A stretch of DNA of 64,000 bases, from assembly GCA_905478225.1 (NCBI GenBank), contig CAJQHR010000001.1, positions 62,001 to 126,000 of the forward strand, given 5' to 3'. This DNA is from an uncultured Crocinitomix sp. (lineage in GTDB: Bacteria; Bacteroidota; Bacteroidia; Flavobacteriales_D; Crocinitomicaceae). A model generated the notes under the pieces. It saw nothing but the letters and a program-made list of their open reading frames with translations, was not told the origin of the DNA and searched no databases. The translations under genes were made by a program, and so were the position numbers. This document shows positions 1-64,000 of this stretch, piece after piece; the first letter of the stretch is position 1, and each line of letters opens with the position of its first letter.

Positions 1-1188
1 TTCATTATCGGAATTGTTCAACATAGCGCAGACGCTTCATTCGGAACTCGACTAATGTCGAACTTCCTGATTGATGGATTTTTCTTCTTTGCAATTGCTT
101 TAGGAGCACTATTCTTCTTGGCTTTGCAGTATGCAACTGAAACAGGTTGGTCTGTCGCAGTTAAACGTGTTGTTGAGGGAGTCGCCTCTTATGTCTTAGT
201 CGGTATTGGTATCCTCGTGGCTATCTTTTTAGTACTAACATTTACTGATGGTGGATTTTTTGGACAGGAAACATTGAATAATTCTTCCGGACACATTGTA
301 AACACCGGACACATTTACCAGTGGATGGATCCAGCTTATACTGATATCGAAAGTCATTCATACGATCCGATCATTGCCAATAAAGCACCGTTTTTAACAA
401 AATCATTTTTCTGGGTAGTTTCAATTATTTATTTTGCAACTTACTTCTTGTTCTATAAAGGATTCAGAAAAAGAAGTTTGGCTGAGGATTTAGAAGGTGG
501 AACAAAAATTCACTTCAAAAACTTTTCAAAAGGAGCCTTATTCTTAGTATTGTTCGGTTACTTTAGTTCAACATCATCTTGGCATTGGATTATGTCAATT
601 GATGCACACTGGTTCTCTACACTTTACGGTTGGTATGTGTTTGGCGGAATGTGGTGTACCGCAATGACCACTATTTTATTAGTAGTACTTTACTTAAAGA
701 AAAAAGGACACTTACAACAAGTAAACGATAGCCATATTCATGATATCGGAAAATGGATCTTCGCAACAAGCTTCTTGTGGTCTTATTTATTCTTCTCTCA
801 GTTCATGCTATATTGGTATGCTGATATTCCTGAGGAAGTAATTTATTACGTAGAACGTATTTCTGATTATCCATATATCTTCTGGGGAATGTTTATGATT
901 AACTTCATTATTCCAATGTTGATCTTAATGTCAGCAGACGCTAAACGTAATGCAGGTATCTTAATGTTTGTTTGTTTTGCAATCATTATTGGTCACTGGA
1001 CAGATGTATATATGTTAATTACTCCAGGTTCAATGCATGAGCATGGTACAATTGGATTTATGGAAATTGGATTGTTCTTAACATTCGCTGGAATATTTAC
1101 ATACTTTGTTCTAAACACGTTAACCAAGGCACCATTAATGCCGAAGAATCACCCGTATTTGGACGAAAGTAAACACCACCATATTTAA
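1..1188 (+). CDS. actF: Alternative complex III subunit F (quinone-binding membrane subunit), 5' end outside window
   Basis: The reading frame is open from base 1 without a stop, so the gene starts upstream of the window; the first internal ATG, at 55, sits just before a hydrophobic helix and is probably not the start. About 395 residues are present. It is an integral inner-membrane protein of many helices with the NrfD-like pattern of the ActC/ActF subunits, including a GFFFFAIALGALFFLALQYA helix typical of Bacteroidota ActF and a His-rich C-terminus (KHHHI). ActF belongs to the quinol:cytochrome c/HiPIP oxidoreductase that replaces the bc1 complex. The next genes are oxidase subunits II and I in the same direction with short gaps, which agrees with the known act-cox order. 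The identification rests on recognising the family; the position in the operon supports it. Confidence 0.9.
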   Translation, partial: FIIGIVQHSADASFGTRLMSNFLIDGFFFFAIALGALFFLALQYATETGWSVAVKRVVEGVASYVLVGIGILVAIFLVLTFTDGGFFGQETLNNSSGHIVNTGHIYQWMDPAYTDIESHSYDPIIANKAPFLTKSFFWVVSIIYFATYFLFYKGFRKRSLAEDLEGGTKIHFKNFSKGALFLVLFGYFSSTSSWHWIMSIDAHWFSTLYGWYVFGGMWCTAMTTILLVVLYLKKKGHLQQVNDSHIHDIGKWIFATSFLWSYLFFSQFMLYWYADIPEEVIYYVERISDYPYIFWGMFMINFIIPMLILMSADAKRNAGILMFVCFAIIIGHWTDVYMLITPGSMHEHGTIGFMEIGLFLTFAGIFTYFVLNTLTKAPLMPKNHPYLDESKHHHI

Positions 1189-1215
1189 GTTATTATCGAG
1201 ATTAAAAAGGAAGAA

Positions 1216-2553
1216 ATGGGAATGAAATTTGTTGTTTTAGTCGTAATCGTATTAGCTGTCATAGCAATTGCACAGATAATGCGTGTTTATGAACTTTCCT
1301 CGAAAATTAGAGGTAGTAGAGAAGAAGACATTGACTTAAGAGTTAATAATATCAACGCATCATTAATGATGGTGTTCTTGATCATATTCTTTGGATCTTT
1401 TTTATGGATGTGGTCTACATATGGGAACGGAATGTTGCCAGAACCAGCGTCAGAAGTAGGTGTTGAAATTCACTGGTTATTTAACGTGAACTGGGTTATT
1501 GTAATTGCAATCTTCTTCTTAACAAATGGTTTACTATTTGTATTTGCTTGGAAATATTCTTACCATCCAGATCGAAAAGCACATTGGTTTCCGCATGATA
1601 ATAAACTGGAAATGATTTGGACAGTTGTTCCTGCGGCTGTTTTAGCTGTAATCATTATTTTAGGTTTAATGACTTGGAATCAGGCTACTGGACCTGCTTC
1701 TGATGATGCAGTTGTGGTTGAGCTTTATGCGAAGCAGTTCGACTGGACAGTACGTTATTCTGGCGACGATAACAAATTAGGTTATGCTGACTATAAATTA
1801 GTTGGTTCTGCAGAGGATAAAAATTCTGGAGATTCATACGCTAACCCACTAGGATTGGTAACTGATAATAGTGTGCGTTGGAGAGTACTCGGATTGAACA
1901 ATGAAATTAGTGCACTTGACGCGAACATTAGAAAAGAGGCAAACGATTCAGTTGCATATTCGCAAGCGAATTTGAATAAGATGATTGCTAAGGTAGAAAA
2001 ATTAGAACGAATCAGAGAGCGTGTTTTGGACATGACGGGTATGTTCGGCGATTCTATTAACTCTTTCGCCGAAGATGACTTCTTAACCAGAGAATTGTGT
2101 ATGATTGTGGATCAAGAATACTTCTTTGTTTTACGTTCACGAGATGTTTTACACTCAGCTTATTTCCCTCACTTTAGAGCGCAAATGAACTGTGTACCTG
2201 GTCAGCGAACGTCACTTAAGATCAAACCAATTTTCACAACGGCTGAAATGAGAAAAAAAGTAGACAATCCTGATTTTAACTACGTTTTAATGTGTAATAA
2301 AATTTGTGGTGTATCTCACTCAAATATGAAAATGGCAGTAACTGTTGTTGAAACACAGGAAGAGTTTGATTCATGGAAAAATGGACCACTAGCTACAAAT
2401 GCAATTAACGATTCTATTGTTGCTCCAGCAAATATAGACACAGAGAGAATGGAATGGCCAGAAGCAGCTCATCATGATGAACATGGAGATGACCATCATG
2501 ATGATGATGAAAACCATGAAGGCGAAGATCACGACGATTCTCACGGACATTAG
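1216..2553 (+). CDS. coxB: Cytochrome c oxidase subunit II, with coiled-coil insertion
   Basis: Subunit II carries the CuA centre that takes electrons from cytochrome c or from alternative complex III. The CuA ligands are visible: His313 in DVLHSAYFP, then Cys360-x3-Cys364-x3-His368-x2-Met371. Hydrophobic helices lie near residues 4-22, 48-67, 90-112 and 138-158, so it has more membrane segments than the classical two, as is usual in this phylum. At 445 residues it is long: between the first beta strands of the cupredoxin domain and the His313 strand there is an extra stretch (about 205-290) with a charged helical, coiled-coil-like part around 232-276. The C-terminus is a His/Asp/Glu-rich tail. 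The ATG at 1216 follows an AAGG element; an ATG two codons later is the alternative start. It lies 27 bases after actF and 48 before subunit I, so all three are probably co-transcribed. Confidence 0.95.
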   Translation: MGMKFVVLVVIVLAVIAIAQIMRVYELSSKIRGSREEDIDLRVNNINASLMMVFLIIFFGSFLWMWSTYGNGMLPEPASEVGVEIHWLFNVNWVIVIAIFFLTNGLLFVFAWKYSYHPDRKAHWFPHDNKLEMIWTVVPAAVLAVIIILGLMTWNQATGPASDDAVVVELYAKQFDWTVRYSGDDNKLGYADYKLVGSAEDKNSGDSYANPLGLVTDNSVRWRVLGLNNEISALDANIRKEANDSVAYSQANLNKMIAKVEKLERIRERVLDMTGMFGDSINSFAEDDFLTRELCMIVDQEYFFVLRSRDVLHSAYFPHFRAQMNCVPGQRTSLKIKPIFTTAEMRKKVDNPDFNYVLMCNKICGVSHSNMKMAVTVVETQEEFDSWKNGPLATNAINDSIVAPANIDTERMEWPEAAHHDEHGDDHHDDDENHEGEDHDDSHGH

Positions 2554-2601
2554 TAGTAAGGTTAATAAGAATAGAAAAAATTATATAAAAAGGAATAAAT
2601 T

Positions 2602-4392
2602 ATGTCAGCAGCAGCTCATACTGATCACGGACATCATCACAAGGAGAGTTTCATTACGAAATACATCTTTTCGCAAGATCATAAAATGATAGGGAAACAA
2701 TTCTTGATTACAGCTATTTTCATGGCTGTTGTAGCCGTTATTCTGTCGGTTCTTTTTAGAATCCAATTGGCTTGGCCAGGAGAAAGCAACAGTGTTTTAT
2801 CTTTCTTTTTAGGAGATACTTGGGCACCTGAAGGAATCCTTGATCGAGGAATGTACCTTGGTTTAGTTACCATTCACGGTACAATCATGGTATTCTTTGT
2901 ATTAACAGGTGGACTATCGGGAACCTTTAGTAACCTTTTAATTCCGCTTCAATGTGGTGCGCGAGATATGGCGTCTGGAATGTTGAACATGATCTCGTAC
3001 TGGTTGTTCTTATTGTCCAGTATTTTAATGTTATACTCTTTGTTCTTAGAAACTGGACCCGCTTCGGCTGGTTGGACGGTTTACCCTCCACTTTCTGTAT
3101 ACGAAGAAGCGATTCCAGGATCAGGTGCTGGTATGACCATGTGGTTATTATCAATGACGATTTTCGTTGCATCTTCTTTATTAGGAAGTTTGAACTATAT
3201 CGTAACAGTATTGAACCTTCGAACAAAAGGAATGAAAATGACAAGATTGCCACTTACAATATGGGCTTTCTTTGTAACTGCCGTTTTAGGTGTTCTTTCT
3301 TTCCCAGTTCTTGTTTCTGCGGTTGTGTTAATGTTAATGGATCGTACATTAGGGACTAGTTTCTACGTAAATGATACGATAATCGCAGGTGAGGTATTAG
3401 AGCAGTCAGGTGGATCACCAGTATTGTTTGAACACTTATTCTGGTTCTTAGGACACCCAGAGGTTTACATTGTACTACTACCAGCATTAGGTTTAACTTC
3501 TGAGATTGTTTCAACAAACGCACGTAAGCCAATTTTCGGTTACCGCGCAATGATTGGTTCAATTCTAGCAATTGGTTTCTTATCATTTATCGTATGGGGT
3601 CACCACATGTTTATTTCGGGAATGAACCCGTTCTTAGGAGGTGTATTCGTATTTACAACACTCTTAATTGCAATACCATCAGCCATAAAAGTATTTAACT
3701 ACATTACTACCCTTTGGAGAGGTAATATCAAATACACACCAGCAATGTTGTTCTCAATTGGTTTGGTTTCTTCATTCATTACTGGAGGGGTAACTGGAAT
3801 CATTCTTGCGGATTCAGCGCTAGATATTGCCGTGCATGATACTTACTTTGTTGTTGCTCACTTCCATGTTGTAATGGGACTGTCAGCCATCTTTGGTATG
3901 TTTGCAGGGGTCTATCATTGGTTTCCAAAAATGTACGGCAAAATGATGAATGCGAAATTGGGTATGGTCCATTTCTGGCTGACCTTAGTTTCAGCTTATG
4001 GAGTATTCTTCCCAATGCACTTTGTTGGAATTGGAGGAGCGCCGCGTAGATATTATGACTATAGTGTCTATGAAGGATTCGATTCGAATCAGTTCGATAT
4101 GATTATGGATTTAAATGTTGTTATTTCAATCTTCGCGATTATAGGAGCATTAGCACAAGCCATTTTCTTATTCAACTTCTTCTATAGCACATTTAAAGGT
4201 CAAAAAGCAGTTCAAAATCCTTGGAAAGGAAACTCATTAGAGTGGACAACTCCTGTAGAACACATGCACGGAAACTGGCCTGGAGAAATTCCAGAAGTAC
4301 ACAGATGGCCGTATGATTATTCTAAGCCAGGTGCTGCTGAAGATTATATCCCACAAACTGTTCCACTTGCCGAAGGTGAAGAGGAACATTAA
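2602..4392 (+). CDS. ctaD: Cytochrome c oxidase subunit I
   Basis: This is the catalytic haem-copper oxidase subunit, reducing oxygen and pumping protons in the inner membrane. Length (596 residues) and the twelve-helix pattern fit the family. Key motifs are present: GHPEVYIV with the His-Tyr pair of the active site, the CuB histidine pair in GHHMF, and HDTYFVVAHFHVV carrying the haem ligands. The N-terminus starts with a His-rich stretch (HTDHGHHHK). The ATG at 2602 has AAGGA upstream. A strong intrinsic terminator follows within 30 bases, so this is the last gene of the act-cox operon. Subunit III and assembly genes are not in the window. Confidence 0.97.
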   Translation: MSAAAHTDHGHHHKESFITKYIFSQDHKMIGKQFLITAIFMAVVAVILSVLFRIQLAWPGESNSVLSFFLGDTWAPEGILDRGMYLGLVTIHGTIMVFFVLTGGLSGTFSNLLIPLQCGARDMASGMLNMISYWLFLLSSILMLYSLFLETGPASAGWTVYPPLSVYEEAIPGSGAGMTMWLLSMTIFVASSLLGSLNYIVTVLNLRTKGMKMTRLPLTIWAFFVTAVLGVLSFPVLVSAVVLMLMDRTLGTSFYVNDTIIAGEVLEQSGGSPVLFEHLFWFLGHPEVYIVLLPALGLTSEIVSTNARKPIFGYRAMIGSILAIGFLSFIVWGHHMFISGMNPFLGGVFVFTTLLIAIPSAIKVFNYITTLWRGNIKYTPAMLFSIGLVSSFITGGVTGIILADSALDIAVHDTYFVVAHFHVVMGLSAIFGMFAGVYHWFPKMYGKMMNAKLGMVHFWLTLVSAYGVFFPMHFVGIGGAPRRYYDYSVYEGFDSNQFDMIMDLNVVISIFAIIGALAQAIFLFNFFYSTFKGQKAVQNPWKGNSLEWTTPVEHMHGNWPGEIPEVHRWPYDYSKPGAAEDYIPQTVPLAEGEEEH

Positions 4393-4412
4393 TAGATAGA
4401 AAATAAAATTTT

Positions 4413-4450
4413 AAAAACCGCCTTTACTTAATTGTGAAGGCGGTTTTTTT
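4413..4450 (+). terminator. Rho-independent terminator of the act-cox operon
   Basis: A perfect 12-bp stem, AAAAACCGCCTT (4413-4424) paired with AAGGCGGTTTTT (4437-4448), encloses a 12-base loop and runs into a T tract. It lies 20 bases after the subunit I stop codon. Confidence 0.93.
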
Positions 4451-4727
4451 GTTTGGGGAAAAGACAAAAGGCAATAATAGGAATAGGCAAAAGATCAGGT
4501 AAATCTTTCAGATAGTCAGGAACCCAAATCCATCCGCCAGCAGGCTGACCAAATAACACCCACACAACATAAGCAACAGATTAACGTCTTACAACTTAAC
4601 ACCAAACACCAAACACCAAACACTAACAGCGAACCGCCTCAGGCGAAGAACAATCTAAGTGCTAACAGCGCAGCGATCTAAATACTACAAACCAACTAAT
4701 TTCTCTATCTTTATAAAAAAGTACAAT
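4451..4727. other. Gene-free stretch with A/C-rich repeats before ruvB
   Basis: No credible gene lies between the oxidase terminator and ruvB. From about 4555 to 4630 the + strand is rich in A and C and poor in G, with a CACCAAA-type heptamer repeated three times (about 4600-4622). The 9-mer CTAACAGCG occurs twice (4623-4631 and 4662-4670). Two short GC-rich palindromes, near 4531-4545 (CCAGCAGGCTG) and 4636-4645 (CGCCTCAGGCG), resemble degenerate REP-like elements. No clear TAnnTTTG promoter was found in this stretch. Confidence 0.5.
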
Positions 4728-5747
4728 TTGGAGTCATTTGATTATAGAGACGAGGAGGAATTTTCGCAAGAACAGGAGATTGAGAATGTATTAAGGCCAA
4801 AGTCTTTTGAAGATTTTGCGGGTCAAAATAAAGTGACCGATAACTTAACCATTTTTGTTGAAGCGGCGAAGCAACGCGAAGAGTCCTTAGACCATGTATT
4901 GCTGCATGGCCCCCCTGGACTGGGAAAAACAACATTGGCTAATATTATAGCCAATGAAATGGGTGTGGGCATAAAAATCACAAGCGGTCCGGTTTTGGAT
5001 AAGCCTGGAGATCTTGCTGGATTACTAACAAATTTGGAAGAAGGAGATGTGCTTTTCATTGACGAAATTCACCGCCTTACTCCAGTTATTGAAGAATATC
5101 TGTATTCGGCCATGGAAGATTTCATGATCGATATAATGATTGATACAGGTCCAAGTGCACGTACCGTTCAAATTTCATTGAATCCATTTACGCTAATTGG
5201 TGCTACTACTCGCTCTGGTTTATTAACGGCGCCTTTACGTGCCCGTTTTGGAATTAATTCTCGCCTCGAATATTATGATGTGAAAATTCTTTCGGGTATT
5301 GTGGCCCGTGCATCTAGTATCTTAAAAGTTGAAATTCATGAAAATGCCGCTGTGGAAATAGCGCGTCGTAGCCGCGGAACTCCAAGAATCGCCAATGCGC
5401 TATTACGCAGGGTGCGTGATTTTGCACAAATTAAAGGCAATGGCATCATTGATATAGAAATTGCAAATATTGCCTTAGAGGCGTTAAATGTTGATCAGAA
5501 CGGCTTAGATGAAATGGATAATAAAATCCTTTCAGTCATCATTGATAAATTTAATGGTGGCCCTGTTGGAATGACGACTATTGCAACTGCCGTGAGTGAG
5601 AATCCTGGAACAATTGAAGAGGTGTATGAACCTTATTTGATTAAGGAAGGTTACCTCATGCGAACACCTCGTGGCCGAAAAGCGACCGAGAAAGCTTATA
5701 AACATTTAGGTCGCGATCTGGGTTATCAACAAAGCGGGCTTTTCTGA
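4728..5747 (+). CDS. ruvB: Holliday junction branch migration helicase RuvB
   Basis: RuvB is the AAA+ ATPase that drives Holliday junction branch migration with RuvA. Visible are Walker A ([12 protein letters not shown]), Walker B (LFIDEIHR), the sensor region [18 protein letters not shown] with its arginine finger, and the C-terminal winged helix ending in [16 protein letters not shown]. The frame is open back to a GTG at 4659, but that gives 362 residues with an atypical N-terminus. The in-frame TTG at 4728 gives 339 residues, the normal family length, starting just before the conserved acidic leader and VLRPKSF; there is no ATG in between. I therefore prefer the TTG start. The stop overlaps the ATG of queG by one base, so the two are translationally coupled. 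The partner ruvA is about 12.6 kb away, next to sprA. Confidence 0.95.
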
Positions 5748-6673
5748 TGGATAAAGCAATTCTCAGTGAGAAAATAAAAAGCAAATCCGCTGAACTGGGT
5801 TTTTTATCATGTGGTATTTCTAAAGTCGCTTTTTTAGAAGAAGAAGCACAACACCTTGAAGATTGGTTAAAGAACGGTTACCATGGTAAAATGAATTACA
5901 TGGAAAATCACTTTGATAAGCGATTAAATCCGGCTTTATTGGTGGATGGTGCCAAGAGTGTGATTTCTGTATTGTTGAATTACTTTCCCGAAAAGGATCT
6001 GTTTGAAAACAAAGGCCTTAAAATTTCTAAATATGCTTACGGCACGGATTACCATTTTGTTATTAAAGATAAATTGAAGGACTTGCTAAAGTTTATTGAA
6101 GCCGAGGTGGGTGCTGAAGTGAGTTCGAGGGTTTTTACAGACTCGGCTCCTGTCATGGACAAGGCTTGGGCCGAACGTGCTGGTTTAGGTTGGGTTGGTA
6201 AAAATGGCAACTTATTATCAAAGCAGGTGGGTTCTTTTTTCTTTATTGGTGAAATTATTTTGGATGTAGATTTGGAATATGACCTCCCTGTGTCGGATCA
6301 TTGCGGTTCTTGCACCAAATGTCTTGATGCTTGTCCTACTGAGGCAATTATTCAACCTAATGTTGTTGATGGATCAAAATGCATTTCATACCTTACTATT
6401 GAATTGAAAGATGAAATTTTACCAAAAGAATTTAGCGGTAAAATGGACGATTGGGTGTTCGGGTGTGATATTTGTCAGGATGTATGTCCTTGGAATCGAT
6501 TCTCTATAAAGCACAGCGTTGATGCTTTTAAGCCTCACGATAAATTGGCGGGAATAGATCTCGCAGATCTTTCGCAAGACGTGTTTAACGAACTCTTTAA
6601 GCTTTCCGCGATTAAACGAACAAAATTCAAAGGTTTAAAACGGAATATTGAGTTTGTTAAAGAAGTTGAGTGA
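5747..6673 (+). CDS. queG: Epoxyqueuosine reductase QueG
   Basis: QueG carries out the last step of queuosine synthesis, reducing epoxyqueuosine in tRNA with a cobalamin cofactor and two [4Fe-4S] clusters. The 308-residue protein shows the ferredoxin-like pair of cluster motifs: [12 protein letters not shown] and, later, [12 protein letters not shown], both diagnostic for this family. The tRNA-binding HEAT-like C-terminal extension of longer QueG proteins is absent, as in many Bacteroidota. The start overlaps the ruvB stop (shared A at 5747). A hairpin with A/T tracts follows the gene. Confidence 0.96.
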
Positions 6674-6717
6674 TTTTCGCAGAAAATCGTATCAAGTTTA
6701 AGTTGGGGTGTTACTTC

Positions 6718-6785
6718 TTTTTTTTGTCTTGATCATTGAGGTTCTCGAAATGCAAGACAAAAAAAAGGGATGCTTTCTGCATCCC
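6718..6785 (-). terminator. Terminator hairpins between queG and the convergent small gene
   Basis: Read on the minus strand, GGGATGC-AGAAA-GCATCCC (6785-6767) is followed by eight T residues (6766-6759), a textbook terminator for the small gene at 6794-6976. A larger inverted repeat, T8GTCTTG (6718-6731) with CAAGACA8 (6753-6766), overlaps it and may help end queG transcription from the other side. Confidence 0.85.
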
Positions 6786-6793
6786 CGAGTTAA

Positions 6794-6976
6794 TTAATCT
6801 TTAAATTCGACTTGAAGTATTTGAGGGTATTTTTTTCCGAAGGTTTTTAAGCACCATTCTTTAAACCCCTCTACTTCTTCTGATTTTATCCAACCGAGTG
6901 ACTTTGCCAATTCTTTTTGAAATAAAACTTTGTCAAAACTAACTTTCATAAGAATCTCTTTGCACAATTCTAACAT
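6794..6976 (-). CDS. Small conserved hypothetical protein (60 residues)
   Basis: A 60-residue protein with no signal peptide and a mixed helical, Lys/Glu-rich composition, including KVSFDKVLFQKEL and a Trp-Cys pair near the end (KEWCLKTFGKKYP). I recognise the pattern as a short Bacteroidota protein often annotated as hypothetical; no function can be assigned. Support for being real: a clean terminator directly downstream, an isolated position, and a TAAGTTTG element (minus strand, 7051-7044) about 70 bases upstream of the ATG. The start could also be the internal Met at residue 11. Confidence 0.72.
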   Translation of the reverse strand: MLELCKEILMKVSFDKVLFQKELAKSLGWIKSEEVEGFKEWCLKTFGKKYPQILQVEFKD

Positions 6977-7164
6977 AATGACGTTAATTTTTAGATTTGC
7001 TTAAAAGTAATAAAAGATCACGTTCTTGTCAAGTTTTTGAGGTCAAACTTATGAACAAGCTTGAATAAAAATTAACCAAACAACGTGTCTACTGTTGTAA
7101 ACGGGTATCGACCGTCTATATTTTACCTAATTAGCAAAAATTTGTTAAATATAGAGCGACGCTA

Positions 7165-8808
7165 TTAAAATGAATGAGTCATTGTAAAGCTTAAACCGTT
7201 TGTGGCTGGCACAGGTCTGCAAACTCCTCCTACGCAAACAATACCTGCACGTTGTTTCCCGTATGAAAATATAAAACGTGTTTGGTTATGAATGTAGCCA
7301 AATGAACCGAGCAGATAGTGCAGCTGCAAGGCCGGATCTGGATGACCGAAATTGTATTGGTCTTGTATCGCAAAAAACCATTTAGGCGAAATGGTATATT
7401 CTAATAATGCAGCACCCCAATTTCCTCGGTCCTTTTCTGTAAATAAGCCTTGTATCTCGCCTCTAATTGAATGTTTGCGCCCAATTCTATATTGTGCTTC
7501 TAAAACAAATATATCCGATTTAATATATCCCTTAGCGAGCAAGGTAACTGGATTTACAGTATTGTTAAAGATGAAATGGTAATAATGTGCACTCGCTTTC
7601 CATTTTTTACTAAACTTCTTAGAAAGATGTATGTTAAAATCGAAATTGTAAAGGCTGTCATTCAAATCAAATGGTTTCCCAATATATGAAATTCCATCTG
7701 CCGAAAAGTTAGTGCCAGTTTTATGGCGCATATGGTCTGTTGCAACTGACACATTCATATGTAATTTGGTGCCATACTTCCCGCCAAGTTTTGATTTCTT
7801 TTTGATCGTGTAAAAAACATCCATTTGAAAGGCGACTTCTCCTGCCGGATTTGCAGCATAAGGATAGAGTGTACCTGCTAGGTTATAGGTGTGATTATTT
7901 GTTGTAGCAGGTAAGAAATTCGTGGTGAGTTGATTTCCTAAAACAGTTTTATCCCCTCTAAATTGGAAATTATCAAATGAGCGAGCCGTTAAAATGATTC
8001 CTAACCCTTTTTGTGTATAGCCTAAATTAACTAGTGCACCATGGCCTGGGTTATATACAAATCCGTTTTGTAATGATGGATCATTTGTTTTATAGCCATA
8101 CTCAGCGCCAAAGGTGAATCGCTGATAACGCATGTCAATTCGTCCTGCATAGATGTTTACGTTTGGCGGAGTTGTGTCATTTACACTTTGATATCTGCTT
8201 ACGAAACTTCCACCAATTGTCACTTTCAATTTTGAATCCGAAAATCTCGGAATCAGTGTATTTAAGTTAATGTCGCAATCCAAACCTCTAATAATGCCTT
8301 TAGATTTTTCTATGACGCCATCTTTAAATTTAAAACGTTGTCGACCCATCAACCCTTTTAATTCAACTCCTTTCCGCGGAATAAATTTCACGCTTACTCC
8401 ATCAAATGAATTATCAATACCTAAGGCTCCATTTTCATAAGCGCGCAAGGCTATACCATTACCAAATTGTTCATAAAAATTACCCACTTTAATATTTAAT
8501 TGATCGCCTGCATATTCAGCAAATCGATAACCTATTCCTGTTCCATTATAAAAAACGGGATATCCTGCAATTGCAGGTAAATAGCTTTCAAAACGTACTC
8601 CTGCTCTAAATTTACCTACGGTAGCATTTATGTTCATCACGGTGTTCATGACTGCTTTTTCGGTAGGAGCGAAGGCCCCAATTAAGGTGTCCTCGTTTAG
8701 AACTTGCATGTTCGTTTCAAAATTCCCACTTACACTGCTGCGCAAATTGTTTTGTGCAGTAGCTGAAAACGTAGCGAGGGTTATAATTGCAAAGACGAGT
8801 TTTTTCAT
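7165..8808 (-). CDS. DUF6029 family secreted/outer-membrane protein (copy 1)
   Basis: 547 residues with an N-terminal signal peptide (MKKLVFAIITLATFSATAQ). The remainder is rich in alternating aromatic/polar beta strands typical of an outer-membrane barrel, and it ends in a Phe (SFTMTHSF), as barrel proteins often do. It belongs to the Bacteroidota family DUF6029, of unknown function; landmarks are the GNFYEQFG and SISPKWFF-type segments. A conserved Cys pair near the C-terminus (CVGGVCRPVPATNG) is shared with copy 2 at 9863-11515; the two are clear paralogues throughout. It lies 126 bases after an Omp28-like lipoprotein gene in the same direction and is the last gene of the cluster. Barrel topology is an inference from strand pattern. 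Confidence 0.85.
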   Translation of the reverse strand: MKKLVFAIITLATFSATAQNNLRSSVSGNFETNMQVLNEDTLIGAFAPTEKAVMNTVMNINATVGKFRAGVRFESYLPAIAGYPVFYNGTGIGYRFAEYAGDQLNIKVGNFYEQFGNGIALRAYENGALGIDNSFDGVSVKFIPRKGVELKGLMGRQRFKFKDGVIEKSKGIIRGLDCDINLNTLIPRFSDSKLKVTIGGSFVSRYQSVNDTTPPNVNIYAGRIDMRYQRFTFGAEYGYKTNDPSLQNGFVYNPGHGALVNLGYTQKGLGIILTARSFDNFQFRGDKTVLGNQLTTNFLPATTNNHTYNLAGTLYPYAANPAGEVAFQMDVFYTIKKKSKLGGKYGTKLHMNVSVATDHMRHKTGTNFSADGISYIGKPFDLNDSLYNFDFNIHLSKKFSKKWKASAHYYHFIFNNTVNPVTLLAKGYIKSDIFVLEAQYRIGRKHSIRGEIQGLFTEKDRGNWGAALLEYTISPKWFFAIQDQYNFGHPDPALQLHYLLGSFGYIHNQTRFIFSYGKQRAGIVCVGGVCRPVPATNGLSFTMTHSF

Positions 8809-8934
8809 TGTATCGAGTTGATTTCTACACTACAATGTAGCATTATATCACTAATGAATGACATTTACGATGATTAAAAAAAAGATAGAATTAGAGTCCT
8901 ATTTGCGCTGAATGTAGAATCAGCAGTGTCTTAA

Positions 8935-9852
8935 TTAAAACTCATGTTTGATCACTTGCTCAATTTCATAGGTTTCACGATTGAATACTAGAATTAAGAA
9001 GTGCATGTCTTCATTTGTGAATCCAGCTGGCATTTCATATGTAAATTCATTCGAAATTTTGGTACCCCCAAGTGTGTTTTCTGAAGCAATTCCACGCCCC
9101 CATGTTTCTTCATATACATTTCCAATATGAATATCATGATGCACATAATCTTCATCAGTTGAACTATCCGGTAATTTTTGAGGAGAAACGAAAGAATTTT
9201 CTATGGCATAAACTACAATATTATAAGTTCCTTCAATGTCATTAATAATATCAGTTTCCACGTGTAAAAACACGCCATCTGTTTCTGGGTAATAATTTGA
9301 TTTTGCTTGAATATTTATATCCAGTGTTGAAGCGAGAACTTCATCTGTTTTTTCTGACCAATCTACAGCGAATGAAAAGAATTGTCCTTCTTCAAAAGGA
9401 ACACGGTTAACATTTCCTCTTGGATTCCCACCAAAACCAACTCCCAAGTTAAAAAATTCAGAGGCCATTTCTAATCCCTGCGGATTTGTAAAATCTCTCG
9501 GAAAGTCTTCTGTTACCGCCTGAAATGATCCCGCTCCACCTGGTTCTGCAGATGCGTGAATTGTTGCAACAAATACACGCCCTGGCTGCGCATCTTCAAT
9601 TTCCTCAGCTATTGTAGCTGCCGGAGGACAAAACGGACATTGATGTCCTGTATAATCAGCAATAACTACATTTCTTAGTGTATTTGTGTTTTCGTCAAAT
9701 GTCGGATATTCATAGTCTATGAAATTACCTGGATACAAATTTGTATCCAAATCCGTAATAATCACATTTGGAAATTCTACTTTGTCGCATGCTGTCGTGA
9801 AAGCAACACCTGATATCATTATGAGACCTAAAAGCTTAATATAAATTTTCAT
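8935..9852 (-). CDS. Omp28-related lipoprotein with CxxC thioredoxin-like motif
   Basis: 305 residues. The N-terminus is a lipoprotein signal with the lipidated Cys at about residue 22 (AFTTAC). A thioredoxin-type active-site pair Cys72-Pro-Phe-Cys75 follows the strand NVVIADYTG, the characteristic start of the Omp28-related family. The protein is probably anchored in the outer membrane. The family name comes from a Porphyromonas outer-membrane protein; biochemical function is not established. The gene begins 10 bases after the DUF6029 copy 2 gene, so they are co-transcribed. A second Omp28-type protein with a T9SS tail is encoded at 12345-14210. Confidence 0.88.
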   Translation of the reverse strand: MKIYIKLLGLIMISGVAFTTACDKVEFPNVIITDLDTNLYPGNFIDYEYPTFDENTNTLRNVVIADYTGHQCPFCPPAATIAEEIEDAQPGRVFVATIHASAEPGGAGSFQAVTEDFPRDFTNPQGLEMASEFFNLGVGFGGNPRGNVNRVPFEEGQFFSFAVDWSEKTDEVLASTLDINIQAKSNYYPETDGVFLHVETDIINDIEGTYNIVVYAIENSFVSPQKLPDSSTDEDYVHHDIHIGNVYEETWGRGIASENTLGGTKISNEFTYEMPAGFTNEDMHFLILVFNRETYEIEQVIKHEF

Positions 9853-9862
9853 ATCAATAATG

Positions 9863-11515
9863 TTAAAATGCTTGAGTAAATGTGAATGTTAAACCATTCG
9901 TTGCAGGAACGGGTCTACAAACTCCCCCAACACAAAGTATTCCTTCTCTTTGTTTTCCATACATAAACATAAAGCGAGAATTATTGTGGGTATAACCAAA
10001 TGCTCCTAATAAATAATGTATGCGAAGGTCTTCATTCGGATGACCATAATTGTACTGATCCATCACGGTGAAAAACCATTTTGGAGAAATAGTATATTCT
10101 ATTACTGCAGTAGCCCAATTCCCTCTATCCTTTTTTGTAACTAAGGCTTGAAATTCAGCACGAATTGAATGTTTTCTACTAATCTTGTAAGAGACATCAA
10201 CAACAGCTATGTCTGAAGTGATATAGTGCTTGGCTAATTTTGTGACCTCATTTACATCATTGTTATAGATGAAATGATAATAATGAGCGCTCGCTTTCCA
10301 CTTCTTGTTAAACTTATGTTTGATGTGAAAGTTAAAATCAAAGTTGAAAATACTATCCGTCATAGCAAAAGGTTGTGCCAGATAAGAAATTCTATTCTTT
10401 TGCCAATCTGCACCTTCAGTATCACGTTTAAAGTCGGTCGCTAATGATACGTTTAAGTGTAAATATGTACCATATTTCCCTCCTAATTTAGATTTTTTTG
10501 GAATCTTATATAATACGTCCAATTGGTAAGCTACCTCTCCATTTAGATTTGTAGCATAGGGGTAAAGTGTTCCAGCTAAGTTATAAGTATGATTATTACT
10601 TGTGGCGGGTAAATAATTAATAAAGGCTTGATTGCCAATTACAGTCCGATCCGATCTAAATGTCATATTGTCGAGCGACTTGGCGGTTAAAATAATTCCT
10701 AAACCTTTTTGCGAATAGCCCATATTTACAATAGCACCGTGACCAGAATTATAAATCCAGTTATTTTGTTCGTTTGGATCATTATCCTTGTGAATATACT
10801 CAGCGTTTAAGTAAAAGCGTGAGTATTTCATGTCAATACGTCCACCATATGAACCAACGTTCTTAGGAACGATTAAGGTGTCATTGCTTGTGGCTTGATA
10901 ACGGCTAACTAAACTACCAGCAATTGATATTTTGAATTTAGAATCGCTGAACGCGGGAATGATTTGATTTAAGTTTAAACTTCCGTCTACACCCCTTACC
11001 AGTCCATCAGAATTTAAGCGTTGACCGTCAACAAAGTTTACACGTTGTCTACCAATAAACCCTTTCAAATCAACACCCCTAATTGGTGAAAAACGAATGC
11101 TGGCTCCTTCCATTGCATTGTCTAAGCCTAATGCACGTTCTTCATATGACCTAAAGATGAGCCCACTGCCAAATTGTTCGTAAAAATTACCAAGGGTAAC
11201 TGTAATTTTGTCACCAGCATATTGGAAATACTTATAAGGTAGTCCATTGCCCGAGTAAAAACCTGGGTATCCTGCTATCGAAGGGGAATAACTTTCAAAG
11301 CGCGCCCCAGCTCTAAATTTCCCAACGGTATAGTTGATATTCATGTATGAGTTGGCGACAACACGTTGGTCGGGAGCAGTAGCTCCAATTAATGTATCTG
11401 TGTTTAAATATTGAACGTTTGATTCAATATTTCCGGTTACATTTCCACCTTGCCCTAACTGTGCGAAAGAACAAAAAGAGGCGAAACCGAAGAATCCCAG
11501 GATGATTTTTTTCAT
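9863..11515 (-). CDS. DUF6029 family secreted/outer-membrane protein (copy 2)
   Basis: 550 residues, co-linear and closely similar to the 7165-8808 product: signal peptide, GNFYEQFGSGL, SKWKASAHYYHF-like segment, SPKWFF and the same CVGGVCRPVPATNG Cys pair just before a final aromatic residue. DUF6029 has no assigned function; a beta-rich outer-membrane protein is the most likely type. It sits between a TlpA-like thioredoxin gene (42 bases upstream) and an Omp28 lipoprotein gene (10 bases downstream), suggesting one transcription unit. The two copies probably arose by local duplication with an Omp28 gene between them. Confidence 0.85.
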   Translation of the reverse strand: MKKIILGFFGFASFCSFAQLGQGGNVTGNIESNVQYLNTDTLIGATAPDQRVVANSYMNINYTVGKFRAGARFESYSPSIAGYPGFYSGNGLPYKYFQYAGDKITVTLGNFYEQFGSGLIFRSYEERALGLDNAMEGASIRFSPIRGVDLKGFIGRQRVNFVDGQRLNSDGLVRGVDGSLNLNQIIPAFSDSKFKISIAGSLVSRYQATSNDTLIVPKNVGSYGGRIDMKYSRFYLNAEYIHKDNDPNEQNNWIYNSGHGAIVNMGYSQKGLGIILTAKSLDNMTFRSDRTVIGNQAFINYLPATSNNHTYNLAGTLYPYATNLNGEVAYQLDVLYKIPKKSKLGGKYGTYLHLNVSLATDFKRDTEGADWQKNRISYLAQPFAMTDSIFNFDFNFHIKHKFNKKWKASAHYYHFIYNNDVNEVTKLAKHYITSDIAVVDVSYKISRKHSIRAEFQALVTKKDRGNWATAVIEYTISPKWFFTVMDQYNYGHPNEDLRIHYLLGAFGYTHNNSRFMFMYGKQREGILCVGGVCRPVPATNGLTFTFTQAF

Positions 11516-11557
11516 TTAATTTGAATTAGACTAATAATAGGGGTGGGGGTGTGGCTT

Positions 11558-12095
11558 TTATTCCACTGCTTGCGTTTGTTTTTCGTGCAATTCTTTAACA
11601 ATGTCAAATAAGTCTTCTTCATCTCCAGGAACAAACCCTACGTGAGAATAAACGATTTTTCCTTCGCCATTGAGTACAAATGTCTGTGGCGGATAATTAA
11701 CGCCCATGGCTCTTTTTAAATCGCTATTTGAATCTAACCAGATTTCGTAATCCCAACTTTCAGCTTCAACCACAGGTTTAACCTTACTTTTATTACGCTC
11801 ATCATCAATTGATACTGCAACGAGTTTTACACCGGTGCTGTCCTGCAATTCCTCAAAATCATCCATTATTGTATTTAATTCCAATCGGCAAGGTTTACAC
11901 CATGTTGCCCAGAACGAAACGATTATTGGATTTCCACCATTCTCGAGGTCTGCCGAATTGATTTGATCTCCTTCTAAGTTCTCAAGCATTACAGATGGCA
12001 TTGTTTTACCGAGTCCTCCATCATCTGTATTTATAAATGATGATCCTCCAATTACTCCAAGAGCTAGTGCGAATAGTAAACTTATTTTTTTCATA
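11558..12095 (-). CDS. TlpA-like periplasmic thioredoxin-family protein
   Basis: A thioredoxin-fold protein of the TlpA/ResA type: the AhpC/TSA-Redoxin core carries FWATWCKPC (redox Cys66 and Cys69 from the preferred start) and the cis-proline region YPPQTF. The N-terminus MKKISLLFALALGVIGGSSF is a signal peptide or anchor, so it acts outside the cytoplasm. The frame extends 9 codons further to a TTG, but the ATG before KKISLL is the natural start because it begins the signal peptide. Likely role: reducing or isomerising disulfides of envelope proteins; the co-encoded Omp28 and DUF6029 proteins with Cys pairs are plausible partners, an inference from context. Confidence 0.88.
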
Positions 12096-12282
12096 GTTGT
12101 ATTTTTCCTTATTGAATTCAAATATCAGACCAAACTGATAGACAGGATCAAAAATAGCGATTTATTTCTCGCATAACAATACCTTAATTGAGTTATTGTT
12201 GATTTCCCAAGAACAATTAGGCTTTTTATTTGTACCCATTGCTTTTCGCCATTTGTAGACAATCCATCAAAGTTTAAGCCTC

Positions 12283-12331
12283 AAAAAAAAAGGTCTGATT
12301 CGCAGAAAGCGAAACAGACCCAAATTTTTTT
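12283..12331 (-). terminator. Bidirectional-type terminator after the T9SS Omp28 gene
   Basis: The arms GGTCTGATTCGC (12292-12303) and GCGAAACAGACC (12309-12320) pair with one mismatch around an AGAAA loop. A T tract follows on the minus strand (complement of 12283-12291), ending the gene at 12345-14210; the + strand also has a T tract at 12324-12331. Confidence 0.9.
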
Positions 12332-12344
12332 TATAATTCAGTTC

Positions 12345-14210
12345 TTACTGAATAGAAAGTTTTGCAGTTTGAACTGTATTGTTAACAACAGTTCTAACAG
12401 TGTACATTCCTGCTGAAAAAGCAGTAACATCTACTGAATAAATATAAGCACCAGCAGTTAAGTTCTGCGTGTTTTTGCTATAAACTAATTCGCCTAACGC
12501 ATTGTAAATTTCAACATTCACATCCGAAGTTTCGATTAGACTTACTTTAATATTTGTCAAATCAGTTGAAGGGTTTGGATAGACAGAAAGATTGAAATCC
12601 GCTTCATTTTCCTCAATTCCTGAAGCAGAAAGATTGCGTGTAATTCCAGCATTTAAAATCTCACCAGTTTCACCATCCACTAACATACCAATAAAATGTA
12701 ATTTAGTTAAATCCCAATCGCCTTTAGGAATGGTATAAGTATAACCTTCATAAGTGCTTGCAGCAATTGATGTTGGCAAAGAACCTGCCGTTCCTAAAAT
12801 TTCATCATCACCAAGTGCACGTGCAACATGGTCATAAACCATATCAGCAGCAGGAACAGGATCGGTTAAATCTTCGTAACCACCCATGTCACCAGCACCA
12901 CCACCAGAGTAGTAATTTGCTTGATTGTATCCAGAACCAGTTCCAGTTACTCCATCTTCAGTAATTACTGCGGCTAAACGGTAATCTCCCTCTAATGCAC
13001 CAACAAACCATGCGATAACTTTCACTTCAATATTGTCACCCATGTCAGCTGCTTCAACATAAATAGAAGCTGGAGGAATTTCAGTTGAACGTTCTTCATA
13101 CATTGCTGCGAAATCAGAAGGGTCTCCTGGGAGTACACGGTCAACTCCACCGCCTGGATAACCACCAGGTACATACGTTCCAATTCCAGCATCATAAGAA
13201 GCAACGGTCATTGGATCACCATTGTGCACAGCAATTCCAATCCATAAAGGTTCGCTTGCCATGTCATCCATTGCAACGGTTCCTCGTGGACACCATCCAC
13301 ACCATGTTCCAGTTTTCTCTTCACCTACAACATATTTTGTTGGAATTTCAGATACACAAGAAATGATGGCATTAATGCAATCATTCGTGGCATCTCCATC
13401 ATCAGCTAAGTCAACACAAATATCCATATCGTATGACCCACCGCTAACAGCAATTAATGCAGTTGGGTGTGTAAAGTTATAAACTTCACCTGGTTCAATT
13501 GTTTCAGTAATTGTTTCGTTGTGAGATGTACCATCATTCCAATCTAAATCGAATGAAGTAATCGTGTTTGCTCCATTGTTTTTAACAGATCCTGTAATGT
13601 TAATAGTCCCTTCTTCAACAACCGGTGCTGTAGTCACAGACAACATTTTTAGGTCCCAATCTAATAACGTACGAACAGAAACGTCGTCAATATTTAAACG
13701 AAATTCGTCAGACACATTATGATGTCTGAATGCGATATATACGTCAGATTCACCTGAAAGTGCTGTAACGTCTAATGAACGTGATACATACTCTCCGCCA
13801 GTTCCGCCAACAACTTCATTAAATGAATAAGGAGATGTCATTAAATCTCCAATGGCTCCACTTGTGCCAGCATATGCCGTGTACTCTTCACCAGTCCAAT
13901 CCGGATCTTGTGCTTTAGTTACCCATTGAAATGCTACGGTACCTGTTGCTGCAGATAAATCAAAAGGTCCAGCAACCATCCAATTGTCAGGGGTTAAGAT
14001 TCCTGCTCCGCCGTCCCAAGATGCGGATGAAGCAACATTTCCATGTCCATCTCCTGCACCATAATCGGCTATTGCCCAATCAAACCCATCTCCATCTGAA
14101 TCCGTCAAAGTCCAGCTTCCTATTCCTCCTGAAAAGTCATCCTCGAAATAGGTTTGCGAGTAAGCTCCAGAAGTGATTAAAGCCAACATTGGAATTATTA
14201 TTATTTTCAT
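12345..14210 (-). CDS. Omp28-related protein with cleaved-adhesin/choice-of-anchor-J domain and T9SS type A tail
   Basis: 621 residues: signal peptide (to about 18); a domain starting FEDDFSGGIGSWTLTDSDGD that matches the cleaved-adhesin/choice-of-anchor-J lectin-like fold (about 20-185); a middle beta domain; an Omp28-type thioredoxin-like region with GTWCGWCPRG (Cys304 and Cys307); and a C-terminal type A sorting domain beginning SVYPNPSTD and ending with the usual Gly-x-Tyr strand. It should cross the outer membrane through the T9SS translocon and be attached or released at the surface. It is separated from the TlpA operon by a strong terminator, so it is transcribed alone, although functionally it belongs with that cluster. 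Confidence 0.92.
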   Translation of the reverse strand: MKIIIIPMLALITSGAYSQTYFEDDFSGGIGSWTLTDSDGDGFDWAIADYGAGDGHGNVASSASWDGGAGILTPDNWMVAGPFDLSAATGTVAFQWVTKAQDPDWTGEEYTAYAGTSGAIGDLMTSPYSFNEVVGGTGGEYVSRSLDVTALSGESDVYIAFRHHNVSDEFRLNIDDVSVRTLLDWDLKMLSVTTAPVVEEGTINITGSVKNNGANTITSFDLDWNDGTSHNETITETIEPGEVYNFTHPTALIAVSGGSYDMDICVDLADDGDATNDCINAIISCVSEIPTKYVVGEEKTGTWCGWCPRGTVAMDDMASEPLWIGIAVHNGDPMTVASYDAGIGTYVPGGYPGGGVDRVLPGDPSDFAAMYEERSTEIPPASIYVEAADMGDNIEVKVIAWFVGALEGDYRLAAVITEDGVTGTGSGYNQANYYSGGGAGDMGGYEDLTDPVPAADMVYDHVARALGDDEILGTAGSLPTSIAASTYEGYTYTIPKGDWDLTKLHFIGMLVDGETGEILNAGITRNLSASGIEENEADFNLSVYPNPSTDLTNIKVSLIETSDVNVEIYNALGELVYSKNTQNLTAGAYIYSVDVTAFSAGMYTVRTVVNNTVQTAKLSIQ

Positions 14211-14380
14211 AATCTCTTAGTTTATATTTATAATTACTGAACTAAATTAACACAAAGCAATCAAAGAGCAATCAAATTGTGTAGAATTTTACAAAGTCAT
14301 CCTTGTAATCTTAAAATTTCGAATTTTAGCTTTTCATTTAAGGTGTTGCTTTATTGGCATGAATTATGCTCATTGTTTCG

Positions 14381-14388
14381 TATATTTG
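14381..14388 (+). promoter_or_regulatory. Bacteroidota -7 element TATATTTG
   Basis: TATATTTG matches the TAnnTTTG consensus. A TTG lies 24 bases upstream (14354-14356), one base longer than the usual spacing range. It is only 18 bases before the second ATG of the downstream gene, which argues for that later start. Confidence 0.55.
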
Positions 14389-14406
14389 TTATTATAAATG
14401 AAGGTT

Positions 14407-15138
14407 ATGAAGAAAATTTTTACTTATTTAGGGTTATTTACAATTACTTTGGGTGCTAACGCTCAAGGAATTGAGATCTATTTGCCTGATGGGGATGTGG
14501 TTGTTTCTGGAACAACGATTGAGTTAAATTCGGAAGAGGAGAACATGCATCAAGAGTTTGATGTAGAAAATGTTTCTGGCGCTACACTTAACTTAAGAAT
14601 TGAGCGTATTAAAATTACCGAATTAGAAGGAACTGAAGATTATTTGTGTTGGGGTGCAAATCCTGAAACAGGTGCTTGCTATTCTGCAGGAGCAGTGTCT
14701 CCAGAAAACCCTTTCATTACTCCAGACGCTAGTGATTTAGATGATGGGAATAGAGGCTGGTTAGCAACTTACCACGTAACTAACGGATTTTCTGGTTGTG
14801 CACAATATCGTTATTATGTAATTGATGATTCGGATGTTCGAAGAGATTCTGTTGATGTATTTTATTGTTCTACAGTGAGCATTAAAGAAGATATTAAAGT
14901 GAGTGTTTCAGTTTATCCTAATCCTGCTTCTGACTTTGTTAAGGTACAAATGGAAAACGAGCACAACAATGTTAATTTCACTTTGTATAACATTTTAGGC
15001 GAGGCTGTAGTTATTACTGCTTTATCAGCGGGGACGAATGAAGTAGCTGTTAATAAATTGCCGAATGGTGTTTACTTTTATTCTATTTTGAAAGAAGGAA
15101 ATATCTTGGAAACAAAAAAGCTTATAGTGAGACACTAA
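14407..15138 (+). CDS. Secreted protein with T9SS type A sorting domain
   Basis: About 243 residues. The signal peptide MKKIFTYLGLFTITLGANAQ is followed by a beta-sandwich-like region of unknown family (about 20-155) with several Cys residues, then a C-terminal type A sorting domain (VSVYPNPASD, then GVYFYSI). It is therefore a T9SS cargo. Two ATGs are possible: 14398 adds Met-Lys-Val, but the -7 element at 14381-14388 would make that transcript nearly leaderless, so 14407 is preferred. The role of the N-terminal domain is unknown. It is divergent from the Omp28/T9SS gene and shares a terminator with the convergent sirtuin gene. Confidence 0.85.
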   Translation: MKKIFTYLGLFTITLGANAQGIEIYLPDGDVVVSGTTIELNSEEENMHQEFDVENVSGATLNLRIERIKITELEGTEDYLCWGANPETGACYSAGAVSPENPFITPDASDLDDGNRGWLATYHVTNGFSGCAQYRYYVIDDSDVRRDSVDVFYCSTVSIKEDIKVSVSVYPNPASDFVKVQMENEHNNVNFTLYNILGEAVVITALSAGTNEVAVNKLPNGVYFYSILKEGNILETKKLIVRH

Positions 15139-15151
15139 GTCATTCACAAAA

Positions 15152-15194
15152 AATACGAAAGGTCAGTCTGCTTCAAGCGGGTTGACCTTTTTTT
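15152..15194. terminator. Bidirectional terminator between the T9SS cargo and the sirtuin gene
   Basis: GGTCAGTCTGCTT (15161-15173) pairs with AAGCGGGTTGACC (15175-15187), several pairs being G-T. T residues follow on the + strand (15188-15194), and A-rich sequence precedes it, so it can serve both convergent genes. Confidence 0.85.
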
Positions 15195-15897
15195 ATGAAT
15201 TCTTGTAATCTCGAATCAATTGATTGACGAGCAAAGGAATCTTTTCTGTGGCCGAACCTTGGAAATGTATGAATTGCTGTTCACCTAAAAGCAAGTTGTT
15301 TGGATCCACTATAAATTTGGCACTTTCATCCGGGCAAGCATAGCGCAAGCCAGCTGCAGGGTATACATTTAAGGAAGTACCAACAACAATTAAGATATCA
15401 GATTGTTTTACAATATGTTCCGCATCCAACATTTTTGGTACTTGTTCTCCAAACCAAACAATATGCGGTCGCATTTGATGACCGTCTGGTGCTAAATCGC
15501 CTAATTTTATATTTTCACTAATATCATATAAATTGGCGTCATTCTTTACGCTGCGTCCTTTAAGAATTTCACCGTGCAAGTGCAGGACATTTGTAGAGCC
15601 AGATCGCTCATGCAAATCATCAATGTTTTGCGTGATGATTACAACATCAAAGTGCTTTTCTAACTCAGCCAAGGCAAAATGTGCGGCATTTGGAACAGCC
15701 TTTAAAACTTGAATCCTGCGCGCATCATAAAATGAAAGAACAAGGGCAGGGTTTTTATGCCAAGCGTCTATCGTCGCCACCTGGTTTATGTCGTATTTTT
15801 CCCATAAGCCGTCATTGTCACGAAATGCACTCAGTCCGCTCTCAGCACTGATTCCGGCACCGCTTAATATCACTACTTTTTTTCTTGACTTTTCCAC
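15193..15897 (-). CDS. cobB: NAD-dependent protein deacylase, Sir2 family (zinc-less type)
   Basis: A 234-residue sirtuin removing acyl groups from protein lysines with NAD. Motifs: GAGISAESGL (13-22) and QNIDDLHERSG (90-100) for NAD, and the catalytic His108 in LHLHGE. Tyr57 and Arg60 (YDARR) match the Tyr-x-x-Arg signature of class III sirtuins (SIRT5/CobB), which favour succinyl or malonyl lysine. The four Cys that hold the structural zinc are absent: there is no Cys in the whole segment between His108 and PHIVWFGE. Such loss is known among Bacteroidota sirtuins, but it removes a usual family feature. The start is a GTG, 7 codons before the core VVILSGAG; no better ATG exists. Confidence 0.93.
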   Translation of the reverse strand: MEKSRKKVVILSGAGISAESGLSAFRDNDGLWEKYDINQVATIDAWHKNPALVLSFYDARRIQVLKAVPNAAHFALAELEKHFDVVIITQNIDDLHERSGSTNVLHLHGEILKGRSVKNDANLYDISENIKLGDLAPDGHQMRPHIVWFGEQVPKMLDAEHIVKQSDILIVVGTSLNVYPAAGLRYACPDESAKFIVDPNNLLLGEQQFIHFQGSATEKIPLLVNQLIRDYKNS

Positions 15898-16024
15898 AAA
15901 GAAGACGACGTTTTTTGATGTACTAATTTAACGAATAAAATCAAATAGTATGAAGCGTGTCTTTAATTAATGCTGGACAGGGCTTTTCATACATGTTTAT
16001 CGATCTGTTTCAGCTATATTTTCC

Positions 16025-16032
16025 TATATTTG
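16025..16032 (+). promoter_or_regulatory. -7 element TATATTTG upstream of malic enzyme
   Basis: Matches TAnnTTTG, 25 bases before the malic enzyme ATG. No convincing TTG was seen at the expected upstream spacing. An AAAGGAG ribosome-binding site lies at about 16045-16051. Confidence 0.5.
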
Positions 16033-16057
16033 CCAGCTTAATCAAAAGGAGATATTA

Positions 16058-18325
16058 ATGGCCAAAATCAGAAAACAGGACGCGTTAGATTACCATGCAA
16101 ATGGTCGTCCAGGTAAGATAGAGGTAGTACCAACTAAGCCATATAGCTCTCAAAGGGATTTATCCTTAGCTTATTCGCCAGGTGTTGCCGATCCATGTTT
16201 GGCAATTGCAGAGAATAAGGCGGACGTCTATAAATATACTGCTAAAGGCAATTTAGTTGCTGTTATTTCTAACGGTACGGCGGTATTAGGACTGGGAGAT
16301 ATTGGACCAGAAGCTTCTAAGCCTGTGATGGAAGGTAAAGGGCTTTTGTTCAAGATTTTTGCTGATATTGATGTATTTGATATTGAAGTTGATGCCAGTG
16401 ATCCTGAATTGTTCATTTCAACAGTAAAGGCAATTGCGCCTACTTTCGGTGGAATTAATTTAGAGGACATTAAGGCGCCTGAAGCTTTCGAGATTGAGCG
16501 GAGATTGAAAGAAGAACTGAATATTCCAATCATGCATGATGATCAGCATGGGACCGCTATTATTTCGAGCGCCGCATTGTTAAATGCACTCGAACTAGCA
16601 GAAAAACAGATTCAAAACGTTAAAATAGTAGTTGTTGGAGCAGGGGCTGCAGCTTTTTCTTGTGCAAAACTATATTTGGCATTGGGCGCGAAACTGGAAA
16701 ATATTTTCATGTACGATAGCAAAGGTTTGTTGTCTAAGTTGCGTGAAGATCTTGATAAATATAAATCAGAGTTTGCTATTCATGAAAAAGACGTTTCTTT
16801 AATAGATGCCATGAAAATGGCGGACGTATTCCTTGGATTGTCCAAGGGGGGAATTGTTTCGAAAGAAATGGTGAAATCAATGCCCGAAAATCCAATTGTT
16901 TTTGCACTGGCTAATCCTGACCCTGAAATTTCTTATAATGATGCCATTTCGGTAAGAACGGATATTATTATGGCAACTGGTCGTTCAGACAATCCAAATC
17001 AAGTGAATAATGTCCTGGGTTTCCCTTTTATTTTCAGAGGAGCACTGGATGTAAGAGCTACAAGAATAAACGAAGCTATGAAATTGGCTGCCGTGCGTGC
17101 AATTGCGGCATTGGCTAAGGAGCCTGTGCCGGAAGAAGTGAACGAGGCTTACGGTGAGAAAAATATATCTTTTGGAACTGAGCAAATTATTCCAAAACCA
17201 TTGGATTCTAGATTAATCACAACTGTTTCACCTGCAGTGGCAAGGGCCGCAATGGAATCGGGCGTGGCTCAGCAGCCGATTGATGATTGGGAAGCGTATG
17301 AATCTGAGTTAAGGCGTAGGTTAGGCTTAGATAATAAGCTCTTGAATGTGTTAACTGAGAAAGCCATTAAAAATCCTAAAAAGGTGGTTTTTGCTGAGGC
17401 TGATAATTATAAAGTTTTAAAAGCGGCATATTTAGCCGAGGAAGAGGGCTACGCGCAACCAATACTATTAGGGCGCAAGAAAAAAATTGCCGAATTAATT
17501 GAAGAAATAGGACTTGAATTTGAAAACGCAATTATAATTGATCCGAAAGAAGAAGAGGAGATTGGTAAATGTGAGGAGTTCGGACAAATTTTCTTTGAAA
17601 AAAGACAGCGTAAGGGCTTTACACTTCATGAGGCGCGTAAGATTATGCGTGAGCGGAACTATTATGGTTCAATGATGGTGGAAACTGGTGAAGCTGATGC
17701 GTTAATTTCAGGAATTACTAGAAATTATAAAGATGTAATTCGACCCGCTTTGCAAGTGGTTGGAAAACAGGATGGAGTAGATAAAGTGGCCGGTATGTAT
17801 GTGCTGGTGACCAAACGCGGACCTTTATTTTTGGCAGATACTACGGTTAATTTTGACCCCACTGCGGAGGAATTGTCTGAAATTACAAATATGGTGGCCA
17901 AAAAGGTACGCCAATTAAATGTGCAGCCAAAAATAGCTTTATTGTCTTATTCAAATTTTGGATCGGCTCCGGGAGTTGATTCTAAAAAGATGAGTAAAGC
18001 CAGAGGAATTATTAATGAAAGGTATCCTCATTTAGTAGTTGATGGAGAGATTCAGGCAAATTTTGCATTGAACAACGAATTGAGAATGGAGAAATTTTCG
18101 TTTTCTTCATTGGGAAACAAAAATGTAAACACCTTGATTTTTCCAAATTTATCAGCAGGTAATATTGCTTATAAGTTACTGCAAGAAATGAATGATGAAG
18201 TGGATGCAATTGGTCCAATTCTATTAGGAATTAAAAAGTCCGTTCACGTATTGCAATTAGGAAGTAGTGTAAGAGAAATATCAAACATGGTTAAGGTAGC
18301 CGTGTTAGACGCACAAACCAAATAA
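16058..18325 (+). CDS. maeB: NADP-dependent malic enzyme with C-terminal phosphotransacetylase-like domain
   Basis: This 755-residue enzyme converts malate to pyruvate and CO2 while making NADPH. Residues 1-425 form the malic enzyme core, with SLAYSPGVADPC, the metal/substrate region MHDDQHGTAI and the dinucleotide-binding VVVGAGAAAFS. Residues from about 430 to the end form a phosphate acetyltransferase-like domain, regulatory in the MaeB type. The length is normal for the hybrid family. It lies 4 bases upstream of ruvA in the same direction, with sprA next; maeB-ruvA-sprA is a gene order I recall from other Flavobacteriales. Confidence 0.96.
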   Translation: MAKIRKQDALDYHANGRPGKIEVVPTKPYSSQRDLSLAYSPGVADPCLAIAENKADVYKYTAKGNLVAVISNGTAVLGLGDIGPEASKPVMEGKGLLFKIFADIDVFDIEVDASDPELFISTVKAIAPTFGGINLEDIKAPEAFEIERRLKEELNIPIMHDDQHGTAIISSAALLNALELAEKQIQNVKIVVVGAGAAAFSCAKLYLALGAKLENIFMYDSKGLLSKLREDLDKYKSEFAIHEKDVSLIDAMKMADVFLGLSKGGIVSKEMVKSMPENPIVFALANPDPEISYNDAISVRTDIIMATGRSDNPNQVNNVLGFPFIFRGALDVRATRINEAMKLAAVRAIAALAKEPVPEEVNEAYGEKNISFGTEQIIPKPLDSRLITTVSPAVARAAMESGVAQQPIDDWEAYESELRRRLGLDNKLLNVLTEKAIKNPKKVVFAEADNYKVLKAAYLAEEEGYAQPILLGRKKKIAELIEEIGLEFENAIIIDPKEEEEIGKCEEFGQIFFEKRQRKGFTLHEARKIMRERNYYGSMMVETGEADALISGITRNYKDVIRPALQVVGKQDGVDKVAGMYVLVTKRGPLFLADTTVNFDPTAEELSEITNMVAKKVRQLNVQPKIALLSYSNFGSAPGVDSKKMSKARGIINERYPHLVVDGEIQANFALNNELRMEKFSFSSLGNKNVNTLIFPNLSAGNIAYKLLQEMNDEVDAIGPILLGIKKSVHVLQLGSSVREISNMVKVAVLDAQTK

Positions 18326-18329
18326 GAAG

Positions 18330-18905
18330 ATGATAACACATTTAAATGGCCGCCTCGTAGAGAAAACACCAACAAATATTGTTGTTGAATGCGCGGGCGT
18401 AGGCTATTTTGTGAAAATAAGTTTATACACGTATTCGAAACTTGGGTCGGATGAAAAAATCAAAATTTTCACACAATTGCAGGTGAGAGAAGATGCGCAT
18501 ACGCTATATGGTTTTCATAGTTTGAAAGAGAGAGAAATGTTCAATCATTTAATTTCCGTTTCAGGAATTGGAGCGAACACTGCCATAATCATGTTGTCTG
18601 CTTTAACGCCTAATGAAATTGCTGCGGGAATTGTAGGAGAAGACGTGAGTTTGATACAAAGTATAAAAGGAATTGGCGCAAAAACGGCGCAAAGGGTTAT
18701 TATCGATTTAAAGGACAAAGTTGCAAAATCTGATTTTGGAACGGAAAATATTGTCGTTGTAAGCAATACAAACCAAAATGATGCGTTAACGGCTTTGTTG
18801 TCTTTAGGCTTTGATAAGAAAAGAGCCGAAATAGCCATCAAAAAAATAATGACAGAAGACCAAACTGTTGAAGAAATTATAAAACAGGCCCTTAAGGTCC
18901 TGTAA
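18330..18905 (+). CDS. ruvA: Holliday junction DNA helicase subunit RuvA
   Basis: RuvA binds the four-way junction and loads RuvB. The 191-residue protein has the N-terminal OB fold (MITHLNGRLVEK...), the helix-hairpin-helix motifs SVSGIGANTA and SIKGIGAKTAQRVI, and the C-terminal three-helix RuvB-binding domain (DALTALLSLGF). It starts 4 bases after the maeB stop, so the two are co-translated. A near-perfect palindrome covers its last codons (18884-18903). sprA starts 93 bases later. Confidence 0.97.
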   Translation: MITHLNGRLVEKTPTNIVVECAGVGYFVKISLYTYSKLGSDEKIKIFTQLQVREDAHTLYGFHSLKEREMFNHLISVSGIGANTAIIMLSALTPNEIAAGIVGEDVSLIQSIKGIGAKTAQRVIIDLKDKVAKSDFGTENIVVVSNTNQNDALTALLSLGFDKKRAEIAIKKIMTEDQTVEEIIKQALKVL

Positions 18906-18998
18906 GCTGAAACCACATGTTTTGAATGATTGTTACAACACGCCCTATGATTATTCCTAACACCAAAAATTCTGTGTAAAATCAGAATATTTGTAGAC

Positions 18999-21900
18999 AT
19001 GAAAAGAATTTTTTTATTAGTATTTACAATCAGTTTAGCACTGAATCTCTTTGCAAATAAAGAGAACATAGGTGACGGTGTGCTCACCTACGAAACTGCG
19101 ACGGATTCACCTAAGGTGGATTTGCCTTTCCCCATTTTTGATTATCAGGATTATACAGACCGCAAAAGGTCTCCGCTTGACTTAAGAGACCCAGAAAATC
19201 TGAATACGGATATTGTATACAATCCTGAAACGGGGAATTATGAGATTGTTCAGAAAATTGGAGACCAATATTACAGGTATCCAACTTCAATGACGCAAGC
19301 CGAGTACATAGAATATCAAAGACAAAAAGCGTTAGAAGACGGATGGCTAGAAAAAGTTGATGGAACAAATGACAATGCTCGCGGTGTAATTCCACCATTA
19401 AAAGTTGGTGGAGAAGCCTTTGATGTGATTTTTGGAGGAGATGAAATTAATATCCGTCCGCAAGGTTCGGCTGAACTTTCTTTTGGAGTAAATGTTTCTC
19501 GTTATGATAACCCTGCATTACCTGAACGCCAAAGAAGGGTTGCAACGTTTGACTTTCAACAACAAATTCAGTTGAATATGGTTGGGCAAATTGGTGATAA
19601 ATTAAAATTAACCATTAGCCAAAATACGGAAGCAACATTCAACTTTCAAAATCAGGTTAAAATTGAGTATACAGGTTATGAGGATGAAATTATACAAAAA
19701 ATTCAGGCAGGTAACGTAAGTTTACCGTTGAATACTACCCTTATTCAAGGTTCTCAGAGTTTATTCGGTATTCGAACTGATTTAAAATTTGGGGCTTTAA
19801 CCGTTCAAACTATTTTATCACAACAAAAAGGAAAGCGCCAAGAAATTAATGTTGCTGGGGGTGCTCAAGTTCAAGATTATGAAGTGCGAGTAGATAATTA
19901 CGAGGCAAATAAACACTACTTTTTAAACTATTATCACCGCGAGCATTATGACGAAGGAATGTCTACTATGCCGATCGTTAATTCTCAAGTAAACATTACT
20001 AAAATTGAGGTTTGGGTGACCAACCGAATTAACCGTGTTGAAGATACACGTAATGTAATTGCATTTACGGATTTAGGTGAAGGAAAAACTGAGAATTTAG
20101 AAGGAGGCCCGCTTCCTATCGGTGATGAACTACCGCGAAATGGCGCCAATAATTTATACGCCGAGTTAGAATCTAACCCTGATGTACGTGGATTTTCATC
20201 TGCAGTTAGTGCCCTTGCAACTTATAGTGGAAGTCCTGGTCCGTTTGCACAATCTGTTCATTATGAAAAAGTGGAGAACGCTCGAAGATTAAGTGAACAA
20301 GAATATACGTATAATGCTCAGCTTGGATTTGTGTCTTTAAAATCGCCTTTAAATCAAGATGAGGTGCTCGGTATTGCTTATCAGTACACCATTAATGGTA
20401 GAACTTTCCAAGTAGGTGAGTTTTCAACTGATGTTCCGGTTGCGGAGGGTAATAAAAGTGCTTTAATCTTGAAGCTATTAAAACCAACAATTATCAATCC
20501 TAAAAATAAAACGTGGGATTTGATGATGAAAAATGTTTATTCAATTGGTGCTTATCAAGTAAGCCCTGGTGACTTCACATTTGATGTTTGGTATAATAAC
20601 CCGGTTACAAGTGTAAACGTAAATTATTTGCCTTACGAAGGAGTAGACGATATTCTTTTAATGCAGCAGCTAGACTTGGATCGATTAAACTTGAATCAAG
20701 ACTTATATGCGGATGGTCGATTTGATTTTGTAGCCATTCAATATGACGGTAATAGAGCTGTGAATGGAGGTACTGTTGATCCAAGGACAGGTCGTGTCTA
20801 TTTCACAACTATTGAGCCATTTGGTCAAACCTTAAGGGGTAAATTAGAAAATGTTCCAGATCCATTGGCGCCAATCCAAATCAACGGGATTGTATTTGAC
20901 GAGTTGTATGACTCAACTAAAACTGCTGCCCAACAAATTCCGAGTAAAAACAGGTTTAGTATTAAAGGAAGTTATAAATCTTCCGTAAGTTCAGAAATTT
21001 CATTGAATTCATTAAACATTCCAGAAGGAAGTGTTACGGTGTTAGCCGGTGGAGCCAAATTAACAGAAGGTGTTGACTATACGGTTGACTATAACTTAGG
21101 CCGTGTAAAAATCCTAAATCAAGGAATTTTAGAATCGCAAACACCAATTAAAGTACAATTAGAGAGTAATTCATTGTTTGGTTTCCAATCAAAATCTCTC
21201 GTTGGGGCACACTTTAATTACGAAATTAATAAGGACTTTAACGTGGGGGCTACGTTCATGAATTTGACCGAAAAGCCGTTAACGCAAAAGGTAAATATTG
21301 GTGATGAACCAATTAGTAACTCTGTTGTGGGTACGGATATTAGTTATAGAACGGATGCACCTTTTTTAACAAAACTGGTCGATTTCTTGCCCGTAATTAG
21401 TACCAAAGAGAAATCAACAATTACCGCTTATGGCGAGTTTGCATACCTTATTCCAGGCACACAACGTGCCATTAGTAAAGAAGGAATTTCTTATATAGAT
21501 GGTTTTGAAGGAAGTCAGAGCGCAATTGATATTAAACAATTTCAAACATGGCGCTTGGCCTCTATTCCTCAAGGACAAAACAGTTTATTCCCAGAAGCGA
21601 ATATTAAAACAGGAACAGAAGCCGGATTTAATCGTGCGCACCTTTCATGGTATCAAGTTGATCCAACAACATTTTACCAAAACTCAGTCACTACGCCAGA
21701 TAATATTAAAGACAATGCGACAATTTTAGAAGACTCTCGTCAACATCAATTAGAGCAAAATGATCTATTCCCACAATCAAATCCACCACAAGGAACTCTA
21801 AATAATATTCCAGTGCTTGATTTGGCTTATTACCCGCAGGAAAGAGGGCCGTATAACTATGATACTACAAATGCAGATGTTTTGCCAGATGGTACATTTT

Positions 21901-24900
21901 CAAATCCTGAGGATCGTTGGGCAGGTATTATGCGTGCATTAACAACTACTAATTTTGAAACGGCAAACGTACAATTTATTCAATTCTGGCTCCTTGATCC
22001 ATTTAATGATGACGCTACCGATTCAGGTACAGTAAATTTATCGGGTGGTGACTTGTATTTCAACCTTGGAAATATTTCAGAGGATGTTTTACCAGATTCT
22101 AGAAAAAGTTTTGAAAATGGATTACCAACTGGAGGAACTGTTGAAGATCCAGGTGATTACGATACAACTGATTGGTCGGTGGTTTCAAATGAGCAAGTCA
22201 TAGTAAATGCCTTTGATAATAACTCATCTTCAAGAATTTATCAAGATGTTGGGCTAGATGGGTTCGGTGATGACGGCGAAGTTGACAATTTTTCAGAATT
22301 CATGAGCTGGGTAAGCGCAAGTGCATTAGATCCAGCCGCAAAAGGAAAATTATTAAATGATCCTTCTTCAGATAATTACAATTATTATAGAGATGATGAT
22401 TCTGATGCGGCAAATCATGACATTGTAAGAAGGTATAAATATTTTAATGGGACTGAAGGGAACTCAGCTACACCTGAAATTTCGGATACTGTAAATGCGG
22501 ATGGTTACCCAACAAGGGGAACTCAAACTCCAGATATTGAGGATTTAAATCAAGATAATAACTTAAGCGAATCAGAAAGTTATTTCCAATATCGCGTTAG
22601 TTTGCGCCCTGGTGATTTACAAGTGGGTCAAAATTTTGTTACCAATAAACAAGAGGTTAAAATAAATGACGTAACAGGTAAAACTGAGAATTGGTATCAA
22701 TTTAAAATTCCAATTGAAAATCCGGAGTCAATTATTAATGGCATTTCAGATTTCAGATCAATCCGTTTCATGCGAATGTTCATGAATAATTTTGATCATG
22801 AGGTCGTGCTTAGATTTGCTAAACTTGAACTTATTAGAGGTGAGTGGAGAAAGTATTTGTTTAATTTGAACGAACCTGGAGAGGTTATTCAGGATGATCC
22901 AAATTCGACCGAATTTAACTTGGCAGCCGTTAACTTAGAAGAAAATGAAGGTAAATTTCCAGTGGCTTATGTAATTCCTCCAGGAATTATTCGTGAGCAA
23001 GATAATGGCTCAATCAATTTAAGACAATTGAATGAGCAATCTTTATCAATGGAAATATGCGGATTGAAAGACGGAGAGGCGCGAGCTTCTTATAAAAACG
23101 TTCAATTTGATGTCAGGTCCTACAAAAAACTAAAAATGTTCGTACATGCCGAACAACAATTTAGGACAGGCTGGGCAACAGATAATTTAAAGGATGATCA
23201 ATTGACGGTATTCATAAGGTTAGGAACCGATTTTGAAGACAATTATTATGAATTTGAGATGCCGTTAAAAGTCACTACTTATGATCCAATTAAAGGATTA
23301 ACATCTATTGACACTGATGCTGAAGCTCGAATTTGGCCGGAAGAGAATAATCTCGAAGTCGTGTTTGATTCTTTGATTAACCTAAAGATCAGAAGAAATG
23401 ACCTCGAAGTATCATCCACTATTGAATACATTCAGAATTTATTACCAGACGAATATGGTGTGGTACGCCGAATAAAAGTAAAAGGTAATCCGAACTTACA
23501 AGGAATGAAAACCATCATGATTGGTGTGCGAAATCCAAGTAAAGATAGCAATCACCCTTGGCAGTTAAATGAGGACGGTTTGAATAAATGTGCTGAGGTA
23601 TGGGTGAATGAGTTGCGATTAACAGACTTTGATCAAAAAGGTGGTTGGGCTTCAACAGCTCGTGTCAATGTTCAATTGGCTGATTTTGCAAGTGTAAACA
23701 TGTCTGGAAACTACTCAACGCCCGGATGGGGAAGTATAGAGAAGAAAGTAAGTGAAAGACAACGTGACACGCAAATGGGCTTTGATGTATCCTCTAATAT
23801 GGAGTTAGGTCAATTCCTTGGTCGAAAGGTCAATGTTCAAGTTCCTTTCTACATAGGTTATTCGGCGAGTATTATTGAGCCGCAGTTCGACCTCTTGGCG
23901 CCGGATGTAATGCTGTCAAAATATGATAAAGAAGATAGGAAGGAAAAAGCGTTCTTATCGCGAGACGCCACAATTAGGCGATCCTTTAACTTTACTAATG
24001 TAAGGCGAGAAAGAACCGCCGGGAAAGAAGTCCACTTCTGGGATATCGAAAACTGGTCTGCCAGTTACTCATACAATGAGTTAGAGATACGTGATATTAA
24101 CACGAAATATGATATTACAAGGACCTACCGTGGTGGATTAACGTATAACTATTCTAAAAAGCCGTTACTAATTGAACCGTTTAAGAAAAGTAAATTCTTG
24201 AAAAAATCGAAATGGTTTGGTTTAATAAAGGACTTTAATTTTTACGTCGGACCTAAATCTCTCGGATTTAATACGGAGCTTTCAAGAATGTATAACGAGC
24301 GTGAAAACAGGAACGCATTGGATACGAACTTCCAATTTAGACCAACCTATTTGAAAAATTTCAATTGGACACGTAATTATGAGCTGAAGTATGATATATC
24401 GAAAAACATTAAGTTTTCATTCTCGGCTTCAAATCGATCAATAATTCGCGAACCGGAAGGAATAATTGACGGTAATGTCTCTGCCGATCAAAATTTGGAA
24501 ACCTATAATAATTATCAATTGTTCAAATCAAGTATTCGAAGTGCCTTAGAGCCGTTTGATGGCGATTCTGTTAAATTTGGAGGCTATGGCTTGAATTATG
24601 GGCATAATTATGATATCTCCTATAAAATTCCTTTTGATAAATTACCGCTCACTAACTGGATTACAGCGAATGTGAAAATGCGAAGCAGTTATGATTGGAT
24701 GCGTGCGCCTCTGGCCTTTCCAGGCATTGGTAATACAGTGCAAAATGCAAGAAATTTCACTGTGAACGGTCAGGTAAATATGGTTACGCTTTATAATAAA
24801 ATCGGTCTTTTACGAAAAATCAATAATGACGGTAAAGGCGGTCGTGGTGGACGAAATGCGCCACAGCAGAACCAGAAAAACGGAGACGATAAGAAAAAAG

Positions 24901-26405
24901 ATAAAGAGAAGGACAAAGAAGGTGAAGATGGAAAAGATGGTGAAAAGGAAAAGAAGAAACGTGACGGCTTGCATCCAATCGTTAAAACAACTGGTCGTTT
25001 GATTATGTCTTTCAGAAATTTATCCTTTTCATATGCAGAAACGGACGGAATTATGCTTCCCGGAGTAGGCGGGGATATTAGTGTGTTGGGAATGGATAAT
25101 TTTGGATCGCCGGGTCTTGCTTTTGTGGCAGGTCAGCAGAACAGAGATTTATTGGGTAGACCAACTGATGCTTGGGGTAATTATGATTCATTTGCGCCAT
25201 TCGCAGCCAGCAACGGTTGGTTAGTTGGCAATTCGAATTTAAATATCTTGCATACAAATACGCATACCCAGTCTATGAATGCTCGAGCAACATTTGAACC
25301 GTTTAAGGATTTACGAATTAATGTGACAATTGACCGTAAGTTGACTGATAACGAGAATAGTTATTACCGTTTTAACGATACACTTCCTCCAACAGTTGAG
25401 GATATTGAATTCGGAGATTGGGAATACCAAAATAGGATTAATGGAGGTTCAATTAGTTTCACAACCATTACGTGGAAAACAGCTTTTACTAAATTAGACT
25501 CGAGTTATGTCTCTGATGTATTTGAAGATTTGAGAGGCTACAGACAAACTGTTTCAGCACAACTTGGCGAGGACAATGGTACTACTGAAGGTTCAGATGG
25601 TTATTATAGTGGATATGGAGAAAATCAACAAGATGTATTAATTGGATCTTTCTTGGCGGCATATACCGGTCAAGGAACTGGGACTAAATTCTTTGATGTT
25701 TTCAAAGCAATTCCTTTACCAAATTGGGACATTAGGTATGACGGTTTAGCTAAAATGGATTTTATGAAAGACTATGTGAGAAACTTCTCGTTGACACATG
25801 CCTATCGTTCAAACATTTCAGTTTCAAACTATCAAACGAACCTAGCTGCTTTTGACCAGTTTGGAGTACCGCAATTGGATGCCTCAAATAACTTGATCCC
25901 GAGCAGACAAATTCAAAGTGTAACTATTACGGAACAGTTTGCACCGTTCTTAGGAGTAGATGCTACTTGGATTGTTGGTGAAAATGGATTAATTACCAAG
26001 TTCGAATACAAACGTGATCGCTCGCTCGCTTTAAGTGTTACCAACCTTCAAATTACGGAGATGCGTGGTAAGGAATGGGTAATTGGTACAGGTTATAAAT
26101 TCTCAGGTGTTAAACTACCTTTCCAGATATTTGGCAAGACTCCAGAAAGTGATTTGAACCTTCGATTTGATTTATCTATCAGAAGCAATATTGCTTTGAA
26201 TAGAAACATCATTGAGAACAGTCAACAAATAACTTCCGGTCAAGATATGTACTCAATTAAATCAAGAATTGATTACAATATAGGACCTAACTTAAACGTG
26301 GCAGTTTACTTTGATCGCGTAGTAAACAAACCACAATTATCTACCGCCTTTAACACTGCCAATACAAGTGCAGGATTGGCGTTAAGGTTTAACTTGGCAC
26401 AATAA
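18999..26405 (+). CDS. sprA: T9SS outer-membrane translocon SprA (Sov)
   Basis: At 2468 residues this is the giant beta-barrel that forms the type IX secretion pore and is needed for gliding in motile relatives. It begins with a signal peptide (MKRIFLLVFTISLALNLFA). The early region VGGEAFDVIFGGDEINIRPQ, and the repeat of the same plan of TISQNTEATFNFQNQ-type strands, are typical of SprA. The chain continues as dense amphipathic strands and ends with LALRFNLAQ. Around residues 1945-1988 a Lys/Glu/Asp/Gly-rich unstructured stretch interrupts the barrel. It follows maeB and ruvA. In several relatives gcvH comes next; here a GNAT gene is found instead. The five T9SS cargo genes in the window depend on this pore. 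Confidence 0.96.
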   Translation: MKRIFLLVFTISLALNLFANKENIGDGVLTYETATDSPKVDLPFPIFDYQDYTDRKRSPLDLRDPENLNTDIVYNPETGNYEIVQKIGDQYYRYPTSMTQAEYIEYQRQKALEDGWLEKVDGTNDNARGVIPPLKVGGEAFDVIFGGDEINIRPQGSAELSFGVNVSRYDNPALPERQRRVATFDFQQQIQLNMVGQIGDKLKLTISQNTEATFNFQNQVKIEYTGYEDEIIQKIQAGNVSLPLNTTLIQGSQSLFGIRTDLKFGALTVQTILSQQKGKRQEINVAGGAQVQDYEVRVDNYEANKHYFLNYYHREHYDEGMSTMPIVNSQVNITKIEVWVTNRINRVEDTRNVIAFTDLGEGKTENLEGGPLPIGDELPRNGANNLYAELESNPDVRGFSSAVSALATYSGSPGPFAQSVHYEKVENARRLSEQEYTYNAQLGFVSLKSPLNQDEVLGIAYQYTINGRTFQVGEFSTDVPVAEGNKSALILKLLKPTIINPKNKTWDLMMKNVYSIGAYQVSPGDFTFDVWYNNPVTSVNVNYLPYEGVDDILLMQQLDLDRLNLNQDLYADGRFDFVAIQYDGNRAVNGGTVDPRTGRVYFTTIEPFGQTLRGKLENVPDPLAPIQINGIVFDELYDSTKTAAQQIPSKNRFSIKGSYKSSVSSEISLNSLNIPEGSVTVLAGGAKLTEGVDYTVDYNLGRVKILNQGILESQTPIKVQLESNSLFGFQSKSLVGAHFNYEINKDFNVGATFMNLTEKPLTQKVNIGDEPISNSVVGTDISYRTDAPFLTKLVDFLPVISTKEKSTITAYGEFAYLIPGTQRAISKEGISYIDGFEGSQSAIDIKQFQTWRLASIPQGQNSLFPEANIKTGTEAGFNRAHLSWYQVDPTTFYQNSVTTPDNIKDNATILEDSRQHQLEQNDLFPQSNPPQGTLNNIPVLDLAYYPQERGPYNYDTTNADVLPDGTFSNPEDRWAGIMRALTTTNFETANVQFIQFWLLDPFNDDATDSGTVNLSGGDLYFNLGNISEDVLPDSRKSFENGLPTGGTVEDPGDYDTTDWSVVSNEQVIVNAFDNNSSSRIYQDVGLDGFGDDGEVDNFSEFMSWVSASALDPAAKGKLLNDPSSDNYNYYRDDDSDAANHDIVRRYKYFNGTEGNSATPEISDTVNADGYPTRGTQTPDIEDLNQDNNLSESESYFQYRVSLRPGDLQVGQNFVTNKQEVKINDVTGKTENWYQFKIPIENPESIINGISDFRSIRFMRMFMNNFDHEVVLRFAKLELIRGEWRKYLFNLNEPGEVIQDDPNSTEFNLAAVNLEENEGKFPVAYVIPPGIIREQDNGSINLRQLNEQSLSMEICGLKDGEARASYKNVQFDVRSYKKLKMFVHAEQQFRTGWATDNLKDDQLTVFIRLGTDFEDNYYEFEMPLKVTTYDPIKGLTSIDTDAEARIWPEENNLEVVFDSLINLKIRRNDLEVSSTIEYIQNLLPDEYGVVRRIKVKGNPNLQGMKTIMIGVRNPSKDSNHPWQLNEDGLNKCAEVWVNELRLTDFDQKGGWASTARVNVQLADFASVNMSGNYSTPGWGSIEKKVSERQRDTQMGFDVSSNMELGQFLGRKVNVQVPFYIGYSASIIEPQFDLLAPDVMLSKYDKEDRKEKAFLSRDATIRRSFNFTNVRRERTAGKEVHFWDIENWSASYSYNELEIRDINTKYDITRTYRGGLTYNYSKKPLLIEPFKKSKFLKKSKWFGLIKDFNFYVGPKSLGFNTELSRMYNERENRNALDTNFQFRPTYLKNFNWTRNYELKYDISKNIKFSFSASNRSIIREPEGIIDGNVSADQNLETYNNYQLFKSSIRSALEPFDGDSVKFGGYGLNYGHNYDISYKIPFDKLPLTNWITANVKMRSSYDWMRAPLAFPGIGNTVQNARNFTVNGQVNMVTLYNKIGLLRKINNDGKGGRGGRNAPQQNQKNGDDKKKDKEKDKEGEDGKDGEKEKKKRDGLHPIVKTTGRLIMSFRNLSFSYAETDGIMLPGVGGDISVLGMDNFGSPGLAFVAGQQNRDLLGRPTDAWGNYDSFAPFAASNGWLVGNSNLNILHTNTHTQSMNARATFEPFKDLRINVTIDRKLTDNENSYYRFNDTLPPTVEDIEFGDWEYQNRINGGSISFTTITWKTAFTKLDSSYVSDVFEDLRGYRQTVSAQLGEDNGTTEGSDGYYSGYGENQQDVLIGSFLAAYTGQGTGTKFFDVFKAIPLPNWDIRYDGLAKMDFMKDYVRNFSLTHAYRSNISVSNYQTNLAAFDQFGVPQLDASNNLIPSRQIQSVTITEQFAPFLGVDATWIVGENGLITKFEYKRDRSLALSVTNLQITEMRGKEWVIGTGYKFSGVKLPFQIFGKTPESDLNLRFDLSIRSNIALNRNIIENSQQITSGQDMYSIKSRIDYNIGPNLNVAVYFDRVVNKPQLSTAFNTANTSAGLALRFNLAQ

Positions 26406-26417
26406 TCATTCAATTGT

Positions 26418-26876
26418 ATGAACAACACTAACATACATATTCGTGAGGCGAAAGCTGCGGATATGTATGCTGTTTTTCGGTTGATTAATGAATTAGCGGT
26501 TTATGAACATGCCGCGGATCAAGTCACAAATTCTGTTGAAAATCTAATTGAAGATGGCTTTGGACCAAACGCCGTGTTCAAATGTATCGTAGCAGAGGCG
26601 AATCAAAGCGTAGTTGGCTTTGCATTATATTTCACTAGCTATTCAACGTGGAAAGGGCGCTGCTTGTATTTAGAGGATTTTTTAGTGACAGAAACTTGGC
26701 GCCGAAAAGGAGTAGGTAAGTTGCTGTTTGATCGGGTTTATGAAATTGCCGAACAGTCAAAGGTGAAACGGTTCGAATGGCAAGTGCTGGATTGGAACGA
26801 ACCGGCTATTAATTTTTATAAAAAGTACAAAACCAGTTTTGATGAAACTTGGGTGAATTGTAGGTTGGTGTTTTAA
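26418..26876 (+). CDS. GNAT family N-acetyltransferase
   Basis: A 152-residue acetyltransferase using acetyl-CoA. The acetyl-CoA loop RRKGVGKLL is visible after the strand LYLEDFLVTETW, and the C-terminal WNEPAINFYKKY is the usual GNAT ending. The overall pattern is closest to the diamine/spermidine-type acetyltransferases (SSAT-like), so a small amine is a plausible substrate, but this is only similarity. It starts 12 bases after sprA, so it may be read through from sprA. Its stop lies inside an AT-only palindrome shared with the convergent gene. Confidence 0.9.
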   Translation: MNNTNIHIREAKAADMYAVFRLINELAVYEHAADQVTNSVENLIEDGFGPNAVFKCIVAEANQSVVGFALYFTSYSTWKGRCLYLEDFLVTETWRRKGVGKLLFDRVYEIAEQSKVKRFEWQVLDWNEPAINFYKKYKTSFDETWVNCRLVF

Positions 26877-26904
26877 ATTATAATAGAAATTAATTATAAT
26901 TTAA
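26873..26904. terminator. AT-only perfect inverted repeat between convergent genes
   Basis: TTAAATTATAAT (26873-26884) and ATTATAATTTAA (26893-26904) are perfect 12-bp arms around an 8-base loop, and the left arm includes the GNAT stop codon. It may act as a weak bidirectional terminator, although it has no GC stem. Confidence 0.4.
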
Positions 26905-26908
26905 AGCA

Positions 26909-27880
26909 CTAGTGTTCACGCCCTAACAAGAATTCTGCAAGATCTCGTAAAGGAGTTTTCTTTTCTTCAGGAAGTGCAATATGTGCCAAGTTTTCCATGG
27001 CCATATCGTGATACTCATTCATTTTATCAGTGGCCTTTGCCTTAATATCTAATGCCCCGTAAATCGCCATTGTTTGGTCTATTTTCTGCACGGTATCGTC
27101 AGTTGTTGATAAGGCCTTTAGTTCTCGAAGTTGCGCTTCGTTTGCAGTCTCCATGGCTTTTAAAAGCAAAAAAGTTTTTTTGTTTGCAATAATATCGCCA
27201 CCCAGTTGCTTGCCAAACTTATTTTGGTCCGCATAAACATCTAATATGTCGTCTTGTATTTGAAAGGCTAATCCTAGGTTCACACCAAAGTCATAAAGAT
27301 CATTTGCGTCAGAATCTGAAGCGCCTGCAACAATAGCACCCATTTTTAAGCTACAACCTACTAAAACAGCAGTTTTATAGGCGATCATTTTTATGTATGC
27401 GTCAATTTTAACAGTTTCCATGGTTTCAAAATCCACATCCCATTGTTGGCCTTCGCAAACTTCAGTTGCGGTTTTATTGAATACAGGTAAGAGTTTTGCT
27501 AAAATTTCTGGCGGATAGTTGGCCAGCGTTTTATACGCTTCTATCAAAAGTGCATCACCACTTAAAATTCCCACGTTTTCACTCCATTTCTTATGCACAG
27601 TCTCTTGCCCTCGTCTCAATGGAGCCGCATCCATAATATCGTCATGAATAAGTGAGAAATTGTGAAATAGCTCAACTGATAATGCCGCATCCTTCGCAGC
27701 TTCAAACGGAGAGCCAAATAATTCGGCACTCATTAAGGCCAAGACAGGGCGCATTCTTTTACCTCCTAATCCTAAAAAATAAGTAATTGGTTCGTAAAGA
27801 TTATTTGGTGACGCTGGCAAATTGTAGCTCGTAATTTCAGCTTCAACAAAGTCCTGATAAATAGACAAAGATCTCATCAT
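26909..27880 (-). CDS. Short-chain polyprenyl diphosphate synthase (farnesyl/geranylgeranyl type)
   Basis: A 323-residue trans-isoprenyl diphosphate synthase that joins isopentenyl diphosphate to allylic primers. Both aspartate motifs are present: LIHDDIMD followed by the RRG lysine/arginine site (about residues 79-90) and FQIQDDILD (about 207-214). A Phe five positions before the first motif suggests a C15-C20 product (inference). It starts 10 bases after the MMPL transporter stop and is thus in an operon with it. The window has a second, long-chain-type synthase at 54483-55460. Confidence 0.93.
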   Translation of the reverse strand: MMRSLSIYQDFVEAEITSYNLPASPNNLYEPITYFLGLGGKRMRPVLALMSAELFGSPFEAAKDAALSVELFHNFSLIHDDIMDAAPLRRGQETVHKKWSENVGILSGDALLIEAYKTLANYPPEILAKLLPVFNKTATEVCEGQQWDVDFETMETVKIDAYIKMIAYKTAVLVGCSLKMGAIVAGASDSDANDLYDFGVNLGLAFQIQDDILDVYADQNKFGKQLGGDIIANKKTFLLLKAMETANEAQLRELKALSTTDDTVQKIDQTMAIYGALDIKAKATDKMNEYHDMAMENLAHIALPEEKKTPLRDLAEFLLGREH

Positions 27881-27890
27881 TGATTTGGTG

Positions 27891-30530
27891 CTATTCTTGA
27901 AAAATGTTTTTCTTTGGGGCAGAAGAATCTGTCTCTATCTCTAAATTCTCTAGCTCAATATCTTCTTCTTCGTCGTACAATTGGAAGAGTGGTTCCGCTA
28001 ATGCTTTATTACTAATTTTCTTTTCCATCCACAAGAGTAAACTTGGTAAAATCAATAAGTTGGCAAACATGGCTACTAATAATGTGAGAGATACTAAAAT
28101 TCCCAATGCTTTTGTACCGCCGAACTGCGAAAATGCAAACATCAGGAATCCGAAGAACAATACGATAGATGTATAAATCATACTTGTACCGGTTTCACGT
28201 AAGGCTGAAAGAATACATTTTCTTAAATCATGCTCATGTGTTTTTAATTCTTGACGGAATTTGGCCAAGAAGTGAATCGTGTCATCCACGGATATACCAA
28301 ATGCAATACTAAACACTAACAAGGTTGAAGGTTTAATAGGAATACCTGTAAAGCCCATTACACCAGCAGTAAATAATAGTGGCACAAAATTCGGAACTAA
28401 TGAAACAAGTACCATTCTCCATGAGCGGAAAAGGATTGACATTAAGATTCCGATCATTACAATTGCAATACTTAGGGAAATAAGTAAATTAATCACGAGG
28501 TATTGTGTACCGTTTGATGCTACAACCGAAGTTCCGGTAAAGGTGACACTCCACTCATTTAAATCAATCGCTTTGTATAAGCTGTCATTAAAACCAACTT
28601 CATTGCTGTAGGGTGCGAATGAGGCTTCATCCATTTCCGCCATCAGAGCCGTATTCTCTCCTAGATACATGGCTTTAATTTCTCTAAACACAACTGGTGA
28701 CGCTTCGTATAATGCAGATAAACTTGCATTTTTCTCCGCCCCTTCTTGTGTTATAATAATCGGGTATAAACTGTCAGTAGCAGCCTTGTAGGGATTAATA
28801 ATCTGTTCAAAACCTGGACGAATACTGTCAACTAATTCTTGAATGTCGTAGGAGCCTAAATCTTGTATTTGCGCCGTAATTCTAGTAATCATGAGACTTG
28901 AATCCACAAATCCATTCGTACCCGCTGCATCACTTGCCGTATTTTGGAGATAGGGCCGCATTAAGTTTAATTTCGCATCAGAAGGAATCTCGAATTTTCC
29001 CGGATTATCATTGCTAAAAGCCATATTGGCTACTTTAATAGCGTCTGCAATTGAAAGGGACTTAGAAAATTTCCCATAGGAGTCTAAATAGCGTTGCGCG
29101 GAATCAATTTCTTCAAATCTATTAAAGTAGGTGTTTTTTTGCTTCGTATTCAATAGAATATCAAATGGGATGGCTCCTCCAAAATTATCTTGAATGAAGT
29201 TCAAATCATTCGTAATTTGATCATCCTGTGGTAAATCCCCTGTAATATTCCCCGTTGCTTTTATTTGAAGGGCACCAAGAAATGCAATTATCACAACGAC
29301 GCCTGAACCTATGAAAACCCATTTTCGATTATGTAGTGTCAGCGTTTCTAATTTATAAACAGTATAGTGAAGCCACTGTTTTTCTAAATGTTTTAAGTGT
29401 TTACTTTTCGGAATTTTTGAATAGCTTAAAACAATCGGTAAAATCGTAATTGAAAGTACAAAAACGAAAAGAATATTGATTGATGCAATTAAACCAAACT
29501 CTGATAAACGTTCTGAATTGGTGAAGATGAATGTTGAAAATCCGAGTGCCGTTGTGAGGTTGGTTAAAAATGTTGCGTTACCAATTTTTTGTATCACACG
29601 GGACAATGCCTTTGCTTTATTTCCATGGATTTTTATTTCTTGATGAAACTTATTGATCAAGAAAATGCAGTTAGGAATACTAATTACAATAATCAAAGGC
29701 GGAATCAATACCATTAAAATGGAGAGCTGATAATCTAATGCTCCAATACTCCCTAATGACCAAATTACTCCGGCAAAAACAACTGTATTGGCTATCAGAA
29801 CAATTTTTATGGATCGGAAGAAAATGAAAAGTAAGAGTGATGTTACTCCTATCGAAAGCCCAATAAACAGCCCAAGCTCAGCTTTGAGTTTCGCACCAAC
29901 CGCAACCCTAATGTGCGGCATTCCCGAAATTCTAACCTCCCCAATTAAAGTTTTATAATCTAAACACAGGGCCTCAATGTCAAATAGGATATTCGCCTTT
30001 TTCATATCCCGCATGACTGCTTCATTAATGAAAATCATCATCAGGGAAGCATCTGTTTCCTCGTTATATAAAATGTCGCTGTATAATGGATTTGTTCGAA
30101 TGATTTGTCTCAAGCTGTCAATTTCTGCTTGAGTTTCGGGGCGTCTTTGAACAACAGATTCAAAATAAAAATTTTCTAATTCCTTATTTTTTGATAGTTG
30201 ATAAATATGTGCTTCAGATAAAACAGAATCAACCGCATTAAACTCACTCACGCGCTCTCCCAGATCATACCAAGCTTGAAACTTCTCTTTTTGGTAAAGG
30301 TTTTCAGTTTGAATCGCAAAAATTAAGAGTGCTTCACTACCTCCAAAAGAGCTTTTTAGTAGTTCATAATCTTTTTTAGGTTGAGAATCCTTTGGTAACA
30401 TTGTACCGTAGGTATTGTCAATTTTAATGTTGGTAAGAGCAAAATAACCCAAGAATATAGTGACCCCCAATATCATTGAGAGAATCAAAATTCTATTTCG
30501 AAGGATAAATTGTGAAAGTTTAAACCACAT
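27891..30530 (-). CDS. MMPL/RND family transporter
   Basis: About 879 residues with the RND plan: an N-terminal helix (ILILSMILGVTIFLGYFAL), a large periplasmic domain, a bundle of helices, then the same arrangement again. The second bundle contains FGISVDDTIHFLAKFR, a sterol-sensing-like MMPL signature with the acidic pair used for proton coupling. The frame is open for 20 more codons to a TTG at 30590, but a TACATTTG promoter element (minus strand, 30559-30552) lies in that extension, so the ATG of MWFKLSQF at 30530 is the start. MMPL proteins move lipids or hydrophobic molecules across the inner membrane; the co-transcribed isoprenyl synthase suggests an isoprenoid-linked substrate. Confidence 0.9.
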   Translation of the reverse strand: MWFKLSQFILRNRILILSMILGVTIFLGYFALTNIKIDNTYGTMLPKDSQPKKDYELLKSSFGGSEALLIFAIQTENLYQKEKFQAWYDLGERVSEFNAVDSVLSEAHIYQLSKNKELENFYFESVVQRRPETQAEIDSLRQIIRTNPLYSDILYNEETDASLMMIFINEAVMRDMKKANILFDIEALCLDYKTLIGEVRISGMPHIRVAVGAKLKAELGLFIGLSIGVTSLLLFIFFRSIKIVLIANTVVFAGVIWSLGSIGALDYQLSILMVLIPPLIIVISIPNCIFLINKFHQEIKIHGNKAKALSRVIQKIGNATFLTNLTTALGFSTFIFTNSERLSEFGLIASINILFVFVLSITILPIVLSYSKIPKSKHLKHLEKQWLHYTVYKLETLTLHNRKWVFIGSGVVVIIAFLGALQIKATGNITGDLPQDDQITNDLNFIQDNFGGAIPFDILLNTKQKNTYFNRFEEIDSAQRYLDSYGKFSKSLSIADAIKVANMAFSNDNPGKFEIPSDAKLNLMRPYLQNTASDAAGTNGFVDSSLMITRITAQIQDLGSYDIQELVDSIRPGFEQIINPYKAATDSLYPIIITQEGAEKNASLSALYEASPVVFREIKAMYLGENTALMAEMDEASFAPYSNEVGFNDSLYKAIDLNEWSVTFTGTSVVASNGTQYLVINLLISLSIAIVMIGILMSILFRSWRMVLVSLVPNFVPLLFTAGVMGFTGIPIKPSTLLVFSIAFGISVDDTIHFLAKFRQELKTHEHDLRKCILSALRETGTSMIYTSIVLFFGFLMFAFSQFGGTKALGILVSLTLLVAMFANLLILPSLLLWMEKKISNKALAEPLFQLYDEEEDIELENLEIETDSSAPKKNIFQE

Positions 30531-30551
30531 TAACCGAAAATTTAACAGGCA

Positions 30552-30559
30552 CAAATGTA
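30552..30559 (-). promoter_or_regulatory. -7 element TACATTTG for the MMPL gene
   Basis: On the minus strand TACATTTG matches TAnnTTTG, 22 bases upstream of the MMPL ATG. The nearest upstream TTG (30590-30588) is 28 bases away, longer than usual. Confidence 0.5.
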
Positions 30560-30694
30560 GTGATTCGAATCGTAAAACTGAGGGTTTCAACGATAATTGT
30601 GCTAAAATATCCGATAAAGCTCAAATACTGAAATCAGCTCACATTTTTTGAATAAAAACACATTTAGATGTTCAAACGATTAATTGAACTTAGG

Positions 30695-31546
30695 TTAAAA
30701 CGTAATATAGTCTTCAGGGTTCAGCAGACAACCCTTTTTCCACAGTTCAAAATGTAAATGAGGGCCAGTTGTGTTTTCGCCAGAATTACCGACAATTGCT
30801 ATTGGGTCGCCCGTTTTAACCTCCTCACCACGGCCTTTTAAAATGGCCGAACAATGTTTGTATACTGAAATTAAATCGCCTTTGTGTTGGATCGCAACCA
30901 CGTTTCCTTCAGACTGAATCCATCCGGTTAGAATTATAGTGCCTTCCAAACAAGCTTTGATCGGCTCATCTTTTAGCGTCACAATATCAACTCCAAAATG
31001 CCCTTCTTTTTTGTTGAAAGAATGAGAAACGAGACCATTGACGGGTGCAAAAAAGAAATTATAGAATTCACTTTCACCGTAACGCGCACTGTTAGATTCT
31101 GAATTTTCTACTTTTTTTCTCAAAATTGAATCTGCAATACTTTTTGAGAAATCTGGCGTGTAATTCTCTAGTTCTTGATCCAAATTACTGACCGTACTAA
31201 CCTCAAATTCCTCATCCGATAGTATCGAGTTCAAATTATTTAAAAGGAATTGGTTTGATTCTGTAGCCCGGTATAATGAATCGATTAATTCACCTTGGCG
31301 CTCAATTTCTTGCTCATTGCCAAAACTATTATCACTTACAAAAAGGGATTTTAATGGCGTGTATCTCACTAGTAAAAGCGTGCCAACAAGAATAACAACC
31401 GTATAAAGTCCAAGTAGCGAAACTAAGTTTAACGAGGAAACCCTTATGCTCCATTTTTCATGATAGTTGCTATCATTTATAAACGTTAATTTGTGTTTTT
31501 CTCTTGAACGTTTGAAGTAATTCTTTATTTTATCTAAAAAGCTCAC
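30695..31546 (-). CDS. M23 family metallopeptidase, membrane-anchored
   Basis: About 283 residues: a short basic cytoplasmic part, one membrane helix (about 45-65 from the preferred start), a helical linker, and a C-terminal LytM/M23 domain with GHFGVDIVT (His and Asp zinc ligands) and HLHFELW (HxH). It probably cleaves peptidoglycan peptides in the periplasm or regulates such cleavage. All zinc ligands are present, so it should be active. The frame opens further to a TTG at 31582, but a TACATTTG element (31565-31558) sits inside that extension; the GTG at 31546 just downstream is a better start. Confidence 0.88.
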   Translation of the reverse strand: MSFLDKIKNYFKRSREKHKLTFINDSNYHEKWSIRVSSLNLVSLLGLYTVVILVGTLLLVRYTPLKSLFVSDNSFGNEQEIERQGELIDSLYRATESNQFLLNNLNSILSDEEFEVSTVSNLDQELENYTPDFSKSIADSILRKKVENSESNSARYGESEFYNFFFAPVNGLVSHSFNKKEGHFGVDIVTLKDEPIKACLEGTIILTGWIQSEGNVVAIQHKGDLISVYKHCSAILKGRGEEVKTGDPIAIVGNSGENTTGPHLHFELWKKGCLLNPEDYITF

Positions 31547-31557
31547 AATATATTTAA

Positions 31558-31565
31558 CAAATGTA
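31558..31565 (-). promoter_or_regulatory. -7 element TACATTTG for the M23 peptidase gene
   Basis: Matches TAnnTTTG on the minus strand, 11 bases upstream of the GTG chosen as start. No good upstream TTG was seen at standard spacing. Confidence 0.5.
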
Positions 31566-31704
31566 AAGGTATAAAATGGCAAAATAGTCTCTTTTAAGGA
31601 TCAAAATTGCATTTTAATCAATGAAACTGACACTTGGCTCGTTTTTTGATCTAAGTTAACAACTAAATCATACATGGAAACGTTATATACAAGAGGATTT
31701 TGAT

Positions 31705-31712
31705 TAACTTTG
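31705..31712 (+). promoter_or_regulatory. -7 element TAACTTTG before the choice-of-anchor-L gene
   Basis: Matches TAnnTTTG, 52 bases upstream of the GTG start at 31765. No upstream TTG at standard spacing. Confidence 0.4.
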
Positions 31713-31764
31713 AGTAGGAGAGAAATCCTTCTAAACCGTAATAATAAAAACAATAACTAAACAA

Positions 31765-34176
31765 GTGAACACCCAATCCAAAATATCACTTTTATTTGGC
31801 TTCTTACTTTTCAGCTTTTCAGCGAATAGTCAGTTGATCACAAATACTGGTATTTCTCCTACCGCTTTGGTTGAGGATATTTTGGTAGGTGATGGTGTTG
31901 AGGTTTCTGGAGTTACTTTCACAGGAGCGACTGAGGCTATAGGTTCGTTTAACGGTGCAGCAACAAATATTGGTTTAGCAAGTGGTATTATCTTAACTAC
32001 TGGAACGGTCAATAATGAAATTGGTGGAATTGGTGGTGAGCAACGTGGTCCGTTTGGACCGAATGACACTGGGTCATCAGGTAAAGCAAACGGCGAACCG
32101 GGTTATGCTCCATTAACCGCGATTGCTGGGGTTGAAACAGAAAATGCTGCAATTCTTGAATTTGATTTTATTCCTCAAAGTGACACAGTGCGTTTTCGAT
32201 ATGTATTTGGTTCGGATGAATATCCTGAATTTGTGGATGAAGGATTTAATGATGCGTTTGCATTTTTTATCTCCGGCCCCGGTTTTGGAGGAACATACAA
32301 TATGGCTCAAATCCCTGGTGGTGGTGGTCCAGTTTCGATAGACAACATTAATAATGGACCTTCTAATGCGGGACCATGTCAAAATTGTGCTTACTATAAC
32401 GAGAATGGTACCGGTGCTACTTCCCCTTATGACAGCGACGATTATTATATCCAATATGACGGATTTACTATAGTAATGGAAGCAGTAGCAAAGGTAGAAT
32501 GTGGTGAAACATATCATTTGAAAATAGCCATTGCTGATGCAGGTGATCAAGCTTACGATTCTGGAATATTTTTAGAAGCCAATAGTTTAGCAAGTTATGG
32601 ACCATTAGAAATGGAGGCTGATTTGGATTTGAATGGCTATGGTGATGGCGTGACAATGGCTGAGGGTTGCGAAAAGGCAACTGTAACCATTACAAGATCG
32701 CAGACTGCTGAAGCATTAAGTCTTCCAGTTTTATTATCTGGAACAGCCGCGGAAGGGGTGGATTACGAAAACATTCCAGATAATATTAATTTTTCAGTCG
32801 GACAGGAAACCGTAGTTTTTGATTTTGATATTCTGGGAGACGCGTTGATTGAAGGAACAGAGAACTTAATTATTGAATTAAATTATCCTGACCCTTGTGG
32901 AGAAGATAATTTTGTATCCGTTGAACTCTTCATTAAAGACGTAGAGCCAGTTGTTGCCACTATTGTTGATGTTGAAGTGCATTGTCCCTTAGATGAGGTC
33001 GAATTGGTCGTGAATGTTACGGGAGGATTGCCTGACTATACGTATGATTGGGATACTGGAGGCTCAGGACCAACGATAACAGTTAGTCCCGGTGTCACAA
33101 CAACTTACTCGGTCACCGTAAATGATGTTTGTATTGGTGTGCCGGTAACCGCTTCTGGAACAGTAACAGTTCCAGTTTACCCGCCATTATCAGTTAACTC
33201 AACTCCAGACACTTCTGTGCTTTGCCCGAATACTCCATTAGTACTTATCTCTGAACCTTATGGCGGTGAAGGAACTTATACTTATGAATGGTTTGATGGT
33301 GGAACACTGCTATCTTCTGGTCCATTTGTCAACGTTTCACCTTTTGTTACCACAACATATACATTGGTAATTACGGATGGATGTGGAACTGAATTAACGA
33401 AAGACATTACTGTGACCGTGATTGCTTCTGTATTAGAATTAGAAATGAGTCCAGGCCAATTAATTTGCCCTGGTGACACGGCTAATATTTGGGTGATTGC
33501 AACTGAAGGTTTAGCAGATTATACCTATTACTGGATGCATTCTGGTGAAACAACACCTGATGTAAATGTGTCGCCTAATAATACCACTACTTATACGGTT
33601 TCTGTTGAAGATGCTTGCCATACATATTCTATTGAAGGTATGACGACTGTAGAAGTAGTAAGACCGGATGCTAATTTTAATATTTTGAGTAATGACCCAA
33701 TGGAAGGTTTGTTGGTGTCATTCCAAAACACGACTGTTGGCGGAGTAACTTGGGATTGGGATCTTGGAAACGGAGAGGTATCAAATTTGCATTCACCAAG
33801 TTCTACTTACAGCCCATGGGGCTGGTACGAGATTACCTTAATTGCTTACAATGAAATTGGCTGTTCCGACACGGTGACTAAACCGCTTTATGTGAAGCCC
33901 GAATTCTATTTCTATGCACCAAATGCTTTTACGCCTGATGATGGAAGGTTTAATAATTACTATGGTGTAAGTGTTATAGGGGCGACTGAATTTAGATTCC
34001 AAATTTTTAATAGGTGGGGTGAGTTAATCTACGAAACAACTGATCAGTATTTTAAATGGGATGGCACCTACAATGGGCATAATGTCCCAGATGACGTTGT
34101 AGTATACAAAGTGCAAATCACAGATCATGAATATCAAATTCATGATTACGAAGGAATGATCTCAATTCTACGATAA
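31765..34176 (+). CDS. Choice-of-anchor-L protein with PKD-like domain and T9SS type B C-terminus
   Basis: 803 residues starting at GTG, with a signal peptide (about 1-22). Residues 25-275 are a choice-of-anchor-L domain, recognised by VGDGVEVSGVTFTGA, LASGIILTTG and VFGSDEYPEF. This is followed by a Calx-beta-like stretch (about 290-395, EGVDYENIP), several repeats with the TTTYTVSV-type ending, a PKD domain (about 635-710, WDWDLGNGEVSN), and the type B sorting domain (NAFTPDDGRFNN, then IFNRWGELIYE). It is a T9SS cargo exposed at the cell surface, probably for adhesion, though the ligand is unknown. The next gene follows after 39 bases. Confidence 0.92.
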   Translation: MNTQSKISLLFGFLLFSFSANSQLITNTGISPTALVEDILVGDGVEVSGVTFTGATEAIGSFNGAATNIGLASGIILTTGTVNNEIGGIGGEQRGPFGPNDTGSSGKANGEPGYAPLTAIAGVETENAAILEFDFIPQSDTVRFRYVFGSDEYPEFVDEGFNDAFAFFISGPGFGGTYNMAQIPGGGGPVSIDNINNGPSNAGPCQNCAYYNENGTGATSPYDSDDYYIQYDGFTIVMEAVAKVECGETYHLKIAIADAGDQAYDSGIFLEANSLASYGPLEMEADLDLNGYGDGVTMAEGCEKATVTITRSQTAEALSLPVLLSGTAAEGVDYENIPDNINFSVGQETVVFDFDILGDALIEGTENLIIELNYPDPCGEDNFVSVELFIKDVEPVVATIVDVEVHCPLDEVELVVNVTGGLPDYTYDWDTGGSGPTITVSPGVTTTYSVTVNDVCIGVPVTASGTVTVPVYPPLSVNSTPDTSVLCPNTPLVLISEPYGGEGTYTYEWFDGGTLLSSGPFVNVSPFVTTTYTLVITDGCGTELTKDITVTVIASVLELEMSPGQLICPGDTANIWVIATEGLADYTYYWMHSGETTPDVNVSPNNTTTYTVSVEDACHTYSIEGMTTVEVVRPDANFNILSNDPMEGLLVSFQNTTVGGVTWDWDLGNGEVSNLHSPSSTYSPWGWYEITLIAYNEIGCSDTVTKPLYVKPEFYFYAPNAFTPDDGRFNNYYGVSVIGATEFRFQIFNRWGELIYETTDQYFKWDGTYNGHNVPDDVVVYKVQITDHEYQIHDYEGMISILR

Positions 34177-34190
34177 TTCATCTTATTCAC

Positions 34191-34198
34191 TACATTTG
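34191..34198 (+). promoter_or_regulatory. -7 element TACATTTG before the serine hydrolase gene
   Basis: Matches TAnnTTTG, 17 bases before the ATG at 34216, with an AAAGGA ribosome-binding site between. It suggests the hydrolase can be transcribed on its own. Confidence 0.5.
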
Positions 34199-34215
34199 TT
34201 TTAAAATGTAAAGGA

Positions 34216-36882
34216 ATGATACCCAAGCTTAAGCTGATTTATGTCCCATTACTATTACTCCTTATTTTGGTGGGTTGCAAAACTGACCCTGTTGCGGATG
34301 AAGTTGTTGAGCCTGTTTCGCAGCAATCCAAAGTTTCAGATTCATTGTTTGGAGAATTAACCGATAAGCAGCAGTACTATCAACATATTGTGCTTGAAGT
34401 TCCCAGTGTCTATCAACAAAACATTGACAGTTTAACCGATTGGGTAAGGTTTAATGAACCTGGTGGAATTCAATTTATGGATTGGGATGTGGATAGCATT
34501 AATCGATTTAAAATGAAGTTGGATACCTTCAATATTATTCAACCGCTATATTATACCAACTATCATGATTATTTCGATTTACCGAATTATCCCTTCTGGA
34601 AATCTTCAACACACAATAGAGACTCTACCCTCACTCAAATTTTCGGGAATGATCGGATTGGTATAGTTAGTTTGCGCCAACGGTTTGAAAAAGATAAGGA
34701 TTTTGATGAATGGACCGAATCTTGGAAGTCCCAAACCAATATTAATATTGTTCAAGCCGCATATGAGGATAAGAATACCAAAAGAGATTATGATAACTTC
34801 ATATTTGCCCTGCGTAATTCATCCGACATTGTTCAACTAGATTTAGTTCAATTTGACACCGTACAACTCAATGGCTTTCGTGAATCGGCCAATTATGATG
34901 GAATGTTCCTCATTTCGACTAAAACAGAGGCCATAAATAATCAATTGAGCGGTGGATGCGACTTAGTTTTTGTAAAAATGGAAGAGGATATTAATAAAAG
35001 TATTCCATTCAGCGATTGGACAATTACGGAAGAGAATAAGTTAATTTTCGAAGAAAGCACAAAGCGTATTTTGGAAGCCAAGAATAACCTTGTCAAATCG
35101 CCTATAAAAGCGGGAATTGCTGAACAGAAAAAAGCCGTGCAAATAAATCTACTCTATGGGGCTACAACACTCATTAACAACAAAAGTAAAACCGTTCCTT
35201 TTGCCCCCGGCGTGAGTGTATATGTGGATGAGAAAATCGTTCTAAATAAAAAGGTTAAGTCCGGGAATAAATTTAAAGTATTCCAAAAAAATGTGGAGGA
35301 AAATTTTGATAAAATAACAGCAGAGGAAGGAACGAAAATTGTAGTTATTGGCGATTCTATTTCGGAGGAAATATTCAGTAAAATAGACAGTTTGGAGCAA
35401 AATAATAACACAATTATATGTTTTTCTAATCGTGATTTATATGAACGTGTAAATAGCACTCCTAACCTAATTTATTTACCTAAAAATAACAAAGGTGAAA
35501 TAGATTATTCTATCCTATTGCAGCAATGCACCGGTCAATTGGTTTTTAACAGTGATTTTGTCTCGCAAGATTCGATTGTAAAAGGGGTTAAAACTGAAAA
35601 AATAAAATTGGCACGCACCGATCCGGCTTTTTGTAATTTAAGCAGCGATACCCTTCGCCAAATAGATTATGCAATTCACGGCGCGCTTGGAGGCCGTGCT
35701 TTCCCTGGTTGCCAAGTGCTTATAGCTAAAGATGGCTGCATCTTCTACGACAAATCGTTTGGATATCATACATACGATAGAACACAGCCAGTTACCGCCG
35801 AATCGCTTTATGATTTAGCTTCCTTAACTAAAGTAGTTTCTACTACCATGGTGGGTATGAAATTATATGAAATGGAAGCCTTTGGACTTCTTGATAGTTT
35901 AGGTAAATATTTGCCAGATTCATTGAAAGATCACTTGCGTTATCCAAACACCATCCGGAACATTACTTTTCAAGAATTATTCACCCATAAAAGCGGCATG
36001 CCGGCTGGTTTTCCAATCATTAAATACATGCGTTATACAGGAGAAGATATAGGCCGCTATGATCGCTATTTCTGTGATATGGTTGATGATACCATTTATT
36101 CTACAGAAGTGGCGGAGAATTTCTTTTTAGACATTATATATCAAGATTCTATGTGGCTTAAGCTCAACCAAATTTGGCTAGATCCTAGTAAGAATTATAA
36201 GTACAGTGATGTGAATATGAATACGCTTTATTTTTTGTTTAAAAGTATCATTCAAAATAACCCTGGAAAATATGGCTACACCTTAAGGGAGGATGATTTA
36301 AAAACGAGAAATCTTTATAAAGAATTTATTTACGATAAGTTTTATATGACGCTTGGTATGGAGCGCACAAAATACAAGCCCCTAAGTCATTTTTCAAAAA
36401 ATGAGATTGTGCCTACGGAAAATGAACGGTTTTGGAGAAAGCAACTCCTACATGGACACGTGCACGACCCCAACGCTGCTTTGTATGGTGGGATAGCTGG
36501 TAACGCTGGAATTTTCTCAACCGCAAATGATTTAGCCATTTTAGGTGAGATGTTATTGCGCAAGGGAACCTATAACGACACACAGTATTTAAAACCGGAA
36601 ACTGTTTCAAAATTCACGAGTGTTCAACCTGGTTCTCACCGTGGTCTTGGGTGGAATAAGCCATCATTGAACACCTCCGCCTTTGGTTGTGCCCATTCTG
36701 CACCCCAAGACACTTATGGTCATACTGGTTTTACGGGTACCTGCATTTGGATGGATCCTGTCAATAAAATTACGTATATATTCCTGTCTAATCGTGTGAA
36801 TCCCAGCGTGAACAATCGTATTTATCAATTCGGGATTCGCCGCCGAGTGCATCAATTTGCATATGACGCGCAATTGTTTTAA
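34216..36882 (+). CDS. Lipoprotein serine hydrolase (beta-lactamase class C fold) with degenerate GH3-like N-terminal half
   Basis: 888 residues. A lipoprotein signal places the lipidated Cys at residue 21 (LVGC). The C-terminal third (about 480-885) is a beta-lactamase/penicillin-binding-like serine hydrolase with all three motifs: Ser-Leu-Thr-Lys near 537, Tyr-Ser-Asp near 662, and His-Thr-Gly near 835. The N-terminal half lines up, segment by segment, with GH3 beta-N-acetylhexosaminidase of the GH3-serine hydrolase fusions I know from Bacteroidota: a DSLFGELT start, PGGIQFMDWD in place of the GG-x-x-FF strand, and ESTKRILEAK at the end of the barrel. The barrel is shortened, however, and neither a KHFPGHG motif nor the catalytic Asp segment is present. 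The GH3 part is therefore probably inactive. Envelope peptidoglycan-related hydrolysis is the best guess. Confidence 0.85.
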   Translation: MIPKLKLIYVPLLLLLILVGCKTDPVADEVVEPVSQQSKVSDSLFGELTDKQQYYQHIVLEVPSVYQQNIDSLTDWVRFNEPGGIQFMDWDVDSINRFKMKLDTFNIIQPLYYTNYHDYFDLPNYPFWKSSTHNRDSTLTQIFGNDRIGIVSLRQRFEKDKDFDEWTESWKSQTNINIVQAAYEDKNTKRDYDNFIFALRNSSDIVQLDLVQFDTVQLNGFRESANYDGMFLISTKTEAINNQLSGGCDLVFVKMEEDINKSIPFSDWTITEENKLIFEESTKRILEAKNNLVKSPIKAGIAEQKKAVQINLLYGATTLINNKSKTVPFAPGVSVYVDEKIVLNKKVKSGNKFKVFQKNVEENFDKITAEEGTKIVVIGDSISEEIFSKIDSLEQNNNTIICFSNRDLYERVNSTPNLIYLPKNNKGEIDYSILLQQCTGQLVFNSDFVSQDSIVKGVKTEKIKLARTDPAFCNLSSDTLRQIDYAIHGALGGRAFPGCQVLIAKDGCIFYDKSFGYHTYDRTQPVTAESLYDLASLTKVVSTTMVGMKLYEMEAFGLLDSLGKYLPDSLKDHLRYPNTIRNITFQELFTHKSGMPAGFPIIKYMRYTGEDIGRYDRYFCDMVDDTIYSTEVAENFFLDIIYQDSMWLKLNQIWLDPSKNYKYSDVNMNTLYFLFKSIIQNNPGKYGYTLREDDLKTRNLYKEFIYDKFYMTLGMERTKYKPLSHFSKNEIVPTENERFWRKQLLHGHVHDPNAALYGGIAGNAGIFSTANDLAILGEMLLRKGTYNDTQYLKPETVSKFTSVQPGSHRGLGWNKPSLNTSAFGCAHSAPQDTYGHTGFTGTCIWMDPVNKITYIFLSNRVNPSVNNRIYQFGIRRRVHQFAYDAQLF

Positions 36883-36936
36883 CGATATTTAGAATTGATC
36901 TTATCGTTTTGTATGGTTTTAATTTCAGCATTTTGG

Positions 36937-36944
36937 TATATTTG
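36937..36944 (+). promoter_or_regulatory. -7 element TATATTTG before the first ASPIC/UnbV lipoprotein gene
   Basis: Matches TAnnTTTG, 24 bases before the ATG. A TTTTG lies 25 bases upstream (36907-36911), slightly longer than normal spacing. Confidence 0.5.
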
Positions 36945-36968
36945 TTTTTGGATTAAAACATTAGAACA

Positions 36969-39900
36969 ATGAAAAAGGCGCTACTCTTTACTTTTCCAAT
37001 TTTTATTCTCATTTCTTGTGGGGGCAATTCAGATGCAGATACAGATGGGTCTGATTCTACTGTAGGTTTGGAGGAATCAATGTCATTTGAAACCTTAGAA
37101 GCTTCTAAAACAGGGATTGATTTTTACAATACTGTTGAGGAAAATGAACAATTCAACTTTTACACGTATGAGTACATCTATAATGGTGCGGGCGTAGCTG
37201 TTGGTGATATTAATAATGATGGATTAACAGATATTTACTTTGCCGGTAATCAAGTTCAAGACAAACTTTATTTAAATAAAGGCAACATGGAATTTGAAGA
37301 TATCAGCAGTTCCGCCTTTGATGAGAATGCGAACGAAGGTTGGCATACAGGTGTGAACATGGTGGATATTAATGCAGATGGTTTTTTAGATATTTATGTT
37401 TGTCGTTCAGGAGACCCTGAAGATAAAACCCTCATGGGTAACTTACTTTTCATCAACAATCAAGATAATACATTTACAGAAAAAGGAGCGGAATATGGAG
37501 TGGATATTCAACGCCGCTCAACTCACTCGGCATTTTTCGATTATGATAATGATGGAGATTTAGATTTATACGTTTTAAATCACCCGAATAAACTTCCTGA
37601 AGATAAATTAGTAACAGCTTCAGAATTTAGACGAATTAAAATGTTTGGAGAAGATGCAGATGTACTTTTAGAAAATAAGGACGGTAAATTTGAAGATGTA
37701 TCTGAAAAAGCGGGTATCCTGAGTAATTGCTATGGTTTAGGAATTGCCATAGGGGATTTGGATGGGAATGGTTATTCGGATATATACATTTCTAATGATT
37801 ATCAAGATCCAGATTTGGTTTACATGAACCGTGGTGATGGAACCTTTGTTCAAGATGTTGAACGAAGAACACAACATATTTCCAACTATTCCATGGGGAA
37901 CGACATAGCCGATTTTAATAATGATGGTTATTTAGATATAATGACAGTGGATATGGCGGCCGAGGATCATGTGCGCTCAAAACGAAACATGGGAGCCATG
38001 AGTTCAAAAGATTTTTGGGAGACAGTAACATTGGGCATGCACTATCAATACATGTTTAACGGTTTGCAAATGAACAATGGAAATGGCACATTTACAGAAG
38101 TTTCACAAATTGCGGGGGTATCTAAAACCGATTGGAGTTGGGCACCTTTATTTGCCGATTTTGACAATGATGGTCATAAAGATTTATTTATCACAAACGG
38201 TTATAATCGAGAAGCGCGTGATAATGATTATGGGTTAGAATATGATCGCCGTGCTTTCTATGGAGATACACTTACATATGAAGAGGGATTGGCCATAATG
38301 CCGACCGCAAAAATTTATAACTACATTTTTAAAAATGATGGCGACATAGGTTTTACTAAAAAAGTGGATGAATGGAAATTTGATGCTCCTGTTAATTCTA
38401 ACGGGGCTGCTTTTGCCGATTTAGATAATGATGGCGATCTCGATTTAATCGTCAATAATATGGAAGAAACTTCTTTCATTATGGAGAATAAATTACAAAG
38501 TTCAAATAGCTATGTGCGCCTAAATGTAAAAGGAGAAGAGAAAAACATTAACGCAATTGGTGCAAGGGTAACCATTACCACCGGCGACAATATTCAATAT
38601 CATGAAATTCAAGTGACGAGAGGATACGAATCTTCGGTTGAGCATACCATCCATTTTGGATTAGGGAATGTTGACAAAATAGATAAGTTAGAAATTGAAT
38701 GGTTAAATGGGCGTAAATTAACACGTGAAAATTTAGCCGTGAATCAAACGCATACAATTAAAATTAGTGAGGCAAATGGTACCCAAACGGATGAGCCAAG
38801 GCAACCGCCTTTATTTACGAATATTACTGATTCAGTATTTACATTTTCGCATACTGAAGCAAAAGTAAACGATTTTGAACGTGAGGTGCTAATGCCACAT
38901 AAAATGTCTCAATTAGGGCCATTTATTTCTGAAGGAGATGTGAATGGAGATGGGCTAGATGATCTTTTTATTTCTGGAGCAACAGGTTTTTCTGGAGTAA
39001 TGTATATTCAGAATGAAAATGGTGGTTTTTCCGAAAAATCAGGACCTTGGTCTCAGGGTAAAGCACGTGAGGAACTAGGGTCGGCATTTGTAGATGTTGA
39101 TGGGGATGGTGACCAAGATTTATATGTCGTTTCAGGAGGAAATGAATATGACTTTAGTATTAGATTCTATCAAGATCAACTCTATATAAATGATGGGAAA
39201 GGAAATTTCAAAAATGAAACTGTAACACGACTACCTAAATTAGAGGCTTCGGGACAAAGTGTTGCCGTGGGGGATTATGATGGAGATGGAGATCCTGATC
39301 TTTATGTCGGCGGAAGACAAATGCCAGGGTTTTATCCATATACCACGCGTAGCTTCTTATTAGAAAATGTAGACGGTAAATTTACAGATGTTACTTCTTC
39401 AACAGTTGGTTCTAATCAAACCGAAGAAAGTATTAGTCTTGCTGCACCAGGAATGGTGACAGATGCCATATTTGATGATTTTGATAATGATAACGATTTA
39501 GATTTAGTAATTGTTGGAGAGTGGATGCCAATAACTTTCTTTGAAAACAGCAACGGAAAATTTGATGATGTCACTAAAAGATACAATCCTTCTGCTCAAC
39601 GCGGTTGGTGGTATTCCATTTCTAAAGGTGATTTTAACGGAGATGGCAAATCAGATTATATAGTGGGTAACGTTGGAGGAAACAATAAGTTCCACCCATC
39701 TGAAACTAAACCACTAGAGATTTATGTGAAAGATTTTGATGAAAATGGAACGGAAGATATTGTTTTAGCGAAATATCAAGATAATATATGTTATCCTGTT
39801 CGCGGAAGACAATGTTCATCTGAACAAATGCCATTTATTAAAAATAAGTTCCCGACTTATGGAGAGTACGCTACGGCTGACATTGATAATATTTATGGAC

Positions 39901-40304
39901 AAGAAGCGCTAGATGCAGCCTTGCATTATTCAGCCAAAAATTTCCATTCTGTAGTTCTTATGAGCAATGATGGCGGTTTTGAAGAGCAAGATTTACCAAT
40001 ATTTGCGCAATTGGGGCCTGTTAATAAATCCATTGTGTTTGATGCGAATAATGACGGAAATATGGATGTCGTCACAGTTGGTAATAATTTCTCCGTTGAG
40101 GTAGAAACGGTGAGGTATGATGGTGGCAGAGGTGCCGTGCTTCTAGGTGACGGGAAAGGTAATTTTGAGCAATTGTCACCCCTTGAGTCTGGTTTCTTCG
40201 AGAATAATGATTGTAAAGATATGGTGCGTATTGAACATGATGGCAGCACTATGTTAATTACGGTGTCAAACAGGAATAAAGCAAAAACGTTCTTGTTAAA
40301 CTAA
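36969..40304 (+). CDS. CRTAC1-like FG-GAP/VCBS repeat lipoprotein with ASPIC/UnbV domain (copy 1)
   Basis: 1111 residues. The lipoprotein signal MKKALLFTFPIFILISCGG places the lipidated Cys at 17. The body consists of many calcium-binding FG-GAP/VCBS cassettes of the DxNxDGxxD type (for example DINNDGLTDIY near residue 80 and DFNNDGYLDI), grouped in two propeller-like halves. An ASPIC/UnbV domain sits between them (about 510-590, EIEWLNGRKLTRENLAVNQ). The family is common in Bacteroidota as large surface or periplasmic lipoproteins; the function is not settled. It is a close paralogue of 41670-45011. It lacks a T9SS tail, so lipid anchoring rather than T9SS export is expected. Confidence 0.92.
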   Translation: MKKALLFTFPIFILISCGGNSDADTDGSDSTVGLEESMSFETLEASKTGIDFYNTVEENEQFNFYTYEYIYNGAGVAVGDINNDGLTDIYFAGNQVQDKLYLNKGNMEFEDISSSAFDENANEGWHTGVNMVDINADGFLDIYVCRSGDPEDKTLMGNLLFINNQDNTFTEKGAEYGVDIQRRSTHSAFFDYDNDGDLDLYVLNHPNKLPEDKLVTASEFRRIKMFGEDADVLLENKDGKFEDVSEKAGILSNCYGLGIAIGDLDGNGYSDIYISNDYQDPDLVYMNRGDGTFVQDVERRTQHISNYSMGNDIADFNNDGYLDIMTVDMAAEDHVRSKRNMGAMSSKDFWETVTLGMHYQYMFNGLQMNNGNGTFTEVSQIAGVSKTDWSWAPLFADFDNDGHKDLFITNGYNREARDNDYGLEYDRRAFYGDTLTYEEGLAIMPTAKIYNYIFKNDGDIGFTKKVDEWKFDAPVNSNGAAFADLDNDGDLDLIVNNMEETSFIMENKLQSSNSYVRLNVKGEEKNINAIGARVTITTGDNIQYHEIQVTRGYESSVEHTIHFGLGNVDKIDKLEIEWLNGRKLTRENLAVNQTHTIKISEANGTQTDEPRQPPLFTNITDSVFTFSHTEAKVNDFEREVLMPHKMSQLGPFISEGDVNGDGLDDLFISGATGFSGVMYIQNENGGFSEKSGPWSQGKAREELGSAFVDVDGDGDQDLYVVSGGNEYDFSIRFYQDQLYINDGKGNFKNETVTRLPKLEASGQSVAVGDYDGDGDPDLYVGGRQMPGFYPYTTRSFLLENVDGKFTDVTSSTVGSNQTEESISLAAPGMVTDAIFDDFDNDNDLDLVIVGEWMPITFFENSNGKFDDVTKRYNPSAQRGWWYSISKGDFNGDGKSDYIVGNVGGNNKFHPSETKPLEIYVKDFDENGTEDIVLAKYQDNICYPVRGRQCSSEQMPFIKNKFPTYGEYATADIDNIYGQEALDAALHYSAKNFHSVVLMSNDGGFEEQDLPIFAQLGPVNKSIVFDANNDGNMDVVTVGNNFSVEVETVRYDGGRGAVLLGDGKGNFEQLSPLESGFFENNDCKDMVRIEHDGSTMLITVSNRNKAKTFLLN

Positions 40305-40657
40305 GATAATCAAGCCGCCAGTCGAATTTTTGCACGTTCAGTAAACCCGCAGTTCTGGATCAAGAAAGAATCGTCATTCTACAATGCCAGAATTGTAACT
40401 ACGCGGTGTTAAAAATTAAACCAGAGCAACGCTTCCCTCAAAGGGGTAGTCATTTTTTTGTTGACCTAAAGCAAATAAAATATCAGCACGATTGTATCAA
40501 ACACAACATCACAACATCACCACGCATCCAAACAACATCACACACACAACAGTAAAACAACAACATACACAAAACACACCATTTGACAGCACGCTGCACT
40601 TAAAACACGCCGCACCAAACCCTCAAAACTCAACCTCCAAACTCAAACACAAAAGGT
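40305..40657. other. Gene-free stretch with nested inverted repeats and an A/C-rich tract
   Basis: No credible gene. The first part contains three nested complementary pairs (40347-40406): CCGC/GCGG outside, CAGTTCTGG/CCAGAATTG (one G-T) in the middle, and AGAAT/ATTCT around a CGTC tip. A small hairpin CCCT-CAA-AGGG followed by a T run (about 40434-40461) may end the upstream gene. From about 40490 to 40655 the + strand is strongly A/C-rich and G-poor with CA-type repeats. Confidence 0.5.
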
Positions 40658-41443
40658 CTAAAGACTTTTTGTCCTCCCTCCATCAACAGGAACATTAATT
40701 CCATTAATATAACTCGCCGCCGGAGAAGCTAAAAACGCAATCGCATTTGCGACCTCTTCTGGCTGGGCAATCCGTTTCATTGGAGATGCGTTTGACATTG
40801 TATCCAATATCGCGTCAAACGTTTTGCCAGTTTTACCCGCTTTGTTTTCTATAATTGATTTTAAACGAACGGTATTCGTAGCACCAGGTAAAACATTGTT
40901 TACTGTGATGTTGAATTGTCCCAATTCGTTTGCTAAAGTTTTACTCCAATTGGCTACTGCGCCTCTAATAGTATTTGAAACGCCCAAGCCGTCTAATGGT
41001 TGTTTTACCGAAGTGGAAATAATGTTGATAATTCGGCCATAACCGGCTGCTTTCATTTTTCCCTGAACGGCTTGCACCATAATATGGTTGCAAATTAAAT
41101 GTTGGTTAAAAGCTGCTGTAAATTCATCTGTCTTAGCCGCATGAATAGGTCCGCCTGCTGGTCCGCCTGTATTGTTCACAAGTATCTCAACTGATTTACC
41201 TTCCAAAAAAGCGTTAATTCTTTCACGTAGTTCTTCTGGTTTTGAAAAGTCAGCAACTAAGTAATTGTGCGACTGGCTCTTTTCGGTATCCAATCCACCG
41301 AGTGCAGCTTGAAGTTTCTCTTCGTTACGTGCCACCAAAATTAAGTGTGCTCCTAAATTGGCTAACTCTTTTGCAGCTGCCAAACCAATGCCTTGTGTAC
41401 TTCCACAAACTATGGCTGTTTTCCCTGTTAAATCTAAGTTCAT
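40658..41443 (-). CDS. SDR family oxidoreductase lacking the usual YxxxK pair
   Basis: 261 residues with a Rossmann fold: CGSTQGIGLAAAKEL (the TGxxxGIG-type NAD(P) loop, about residues 13-27), the NNTGGPAGGP strand (NNAG equivalent), and PGATNTVR after the substrate region; the end ASYINGINVPVDGG is the classic SDR C-terminus. The serine is present (IISTSVKQP), but the place of the catalytic Tyr-x-x-x-Lys is taken by Ser-Asn-Thr-Ile-Arg (GLGVSNTIRGA). I know this SNxxR pattern from a subgroup of FabG-like SDRs, so it is probably a genuine subfamily rather than decay. The reaction is unknown. It is inverted between the two ASPIC/UnbV genes. Confidence 0.88.
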   Translation of the reverse strand: MNLDLTGKTAIVCGSTQGIGLAAAKELANLGAHLILVARNEEKLQAALGGLDTEKSQSHNYLVADFSKPEELRERINAFLEGKSVEILVNNTGGPAGGPIHAAKTDEFTAAFNQHLICNHIMVQAVQGKMKAAGYGRIINIISTSVKQPLDGLGVSNTIRGAVANWSKTLANELGQFNITVNNVLPGATNTVRLKSIIENKAGKTGKTFDAILDTMSNASPMKRIAQPEEVANAIAFLASPAASYINGINVPVDGGRTKSL

Positions 41444-41616
41444 CTGAAAATTATTTCCGATAAAGTTAGTATATTTGTTAGTTAGTTTCTGATCGAAAAT
41501 GGATGAATTTTATAAATCGTGTAAAATTCACGAAATAGTTTTTGTTTTTTCTTTACGAGACGCCTGTGCGTCAAGTGATAAGAGTGAATGAAAATAGATC
41601 ATCCGTCCCATAAAGA

Positions 41617-41624
41617 TAGATTTG
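41617..41624 (+). promoter_or_regulatory. -7 element TAGATTTG before the second ASPIC/UnbV lipoprotein gene
   Basis: Matches TAnnTTTG, 45 bases upstream of the ATG at 41670. A second perfect match, TATATTTG, lies at 41470-41477, and a GACGC-CTGT-GCGTC hairpin at 41559-41572 would be in its leader. Which one is used cannot be told. Confidence 0.4.
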
Positions 41625-41669
41625 AGATTTGTGATAGAGACGCGTTATTAAAATAAAAAAACAAGACAG

Positions 41670-44600
41670 ATGAAAAAGCTTCTCCTCTTTATACTTCCAA
41701 TTTTATTTTTGGCTTCATGCGCTGGTGATTTTGACAATACAGATGATGTGCAAGTAGACTCTTTGCAAACGTCTGATTACTCAATGGAATTTGAGACGTT
41801 GCCATTTGAAAAAACAGGGATCGATTTTCACAATTCAATTTCGGAAAATGAAGACTTTAACTTCTTTAATTATGAGTACATCTATAATGGCGGCGGTGTT
41901 GCAGTTGGTGATATAAATAATGACGGCTTAACCGATATTTACTTCACAGGAAATCAAGTGCAAGATAAATTGTATTTGAACAAAGGGGATATGGTATTTG
42001 AGGATATTACGGGGTCTGCTTTTGATGAAAGCGCTAACATAGGTTGGCATACTGGGGTGAACATGGTCGATTTCAATGCGGATGGTTATTTAGACATCTA
42101 CGTTTGTCGTTCTGGAAATCCGGAGGATAAAACCTTACTTCAAAACATGCTCTTTATCAATAATCAAGACAATACGTTTACCGAGCGCGCGGCGGAATTT
42201 GGTGTAAATGTGGAAAAACGATCTACTCACGCCGCTTTTTTTGATTTTGATAATGATGGAGATTTGGATTTATATGTACTCAATCACCCCATTAAATCAC
42301 CCACCGATAGATTCGTTTCGGTAGATGAATTTAAGCGATTAAAAAAATATGGAGAAGATGCTGATGTCTTTCTAGAAAATCAAGATGGAATGTATGTGGA
42401 TATTTCTAAAGCCGCGGGTATCGAGAATAATTGTTTTGGATTAGGAATAGCTATTGGCGATTTAGACGGGAATGGTTATGCTGATGTTTATATCTCTAAT
42501 GATTATCAAGATCCAGATTTTATTTATATGAATAATGGAGACGGTACTTTTTCTGAAGAGGTAGGTGAGCGAACCAAGCATATTTCAAATTTCTCAATGG
42601 GGAATGATATTGCCGATTTTAACAACGACGGTTTTAACGATATTTTCACAGTTGATATGGCTGCGGAAGATCATGTGCGCTCTAAGCGAAATATGGGCGG
42701 AATGAGTACGAAAAACTTCTGGGACCTGGTTTATGTAGGGTTTCATTATCAATACATGTTTAATGGCTTGCAAATGAACAACGGTGATGGAACATTTACT
42801 GAAGTGTCTCAAGCAGCTGGAGTTTCAAAAACCGATTGGAGTTGGGCGCCTTTATTTGCCGACTTTGATAATGATGGTAAAAGAGATTTATTCGTGACTA
42901 ACGGTTACCGCCGTGAGGCAAGAGACAATGATTACACGATCGATTATATGCAGAAAGAAGCAGAAGGTAAAATCGAAAACTACGAAGATGGTCTGGCTTT
43001 GATGCCAACGTCCAAGATTTTTAATTATGTCTATCAAAATGATGGAGATATTCATTTTACTAAAAAAACAGCAGATTGGAAATTTGAACAACCTGTAAAT
43101 TCAAGTGGAGCAGCATTTGCGGATTTTGATAATGATGGAGATTTAGATTTGGTACTCAATAATATGGAAGAAGCTTCTTTTATTATGGAAAACAAATTAG
43201 AAGGCCCTAATAATTACATCCGTTTTAATATTGACGGAGCAGCCAAAAATGTTGATGCTATTGGCGCAACAATTAAAATTACAATTGGTGACGAAATTCA
43301 ATTTCATGAAATTCATGTTTCTCGTGGTTATGAATCTTCTGTTGAACGAATTGTTCATTTCGGAGTTGGAGAATCTAAAACAATCGATAAAGTAGAGATT
43401 AAATGGTCAAATGGTGATGTAATGACCAAAGAAAACTTGGCGGTGAATCAAGTTCATAGTTTTTCACCGAAAGATGCTAACGGAATAATGGCGGCTGACC
43501 AAAAAATGAAACAGCCCTTTGTAGACGTGTCAGATTCGTTGTTTACATTCCAGCATGTAGAGATGCCGGTGGACGATTTTGAAACAGAGGTCTTATTACC
43601 ACATAAAATGTCTCAGCTTGGGCCATTTGTTTCTAAGGGAGATGTAAATGGAGATGACCTAGAAGATATCTATGTATCAGGTGCTGCTGATTTTGCAGGT
43701 AAATTGTATATCCAAAAAGCAAATGTTGGCTTTGTGGAGCAAAAAGGACCATGGAGCGCGCAAGTGTTGCGCGAAGAGATGGATTCAAAAATGGTAGATG
43801 TGGATAATGACGGTGATTTAGATTTGTACGTCGTGTCAGGTGGGAATGAATACAATTACAGTTCACCTATGATTCAAGATCAACTTTATATTAATGATGG
43901 ACTAGGTAATTTTAAAAATGAAACCGTCAATCGTCTTCCAAGTATGCCAACATCTGGGCAAAGACTTGCCGTTGCAGATTATGATAATGATGGAGACATG
44001 GATCTATTTATCGCAGGTAGACAAACGCCAGGTTTTTATCCTTTTTCACCACGTAGCTTTTTATTGCAAAATAATGGCGCTGGCGTGTTTGCTGATGTAG
44101 CTCCGCAATCCGTAGCACCAAATGAGGCAGCTGACAATAGAAGCATTATGGGGCCAGGTATGGTAACAGATGCCCTTTTTGATGATTTTGATGGAGATGA
44201 TGACTTAGATTTAATCGTTGTAGGCGAATGGATGCCGATTACTTTCTTCGAAAATACGGATGGCAAATTTGCAGATGTAACAAGTAAGTACAATCCTGAA
44301 GCAGATATAGGATGGTGGTATTCCATTTCTAAAGGAGATTTTAACGGAGATGGTAAAAATGACTATGTTGCCGGGAATGTTGGAAGAAATAATAAGTTTC
44401 ATCCTTCAAAAGACAAACCCTTAGAAATTTATTGTCATGATTTTGATGAAAATGGGACTTATGACATTGTTTTGGCCAAATATCAAAACAATATTTGCTA
44501 TCCAGTTCGAGGTAGACAGTGTTCATCTGAACAAACGCCTTTTATAAAGAAAAAGTTCCCAACTTATAGTGAATTCTCTACTGCAGATGTGGAAAATATT

Positions 44601-45011
44601 TATGGTACAGAAGCATTAGAAGCTGCACTCCATTATTCAGCAACCAATTTCCATTCCGTGATTTTATTAAGTAACGGAACCAATTATGGGATTGAAGATT
44701 TACCTTCACATGCCCAACTTGGGCCAATGAACAAGTCGATTCCTATGGACGTTAACAATGACGGGCATTTGGATTTAGTGGCAGCAGGAAATAATTATGG
44801 AACTGAGGTAGAAACAATTCGTTATGACGGAGGTCGTGGAACAGTTCTTATAGGAAATGGAAAAGGGAGTTTTGAACAACTTTCGCCATTGGAATCAGGG
44901 TTCTTTGAGTCAGAAGATTGTAAAGATATGACGCTCATTAAATACGGTGAGCAACAATTGATAATTACCGTGTCTAACCGCGCTAAATCTAAAACGTTTT
45001 TGGTGAACTAA
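41670..45011 (+). CDS. CRTAC1-like FG-GAP/VCBS repeat lipoprotein with ASPIC/UnbV domain (copy 2)
   Basis: 1113 residues, aligned end to end with copy 1 at 36969-40304: the same lipoprotein signal with Cys17 (FLASCAG), the same SxENEDFNFFNYEYIYNGGG opening, the same FG-GAP cassettes, the ASPIC/UnbV segment (KIEWSNGDVMTKENLAVNQ-like), and the same end (SNRAKSKTFLVN). Differences are scattered over the whole length, so the duplication is not recent. Function is unknown; a calcium-stabilised propeller at the cell envelope is expected. It has its own promoter-like elements and is followed by an A/T-rich hairpin. Confidence 0.92.
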   Translation: MKKLLLFILPILFLASCAGDFDNTDDVQVDSLQTSDYSMEFETLPFEKTGIDFHNSISENEDFNFFNYEYIYNGGGVAVGDINNDGLTDIYFTGNQVQDKLYLNKGDMVFEDITGSAFDESANIGWHTGVNMVDFNADGYLDIYVCRSGNPEDKTLLQNMLFINNQDNTFTERAAEFGVNVEKRSTHAAFFDFDNDGDLDLYVLNHPIKSPTDRFVSVDEFKRLKKYGEDADVFLENQDGMYVDISKAAGIENNCFGLGIAIGDLDGNGYADVYISNDYQDPDFIYMNNGDGTFSEEVGERTKHISNFSMGNDIADFNNDGFNDIFTVDMAAEDHVRSKRNMGGMSTKNFWDLVYVGFHYQYMFNGLQMNNGDGTFTEVSQAAGVSKTDWSWAPLFADFDNDGKRDLFVTNGYRREARDNDYTIDYMQKEAEGKIENYEDGLALMPTSKIFNYVYQNDGDIHFTKKTADWKFEQPVNSSGAAFADFDNDGDLDLVLNNMEEASFIMENKLEGPNNYIRFNIDGAAKNVDAIGATIKITIGDEIQFHEIHVSRGYESSVERIVHFGVGESKTIDKVEIKWSNGDVMTKENLAVNQVHSFSPKDANGIMAADQKMKQPFVDVSDSLFTFQHVEMPVDDFETEVLLPHKMSQLGPFVSKGDVNGDDLEDIYVSGAADFAGKLYIQKANVGFVEQKGPWSAQVLREEMDSKMVDVDNDGDLDLYVVSGGNEYNYSSPMIQDQLYINDGLGNFKNETVNRLPSMPTSGQRLAVADYDNDGDMDLFIAGRQTPGFYPFSPRSFLLQNNGAGVFADVAPQSVAPNEAADNRSIMGPGMVTDALFDDFDGDDDLDLIVVGEWMPITFFENTDGKFADVTSKYNPEADIGWWYSISKGDFNGDGKNDYVAGNVGRNNKFHPSKDKPLEIYCHDFDENGTYDIVLAKYQNNICYPVRGRQCSSEQTPFIKKKFPTYSEFSTADVENIYGTEALEAALHYSATNFHSVILLSNGTNYGIEDLPSHAQLGPMNKSIPMDVNNDGHLDLVAAGNNYGTEVETIRYDGGRGTVLIGNGKGSFEQLSPLESGFFESEDCKDMTLIKYGEQQLIITVSNRAKSKTFLVN

Positions 45012-45027
45012 TCGAATTTAGGGGGTT

Positions 45028-45057
45028 TAGAAAAAAAAGATGACACACTTTTTTCTA
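45028..45057 (+). terminator. Possible weak terminator after the second ASPIC/UnbV gene
   Basis: TAGAAAAAAAAG (45028-45039) can pair with CTTTTTTCTA (45048-45057). The stem is almost all A-T, so its strength is doubtful. Confidence 0.35.
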
Positions 45058-45063
45058 TTTAAA

Positions 45064-45095
45064 TTTGATTAATCAATCATGTTTTATTACATTAG
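45064..45095 (+). promoter_or_regulatory. Promoter TTTG-N20-TACATTAG
   Basis: TTTG (45064-45067), a 20-base spacer, then TACATTAG (45088-45095), one mismatch from TAnnTTTG. It lies 38 bases before the ATG of the fibronectin-repeat gene, and the spacing is right for a Bacteroidota promoter. Confidence 0.6.
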
Positions 45096-45133
45096 CGAAA
45101 TTAAATCTATAATTTTTAATTTAAAAACTAGTT

Positions 45134-48100
45134 ATGAAAAAAATTGACTTAATGCTAGTGCTGTTCTTTTTCACAGCATTCGCGAATGTCTCTTACGGTC
45201 AAGCAGTGGGTTTATACCCAGGCGGACTGACGTGTGAAGAGGCAGTACCAATCTTCGTTGCCGAAGGTTTCAGAACTCCAAATGATGGGGCTGAAGGAGG
45301 TGTCGTTGCTGATACCCATGATCATTGGTACTCATTTACTGCCCCATGTGATGGTGCATTAACTATTAACTGCGGTGGTTATACAAATACATTATCTGTT
45401 GATAGAAGAATCCATAAAGGAACTTGTGACGACGTTGAGGAAATTTTGTACGACGGAACTTGGAATCCACAAGTAATGCCTGCAGTAACTGTTATTGGTG
45501 GTGAAGATTACTTGTTTGAGATCAATGATAACTGGCAAACTTCAAACGAAGGTGCATTTGATGTACGTTTAGAGAATCCTGCTTGTCCTCAACCTACATC
45601 TTTGGATGCATTTGCTACGTCTTGGGACGCGGCAATTCTTGCTTGGTTTGCAGGTGGATCTGAAACTTCTTGGACTATTTGTTACGGACCTACAGGATTT
45701 GATCCTGAAGTTGAAGGAACAGTAATCTTAAAAGATGATGGTATTTCTAATATCACACTTACAGGTTTAGCTGAATTAACTTGTTATGATTTTTACGTTC
45801 AAGCCAACTGTGGTGGTGGAGAAGTAAGTTGTTTCAAGTCAGGACCGAATACGTTCTGTACTCCAGCAATTTGTCCTGCACCATTAAGTCCAGATGAAAC
45901 TGAAATAACTACAGATAGTGTTACAACTACATGGGTGCCTGCAACAGGTGACGAAACTGAATTTGAATTTGAGTGGGAAGTAGAAGGTTTCGAATTAGGA
46001 GATGGCTTTGAGTCAACTACTCCTTTTGACTCTGAAGTAATGGAGCCATTAGAAGCGGGTGTTTGTTATGATTGGTATGTACGCGCAGTATGTGAAGTTG
46101 ATCTTGGAGACGGACTTGTAACTGCTTATTCATTATGGGTTGGGCCAAACGAAGTTTGTGCTGAAGCTATTTGTGTAGATCCTTCTGACGGAACAATGGT
46201 TGCTTCTGGCGGATTAAACGCGACATTGTCTTGGACTGAAAATAACGATCCAGCTGCTACTGAATGGAATATTCAATACGGTACTCCTGGATTCGCTCTA
46301 GGAACTGGGGTAACTGTTACTAATATCCCAACTAATCCATACACACTAGGCGGTTTAGAGCCTGATACTGATTATTGCTACTATGTACAAGCTGTTTGTG
46401 GTGAAGGGCCAGATTCTTTATCTAACTGGGTTGGACCATTCTGCTTTACTACTGATCTCTTCTGCCCTGCGCCGTCTGCATTATATGCATCTGGTACTTC
46501 AGGAACAGAAGCTGATTTATCCTGGGAAATGGGTGATTCGGAAGACGCATGGGAAGTTTCTTGGGGTGTTGACTTAGCTGATCCAGAACTTGGAACAATT
46601 GATGACGCTGCTGTATTGCCTGGTATTTCTTTAACTGGATTAGCTCCAGGTGAAATATACTGTTACTGGGTAAGAGCAAATTGTGGTGAAGGTGCTGATT
46701 CATCTTCTGTATGGGTTGGACCATTCTGCTGGACTCAACCTGCATTATGTGCTACTCCGTTTGCTATTGAGATGATCAATATTACAAACACAGCTGCTCA
46801 TGCAAACTTCGCGTCAAGTGGCGCTGAAACGTTTGACTTAGAAGTTGGACTTCCTTGTTTCGTTCCAGAAGCAGGTGAAGAAGTGTTAGCATTATATGAT
46901 GAAGATTCTGCTCCAATTTATATGACTGGTTTAGAACATACGACTCCTTATTGGGTATATGTAAGAGCTATCTGTGGTGTTGATTCTGTTTCTGCATGGT
47001 CTGATCCAATCTTATTTGGAACTCACATCATCAATGATGATCCATGTGACGCAATTGAGTTGACTATTGACGGTCCTGCTCAACTAAGACACAACTTTGA
47101 TGCAACTGTTTTACCTGGTGAAACTGCTATTGCTCCTCCTGTTGCTGATTGTTATTCAAGCGACGGATGGTGTGCTGGTGACGGAGTTGATAGAACTGTT
47201 TGGTTCAAATTCACTGCACCTGCATCAGGACAAGTTGCTGTAAATACATTTGACGAGAGTACGTGTCAAACGAATTTCTATACTGAGGTTGCTGTTTATT
47301 CTACAGGAGATTGTGGAATTATTTCAAACTTTGTTCCTCAATATGCGAATACTTTAGCACCTGGTGCTGACGGTGATGATGCTCCATTTGGATCTGAATT
47401 GACTGCTTGTGGATTAACTCCAGGTACTGAATACTATATCATGGTTAATCCAGTTGCTTATGTTTCAGCTGATATTCACTTTACTATCTCTTTGTCTTCT
47501 GTTGAAGAAATCGCTGCTGGTTTAGGATTGGATCCAAATATTTGTGCAGGTTCTACTTATGACTTGTTTGATGCAATCGCAGGATACAGTGATGAAGGTG
47601 GTACTTGGTACAACCCATCAGTAGCTGACGGTAACGAATTACCTAACCTAGTTGGATTCCCGGACTTTGAAGGTGACTTCCCTTTCTACTATGTAATTGG
47701 TAACGGATGTGATTCTGATACTGTTATGACTACTATCACAACTGAAGCAGGTGTTGATGCTGGTGATGACGGATTCTACACAACTTGTAACACTTATGAT
47801 ATCGTATTATCTGATCACATTGTTGGTGACTATGATGGCGGTGGACTTTGGGAGTACGACGGTGTTGATCCTGATGTTGCTTTAGCTGGAGGATTATTTA
47901 TTCCTCTTGGAATGGATGCTGGAATCTACAAATTCAACTATTCTGTAACGAGTGAGTACTGTCCTACAGATACTGCTGTTGTTACTGTTGTATTAGTTGA
48001 TTGTGCTGATTTAACTGAAGATACTGAAAACGCTTTAGTTGTGTATCCTAATCCTGTTGTTGACGTTTTGACTGTTCAAAACGTTGCAATTGATGGAAAC

Positions 48101-48268
48101 GCAGTAATCGAAGTATTAGATATCGAGGGTAGAGTAATTATCTCTAGAAACGTAGCTAATGTTTACGGTAACTACGAAATTGACATGAGTACTATCGAAA
48201 GCGGAGTTTACTTCGTGAAAGTTACTTCTGAAAACACTGTCCAAAAGGTCAGAGTTGTAAAGCAGTAA
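45134..48268 (+). CDS. Fibronectin type III repeat protein with T9SS type A sorting domain
   Basis: 1044 residues. After the signal peptide (to about 22) comes a Cys-containing beta domain (WYSFTAPCDGALTINCGG). Then follow five fibronectin III-like repeats, recognised by a repeating Cys-Tyr-x-x-Tyr-Val-x-Ala-x-Cys-Gly pattern ending near residues 228, 322, 425, 520 and 617, about 95 residues apart. A second WFKFTAPASG domain follows (about 690-790), then a proprotein-like beta region, and the type A sorting domain (VVYPNPVVDV, GVYFVKV). It is a T9SS cargo, likely a surface adhesin. The regular Cys suggest disulfide-stabilised repeats. Codon use in the later part is notably uniform (GCT, GGT, ACT, GTT), hinting at high expression. 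Confidence 0.92.
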   Translation: MKKIDLMLVLFFFTAFANVSYGQAVGLYPGGLTCEEAVPIFVAEGFRTPNDGAEGGVVADTHDHWYSFTAPCDGALTINCGGYTNTLSVDRRIHKGTCDDVEEILYDGTWNPQVMPAVTVIGGEDYLFEINDNWQTSNEGAFDVRLENPACPQPTSLDAFATSWDAAILAWFAGGSETSWTICYGPTGFDPEVEGTVILKDDGISNITLTGLAELTCYDFYVQANCGGGEVSCFKSGPNTFCTPAICPAPLSPDETEITTDSVTTTWVPATGDETEFEFEWEVEGFELGDGFESTTPFDSEVMEPLEAGVCYDWYVRAVCEVDLGDGLVTAYSLWVGPNEVCAEAICVDPSDGTMVASGGLNATLSWTENNDPAATEWNIQYGTPGFALGTGVTVTNIPTNPYTLGGLEPDTDYCYYVQAVCGEGPDSLSNWVGPFCFTTDLFCPAPSALYASGTSGTEADLSWEMGDSEDAWEVSWGVDLADPELGTIDDAAVLPGISLTGLAPGEIYCYWVRANCGEGADSSSVWVGPFCWTQPALCATPFAIEMINITNTAAHANFASSGAETFDLEVGLPCFVPEAGEEVLALYDEDSAPIYMTGLEHTTPYWVYVRAICGVDSVSAWSDPILFGTHIINDDPCDAIELTIDGPAQLRHNFDATVLPGETAIAPPVADCYSSDGWCAGDGVDRTVWFKFTAPASGQVAVNTFDESTCQTNFYTEVAVYSTGDCGIISNFVPQYANTLAPGADGDDAPFGSELTACGLTPGTEYYIMVNPVAYVSADIHFTISLSSVEEIAAGLGLDPNICAGSTYDLFDAIAGYSDEGGTWYNPSVADGNELPNLVGFPDFEGDFPFYYVIGNGCDSDTVMTTITTEAGVDAGDDGFYTTCNTYDIVLSDHIVGDYDGGGLWEYDGVDPDVALAGGLFIPLGMDAGIYKFNYSVTSEYCPTDTAVVTVVLVDCADLTEDTENALVVYPNPVVDVLTVQNVAIDGNAVIEVLDIEGRVIISRNVANVYGNYEIDMSTIESGVYFVKVTSENTVQKVRVVKQ

Positions 48269-48290
48269 TTCGATAAGAATATATTTTAGG

Positions 48291-48322
48291 GAGGGGAGCT
48301 CAATGAGCTCCCCTCTTTTTTT
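48291..48322 (+). terminator. Strong terminator after the fibronectin-repeat gene
   Basis: A perfect 11-bp stem, GAGGGGAGCTC (48291-48301) with GAGCTCCCCTC (48305-48315), is closed by a 3-base loop and followed by a T run. It starts 23 bases after the stop codon. Confidence 0.95.
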
Positions 48323-48531
48323 TGTCCAAAGAATTTGTGATTGTTATTGGGTATTTCCTTTATCAAAGCAAAGAATCAAACCAATTATTTCGATTGGGTC
48401 TTTCCCAGTTCATCATCAGATTAGTTTTCTAATAAACATTCACTATGAAAAGCCCAAACTAATTATTAAATTAGTTGACGCATCTGTAACTACTTTAAGG
48501 CAAGATGCAAATTTTTCAAAAAAATAGATAT

Positions 48532-49065
48532 ATGGCAATTGCAGCACCCTTTAATTTAAATAACTGGATCAAAGAGAATAGAGATTTATTGAAGCCCCCG
48601 GTCTCAAATAAAAACTTATATGTTGAATCTGGCGATTATATTGTTATGATTGTGGGTGGACCAAATGCCCGTAAAGATTATCACTATAATGAAACAGAAG
48701 AATTGTTCTATCAGCTAGAGGGTGATATTGAGGTGACAATACAAGAAGACGGTAAAGCAGTTAAAGTTGATATTAAAGAAGGAGACATGTTCTTACTACC
48801 CGCCAACGTCCCTCACAACCCTGTTAGACCTGCTAATTCCGTTGGACTAGTAATTGAGCGTGTTAGAAAGGGAACGGCGCTTAAAGACGGTTTAATGTGG
48901 TTTTGCGATAATTGTAATAATAAATTGCACGACACTCGTTTCGAATTGCAAAATGTTGAAAAGGACTTTCAACCACGGTTTCGCCAATTCTATAATTCAG
49001 AGGAACTAAGAACATGCGATAAATGCGGACATGTTATGGAAATGGATCTGCGCTTTGTGGATTAA
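48532..49065 (+). CDS. nbaC: 3-hydroxyanthranilate 3,4-dioxygenase
   Basis: This Fe(II) dioxygenase opens the ring of 3-hydroxyanthranilate, a step of the kynurenine route from tryptophan toward NAD or quinolinate. With the start at 48532 (177 residues) the iron ligands fall at His51, Glu57 and His95 and the substrate arginines at Arg47 and Arg99, the same numbers as I recall for the characterised bacterial enzyme; this strongly supports the start over the longer frame from 48505. The C-terminal rubredoxin-like site is also present (CDNC and CDKC). No other kynurenine-pathway gene is in the window. An unknown lipoprotein gene follows after 39 bases. Confidence 0.96.
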   Translation: MAIAAPFNLNNWIKENRDLLKPPVSNKNLYVESGDYIVMIVGGPNARKDYHYNETEELFYQLEGDIEVTIQEDGKAVKVDIKEGDMFLLPANVPHNPVRPANSVGLVIERVRKGTALKDGLMWFCDNCNNKLHDTRFELQNVEKDFQPRFRQFYNSEELRTCDKCGHVMEMDLRFVD

Positions 49066-49104
49066 CGTATTGACAAAATCATAAGTTAGTTTTATTATTT
49101 TATC

Positions 49105-49866
49105 GTGAATTTTTATGTTAAAAATGCGCTTGTCTCAAACCGCGCAACAAAGTGTTTAAGTAATTACCATTGGTTTGTAATTTTGTTATTTGTCATTGGC
49201 TGTAAAAACGATTCATCACCAAATTCAGATTCCGTTTCAACAAAAAAAATTGATCTTCGAGATTATATCGTTCCTAACCGTTCTTTAATTGGTGCTAACT
49301 TTTATCATGAACTAAAAGTAGATTCAGTCTATGAAACTACTTTTGAAATTGTTCATGAATTAGCCTACAAATCTAATTACACGGAAGTCATTAATTTAAC
49401 TATCTATGATACGTTAGGCCGTATAATTAAAACGCGAGAAATGCGTGTCTCTGCAAACGAATCTCGAATGTATGGCGGCGAAAATTTCTATTACACGGAC
49501 AGTATTCAAGAAAAGGTAAAAGTGGGTAGATCTAGTAGCAATTTAATATACAGTGTCGACAAAAAACCAGCAAATGAATTGTGGTATGAACTTGCGAACG
49601 GTTTTAAAAGAGAAGAACTATACTTATTCGACACTTGTTATCATCAATTAAAAGATATTGGACGATTTAAGGATGTGGAGTGTGTTTTAATGGAAGGATA
49701 TTTTTACATGAAAGAGTATGAATTCATAGATGACCAATTTGTATTGGATGGGAAATACCGATTTAAAATAAGGCGTGAATTTGTAAAAGAAATTGGTTTG
49801 ATTAGTAATACTGTAAGTAATCTATCTCGCGTTATGAAAACAGAATTGAAACGGATAAGCAAATAG
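49105..49866 (+). CDS. Hypothetical lipoprotein
   Basis: 253 residues from a GTG; no ATG is available before the signal. A hydrophobic stretch FVILLFVIGC ends in a likely lipidated Cys at residue 33, after an unusually long N-terminal part. The rest is beta-rich with a repeated TIYDTLGRIIKTREM-like segment, and no family is recognised. It lies 39 bases after the dioxygenase gene, but a functional link is doubtful. Its stop codon is inside a small palindrome with the stop of the convergent gene. It is very likely a real gene because of the lipobox and compact fit between neighbours. Confidence 0.65.
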   Translation: MNFYVKNALVSNRATKCLSNYHWFVILLFVIGCKNDSSPNSDSVSTKKIDLRDYIVPNRSLIGANFYHELKVDSVYETTFEIVHELAYKSNYTEVINLTIYDTLGRIIKTREMRVSANESRMYGGENFYYTDSIQEKVKVGRSSSNLIYSVDKKPANELWYELANGFKREELYLFDTCYHQLKDIGRFKDVECVLMEGYFYMKEYEFIDDQFVLDGKYRFKIRREFVKEIGLISNTVSNLSRVMKTELKRISK

Positions 49867-49874
49867 AAGAATAT

Positions 49875-52800
49875 CTATTTCAACAATACCACATGCCCTC
49901 TTAATTCATGAGCAATACCTTTCAAGTCGGTATAAATAATTTGCCAAACATAAACATCATCAGTCACAAGAGAGTTACGATAACTGCCGTCCCAATAATC
50001 ATCTAGGTCATCCATTACATAAATGAGTTCTCCCCAACGATTAAAAATATGCATTTCAAACTCATCAATATTGTGCGCAATCGCTCTGAAAACATTATTG
50101 AAGTCGTCTCCATCAGGTGTAAAGGCGTTTGGTACATAGATTAACGGTTCAAAGTAAACAGGAACCACAGCATAGTTGGTGCATCCGTTCGCATCAGTTA
50201 CTGTTGCTACATAATGGGTTTCAACTTCAGGCCAAACAATTGTAGTTTCACACGTTTGACATTGAATATTGTATGGTGGTGTCCAGTAAATTGCTCCGTC
50301 AGCTTCTGCCCAAATAGTAACCGTATCACCCGCAATTGGATATACCGCCGGGGAAACAGTTATCGTGGGCGGATCATATAATTCCACAAATACATCTGCC
50401 GAGTCTACACAACCATATTCATCTGAAACATAAACAGTGTACAATATATCATTTGGTGGAGTTGAAACTGTTGAAGATGTATTCGTACTTGACAAATAAG
50501 CGCCAGGATACCATTGGTAGAATTCACCGCCTGTGGCCCATAAAAAAGCAGAATCTCCAGGGCATATAGTCGTGTCCGTTGACGCTTCCGCATCAATTAC
50601 AATTACATAAACGGACACAGTGTCGTAAGACGAACCGCAAGCATTTGTAAACGTTACCGAATAATCGGTGTCAACATCAGGATAAACGTAAGGATTGTAG
50701 ATCGTAGGATCACTAATATTATAATCTGGAGTCCATAAATAATCTGTTGCACCTCCAGCTGTTATTCTTATGCTGTCTCCTTTGCATAGATTCACTTCAT
50801 CAATTAAATTTGGAAAAGGGACATCATGATCAACATGTACTTTGATGGTGTCTTGAATCAAACACCCTTCTTCCGTAGTAATATCTACCGTGTAGTATGT
50901 TGTTAATGGGGGTGACGCAATTGGTTCTGCTATCGTGGGGTCGTCCAAATCTTCGGGAGGCGCCCATAAATAGGTGTCCCCTCCGGATGCTGTGAGTTGA
51001 GCTTCTCCTCCTACGCAAATTGCGGTGTCTATGCCAGAGGAAGTACTGACCTCAAAAACGTAAACAGTTACTGTGAGTTCTGTTGTTCCGCATATGCTTT
51101 CAATCGTAACGGTAAATGTCGTTTCTTCGTCTATTGTGGCAATTGGATCTGAAGCTGTAGGATCGGTTAAAAGATCTGGCGGCCCCCAAGTATAGGTGTC
51201 GCCACCTGTAGCGAACAATTGAACCGAACTTCCAGGACATATCGTATCTGTGAGCGCCCAAGCTTCTCCTTCGAACAATTGAATTTCAACTTCAACATAA
51301 GCCGTGTCGGGTTCATAACAGCCTGCAGCATCTGAAACTATCAAAGTAACTATGTATATGCCGGGTTCTGTATAAAAGTAAGAGGGTTCAAAATCAGTAG
51401 AAGTTCCAATGCCATCTCCAAAATCCCAAAAATAGGTATCGCCATATTCGCTGTCATTTTCAAATAATACGGGATCAGGAATACAAATAATTGGAGCGCC
51501 AGTACTTAGCACGGCCTCAATTTGAGCCAATTCAAATTGGAAAACAGCCATATTACAATTACTACTTCCGTTGGTTTCAGAAAATGCCCCAGGGGTAGTT
51601 GGCCAATCATTAAATCCGCATGCTGCACAAACAGCATGATAAATCGTTCCAGATTTGTCAAATCGACTCGTTCCTCCATCTACGTGATCTCCACCGGAAT
51701 CGGTCTCACCCATAAATGTGGCATATTTCAAAGCAGCCATATCTGCTGTAAATACCGCTAAATAAAAATTATTTCCGCTTGTTTCTGATTGATAGGCATC
51801 TCCAGTGGTTGGAAAGCCTGTAGTGGTACTTCCTTCTGCAAAATTAGTGTTTCCTCCCCAGCCTGCTATATAAATTTCATAACAATCACTCACTAAGAAT
51901 GCCGTGGGTGAAATTTCAGCTACACCAGAACTTGCGCCAAAAACAGATGACCATTCGGTAGTCCCCAGGTCATTGCTGATTTTATGAATGAATTGCCCAC
52001 TATTGGCATTAATGTAATTTACACCATCCGTTTGGTATGGCCCGCTTGATTGTCCGTATACATATACAAATTCGTCAATATCAACTTCAACCGAATAGGC
52101 TTGATCATAATCACCTGTTCCAAGATAAGTAGCTTCTGGTGTATATGCCGGAGCAGTCAGTTTCATTAAATAGCCGTCAACTGTTCCTCCTTGATAACCG
52201 GGATGAATGTTGCCAGCCGTGTTTGGGAAGTCAGTGCTTGTTGTTCCTCCAACTGTAAAAATATCTCCTGAAGGGGAAACTTTTACTGAATTACCTGCCT
52301 CATGTCCTGATCCACCAACATATGTGCTCCACAGTAAGTCTGATAAATCGGGGTTAAATTTTGCTAAAATCGCATCTTTACCCCCACTTAATGTGGCATC
52401 AAACCCTCCTACAATTGGAAAATCGGCAGATGTTGTAGTTGTAGTAATGTATACATTTGAGGCATCATCTAAAAAAACCTCTCCTCTTAGTTGATCTCCG
52501 TAATTATGAACTACGAAGCCTTCTTCTGAAATACCGTCGAAACCAGTTCCGCCTAGGAATGTGCCACCCAAGAGCGCATCTCCTGCTGCAGATAATTTGA
52601 AGATAAATATATCAGCTCCGTCTTCAAAGTTAATTCCGTCTATTTGTCCATCTGCCGCCTCTGGCGGATCACCTAAAATATTTGCACCTTGATATGGACT
52701 GTCGCCCACAGGGAAGTCTGGTGATGAAGTTGCACCCATGATATAAAGATCGTTGTCTTCATTTACAATTAAACTATGTGGGGTTTCGCTTCCGGCACCA

Positions 52801-53738
52801 CCAATAAAGGTAGAAAAGACGATAGCACTGCCGTCTGCGGTGAACTTTGTAATGCCTAAATCAACTAATCGTGAACCAGTGATGTTATTATAGCCGCTAT
52901 CAAAAGCGCCTGGTGATAATGGGTAGCCACTGCCAAATACAATTCCGCCGCCAATCATTTTACCGTCAACGTCTGGGCAAGCTGTCATTCCCCAGTTGTC
53001 TGATGATGCGCCCGTAAAGGTTGAAAAGTTTAATTCTGGATCAATAATTACGGGTTTTGAAAGCTCATAACCATCTGGGAAACTGAAATGCATTTCGCTT
53101 CCAACTAAAACATATTCACATGCTACTTTGTATTTTAACCCATCAGTTTCTTGATAAGCAAATGGTTTTTCTTCGATTATGGTTCCTAAAGTTGTTGTAA
53201 TATGCAAGGCGCCCTCAATTATTTCAAGGTTGTCTTGTCCTTCATAACTCACTTTAAAGTCGGATGGATCTCCTCCGGTTTTAATAATCACATCATATTT
53301 GAGTGTGTTGTTGGCTTCGTATAATCTCAAATCTATCTGATCGTACAATTCAAGATATTGGATTTCTTCATAGGCATAACTGTTCGTTACCCAGTTATCT
53401 GGATTATTGCCTAAGAAGTAGTTTTCGTAAAAGGTTGAAGGAGATAGTTCTTCAAATGTTGGTGTGTTTGCTCCCACAAAAGTTGTTTTCACCACATGGG
53501 ATTTTGCATGTTCCGGCTCTTCTGAATGTCCGTGTCCAACATCATAATGTCCATCTGCATTGCTCATGGCATATGTGAAACCAGTCTTTTCAAGATACAT
53601 TTGCCCACTTGGAACTCCAATTTTGTACGCCACATTTTTATGCCACTGTCCTTTATTTGGACGCATCCAAATCTCGTCTTGAGCCAATAGCCCAAAAACA
53701 CTGAGAAAAGAGAACAAGAAGAGTACTAATTTATTCAT
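49875..53738 (-). CDS. DUF7948/SBBP-repeat/PKD giant surface protein with T9SS type B C-terminus
   Basis: 1287 residues. The order is: signal peptide (to about 20); an N-terminal DUF7948-type domain (WMRPNKGQWHKNVAYKIGVP, about 22-235); SBBP beta-propeller repeats (about 240-640, recurring YIMGATSSPDFP and TVGGTTSTDFPN motifs); a PKD domain (about 765-825, WDFGDGIGTSTDFEPS); four or five repeats of about 85 residues built around DTxICxGxxxxLxAxGGDTYxWxP; and the type B sorting domain (NAFTPDGDDFNN, IFNRWGELIYV). It is a T9SS cargo at the cell surface. Such proteins are typical of gliding or particle-degrading Flavobacteriales. It is transcribed alone. Confidence 0.92.
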   Translation of the reverse strand: MNKLVLFLFSFLSVFGLLAQDEIWMRPNKGQWHKNVAYKIGVPSGQMYLEKTGFTYAMSNADGHYDVGHGHSEEPEHAKSHVVKTTFVGANTPTFEELSPSTFYENYFLGNNPDNWVTNSYAYEEIQYLELYDQIDLRLYEANNTLKYDVIIKTGGDPSDFKVSYEGQDNLEIIEGALHITTTLGTIIEEKPFAYQETDGLKYKVACEYVLVGSEMHFSFPDGYELSKPVIIDPELNFSTFTGASSDNWGMTACPDVDGKMIGGGIVFGSGYPLSPGAFDSGYNNITGSRLVDLGITKFTADGSAIVFSTFIGGAGSETPHSLIVNEDNDLYIMGATSSPDFPVGDSPYQGANILGDPPEAADGQIDGINFEDGADIFIFKLSAAGDALLGGTFLGGTGFDGISEEGFVVHNYGDQLRGEVFLDDASNVYITTTTTSADFPIVGGFDATLSGGKDAILAKFNPDLSDLLWSTYVGGSGHEAGNSVKVSPSGDIFTVGGTTSTDFPNTAGNIHPGYQGGTVDGYLMKLTAPAYTPEATYLGTGDYDQAYSVEVDIDEFVYVYGQSSGPYQTDGVNYINANSGQFIHKISNDLGTTEWSSVFGASSGVAEISPTAFLVSDCYEIYIAGWGGNTNFAEGSTTTGFPTTGDAYQSETSGNNFYLAVFTADMAALKYATFMGETDSGGDHVDGGTSRFDKSGTIYHAVCAACGFNDWPTTPGAFSETNGSSNCNMAVFQFELAQIEAVLSTGAPIICIPDPVLFENDSEYGDTYFWDFGDGIGTSTDFEPSYFYTEPGIYIVTLIVSDAAGCYEPDTAYVEVEIQLFEGEAWALTDTICPGSSVQLFATGGDTYTWGPPDLLTDPTASDPIATIDEETTFTVTIESICGTTELTVTVYVFEVSTSSGIDTAICVGGEAQLTASGGDTYLWAPPEDLDDPTIAEPIASPPLTTYYTVDITTEEGCLIQDTIKVHVDHDVPFPNLIDEVNLCKGDSIRITAGGATDYLWTPDYNISDPTIYNPYVYPDVDTDYSVTFTNACGSSYDTVSVYVIVIDAEASTDTTICPGDSAFLWATGGEFYQWYPGAYLSSTNTSSTVSTPPNDILYTVYVSDEYGCVDSADVFVELYDPPTITVSPAVYPIAGDTVTIWAEADGAIYWTPPYNIQCQTCETTIVWPEVETHYVATVTDANGCTNYAVVPVYFEPLIYVPNAFTPDGDDFNNVFRAIAHNIDEFEMHIFNRWGELIYVMDDLDDYWDGSYRNSLVTDDVYVWQIIYTDLKGIAHELRGHVVLLK

Positions 53739-54008
53739 AAGTTGACATTAAGTCGAACTGTAAGGGGTTTATACCCACTTCATTTATAACAAAAATCAGA
53801 CCCTATCCATTCAAAACAGAAAGGAGCATAATCTTAAATTTACTAAAAATCAACGATTTAACTCTAGCTATTCGTGTATACGGTAGTTATCATTTATTGT
53901 TTAGCTATTTTAAGACGTTTCCTAACCTAAAATAGTTTGCTGAATAGCGAATAAATTTTGTGTGATTATTGGAAAGTAAAAAATTGATAGTCAGAAGATT
54001 AAATAATT

Positions 54009-54476
54009 CTAGTAATCCCCTTCTTTAACAATATTCCCCTCTTCGTCGTAGAAGATCCAATGGCCGCTTTGTTTGTCATCTGCGTATTCCCCGACGTAAC
54101 GCACTCTACCATTGGGAAAAAAGGTAATTGAATGACCCATTCTAACACCATGGGAATAATTTGATTCGCTCCATTTTATTCCATTTTCATAGTACGAAAA
54201 CCAAAGCCCATGACGTGCTTCATTGTCGTCAAAATCTCCCTCAATTTTTAACTCGCCCGTCTCGTAAAATTCTTGATAATCTCTTTTAGGAACGGTTACT
54301 GAATCATTTTCTGTATTAATAAAATCGTCAATTGTAACTGGAGTTTCAGTAATTGGAGCAATTGAATCGCTCACCGAATCCGAAATTATTTCGTTAGTTG
54401 TCGTTTCTTCAGTGCCATTTCCACATCCAAAAAGAAGAAGTGAACCAAATAGGGCAGGGAACAAATAATTTTTCAT
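54009..54476 (-). CDS. YwqK-like (MORN-type repeat) lipoprotein
   Basis: 155 residues: a lipoprotein signal with Cys18 (LLFGCGN), an acidic/Thr-rich linker, then repeats of the type YETGELKIEGDF, HGLWFSYYENG and HSITFFPNGRVRYVGEY. These are the MORN-like units of the family often named toxin-antitoxin YwqK; that name is poorly supported for lipoproteins like this. A surface or periplasmic scaffold is equally likely. It is 6 bases downstream of the polyprenyl synthase gene, so the two are probably co-transcribed. A second, longer member is at 62866-63765. Confidence 0.85.
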   Translation of the reverse strand: MKNYLFPALFGSLLLFGCGNGTEETTTNEIISDSVSDSIAPITETPVTIDDFINTENDSVTVPKRDYQEFYETGELKIEGDFDDNEARHGLWFSYYENGIKWSESNYSHGVRMGHSITFFPNGRVRYVGEYADDKQSGHWIFYDEEGNIVKEGDY

Positions 54477-54482
54477 TTGATT

Positions 54483-55460
54483 TTATTTTTCTCGATAAAC
54501 AGTGTATTCCACCAATCCAATCAATGCCTGTTTTGCATCCGAATCTTCTAAAACATCCAATAATTTTAGAGCTTTTTCTTTTAGCCCAATCATTTTATCA
54601 TAAGCGTATTTTACCCCGCCAGATTCGATTACATGTTGAATTGCAATTTTAACTTTTTTGGGTTCTTCATTATGGTTTTTAACAATATTGATAAGGGTCT
54701 TTTTTGTAGACTTGCTGCTATTGTTTAAAGCATAAATTAATGGTAGCGTCATTTTGCGCTCCCGAATATCATTTCCAGCCGGTTTTCCAATTTTCTCACT
54801 ATCTCCATAGTCGAAAATGTCATCTTTTATTTGGAACGCCATACCAACCAATTCTCCAAATTGTTTCATATTTTCAATGAGGCCTTCATCTTCACTAACA
54901 GATGCAGCACCCGCCGCACAGCAAGAGGCGATTAATGAAGCTGTTTTTTGACGAATAATATCATAATATACATCTTCAGTTATGTCTAACCTTCTCGCTT
55001 TTTCGATTTGAAGTAATTCCCCTTCCGCCATAGCTTTCACGGCGTCTGAAACAATTTTTAAAAGCTTGAATTGTGAGGTATTAACAGAAACTAATAATCC
55101 TTGCGCTAAAAGGTAATCTCCAACTAATACAGCAATTTTGTTTTTCCATAAAGCATTCACAGAAAAAACTCCTCTACGTTCATTTGAATCATCCACAACA
55201 TCATCATGTACCAATGAGGCAGTATGTGAAAGTTCAATGAGCGAGGCCGCGGTATAACTTGCTTCTTCAACCTGGCCATTTATGGCTTTGGCGGTTAAAA
55301 AAACAAACATGGGACGCATTTGCTTTCCCTTTCGCTTAATAATATAATGCGTGATTTTGTCTAAAAGCGCCACATCAGACTTCATTGATTCTTTGAACTT
55401 TACTTCAAAGGTGGACATCTCTTCAGAGACATTTGCTTTTATTTCTTTGACGCTGAACAT
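54483..55460 (-). CDS. ispB: Long-chain polyprenyl diphosphate synthase
   Basis: 325 residues with LVHDDVVDDSNERRG as first and FQIKDDIFDYGD as second aspartate motif. An Ala five positions before the first motif (TASLVHDD) is typical of long-chain enzymes making the C35-C45 tail of menaquinone or ubiquinone, in contrast to the Phe of the synthase at 26909-27880. Menaquinone side-chain synthesis is the likely role in an aerobic Bacteroidota. A TATCTTTG element ends only 6 bases before the ATG, so the message may have almost no leader. The gene follows truB by 46 bases. Confidence 0.93.
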   Translation of the reverse strand: MFSVKEIKANVSEEMSTFEVKFKESMKSDVALLDKITHYIIKRKGKQMRPMFVFLTAKAINGQVEEASYTAASLIELSHTASLVHDDVVDDSNERRGVFSVNALWKNKIAVLVGDYLLAQGLLVSVNTSQFKLLKIVSDAVKAMAEGELLQIEKARRLDITEDVYYDIIRQKTASLIASCCAAGAASVSEDEGLIENMKQFGELVGMAFQIKDDIFDYGDSEKIGKPAGNDIRERKMTLPLIYALNNSSKSTKKTLINIVKNHNEEPKKVKIAIQHVIESGGVKYAYDKMIGLKEKALKLLDVLEDSDAKQALIGLVEYTVYREK

Positions 55461-55465
55461 TTGTA

Positions 55466-55473
55466 CAAAGATA
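55466..55473 (-). promoter_or_regulatory. -7 element TATCTTTG for the long-chain synthase gene
   Basis: Matches TAnnTTTG on the minus strand. Its last base is 5 bases upstream of the ATG, so transcription would begin at or near the start codon. Confidence 0.5.
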
Positions 55474-55506
55474 AGAGTCTAGAACCACATAACTGTGAAT
55501 TTTTCA

Positions 55507-56223
55507 CTAAATCGAGGGATTATTATTCATGTCTGACGTTTGAATTATTTCAACCCATTCTTTTACAGAATGCGCGTCTTTTAGGTGATAAGGGCCAATT
55601 TTTTCACGCCTTAAAGCTGACAAATAACCGCCATTTCCTAAACTTTTACCTAAATCACTCGCAATGCTTCTTATATAAGTCCCTTTAGAACAGGTAATTT
55701 CAAAATGTACCAATGGCAATTCAATTTTTGACAATTCAAAGGAATGAATCGTAATTACTTTTGGTTCAAGTTTAACCTCTTTACCTGCTCTAGCTAAATC
55801 GTAGGCCTTTTTACCTTTCACCTTTTTAGCTGAGAAGATCGGAGGCTGTTGTGCGAATGTTCCAACCATTTTTTCGACCTCGGCTTTCACTTGGTTTTCA
55901 GTGACTTTGTCTAAAGGAAATGTATGGTCGATTTCCGTTTCTAGATCATATGAAGGTGTTGTAGAACCTAAGGTAATGGTGCCAGAATATTTCTTTTCTA
56001 AGCCCATAAAAGATTCTATTTCTTTTGTTTTTTTGCCGGTACATAGAATGAGCAATCCATCAGCTAAGGGATCCAGCGTCCCAGCATGTCCTACTTTTAT
56101 TTTCTTTATACCTAGCTTCTGTTTTAGTTCGTAGCGAAGTTTGTTCACTACATCAAAAGAGGTCCAGTGTAGCGGTTTGTTTACCAAAATAACTTCACCT
56201 GCTTGAAAATCTAGAGTTTTCAT
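55507..56223 (-). CDS. truB: tRNA pseudouridine(55) synthase TruB
   Basis: TruB makes pseudouridine 55 in the T loop of tRNA. The catalytic Asp51 is in GHAGTLDPLADGLL; KKYSGTITLG and the later CSKGTYIRSIASDLG are also family motifs. At 238 residues it lacks the C-terminal PUA extension of longer homologues, as is usual for this phylum. The ATG directly follows the uppP stop, and it is the last gene of the ftsX-DUF3098-uppP-truB run. Confidence 0.96.
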   Translation of the reverse strand: MKTLDFQAGEVILVNKPLHWTSFDVVNKLRYELKQKLGIKKIKVGHAGTLDPLADGLLILCTGKKTKEIESFMGLEKKYSGTITLGSTTPSYDLETEIDHTFPLDKVTENQVKAEVEKMVGTFAQQPPIFSAKKVKGKKAYDLARAGKEVKLEPKVITIHSFELSKIELPLVHFEITCSKGTYIRSIASDLGKSLGNGGYLSALRREKIGPYHLKDAHSVKEWVEIIQTSDMNNNPSI

Positions 56224-57030
56224 TTATTTAGAAAATAGTTCTGCTGAAATTGAAATAAGACCAACGAGGAAACAATAAAATGCGAAATAGCGTAGTTTGG
56301 CTTTTTTCACTAAACTAATCATCCATTTACAGGCAATTAAACCAGTGAAGAAGGCAAATACAAAACCAACACCAAGTGATAAATAGTCCGTATTGGCAAT
56401 ACTTTCGGGGCTTTCCATAATCTCGAGGATGTCTTTCGCCATCTTTCCAAAAATTAAAGGGACCACCATTAAAAATGAAAATCGGGCGGCTTTTTCGCGG
56501 TCAATTCCTAATAACACGGAAGTAGATATTGTTGCTCCAGATCTCGATATTCCTGGCAGTATGGCAATAGCTTGCGAAGCACCAATTATAAGTGAATGGA
56601 AAAAACCTACTTCTTTATTGGTGTTTTTTGCCTTGTCTGCTAAAAATAAGAGCGCTCCTGTGAATAAAAGCATACACCCCACAAACATTATTTGTCCTCC
56701 AAAGAAAGATTCTATTTCATCTTCTAATAAAACCCCTACTAGCGCAGCGGGAATCATAGAAAGGATAATTTTTAAGGAAAATTTTGTTTCATCATTCCAT
56801 TTAAATTGAAAAAGCCCTTTGAAAACACGGGCTAACTCCTTCCGAAAAATGATTATGGTACTCATTGCCGTGGCAAAATGTAGTACAGTAACCATTAGTA
56901 AACTCTCTTCGGGATCTATTTTAGAGGGTAGAATGTAGTTCGCCAATTCAATATGACCACTACTACTTACAGGGAGGAATTCTGTCAATCCTTGAACAAT
57001 GCCAAGGATGATTGCTTCAATTAAGTCCAT
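56224..57030 (-). CDS. uppP: Undecaprenyl-diphosphate phosphatase UppP (BacA)
   Basis: An inner-membrane enzyme that recycles the undecaprenyl carrier for cell-wall synthesis. The 268-residue protein has many helices, the QGLTE motif (Gln13/Glu17), PVSSSGH (20-26) and the second conserved loop PGISRSGAT; all catalytic residues are present. It sits between DUF3098 and truB with gaps of 6 and 0 bases, so the four genes are translated from one message. Confidence 0.97.
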   Translation of the reverse strand: MDLIEAIILGIVQGLTEFLPVSSSGHIELANYILPSKIDPEESLLMVTVLHFATAMSTIIIFRKELARVFKGLFQFKWNDETKFSLKIILSMIPAALVGVLLEDEIESFFGGQIMFVGCMLLFTGALLFLADKAKNTNKEVGFFHSLIIGASQAIAILPGISRSGATISTSVLLGIDREKAARFSFLMVVPLIFGKMAKDILEIMESPESIANTDYLSLGVGFVFAFFTGLIACKWMISLVKKAKLRYFAFYCFLVGLISISAELFSK

Positions 57031-57036
57031 TTAAAT

Positions 57037-57273
57037 TTACTGGACTTTATTTTTTTTCATGATGCCATAAATGACAACACCGTAGCCAAGTATAACCAAG
57101 ATTGGTGCTACCGTAATTCTAGTATGGCTAAAAAGCTCGTCAGCGTTAAACTGTGTAGGGTCTTCTGAACCGCCACCTATCATTAAAAAGAATCCGATTA
57201 ATGACACCAAAAATCCGCCAACTATTAGGTAATAATTTTGGGATCCAAAAACAAATTTATTTTTATCGTTCAT
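57037..57273 (-). CDS. DUF3098 small membrane protein
   Basis: A protein of about 78 residues with two membrane helices (YLIVGGFLVSLIGFFLMIGG and the C-terminal APILVILGYGVVIYGIM), joined by an acidic loop around DPTQFNADELFS. This is the DUF3098 family, found almost only in Bacteroidota and usually between ftsX and uppP. The frame is open to a TTG at 57312, and ATGs are at 57279 and 57273; the latter starts the conserved NDKNKFVFG. Function is unknown; the location suggests a link to cell division or wall lipid supply. Confidence 0.9.
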   Translation of the reverse strand: MNDKNKFVFGSQNYYLIVGGFLVSLIGFFLMIGGGSEDPTQFNADELFSHTRITVAPILVILGYGVVIYGIMKKNKVQ

Positions 57274-57318
57274 AAGCATTAGTTTTCCCGTCAGCGCATT
57301 GCGGAAGGGCAAATTTAA

Positions 57319-58203
57319 TTAATATAATTCATCTAAGTTCAGTCGCAAGTATTTTCTCAATGCGAAATAAGTAGATGTAATGGTGATTAAAACTCCAAAC
57401 GCGATTATTCCACCTAGAACGTAAAAGTACAAGGTGAGGTCTGTCATGTCGAGAATCATAGGGTAATATCTGCTTAAAAGCTGAATTAACCCAAGGATCA
57501 TAATTCCCGCAATTATTCCTGAAATAAAACCTTGACCTATAGCACTCCAAAAAAATGGTCGTCGAATAAATCGAGGGGTAGCGCCAACCAATTGCATGGT
57601 TTTTATTAAAAACCGTTTGGAAAATAGTGCTAATCGAATGGTGTTGTTAATCATTCCAATTGCAATGAAAAGTAACATGCAGGCAATTAAAAGGATGAAG
57701 TAGACTAGTTTTTCAAGTCGTTGATTTACATCTACAAAAATTTCTGGTTGATAAGAAACTTCAAGCAGCCGGCCTGAATAATCCTGCATGAGTTCGGTTT
57801 CAATCCACGTCATACTGTCTTTATAAAAGTATTCCTTTTTCAAGGTCATTATCACGGATTGATCGATTGGATTTTCGTTGTCGATTACAGTTAAATTAGT
57901 ATCCCCACCAATTTCATTTGTGTAAATTTCCCAAGCTTCTTCTGACGATCTATATATGGCGCCGCTAGTATATGTTTTATTGGCAATTTCTTCTTCTATC
58001 AATCCTAATTCCAAAGTATTCACAGAATTGTCGAAAAATAGATCGATTTCATAGGATTCAATTTTGTCATTTTTAAGGTTGTTTAACCCCAAAACAAACC
58101 ATGAAACAAGCCCTATGATAAAGAGTACCATTACAATTCCGACGATTGTCGAAACATAGGCCGTGCGTAGTCCTTTTCTGCCTTTACCACTTACTTTACT
58201 CAT
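57319..58203 (-). CDS. ftsX: Cell division ABC transporter permease FtsX
   Basis: 294 residues with the FtsX plan: an N-terminal helix (IVGIVMVLFIIGLVSWFVLG, about 20-40), an extracytoplasmic domain of about 120 residues, then three helices forming the FtsX/MacB-like permease domain; the end ALRKYLRLN lies in the cytoplasm. With FtsE it activates peptidoglycan hydrolases at the division site. No ftsE is in the window. The run ftsX-DUF3098-uppP-truB is the standard Bacteroidota order. Confidence 0.94.
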   Translation of the reverse strand: MSKVSGKGRKGLRTAYVSTIVGIVMVLFIIGLVSWFVLGLNNLKNDKIESYEIDLFFDNSVNTLELGLIEEEIANKTYTSGAIYRSSEEAWEIYTNEIGGDTNLTVIDNENPIDQSVIMTLKKEYFYKDSMTWIETELMQDYSGRLLEVSYQPEIFVDVNQRLEKLVYFILLIACMLLFIAIGMINNTIRLALFSKRFLIKTMQLVGATPRFIRRPFFWSAIGQGFISGIIAGIMILGLIQLLSRYYPMILDMTDLTLYFYVLGGIIAFGVLITITSTYFALRKYLRLNLDELY

Positions 58204-58256
58204 TGCAAGGCTAAAAATAGGTATAATATTTATTAGAATTAAAAAAACAAATAATG

Positions 58257-58288
58257 TTGCGTTCTTTTTTAAGATTTATTTACATTTG
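58257..58288 (+). promoter_or_regulatory. Promoter TTG-N21-TACATTTG for the YceI gene
   Basis: TTG (58257-58259), a 21-base spacer and TACATTTG (58281-58288), a full match to the Bacteroidota consensus. It lies inside the 5' extension of the open frame and so shows that translation starts later, at 58317. Confidence 0.75.
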
Positions 58289-58316
58289 CATGTCTAAACA
58301 AATAAATGTTAAAAAA

Positions 58317-58949
58317 ATGAAAAAAATAGTAATATTAGGATTATTCGCAATGCCGTTATTTTTCACTTCGTGCGGAAGTGGTGAAGCTGATGCGGATACA
58401 ACAGATGCAGATAGTACAGTTGTAAATAAAGAAGTAGAAGTAATTGAAGGAACTTACGCGGTTGATATAGCAGCTTCCATAATCAATTGGAACAATTTTG
58501 ACAGTACAGAAGTTGATCATAGTGGAACTGTAAATGTTTTAAATGGTTCAATGGATATTACTACAACGAATGGTGTTGGTGTAATTACTGCGGCTAATTT
58601 AACTGTGGATATGAACACCATGTCTGAAGGAAGTGAGAAATTAGAAGGTCATTTAATGTCAACTGATTTCTTAGACGTAAATAAATTTGCAACAACAACG
58701 TTCTCATTTGATCGTCACGAAAATGACATGATTTATGGAACTGCTACCATAGTTGGTAAAGATGTAGCTGTTGAAGCTCCTGCAAATGTAACTTTAGATG
58801 GCGACAACGCAACTGTTGAAGTTGGTGGATTCAAAATTGACTTCGCTGCTTTAGAAATGCCTTTCTTCGTTGCTGACGTTGAAATGCCAGCTGAAGAGCA
58901 ACATGATCCAATGATTGGATTTTCTGCAACTATCGTTGGAACAAAATAA
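58317..58949 (+). CDS. YceI family lipoprotein
   Basis: A 210-residue protein from the ATG at 58317: lipoprotein signal MKKIVILGLFAMPLFFTSCG with Cys19, an acidic Asp/Thr linker, then a YceI domain (about 45-210). Landmarks are SIINWNNFDSTEVDHSGTVNV near the start, LEGHLMSTDFLDVNKFATTTF in the middle, and the end MIGFSATIVGTK. YceI proteins are lipocalin-like and bind isoprenoid chains; the natural ligand in Bacteroidota is unknown. The frame is open to an ATG at 58254, but a promoter lies there. It is transcribed divergently from ftsX. Confidence 0.9.
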   Translation: MKKIVILGLFAMPLFFTSCGSGEADADTTDADSTVVNKEVEVIEGTYAVDIAASIINWNNFDSTEVDHSGTVNVLNGSMDITTTNGVGVITAANLTVDMNTMSEGSEKLEGHLMSTDFLDVNKFATTTFSFDRHENDMIYGTATIVGKDVAVEAPANVTLDGDNATVEVGGFKIDFAALEMPFFVADVEMPAEEQHDPMIGFSATIVGTK

Positions 58950-58966
58950 TTGAAATCACAAACATT

Positions 58967-59010
58967 AAAAAACCCCGCTTTGGCAATGCTAAAGCGGGGT
59001 TTTTATTTTT
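58967..59010. terminator. Bidirectional terminator between the YceI gene and hpd
   Basis: AACCCCGCTTT (58971-58981) pairs with AAAGCGGGGTT (58991-59001) and T tracts follow on both strands. It serves both convergent genes. Confidence 0.95.
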
Positions 59011-59023
59011 CACTAATACTAAT

Positions 59024-60181
59024 TTACAAGGTTCCTCGCTTCTCTTGTTCTCTTTCAATTGATTCGAACAAAGCTTTAAAATTACCTGCTCCAAATCCTC
59101 TTGCTCCCATTCGCTGAATGATTTCAAAAAACAAAGTTGGTCGGTCTTCAATCGGCTTTGTAAATATTTGAAGTAGGTAACCTTCTTCATCAGCATCAAT
59201 CATAACTCCAAGCGCTTTCAGCTTTTCAATGTCTTCTCCCAATTCGTGTTTATGTGCTTCTAATCTTCCTGGTACCGCTTTATAATATTCCTCTGGTGGT
59301 GTAGATAAAAACTCTATTCCTCTAGCTCTCATTTTAGAAACCGTATCTAAAATGTCGTTGGTTGCCACAGCTATATGTTGTATACCAGGACCTTCATAAA
59401 AATCAAGGTATTCTTCAATTTGAGACTTCTTTTTTCCTTCGGCAGGCTCATTAATTGGAAATTTAATCCTTCCATTGCCATTACTCATTACTTTACTCAT
59501 CAATGCAGAGTATTCGGTAGTAATCTGTTTATCGTCAAATGACAAGAAGTTGACAAAGCCCATTACATCTTCATACCACTTCACCCAGATATTCATTTCA
59601 TTCCAACCTACATTCCCAACCATATGGTCAATAAATTTAAGACCGGTTGGTTCAGGGTTATAGTCAGATTCCCACTTTTTATAACCGGGTAAAAAATCAC
59701 CATTATAGTTCTTTCTTTCTACAAACATATGAACAGTTTCACCATAAGTGTAGATACCAGCTCTTACTACTTCTCCGTGTTCATCTTTCTCTATCGTAGG
59801 TTCCATAAAAGATTTTGCGCCTCTTTTAGTTGTTTCTTCCCAAGATTTTTTAGCATTATCTACCCAAAGCGCCACAAATTTTACCCCATCACCATGCTTT
59901 GCAAGATGTTCATTCATCCATGATGATGAATTTAATGGGGTAGTTAACACAAGTCTAATCTTATCTTGCTTTAGAACATAAGATGAATATTCCTTACAGC
60001 CTGTTTCCAAACCTTTATATGCATACGATTGAAATCCAAAAGCAGTTTTGTAAAAATGGGCTGATTGTTTTGCATTTCCAACAATAAATTCTACATAATC
60101 TGTTCCTAAAAGAGGTAAAAAATCTTGTGCTCCTTCAAATATCTTTTCTAATCCGTATTCTACGGTTTCAATTTTACTCAT
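59024..60181 (-). CDS. hpd: 4-hydroxyphenylpyruvate dioxygenase
   Basis: This enzyme turns 4-hydroxyphenylpyruvate into homogentisate in tyrosine breakdown. The 385-residue, two-domain vicinal-oxygen-chelate protein has the three iron ligands in FIDHMVGN, GIQHIAVAT and LFFEIIQRMG, and the C-terminal helix that shields the active site (GNFKALFESIEREQ). It lies 112 bases downstream of hmgA in the same direction; the pair are consecutive steps. Transcription may be shared, since no promoter was recognised in the gap. Confidence 0.97.
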   Translation of the reverse strand: MSKIETVEYGLEKIFEGAQDFLPLLGTDYVEFIVGNAKQSAHFYKTAFGFQSYAYKGLETGCKEYSSYVLKQDKIRLVLTTPLNSSSWMNEHLAKHGDGVKFVALWVDNAKKSWEETTKRGAKSFMEPTIEKDEHGEVVRAGIYTYGETVHMFVERKNYNGDFLPGYKKWESDYNPEPTGLKFIDHMVGNVGWNEMNIWVKWYEDVMGFVNFLSFDDKQITTEYSALMSKVMSNGNGRIKFPINEPAEGKKKSQIEEYLDFYEGPGIQHIAVATNDILDTVSKMRARGIEFLSTPPEEYYKAVPGRLEAHKHELGEDIEKLKALGVMIDADEEGYLLQIFTKPIEDRPTLFFEIIQRMGARGFGAGNFKALFESIEREQEKRGTL

Positions 60182-60293
60182 AATATTTATTTTTTGATGA
60201 TTTAAGACGAATTGACATAAGAGTTATGACAATTTTGTTTTAAATCTATTTTATAATGGTTTACTTGAATTTTGTCGTTTCTCGTAAATCAAT

Positions 60294-61454
60294 TTAATCA
60301 GTTATCCATGATTTATAATAATCGTCAACTTGCAATTTAAGTGCTTCTTCGGTAATCATTACTGGATTAAATGGATCAATCATAACCGCTAACTCACCAG
60401 TTTCTGTTTTCCCAACACTTTTTTCTATAGCACCAGGATGTGGCCCGTGAGGAATTCCACCAGGATGCAATGTGATTTGACCTTTTTCAATATTATTTCT
60501 ACTCATAAAGTCACCATCTACATAATAAAGAAGCTCCTCTGAGTCAATATTACTATGATGATATGGAGCAGGTACTGATTCAGGGTGATAATCGTACATT
60601 CTTGGCACGAATGAACAAACTACAAATCCTGCAGCCTCCCATTGTTGGTGAATTGGGGGTGGCATGTGGATTCGACCTGTTATAGGCTCAAAATCGTGAA
60701 TTGAAAAGGCATATGGATAATGAAATCCATCCCAACCAACCACATCAAATGGATGATTTGCATGTGTATATTCCCACATTACGCCTTGTTTTTTTGATAA
60801 GACCTTAAATTCACCCTTTTCATCATGTGTTTGCAAATCTTTTGGTAATCTAAAATCACGTTCGCAAAATGGAGAATGCTCTAAGAGCTGCCCAAAATTA
60901 TTTCTGTATCGATTTGGTGTTACGATAGGGCTAAAAGATTCTATATAAAGAATTCTATTGTCTTCCGTATAAAAATCAATTTGATAGGTTGTTCCTCTTG
61001 GAATAATTAAGTAATCACCATACTTGAAGTCAATATTTCCATACATTGTTCTCAGTTTACCAGAACCAACATGAATGAATAACATTTCATCAGCATCAGA
61101 ATTTCGATAGAAGTAATCAGCTGAAAATTCTTTTGGTGCAGCTAATCCAATGTGCAAGTCATTATTGGCAAACAATGTTTTTCTGCTTTTAAGAAAATCT
61201 TGTTCTGGCTTTAGCGAAAACCCCTTAAAACTTAAGGCTTTCATATTTTTGTCAACAGCTATTTTGGGAGATACGTCTTCTCCTCTTTTGATTTCAGAAA
61301 CAACCGTTGGTGGATATAGGTGATAAATTAAAGAAGACATTCCCGCAAATCCTGCCGTTCCAAATAGTTCTTCTTGGTACAAACTTCCGTCAGGCTTTTT
61401 AAATGTTGTATGTCTTTTATGTGGGATTTTTCCCATTGAATGATAGCGTGGCAT
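60294..61454 (-). CDS. hmgA: Homogentisate 1,2-dioxygenase
   Basis: It opens the ring of homogentisate to maleylacetoacetate. The 386-residue cupin-like protein shows the iron-site region LHPGGIPHGPHPG and, earlier, SEELLYYVDGDF; it is shorter than the roughly 430-residue proteobacterial enzyme, as is usual in Bacteroidota. A promoter TTG-N19-TATCTTTG (61659-61630) leaves a leader of about 170 bases. Maleylacetoacetate isomerase and fumarylacetoacetase are not in the window. Confidence 0.96.
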   Translation of the reverse strand: MPRYHSMGKIPHKRHTTFKKPDGSLYQEELFGTAGFAGMSSLIYHLYPPTVVSEIKRGEDVSPKIAVDKNMKALSFKGFSLKPEQDFLKSRKTLFANNDLHIGLAAPKEFSADYFYRNSDADEMLFIHVGSGKLRTMYGNIDFKYGDYLIIPRGTTYQIDFYTEDNRILYIESFSPIVTPNRYRNNFGQLLEHSPFCERDFRLPKDLQTHDEKGEFKVLSKKQGVMWEYTHANHPFDVVGWDGFHYPYAFSIHDFEPITGRIHMPPPIHQQWEAAGFVVCSFVPRMYDYHPESVPAPYHHSNIDSEELLYYVDGDFMSRNNIEKGQITLHPGGIPHGPHPGAIEKSVGKTETGELAVMIDPFNPVMITEEALKLQVDDYYKSWITD

Positions 61455-61778
61455 AATTTTGTTTTTTTATAGGTTTATTAATTATGTTTCATCTATTATT
61501 TATTAATAATAGGCATTAGCGATTAAGCTAATTAAGAACACATCACTCTGGATCTCTTTTGATAAGAAATTTCAGAAGAACCGGAAGCATTTCAAATATT
61601 CCTGTCATATCTCAGACTTGAGCTTTTAACAAAGATAGCGATTCTACCGATTTTTTCAATTATAATTTTTCATTCCTAACCCAAAAAATATATTTTTGTA
61701 ACAAATCTTGCTGAAAACTACTTGAAGTCAAGTTTTATAATATTCAGTCAGGAATTTACTACTCTCAAAAGTTAAAAC
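61455..61778. other. Divergent intergenic region between hmgA and tdh
   Basis: No gene is seen. It holds the hmgA promoter (minus strand, 61659-61630) and, for the threonine dehydrogenase gene, a TATTTTTG element at 61691-61698. The roughly 170-base hmgA leader has no recognised riboswitch; it contains an AT-rich ATTAATAATAGG-type stretch near 61482-61510. Confidence 0.5.
61630..61659 (-). promoter_or_regulatory. Promoter TTG-N19-TATCTTTG for hmgA
   Basis: On the minus strand TTG (61659-61657), a 19-base spacer and TATCTTTG (61637-61630) match the Bacteroidota promoter consensus in both elements and spacing. Confidence 0.7.
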
Positions 61779-62735
61779 ATGAAAAAAATAATGGTGATTG
61801 GGGCTTCAGGGCAAATTGGGACTGAACTTGTAGTGACATTAAGACAGCAGTTTGGCGCTCAAAATGTCATTGCATCTGATGTGAAAGATACAGTAAAAGA
61901 TGCACTTAAAGATGGGCCGTATGAGCAATTAGATGTTATGGATAACGATTCTTTAAGGGCAATTGTTAAAAAACACGGCGTCACAGAAATGTATTTATTG
62001 GCGGCCTTGCTTTCTGCAACAGCCGAAAAACATCCTGATTTCGCTTGGAAACTAAATATGGAAGGTCTTTTTAATGTGCTTAACCTTGCAAAAGATAAAT
62101 TGATTGATAAAATATTTTGGCCAAGTTCTATTGCCGTTTTTGGATCAAATACCCCAAAAGACAATACACCGCAATACACCATCATGGAGCCTTCAACGGT
62201 ATACGGTATTAGTAAACTTGCAGGTGAACGCTGGTGTGAGTATTATGCAAAGCAGTATAATATTGATGTTAGAAGTATTCGCTATCCTGGTTTGATTTCA
62301 TATACTTCACTTCCAGGTGGTGGAACGACAGATTATGCGGTGGACATTTTTTATTCAGCAAATAGAGGTGATAACTACACCTGTTTTTTGTCTGAGAAAA
62401 CAGCATTACCAATGATGTATATGGAAGATGCAATTCGGGCAACTATTTCTTTGATGGAATCGCCAATAGACAATATTAAAATAAGATCGTCTTATAATTT
62501 GGGCGGAATTTCATTTACTCCAGAAGAGATTTATGCTGAAATAAAAAAATCAAGACCCGATTTTAAAATTGAATATAATCCTGATTTTAGACAAAAAATT
62601 GCTGATTCTTGGCCAAGTAGTATTAACGACCAACATGCCCAAAATGATTGGGGCTGGAGTGGAAAGTATGACCTAGAAAAGCTGTGCAAGATCATGTTAG
62701 CAAACGTTTTAGATGATGGAATTGAAGTTAAATAA
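61779..62735 (+). CDS. tdh: L-threonine 3-dehydrogenase, SDR (epimerase-like) type
   Basis: A 318-residue extended SDR. It has GASGQIGTELV for NAD, the catalytic Tyr-x-x-x-Lys in VYGISKLAGE, and the threonine dehydrogenase-specific GLISYTSLPGGGTTDYAVDIF stretch (split in the family as GGGTTDYA). It oxidises threonine to 2-amino-3-ketobutyrate, which is then split to glycine and acetyl-CoA. The short-chain type replaces the zinc enzyme in many Bacteroidota. The length is typical. The ATG at 61779 has no strong ribosome-binding site, usual here. The partner ligase gene (kbl) is not in the window. Confidence 0.94.
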   Translation: MKKIMVIGASGQIGTELVVTLRQQFGAQNVIASDVKDTVKDALKDGPYEQLDVMDNDSLRAIVKKHGVTEMYLLAALLSATAEKHPDFAWKLNMEGLFNVLNLAKDKLIDKIFWPSSIAVFGSNTPKDNTPQYTIMEPSTVYGISKLAGERWCEYYAKQYNIDVRSIRYPGLISYTSLPGGGTTDYAVDIFYSANRGDNYTCFLSEKTALPMMYMEDAIRATISLMESPIDNIKIRSSYNLGGISFTPEEIYAEIKKSRPDFKIEYNPDFRQKIADSWPSSINDQHAQNDWGWSGKYDLEKLCKIMLANVLDDGIEVK

Positions 62736-62865
62736 TTAAATAATCGACTAATCAGAAGATTTTGTCTTAGACTTTCGACAGTTAATCGAAAAGTAGGTGA
62801 ACTATTAAAGATTTATTTGTAGATTGCTTCAGATTACCGAGTTAAACCAGATTACACCCCGACGA

Positions 62866-63765
62866 ATGAAAAAATTGACAATCACATTGTTGTTTGCACT
62901 TCCAGCATTAGTCTATGGCATGGAAAATGGAAATAGCAGCTTGCCGTTTGATATTTCGCAGGCAACTGCTGAAGGATACCCGAACGCTGAGGATGATAAA
63001 GGGCGCCAAGGAATGTGGACGATTTGGGGAAGAATGAACCCCGCTAAAGGTTATCCTGAAGATGGAAAAATCGAAGAAGGCAGTTATACGGACGGCAGAA
63101 AGAATGGAGAGTGGATCAAATATCATAAAGACGGAAAAACACCAAGATTAAAAGGAGTATATGTAGACAATAGACCAAATGGAGCTTACACTAAGTTCTA
63201 TCCAAACGGTGTTAAAATGGAAGAAGGAAAGTTTACATCAGGTAAGCAAACCGAAGTATTCAGAAGGTATTACGATACTGGTATAATGTCTCAAGAAAAG
63301 CATTTTAATCAAGAAGGAAGAGAAGATGGTAAGGTGAAGTGCTTTCACCCGAACGGACAAATAGAATTTGAATATGAGAAGAAAGATGGCGTTACCACAG
63401 GTGTAGCGAAGCGCTATTGGCCTAATGGTGATGTTAAAGAAGTAATCATGTACAATAGTGATGGAACTGTTGGTTCACGAATTGAAAAAGAAAGAGTGAA
63501 TCCACCATTTGATGCAGAACCTGAAGTGCAAGCCTCACCAGCAGATGCACCTGATGGAACCAAAGGAAAAACGAACGGAAAGAAATTCAAGAAAAACGGT
63601 TACAATAAAGTGTACAATTCTGATCAAGAGTTGTGGATGGATGGAGACTTCAAAGATAATAAGCTTTGGGATGGTAAATTGTACAAATATGACAGTGACG
63701 GAATTCTATTGAAAATTGAAATTTGGAAAAAAGGTAAACACCATTCTGACGGACAGCTCAATTAG
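62866..63765 (+). CDS. YwqK-like (MORN-type repeat) secreted protein
   Basis: 299 residues from the ATG at 62866, where a signal peptide (MKKLTITLLFALPALVYG) begins; the open frame reaches further to a TTG at 62824. Repeats of about 23 residues follow: NGEWIKYHKDGKTPRLKG, NGAYTKFYPNGVKMEEG, GKVKCFHPNGQIEFEY, GVAKRYWPNGDVKE and a last one near the C-terminus (WDGKLYKYDSDGILLK). This is the MORN-like YwqK family. There is no lipobox, unlike the shorter member at 54009-54476, and no sorting domain was seen. Function is unknown. Confidence 0.85.
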   Translation: MKKLTITLLFALPALVYGMENGNSSLPFDISQATAEGYPNAEDDKGRQGMWTIWGRMNPAKGYPEDGKIEEGSYTDGRKNGEWIKYHKDGKTPRLKGVYVDNRPNGAYTKFYPNGVKMEEGKFTSGKQTEVFRRYYDTGIMSQEKHFNQEGREDGKVKCFHPNGQIEFEYEKKDGVTTGVAKRYWPNGDVKEVIMYNSDGTVGSRIEKERVNPPFDAEPEVQASPADAPDGTKGKTNGKKFKKNGYNKVYNSDQELWMDGDFKDNKLWDGKLYKYDSDGILLKIEIWKKGKHHSDGQLN

Positions 63766-63788
63766 TAAAGAAAATAGTATTAAATTTG

Positions 63789-63826
63789 AACCCGCCTCGG
63801 TAAATATCGAGTCGGGTTTCTTATTT
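63789..63826 (+). terminator. Terminator after the YwqK-like gene
   Basis: AACCCGCCTCG (63789-63799) pairs with CGAGTCGGGTT (63808-63818), with one mismatch in the middle, followed by TTCTTATTT. Confidence 0.8.
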
Positions 63827-63842
63827 ATAGAAAGTTTTAAAA

Positions 63843-64000
63843 ATGCAAAGTCAACTTAAAATTTACAATTCACTCAAAGGAGAAAAAGAGCTTTTTAAGC
63901 CAATACATAACAATCAAGTCGGAATGTATGTTTGTGGGCCAACGGTCTATAGCGACGTACATTTAGGAAATTGTAGAACTTTCATTTCTTTCGATATGAT
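63843..64000 (+). CDS. cysS: Cysteine--tRNA ligase, 3' end outside window
   Basis: Only the first 52 codons are present, and the frame is still open at the right edge. The translation starts [18 protein letters not shown] and runs into [19 protein letters not shown], the class I aminoacyl-tRNA synthetase signature of CysS: the Cys of MYVCGPTVY binds zinc, and HLGN is the HIGH-type ATP motif. The ATG at 63843 fits the conserved start of the family. Confidence 0.94.

Follow-up and report, generated by a model that had tools for sequence, protein, structure and literature searches.

A conserved TlpA, DUF6029 and Omp28 gene set beside a probable PorA relative: a possible thiol-disulfide module of the bacterial envelope

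The window analysed here, 64,000 nucleotides of an uncultured Crocinitomix sp. (GCA_905478225.1, contig CAJQHR010000001.1, positions 62,001 to 126,000), carries five minus-strand genes encoding two DUF6029 proteins, an Omp28 lipoprotein, a TlpA thioredoxin and an Omp28-like protein with a T9SS tail, followed by a divergent plus-strand gene which probably encodes a relative of PorA. The features are as follows, with positions counted within the window.

7165-8808, minus strand: second, genus-level DUF6029 copy (547 aa), with CVGGVC at 7219-7236
8935-9852, minus strand: Omp28 thioredoxin-like lipoprotein (305 aa; lipobox Cys22, then DKVE), with CPFC at 9628-9639
9863-11515, minus strand: DUF6029 barrel (predicted), main copy (550 aa)
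9917-9934, minus strand: invariant CVGGVC hairpin of the main DUF6029 copy (Cys528, Cys533)
11558-12121, minus strand: TlpA of a DUF6029-linked subfamily (187 aa from a TTG), no lipobox seen, with CKPC at 11888-11899
12280-12346, minus strand: intrinsic-terminator-like hairpin with U-run between the 621-aa gene and the TlpA unit
12345-14210, minus strand: accessory T9SS-exported choice-of-anchor/Omp28-like protein (621 aa), with CGWC at 13290-13301
14398-15138, plus strand: probable PorA relative (246 aa) with a signal peptide, an Ig-like domain (by homology) and a T9SS C-terminal domain
14647-14679, plus strand: Cys pair of the PorA-like domain (LCWGANPETGACY)

The original prediction, which described an envelope cluster of the five minus-strand genes with gaps of 42 and 10 bases joining TlpA, DUF6029 and the Omp28 lipoprotein, with a CxxC in each of the three thioredoxin-like proteins and a C-terminal Cys pair in both DUF6029 proteins, was confirmed in all of these points. 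Pfam profile searches identified DUF6029 (PF19494; 588.2 bits for the main and 560.5 bits for the second copy, cut-off 27), Omp28 (PF11551; 50.7 bits for the lipoprotein, but 23.2 bits and thus below the cut-off of 34.9 for the 621-aa protein), AhpC-TSA/Redoxin and Por_Secre_tail. The natural start of TlpA is, by our reading, probably the ATG at 12094. Three corrections are required. First, the 621-aa gene is probably a separate transcription unit, as the strong hairpin with U-run (-21.8 kcal/mol, z -4.99) lies between it and TlpA; by our labels a like gene is located at this place in 15 of 51 loci of the window's family, and four further loci (L074, L103, L106 and L110) harbor a gene of 480-540 aa that we did not classify. 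Second, the additional DUF6029 copy is a duplication seen within the genus, with two full matches in 3 of 5 genus genomes. Third, the conserved neighborhood continues onto the plus strand at 14398-15138, one gene beyond the range that had been considered. The octamer TAnnTTTG is found upstream of both TlpA (12149-12156, minus strand) and the PorA-like gene (14381-14388, plus strand), but is no commoner in the window than expected by chance (84 against 84.2), and searches for RNA families at gathering cut-offs and for tRNAs returned none in the window.

The gene set recurs across the phylum. DUF6029 was found in 80 of 296 Bacteroidota genomes sampled, and in 51 of 51 loci of the window's family TlpA lies upstream and Omp28 downstream of DUF6029 within 700 bases on the same strand, which is far beyond chance given that the window's own genome has 16 AhpC-TSA and 5 Omp28 matches in all. 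One further DUF6029-positive genome of the family (G028), with its gene split over two contigs, was not included. In 70 other Bacteroidota loci, TlpA is located within 700 bases (same strand) or 900 bases (divergent) in 60. These counts are based on distances rather than gene order and use the better-placed copy where a locus has two; they rely on six-frame searches, which recovered TlpA genes that had been missed by a simple gene caller. The latter underlies the labels for the 621-aa gene and the named protein set below, and in one of its neighborhood tables the window and locus L091 are represented by their second DUF6029 copy. In another family, TlpA is the adjacent gene in 26 of 29 loci (9 on the same strand, 16 divergent, 1 fusion). 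Natural TlpA-DUF6029 fusions occur in two genomes of one genus, and in one of them (L118) the Redoxin match ends at residue 152 while the DUF6029 match starts at residue 158. A model of the fusion from a mixed alignment left residues 183-314 below pLDDT 50 and drew one helix through the junction, and says nothing of how TlpA is positioned. Outside the window's family, Omp28 proper is directly downstream in only 39 of 70 loci by our profile, although the slot often holds another CxxC protein: over all 121 loci the gene following DUF6029 encodes a CxxC protein in 101 (by crude patterns 70 with a lipobox, 12 with a T9SS tail and 19 with neither), while in the remaining 20 it is on the other strand or has no CxxC. 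Around DUF6029, no third gene family recurs in more than 25 of 121 loci by our clustering.

Two conditions had been set in advance under which the proposed module would have been abandoned, namely that DUF6029 genes mostly lack Omp28/TlpA neighbors or that the Cys pair is not conserved beyond the two paralogs, and neither was fulfilled. The C-terminal C-x4-C pair, which is not part of the Pfam definition, is present in 122 of 123 DUF6029 proteins of more than 450 aa, down to 13-14% identity, in 79 of 80 proteins of a partly overlapping named set (the single miss, L214, is cut by a contig end), and in 29 of 29 loci of another family. In an alignment of 89 proteins, five Gly and these two Cys are the only invariant residues. 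Structure prediction with AlphaFold (pLDDT 93.2) yielded a single barrel after the signal peptide, with about 24 strands by our count and the Cys pair in a hairpin of the last loop, between the last two strands. A search of PDB sequences with the DUF6029 profile gave only stretches in RecA fusion chains that do not pass on their own, which we judged spurious.

TlpA resembles ResA, StoA and DsbE and has the WCxPC motif; residues W74, C75, P77, C78 and P145 are invariant in 20 members, and a lipobox-like pattern was found in 1 of 101 linked TlpA proteins. This subfamily is distinct: it scores at least 135 bits in 24 of 24 DUF6029-positive genomes, 17 of which did not contribute to the profile, and at most 91.5 bits in 12 of 12 negative ones. 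The DUF6029-negative genomes are all of one class, so part of this contrast may be phylogenetic, but it is also seen within genera (G268 with 212 bits against G071 and G153 with 68 and 80; G315 with 207 against G080 and G126 with 82 and 82). The Omp28 lipoprotein shows a weak match of its CPFC part to thioredoxins (best E 0.01) and of its N-terminal CxxC part to the model of Omp28-related selenoproteins (NF045500, E 0.0018), but with 86.5 bits it does not reach the NCBIfam cut-off of 150 bits for Omp28 family outer membrane lipoproteins (NF033782).

The protein encoded at 14398-15138 has a T9SS C-terminal domain (Por_Secre_tail, 54.5 bits) and, with 246 aa, the same length as P. gingivalis PorA (PG_2172/PGN_0123). 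A profile of the window protein plus 22 relatives matched the solved N-terminal domain of PorA (PDB 6kjk) at E 4.4e-4 with the Cys pair aligned, and a profile of 13 members from other families did so at E 6.9e-4. In contrast, a phmmer search with the window protein alone listed up to E 10 only T9SS-tail and chance matches, and a profile of ten members from the window's family likewise missed 6kjk. The match is modest and exists only through relatives. Both Cys are invariant in 23 chosen members, and C-x(2-12)-C occurs in 81 of 84 neighbors. A family member lies within -4 to +1 genes of DUF6029 in 78 of 121 loci, and within 6 kb in 50 of 51 loci of the window's family but in only 28 of the 70 others, leaving 42 without; 72 of 87 PorA-like genes are on the strand opposite to DUF6029 and 15 on the same. 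The profile was found in only 40 of 80 DUF6029-positive genomes, although only 12 candidates were scored per genome and the profile was built from DUF6029 neighbors. Both PorA-like genes (p 1.9e-19) and SprA (p 6.6e-10) are associated with DUF6029 in tests that ignore phylogeny. In three genomes in which TlpA is located away from DUF6029 (G270, G254 and G345) it resides beside a PorA-like gene; of these, DUF6029 keeps Omp28 in G254 and G345, but not in G270. In four others (G218, G167, G186 and G222) TlpA is away from both. G274 was not counted, as both genes lie at contig ends and the separation may be an assembly break.

PorA, a surface protein known to help switch on a secretion system, relays a surface signal to PorXY-SigP and reaches the surface without the T9SS translocon, both of which are unexplained in the papers that we examined. 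A PorX-like protein (Response_reg plus PglZ) is encoded in the window's own genome, whereas an effect of the PorA-like protein on PorXY-SigP was not assayed. PG2173, the next locus number after PorA, is called an Omp28 lipoprotein (PMC9722745); PDB 2m72 is presumed to be P. gingivalis PG_2175 and PG_2174 to be a DUF6029 protein, neither of which we tested. Literature searches revealed no paper that links PorA or DUF6029 with TlpA, a weak absence since only part of the matching papers was inspected, and the passages seen on PorA do not connect it to TlpA, Omp28 or DUF6029.

The original prediction interpreted the cluster as a relay that possibly moves thiol electrons from the periplasm to the outer membrane and on to an exported cargo, and this interpretation is partly supported. 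A redox module is well supported, whereas a relay of electrons to an exported cargo is possible but not shown. The cargo chosen, the T9SS-exported Omp28 protein, is a lineage-specific add-on behind its own terminator-like hairpin and was set aside as core cargo; the more widely conserved exported neighbor is the PorA-like protein, which had not been included. We propose, tentatively and with a rough probability of 0.4, that the genes form one envelope thiol-disulfide system whose client is the PorA-like surface protein. In this view, a dedicated periplasmic TlpA, probably kept reduced by the genome's DsbD, would work at the inner mouth of the DUF6029 barrel, which would carry a redox-active Cys hairpin in its last, outward loop, and Omp28 as a thioredoxin-like lipoprotein on the outer face would complete the chain. 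Together they would set the state of the Cys pair of the PorA-like protein and thereby its surface display or activity, and thiol chemistry may be how such a surface signal is handled across the outer membrane. Our data establish the genes, their wide linkage, the invariant cysteines, the TlpA-barrel fusion, the co-occurrence and, by prediction, the barrel fold, while thiol exchange between the parts, its reducing direction, the surface side of Omp28, the homology to PorA through relatives and the role of the PorA-like protein as client are inferred. No redox activity of any part, including reduction by TlpA in vivo, was measured, no complex was predicted, and CVGGVC could be a plain structural disulfide. 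The analysis provides DUF6029, a family of unknown function, with a partner set, a predicted fold and a testable active site.

It might further be speculated, although we consider this unlikely, that the parts form a thiol circuit across the outer membrane, in which TlpA docks in or under the wide DUF6029 barrel and passes electrons to a redox hairpin at its outer rim and on to Omp28. The PorA-like protein would be the sensor or client, so that its thiol state, or its export through the same barrel, reports surface conditions inward to PorXY-SigP. This would be an outer-membrane counterpart of DsbD and the missing link between surface PorA and the inner-membrane kinase; we are aware of no precedent for such an outer-membrane redox conduit.

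Of the alternatives, the one that survives best, while less likely than our proposal, is that TlpA and Omp28 are dedicated oxidoreductases which form or correct the disulfide of the DUF6029 barrel during its assembly, as Dsb enzymes do for LptD, the barrel itself having a function unrelated to thiols. The invariant Cys pair and the linked TlpA, fused to the barrel in one genus, are in line with this, but it does not explain the PorA-like gene beside TlpA in the three genomes where DUF6029 lies elsewhere, or the T9SS-tailed CxxC partners in 12 loci. It is unlikely, but possible, that DUF6029 is a dedicated outer-membrane translocator for the PorA-like protein, with TlpA keeping the Cys pair of its substrate in the right state in the periplasm, the wide barrel passing it out and Omp28 receiving it, which would explain the T9SS-independent surface PorA of P. 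gingivalis. The ushers FimD and PapC head the list of structural matches to DUF6029 (Z 17.9, 370 residues, 4.3 A). However, an OccK porin is tied (Z 17.3), so that the usher match may reflect strand number alone; PorA also binds Sov-PorV (PMC8754138), the tail is a T9SS signal, and many DUF6029 genomes lack a recognized PorA. About equally doubtful is the view that CVGGVC is a structural staple and that the gene order merely keeps ordinary envelope genes together: linkage alone does not prove shared function and disulfides in outer loops can be structural, but the gene fusion, the co-occurrence of the TlpA subfamily and the CxxC partners argue against it. A polysaccharide-export porin, as suggested for Wzi-like barrels near OPX genes, is the least likely, since, although many of 28 plug-less Wzi homologs showed HHpred similarity to DUF6029 in the only paper found that names it (PMC9603273) and AlgE is among the structural matches (Z 14.9), a thioredoxin-like partner set is not expected for such a porin and our clustering showed no recurrent third gene family, a result that leaves company with OPX and capsule genes undecided because OPX profiles were not run.

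Among described systems, the DsbD/CcdA-TlpA/ResA/CcmG reducing pathways share the TlpA component, and the window's own genome has one DsbD_TM match, while in one genome DsbD follows DUF6029; these pathways end in the periplasm, whereas here the partners are an outer-membrane barrel and a lipoprotein. The resemblance to the chaperone-usher pores is restricted to the overall barrel and its strand number, at 10-12% identity and without the plug and further domains of the ushers; chaperone and pilin genes were not searched for. The MtrCAB extracellular electron conduit is similar in plan only, with a periplasmic redox protein, a barrel and a surface lipoprotein, but with haems instead of thiols and without demonstrated homology. 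Chain 6r2q_B of the Mtr complex is among the Foldseek matches and no MtrB-type barrel is among the 50 structural matches considered, which is no evidence against one, and as haem motifs were not sought the relation to MtrB-like barrels is left undecided. Finally, although too thin to be used as evidence, a C-x-G-G-x-C look is shared between the barrel hairpin, a double-Omp28 protein (locus L131) and two PorA-like proteins (loci L235 and L244); among 2724 non-DUF6029 proteins 6 match this pattern, three of these being unrelated in look.

The five minus-strand genes of the original prediction, in which two DUF6029 genes alternate with an Omp28 lipoprotein, a TlpA thioredoxin and a T9SS-exported Omp28 protein, are all present at their predicted positions and with the predicted gaps and cysteine motifs, and the observation thus holds. 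Pfam assigns the genes as had been predicted, with the exception of the 621-aa protein, which reaches only 23.2 bits for Omp28 (cut-off 34.9) and starts with a cleaved-adhesin/choice-of-anchor domain. A strong hairpin followed by a U-run separates the gene of this protein from TlpA. Two further genes, both outside the range of the original prediction, are relevant here, and the region is arranged as follows:

7165-14210, minus strand, the five genes containing DUF6029, Omp28 and TlpA
14398-15138, plus strand, gene for a 246-aa protein with a T9SS tail
18999-26405, plus strand, SprA/Sov, the T9SS translocon gene, a few genes from the module

DUF6029 occurs in 52 of 60 genomes of the family, in 80 of 296 genomes of the phylum and in 0 of 14 control genomes, and several of the best named matches are Crocinitomicaceae. 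Eight records (loci L197, L213, L214, L217, L219, L227, L240 and L254) with titles naming Polynucleobacter, Sphingomonadales, Chryseobacterium gleum or Chitinophaga pinensis also carry DUF6029 genes that are 42-48% identical to that of the window; these names look like mislabelled bins. To determine how far the gene order is conserved, 120 neighbourhoods were collected, 50 from the family and 70 others (from 69 genomes), to which the window was added; one family genome (G028), in which the gene is split over two contigs, and nine phylum genomes (eight of a family designated f23, and genome G241) were left out. That DUF6029 might mostly occur without Omp28 or TlpA neighbours had been named beforehand as an outcome that would speak against the prediction. 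By six-frame profile search, however, TlpA lies within 700 bases upstream and Omp28 within 700 bases downstream in 51 of 51 family loci. In the other 70 loci TlpA is close in 60, of which 5 are divergent and one is a fusion, and, using the stricter subfamily profile, a TlpA of more than 100 bits lies within 6 kb in 62. Omp28, as judged by our own profile, is downstream in 39 of 70. Based on a plain CxxC pattern, the next gene on the same strand encodes a CxxC protein in 101 of all 121 loci, while in 14 it has no CxxC and in 6 it is located on the other strand. In a named, partly overlapping set of 80 loci, the corresponding counts are 75 for TlpA, 75 for Omp28 and 59 for the PorA-like gene described below. 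In family f23 (loci L169 and L171-L180), TlpA mostly overlaps DUF6029 by 4 bases and is followed by other CxxC thioredoxin-like proteins, either lipoproteins or T9SS-tailed, instead of Omp28, and no PorA-like gene was found there. In a family other than that of the window, in which 37 of 117 genomes are positive and 29 loci were examined, the Cys pair of DUF6029 is present in 29 of 29, and TlpA is the adjacent gene in 26 (9 on the same strand, 16 divergent, 1 fusion). Fusions of TlpA and DUF6029 occur in two genomes of one genus. In one of them, at locus L118, the Redoxin match ends at residue 152 and the DUF6029 match starts at 158, so that in those species TlpA should sit at or in the periplasmic mouth of the barrel; this is an inference, as the structural model of the fusion draws a continuous helix through the junction and does not resolve the start of the barrel.

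Conservation of the DUF6029 cysteines beyond the two paralogues of the window was likewise a point on which the prediction had been made to depend. The C-x4-C pair, 22 and 17 residues before the C-terminus, is present in 122 of 123 DUF6029 proteins of more than 450 aa; the exception, at locus L135, has a broken frame, and one shorter protein (locus L136, 372 aa) was not counted. Among 89 aligned proteins, with identities to the first sequence down to 13%, only five glycines and the two cysteines are invariant. The AlphaFold model of the main copy (pLDDT 93.2, pTM 0.87) has about 24 barrel strands, as counted by us from the strand list, and the pair lies in a small hairpin (525-529/532-536) between the last two strands. 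With both termini periplasmic, this loop is inferred to be on the outer side. The list of structural matches is headed by the FimD usher (Z 17.9, 370 residues, 4.3 A), tied with an OccK porin (Z 17.3) and PapC (Z 17.1), and followed by many porins, which shows a large barrel but not a function.

A profile of 20 DUF6029-linked TlpA proteins gave at least 135 bits in all 24 DUF6029-positive genomes tried and at most 91.5 bits in all 12 DUF6029-negative genomes tried. The genomes were chosen from the phylum survey and comprised 12 positive genomes without TlpA next to DUF6029 in our gene table, 12 positive genomes with such a gene, and 12 negative genomes; seven of the 24 positives had contributed to the profile and 17 had not. 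The negative genomes are all of one class, but the contrast holds within two genera (genome G268 against G071 and G153, and G315 against G080 and G126). Of the first 12 positive genomes, four (G226, G202, G171 and G288) do have TlpA next to DUF6029 after all, and in G274 both genes lie at contig ends and may be adjacent. In three genomes (G270, G254 and G345), TlpA lies beside a PorA-like gene on another contig, and in four (G218, G167, G186 and G222) it lies elsewhere with no PorA match beside it.

The partner that had been missed is the gene at 14398-15138. It belongs to a family that was found, by iterated profile search started from this gene, in 81 of 121 loci anywhere in the collected stretch and within -4 to +1 genes of DUF6029 in 78 of 121. 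The latter comprise 84 genes, of which 81 have a C-x(2-12)-C pair; of the three others, one has a longer spacing and two, both second copies, have lost one or both cysteines. The gene is on the strand opposite to DUF6029 in 72 of 87 cases. One locus, L142, encodes a 495-aa PorA-like protein with three C-aromatic-x-x-C repeats beside a second, 478-aa member. The profile of 23 members matches one PDB sequence convincingly, the N-terminal domain of P. gingivalis PorA (6kjk, E 4.4e-4), with the two cysteines aligned to CFGQC. This match is carried by relatives, as neither the window protein alone nor ten members from its own family reach it, while 13 members from other families do (E 6.9e-4). Length and tail equal those of PorA (246 aa; PMC7712824), and we therefore refer to the protein as a probable PorA relative. 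Across 296 genomes the profile is found in 40 of 80 DUF6029-positive and 8 of 216 negative genomes; the absences are soft because only 12 candidates were scored per genome, and the contrast is partly built in because the profile was made from neighbours of DUF6029. SprA, a T9SS marker, is found in 79 of 80 and 148 of 216 genomes, respectively, and in genome G103 it lies on the same contig about 10 kb from DUF6029. The one DUF6029-positive genome without an SprA match (G288, locus L131) has the linked TlpA but no PorA match, and its downstream protein has two Omp28-like halves and a CAGGQC segment.

PorA has been described as a T9SS-tailed surface protein whose deletion lowers SigP and T9SS components and is rescued by changes in PorY, and which is at the surface in T9SS-translocon mutants (PMC7712824); the words disulfide, Omp28 and operon do not occur in the main text of that study. 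PorA sits with PorV and Sov (PMC8754138), and PG2172 binds PorV (PMC5562754). PG2173 is the Omp28 lipoprotein (PMC9722745), one number from PorA (PG2172), and PG_2174 is listed as an uncharacterised protein in a table of vesicle proteins (PMC4335976). The best PDB match of the window TlpA is 2m72, an uncharacterised thioredoxin-like protein (E 2.3e-43). This protein is taken here to be PG_2175. Thus, it might be guessed that P. gingivalis carries the same four genes in a row. In addition, an Omp28-related protein is needed for trypsin degradation by Paraprevotella clara (PMC9477747), and it might be speculated that exported Omp28 proteins can matter for disulfide-rich targets.

The original prediction proposed a relay of thiol electrons from the periplasm to the outer membrane and on to the T9SS-exported Omp28 protein. 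This interpretation is partly supported by our analysis, with the cargo corrected, and the connection is new as far as the literature surveyed shows. We consider most likely a thiol system that acts on the PorA-like protein, leading from DsbD to TlpA, to the barrel hairpin and to Omp28, with the Cys pair of the PorA-like protein as client. While the gene linkage, the conserved cysteines, the fusions and the co-occurrence with a TlpA subfamily were observed directly, the thiol exchange between these parts, its direction and the client are inferred. The reducing direction rests on the ResA/DsbE type of TlpA and on DsbD, and it is not shown. A single DsbD_TM match is present in the genome, and DsbD directly follows DUF6029 in one of 201 loci. 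The outer position of Omp28 rests on the lipobox followed by charged residues and on the same slot being filled by T9SS-tailed CxxC proteins in 12 loci. In the three genomes in which the unit is split, TlpA is with the PorA-like gene and DUF6029 keeps Omp28 in two of the three, which fits a periplasmic TlpA step and an outer-membrane DUF6029-Omp28 step. Alternatively, TlpA and Omp28 might serve the maturation of the barrel disulfide, the PorA-like protein might be exported through the barrel, or the Cys pair might be a structural staple; the data do not separate these possibilities. The DsbD of this genome (L273, 7115-9733) is long (872 aa), with DsbD_TM at 391-602, a C-terminal thioredoxin-like domain and an N-terminal half that no Pfam model matched at E 0.001.

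The genome from which the window derives holds three members of the PorA-like family by the profile of 23 members. The other two lie in tandem about 2.5 kb from a T9SS-exported Omp28 gene whose product has a CGWC motif, at a second place (L270, C41 of this genome) that comprises 5925-7432 and 9952-11046, with no DUF6029 or linked TlpA in the stretch. Three further Omp28-domain proteins of the same genome (L262, L263 and L264) look T9SS-tailed and keep a CxxC (CGWC, CGWC and CPPC, respectively), so that several exported thioredoxin-like proteins may exist.
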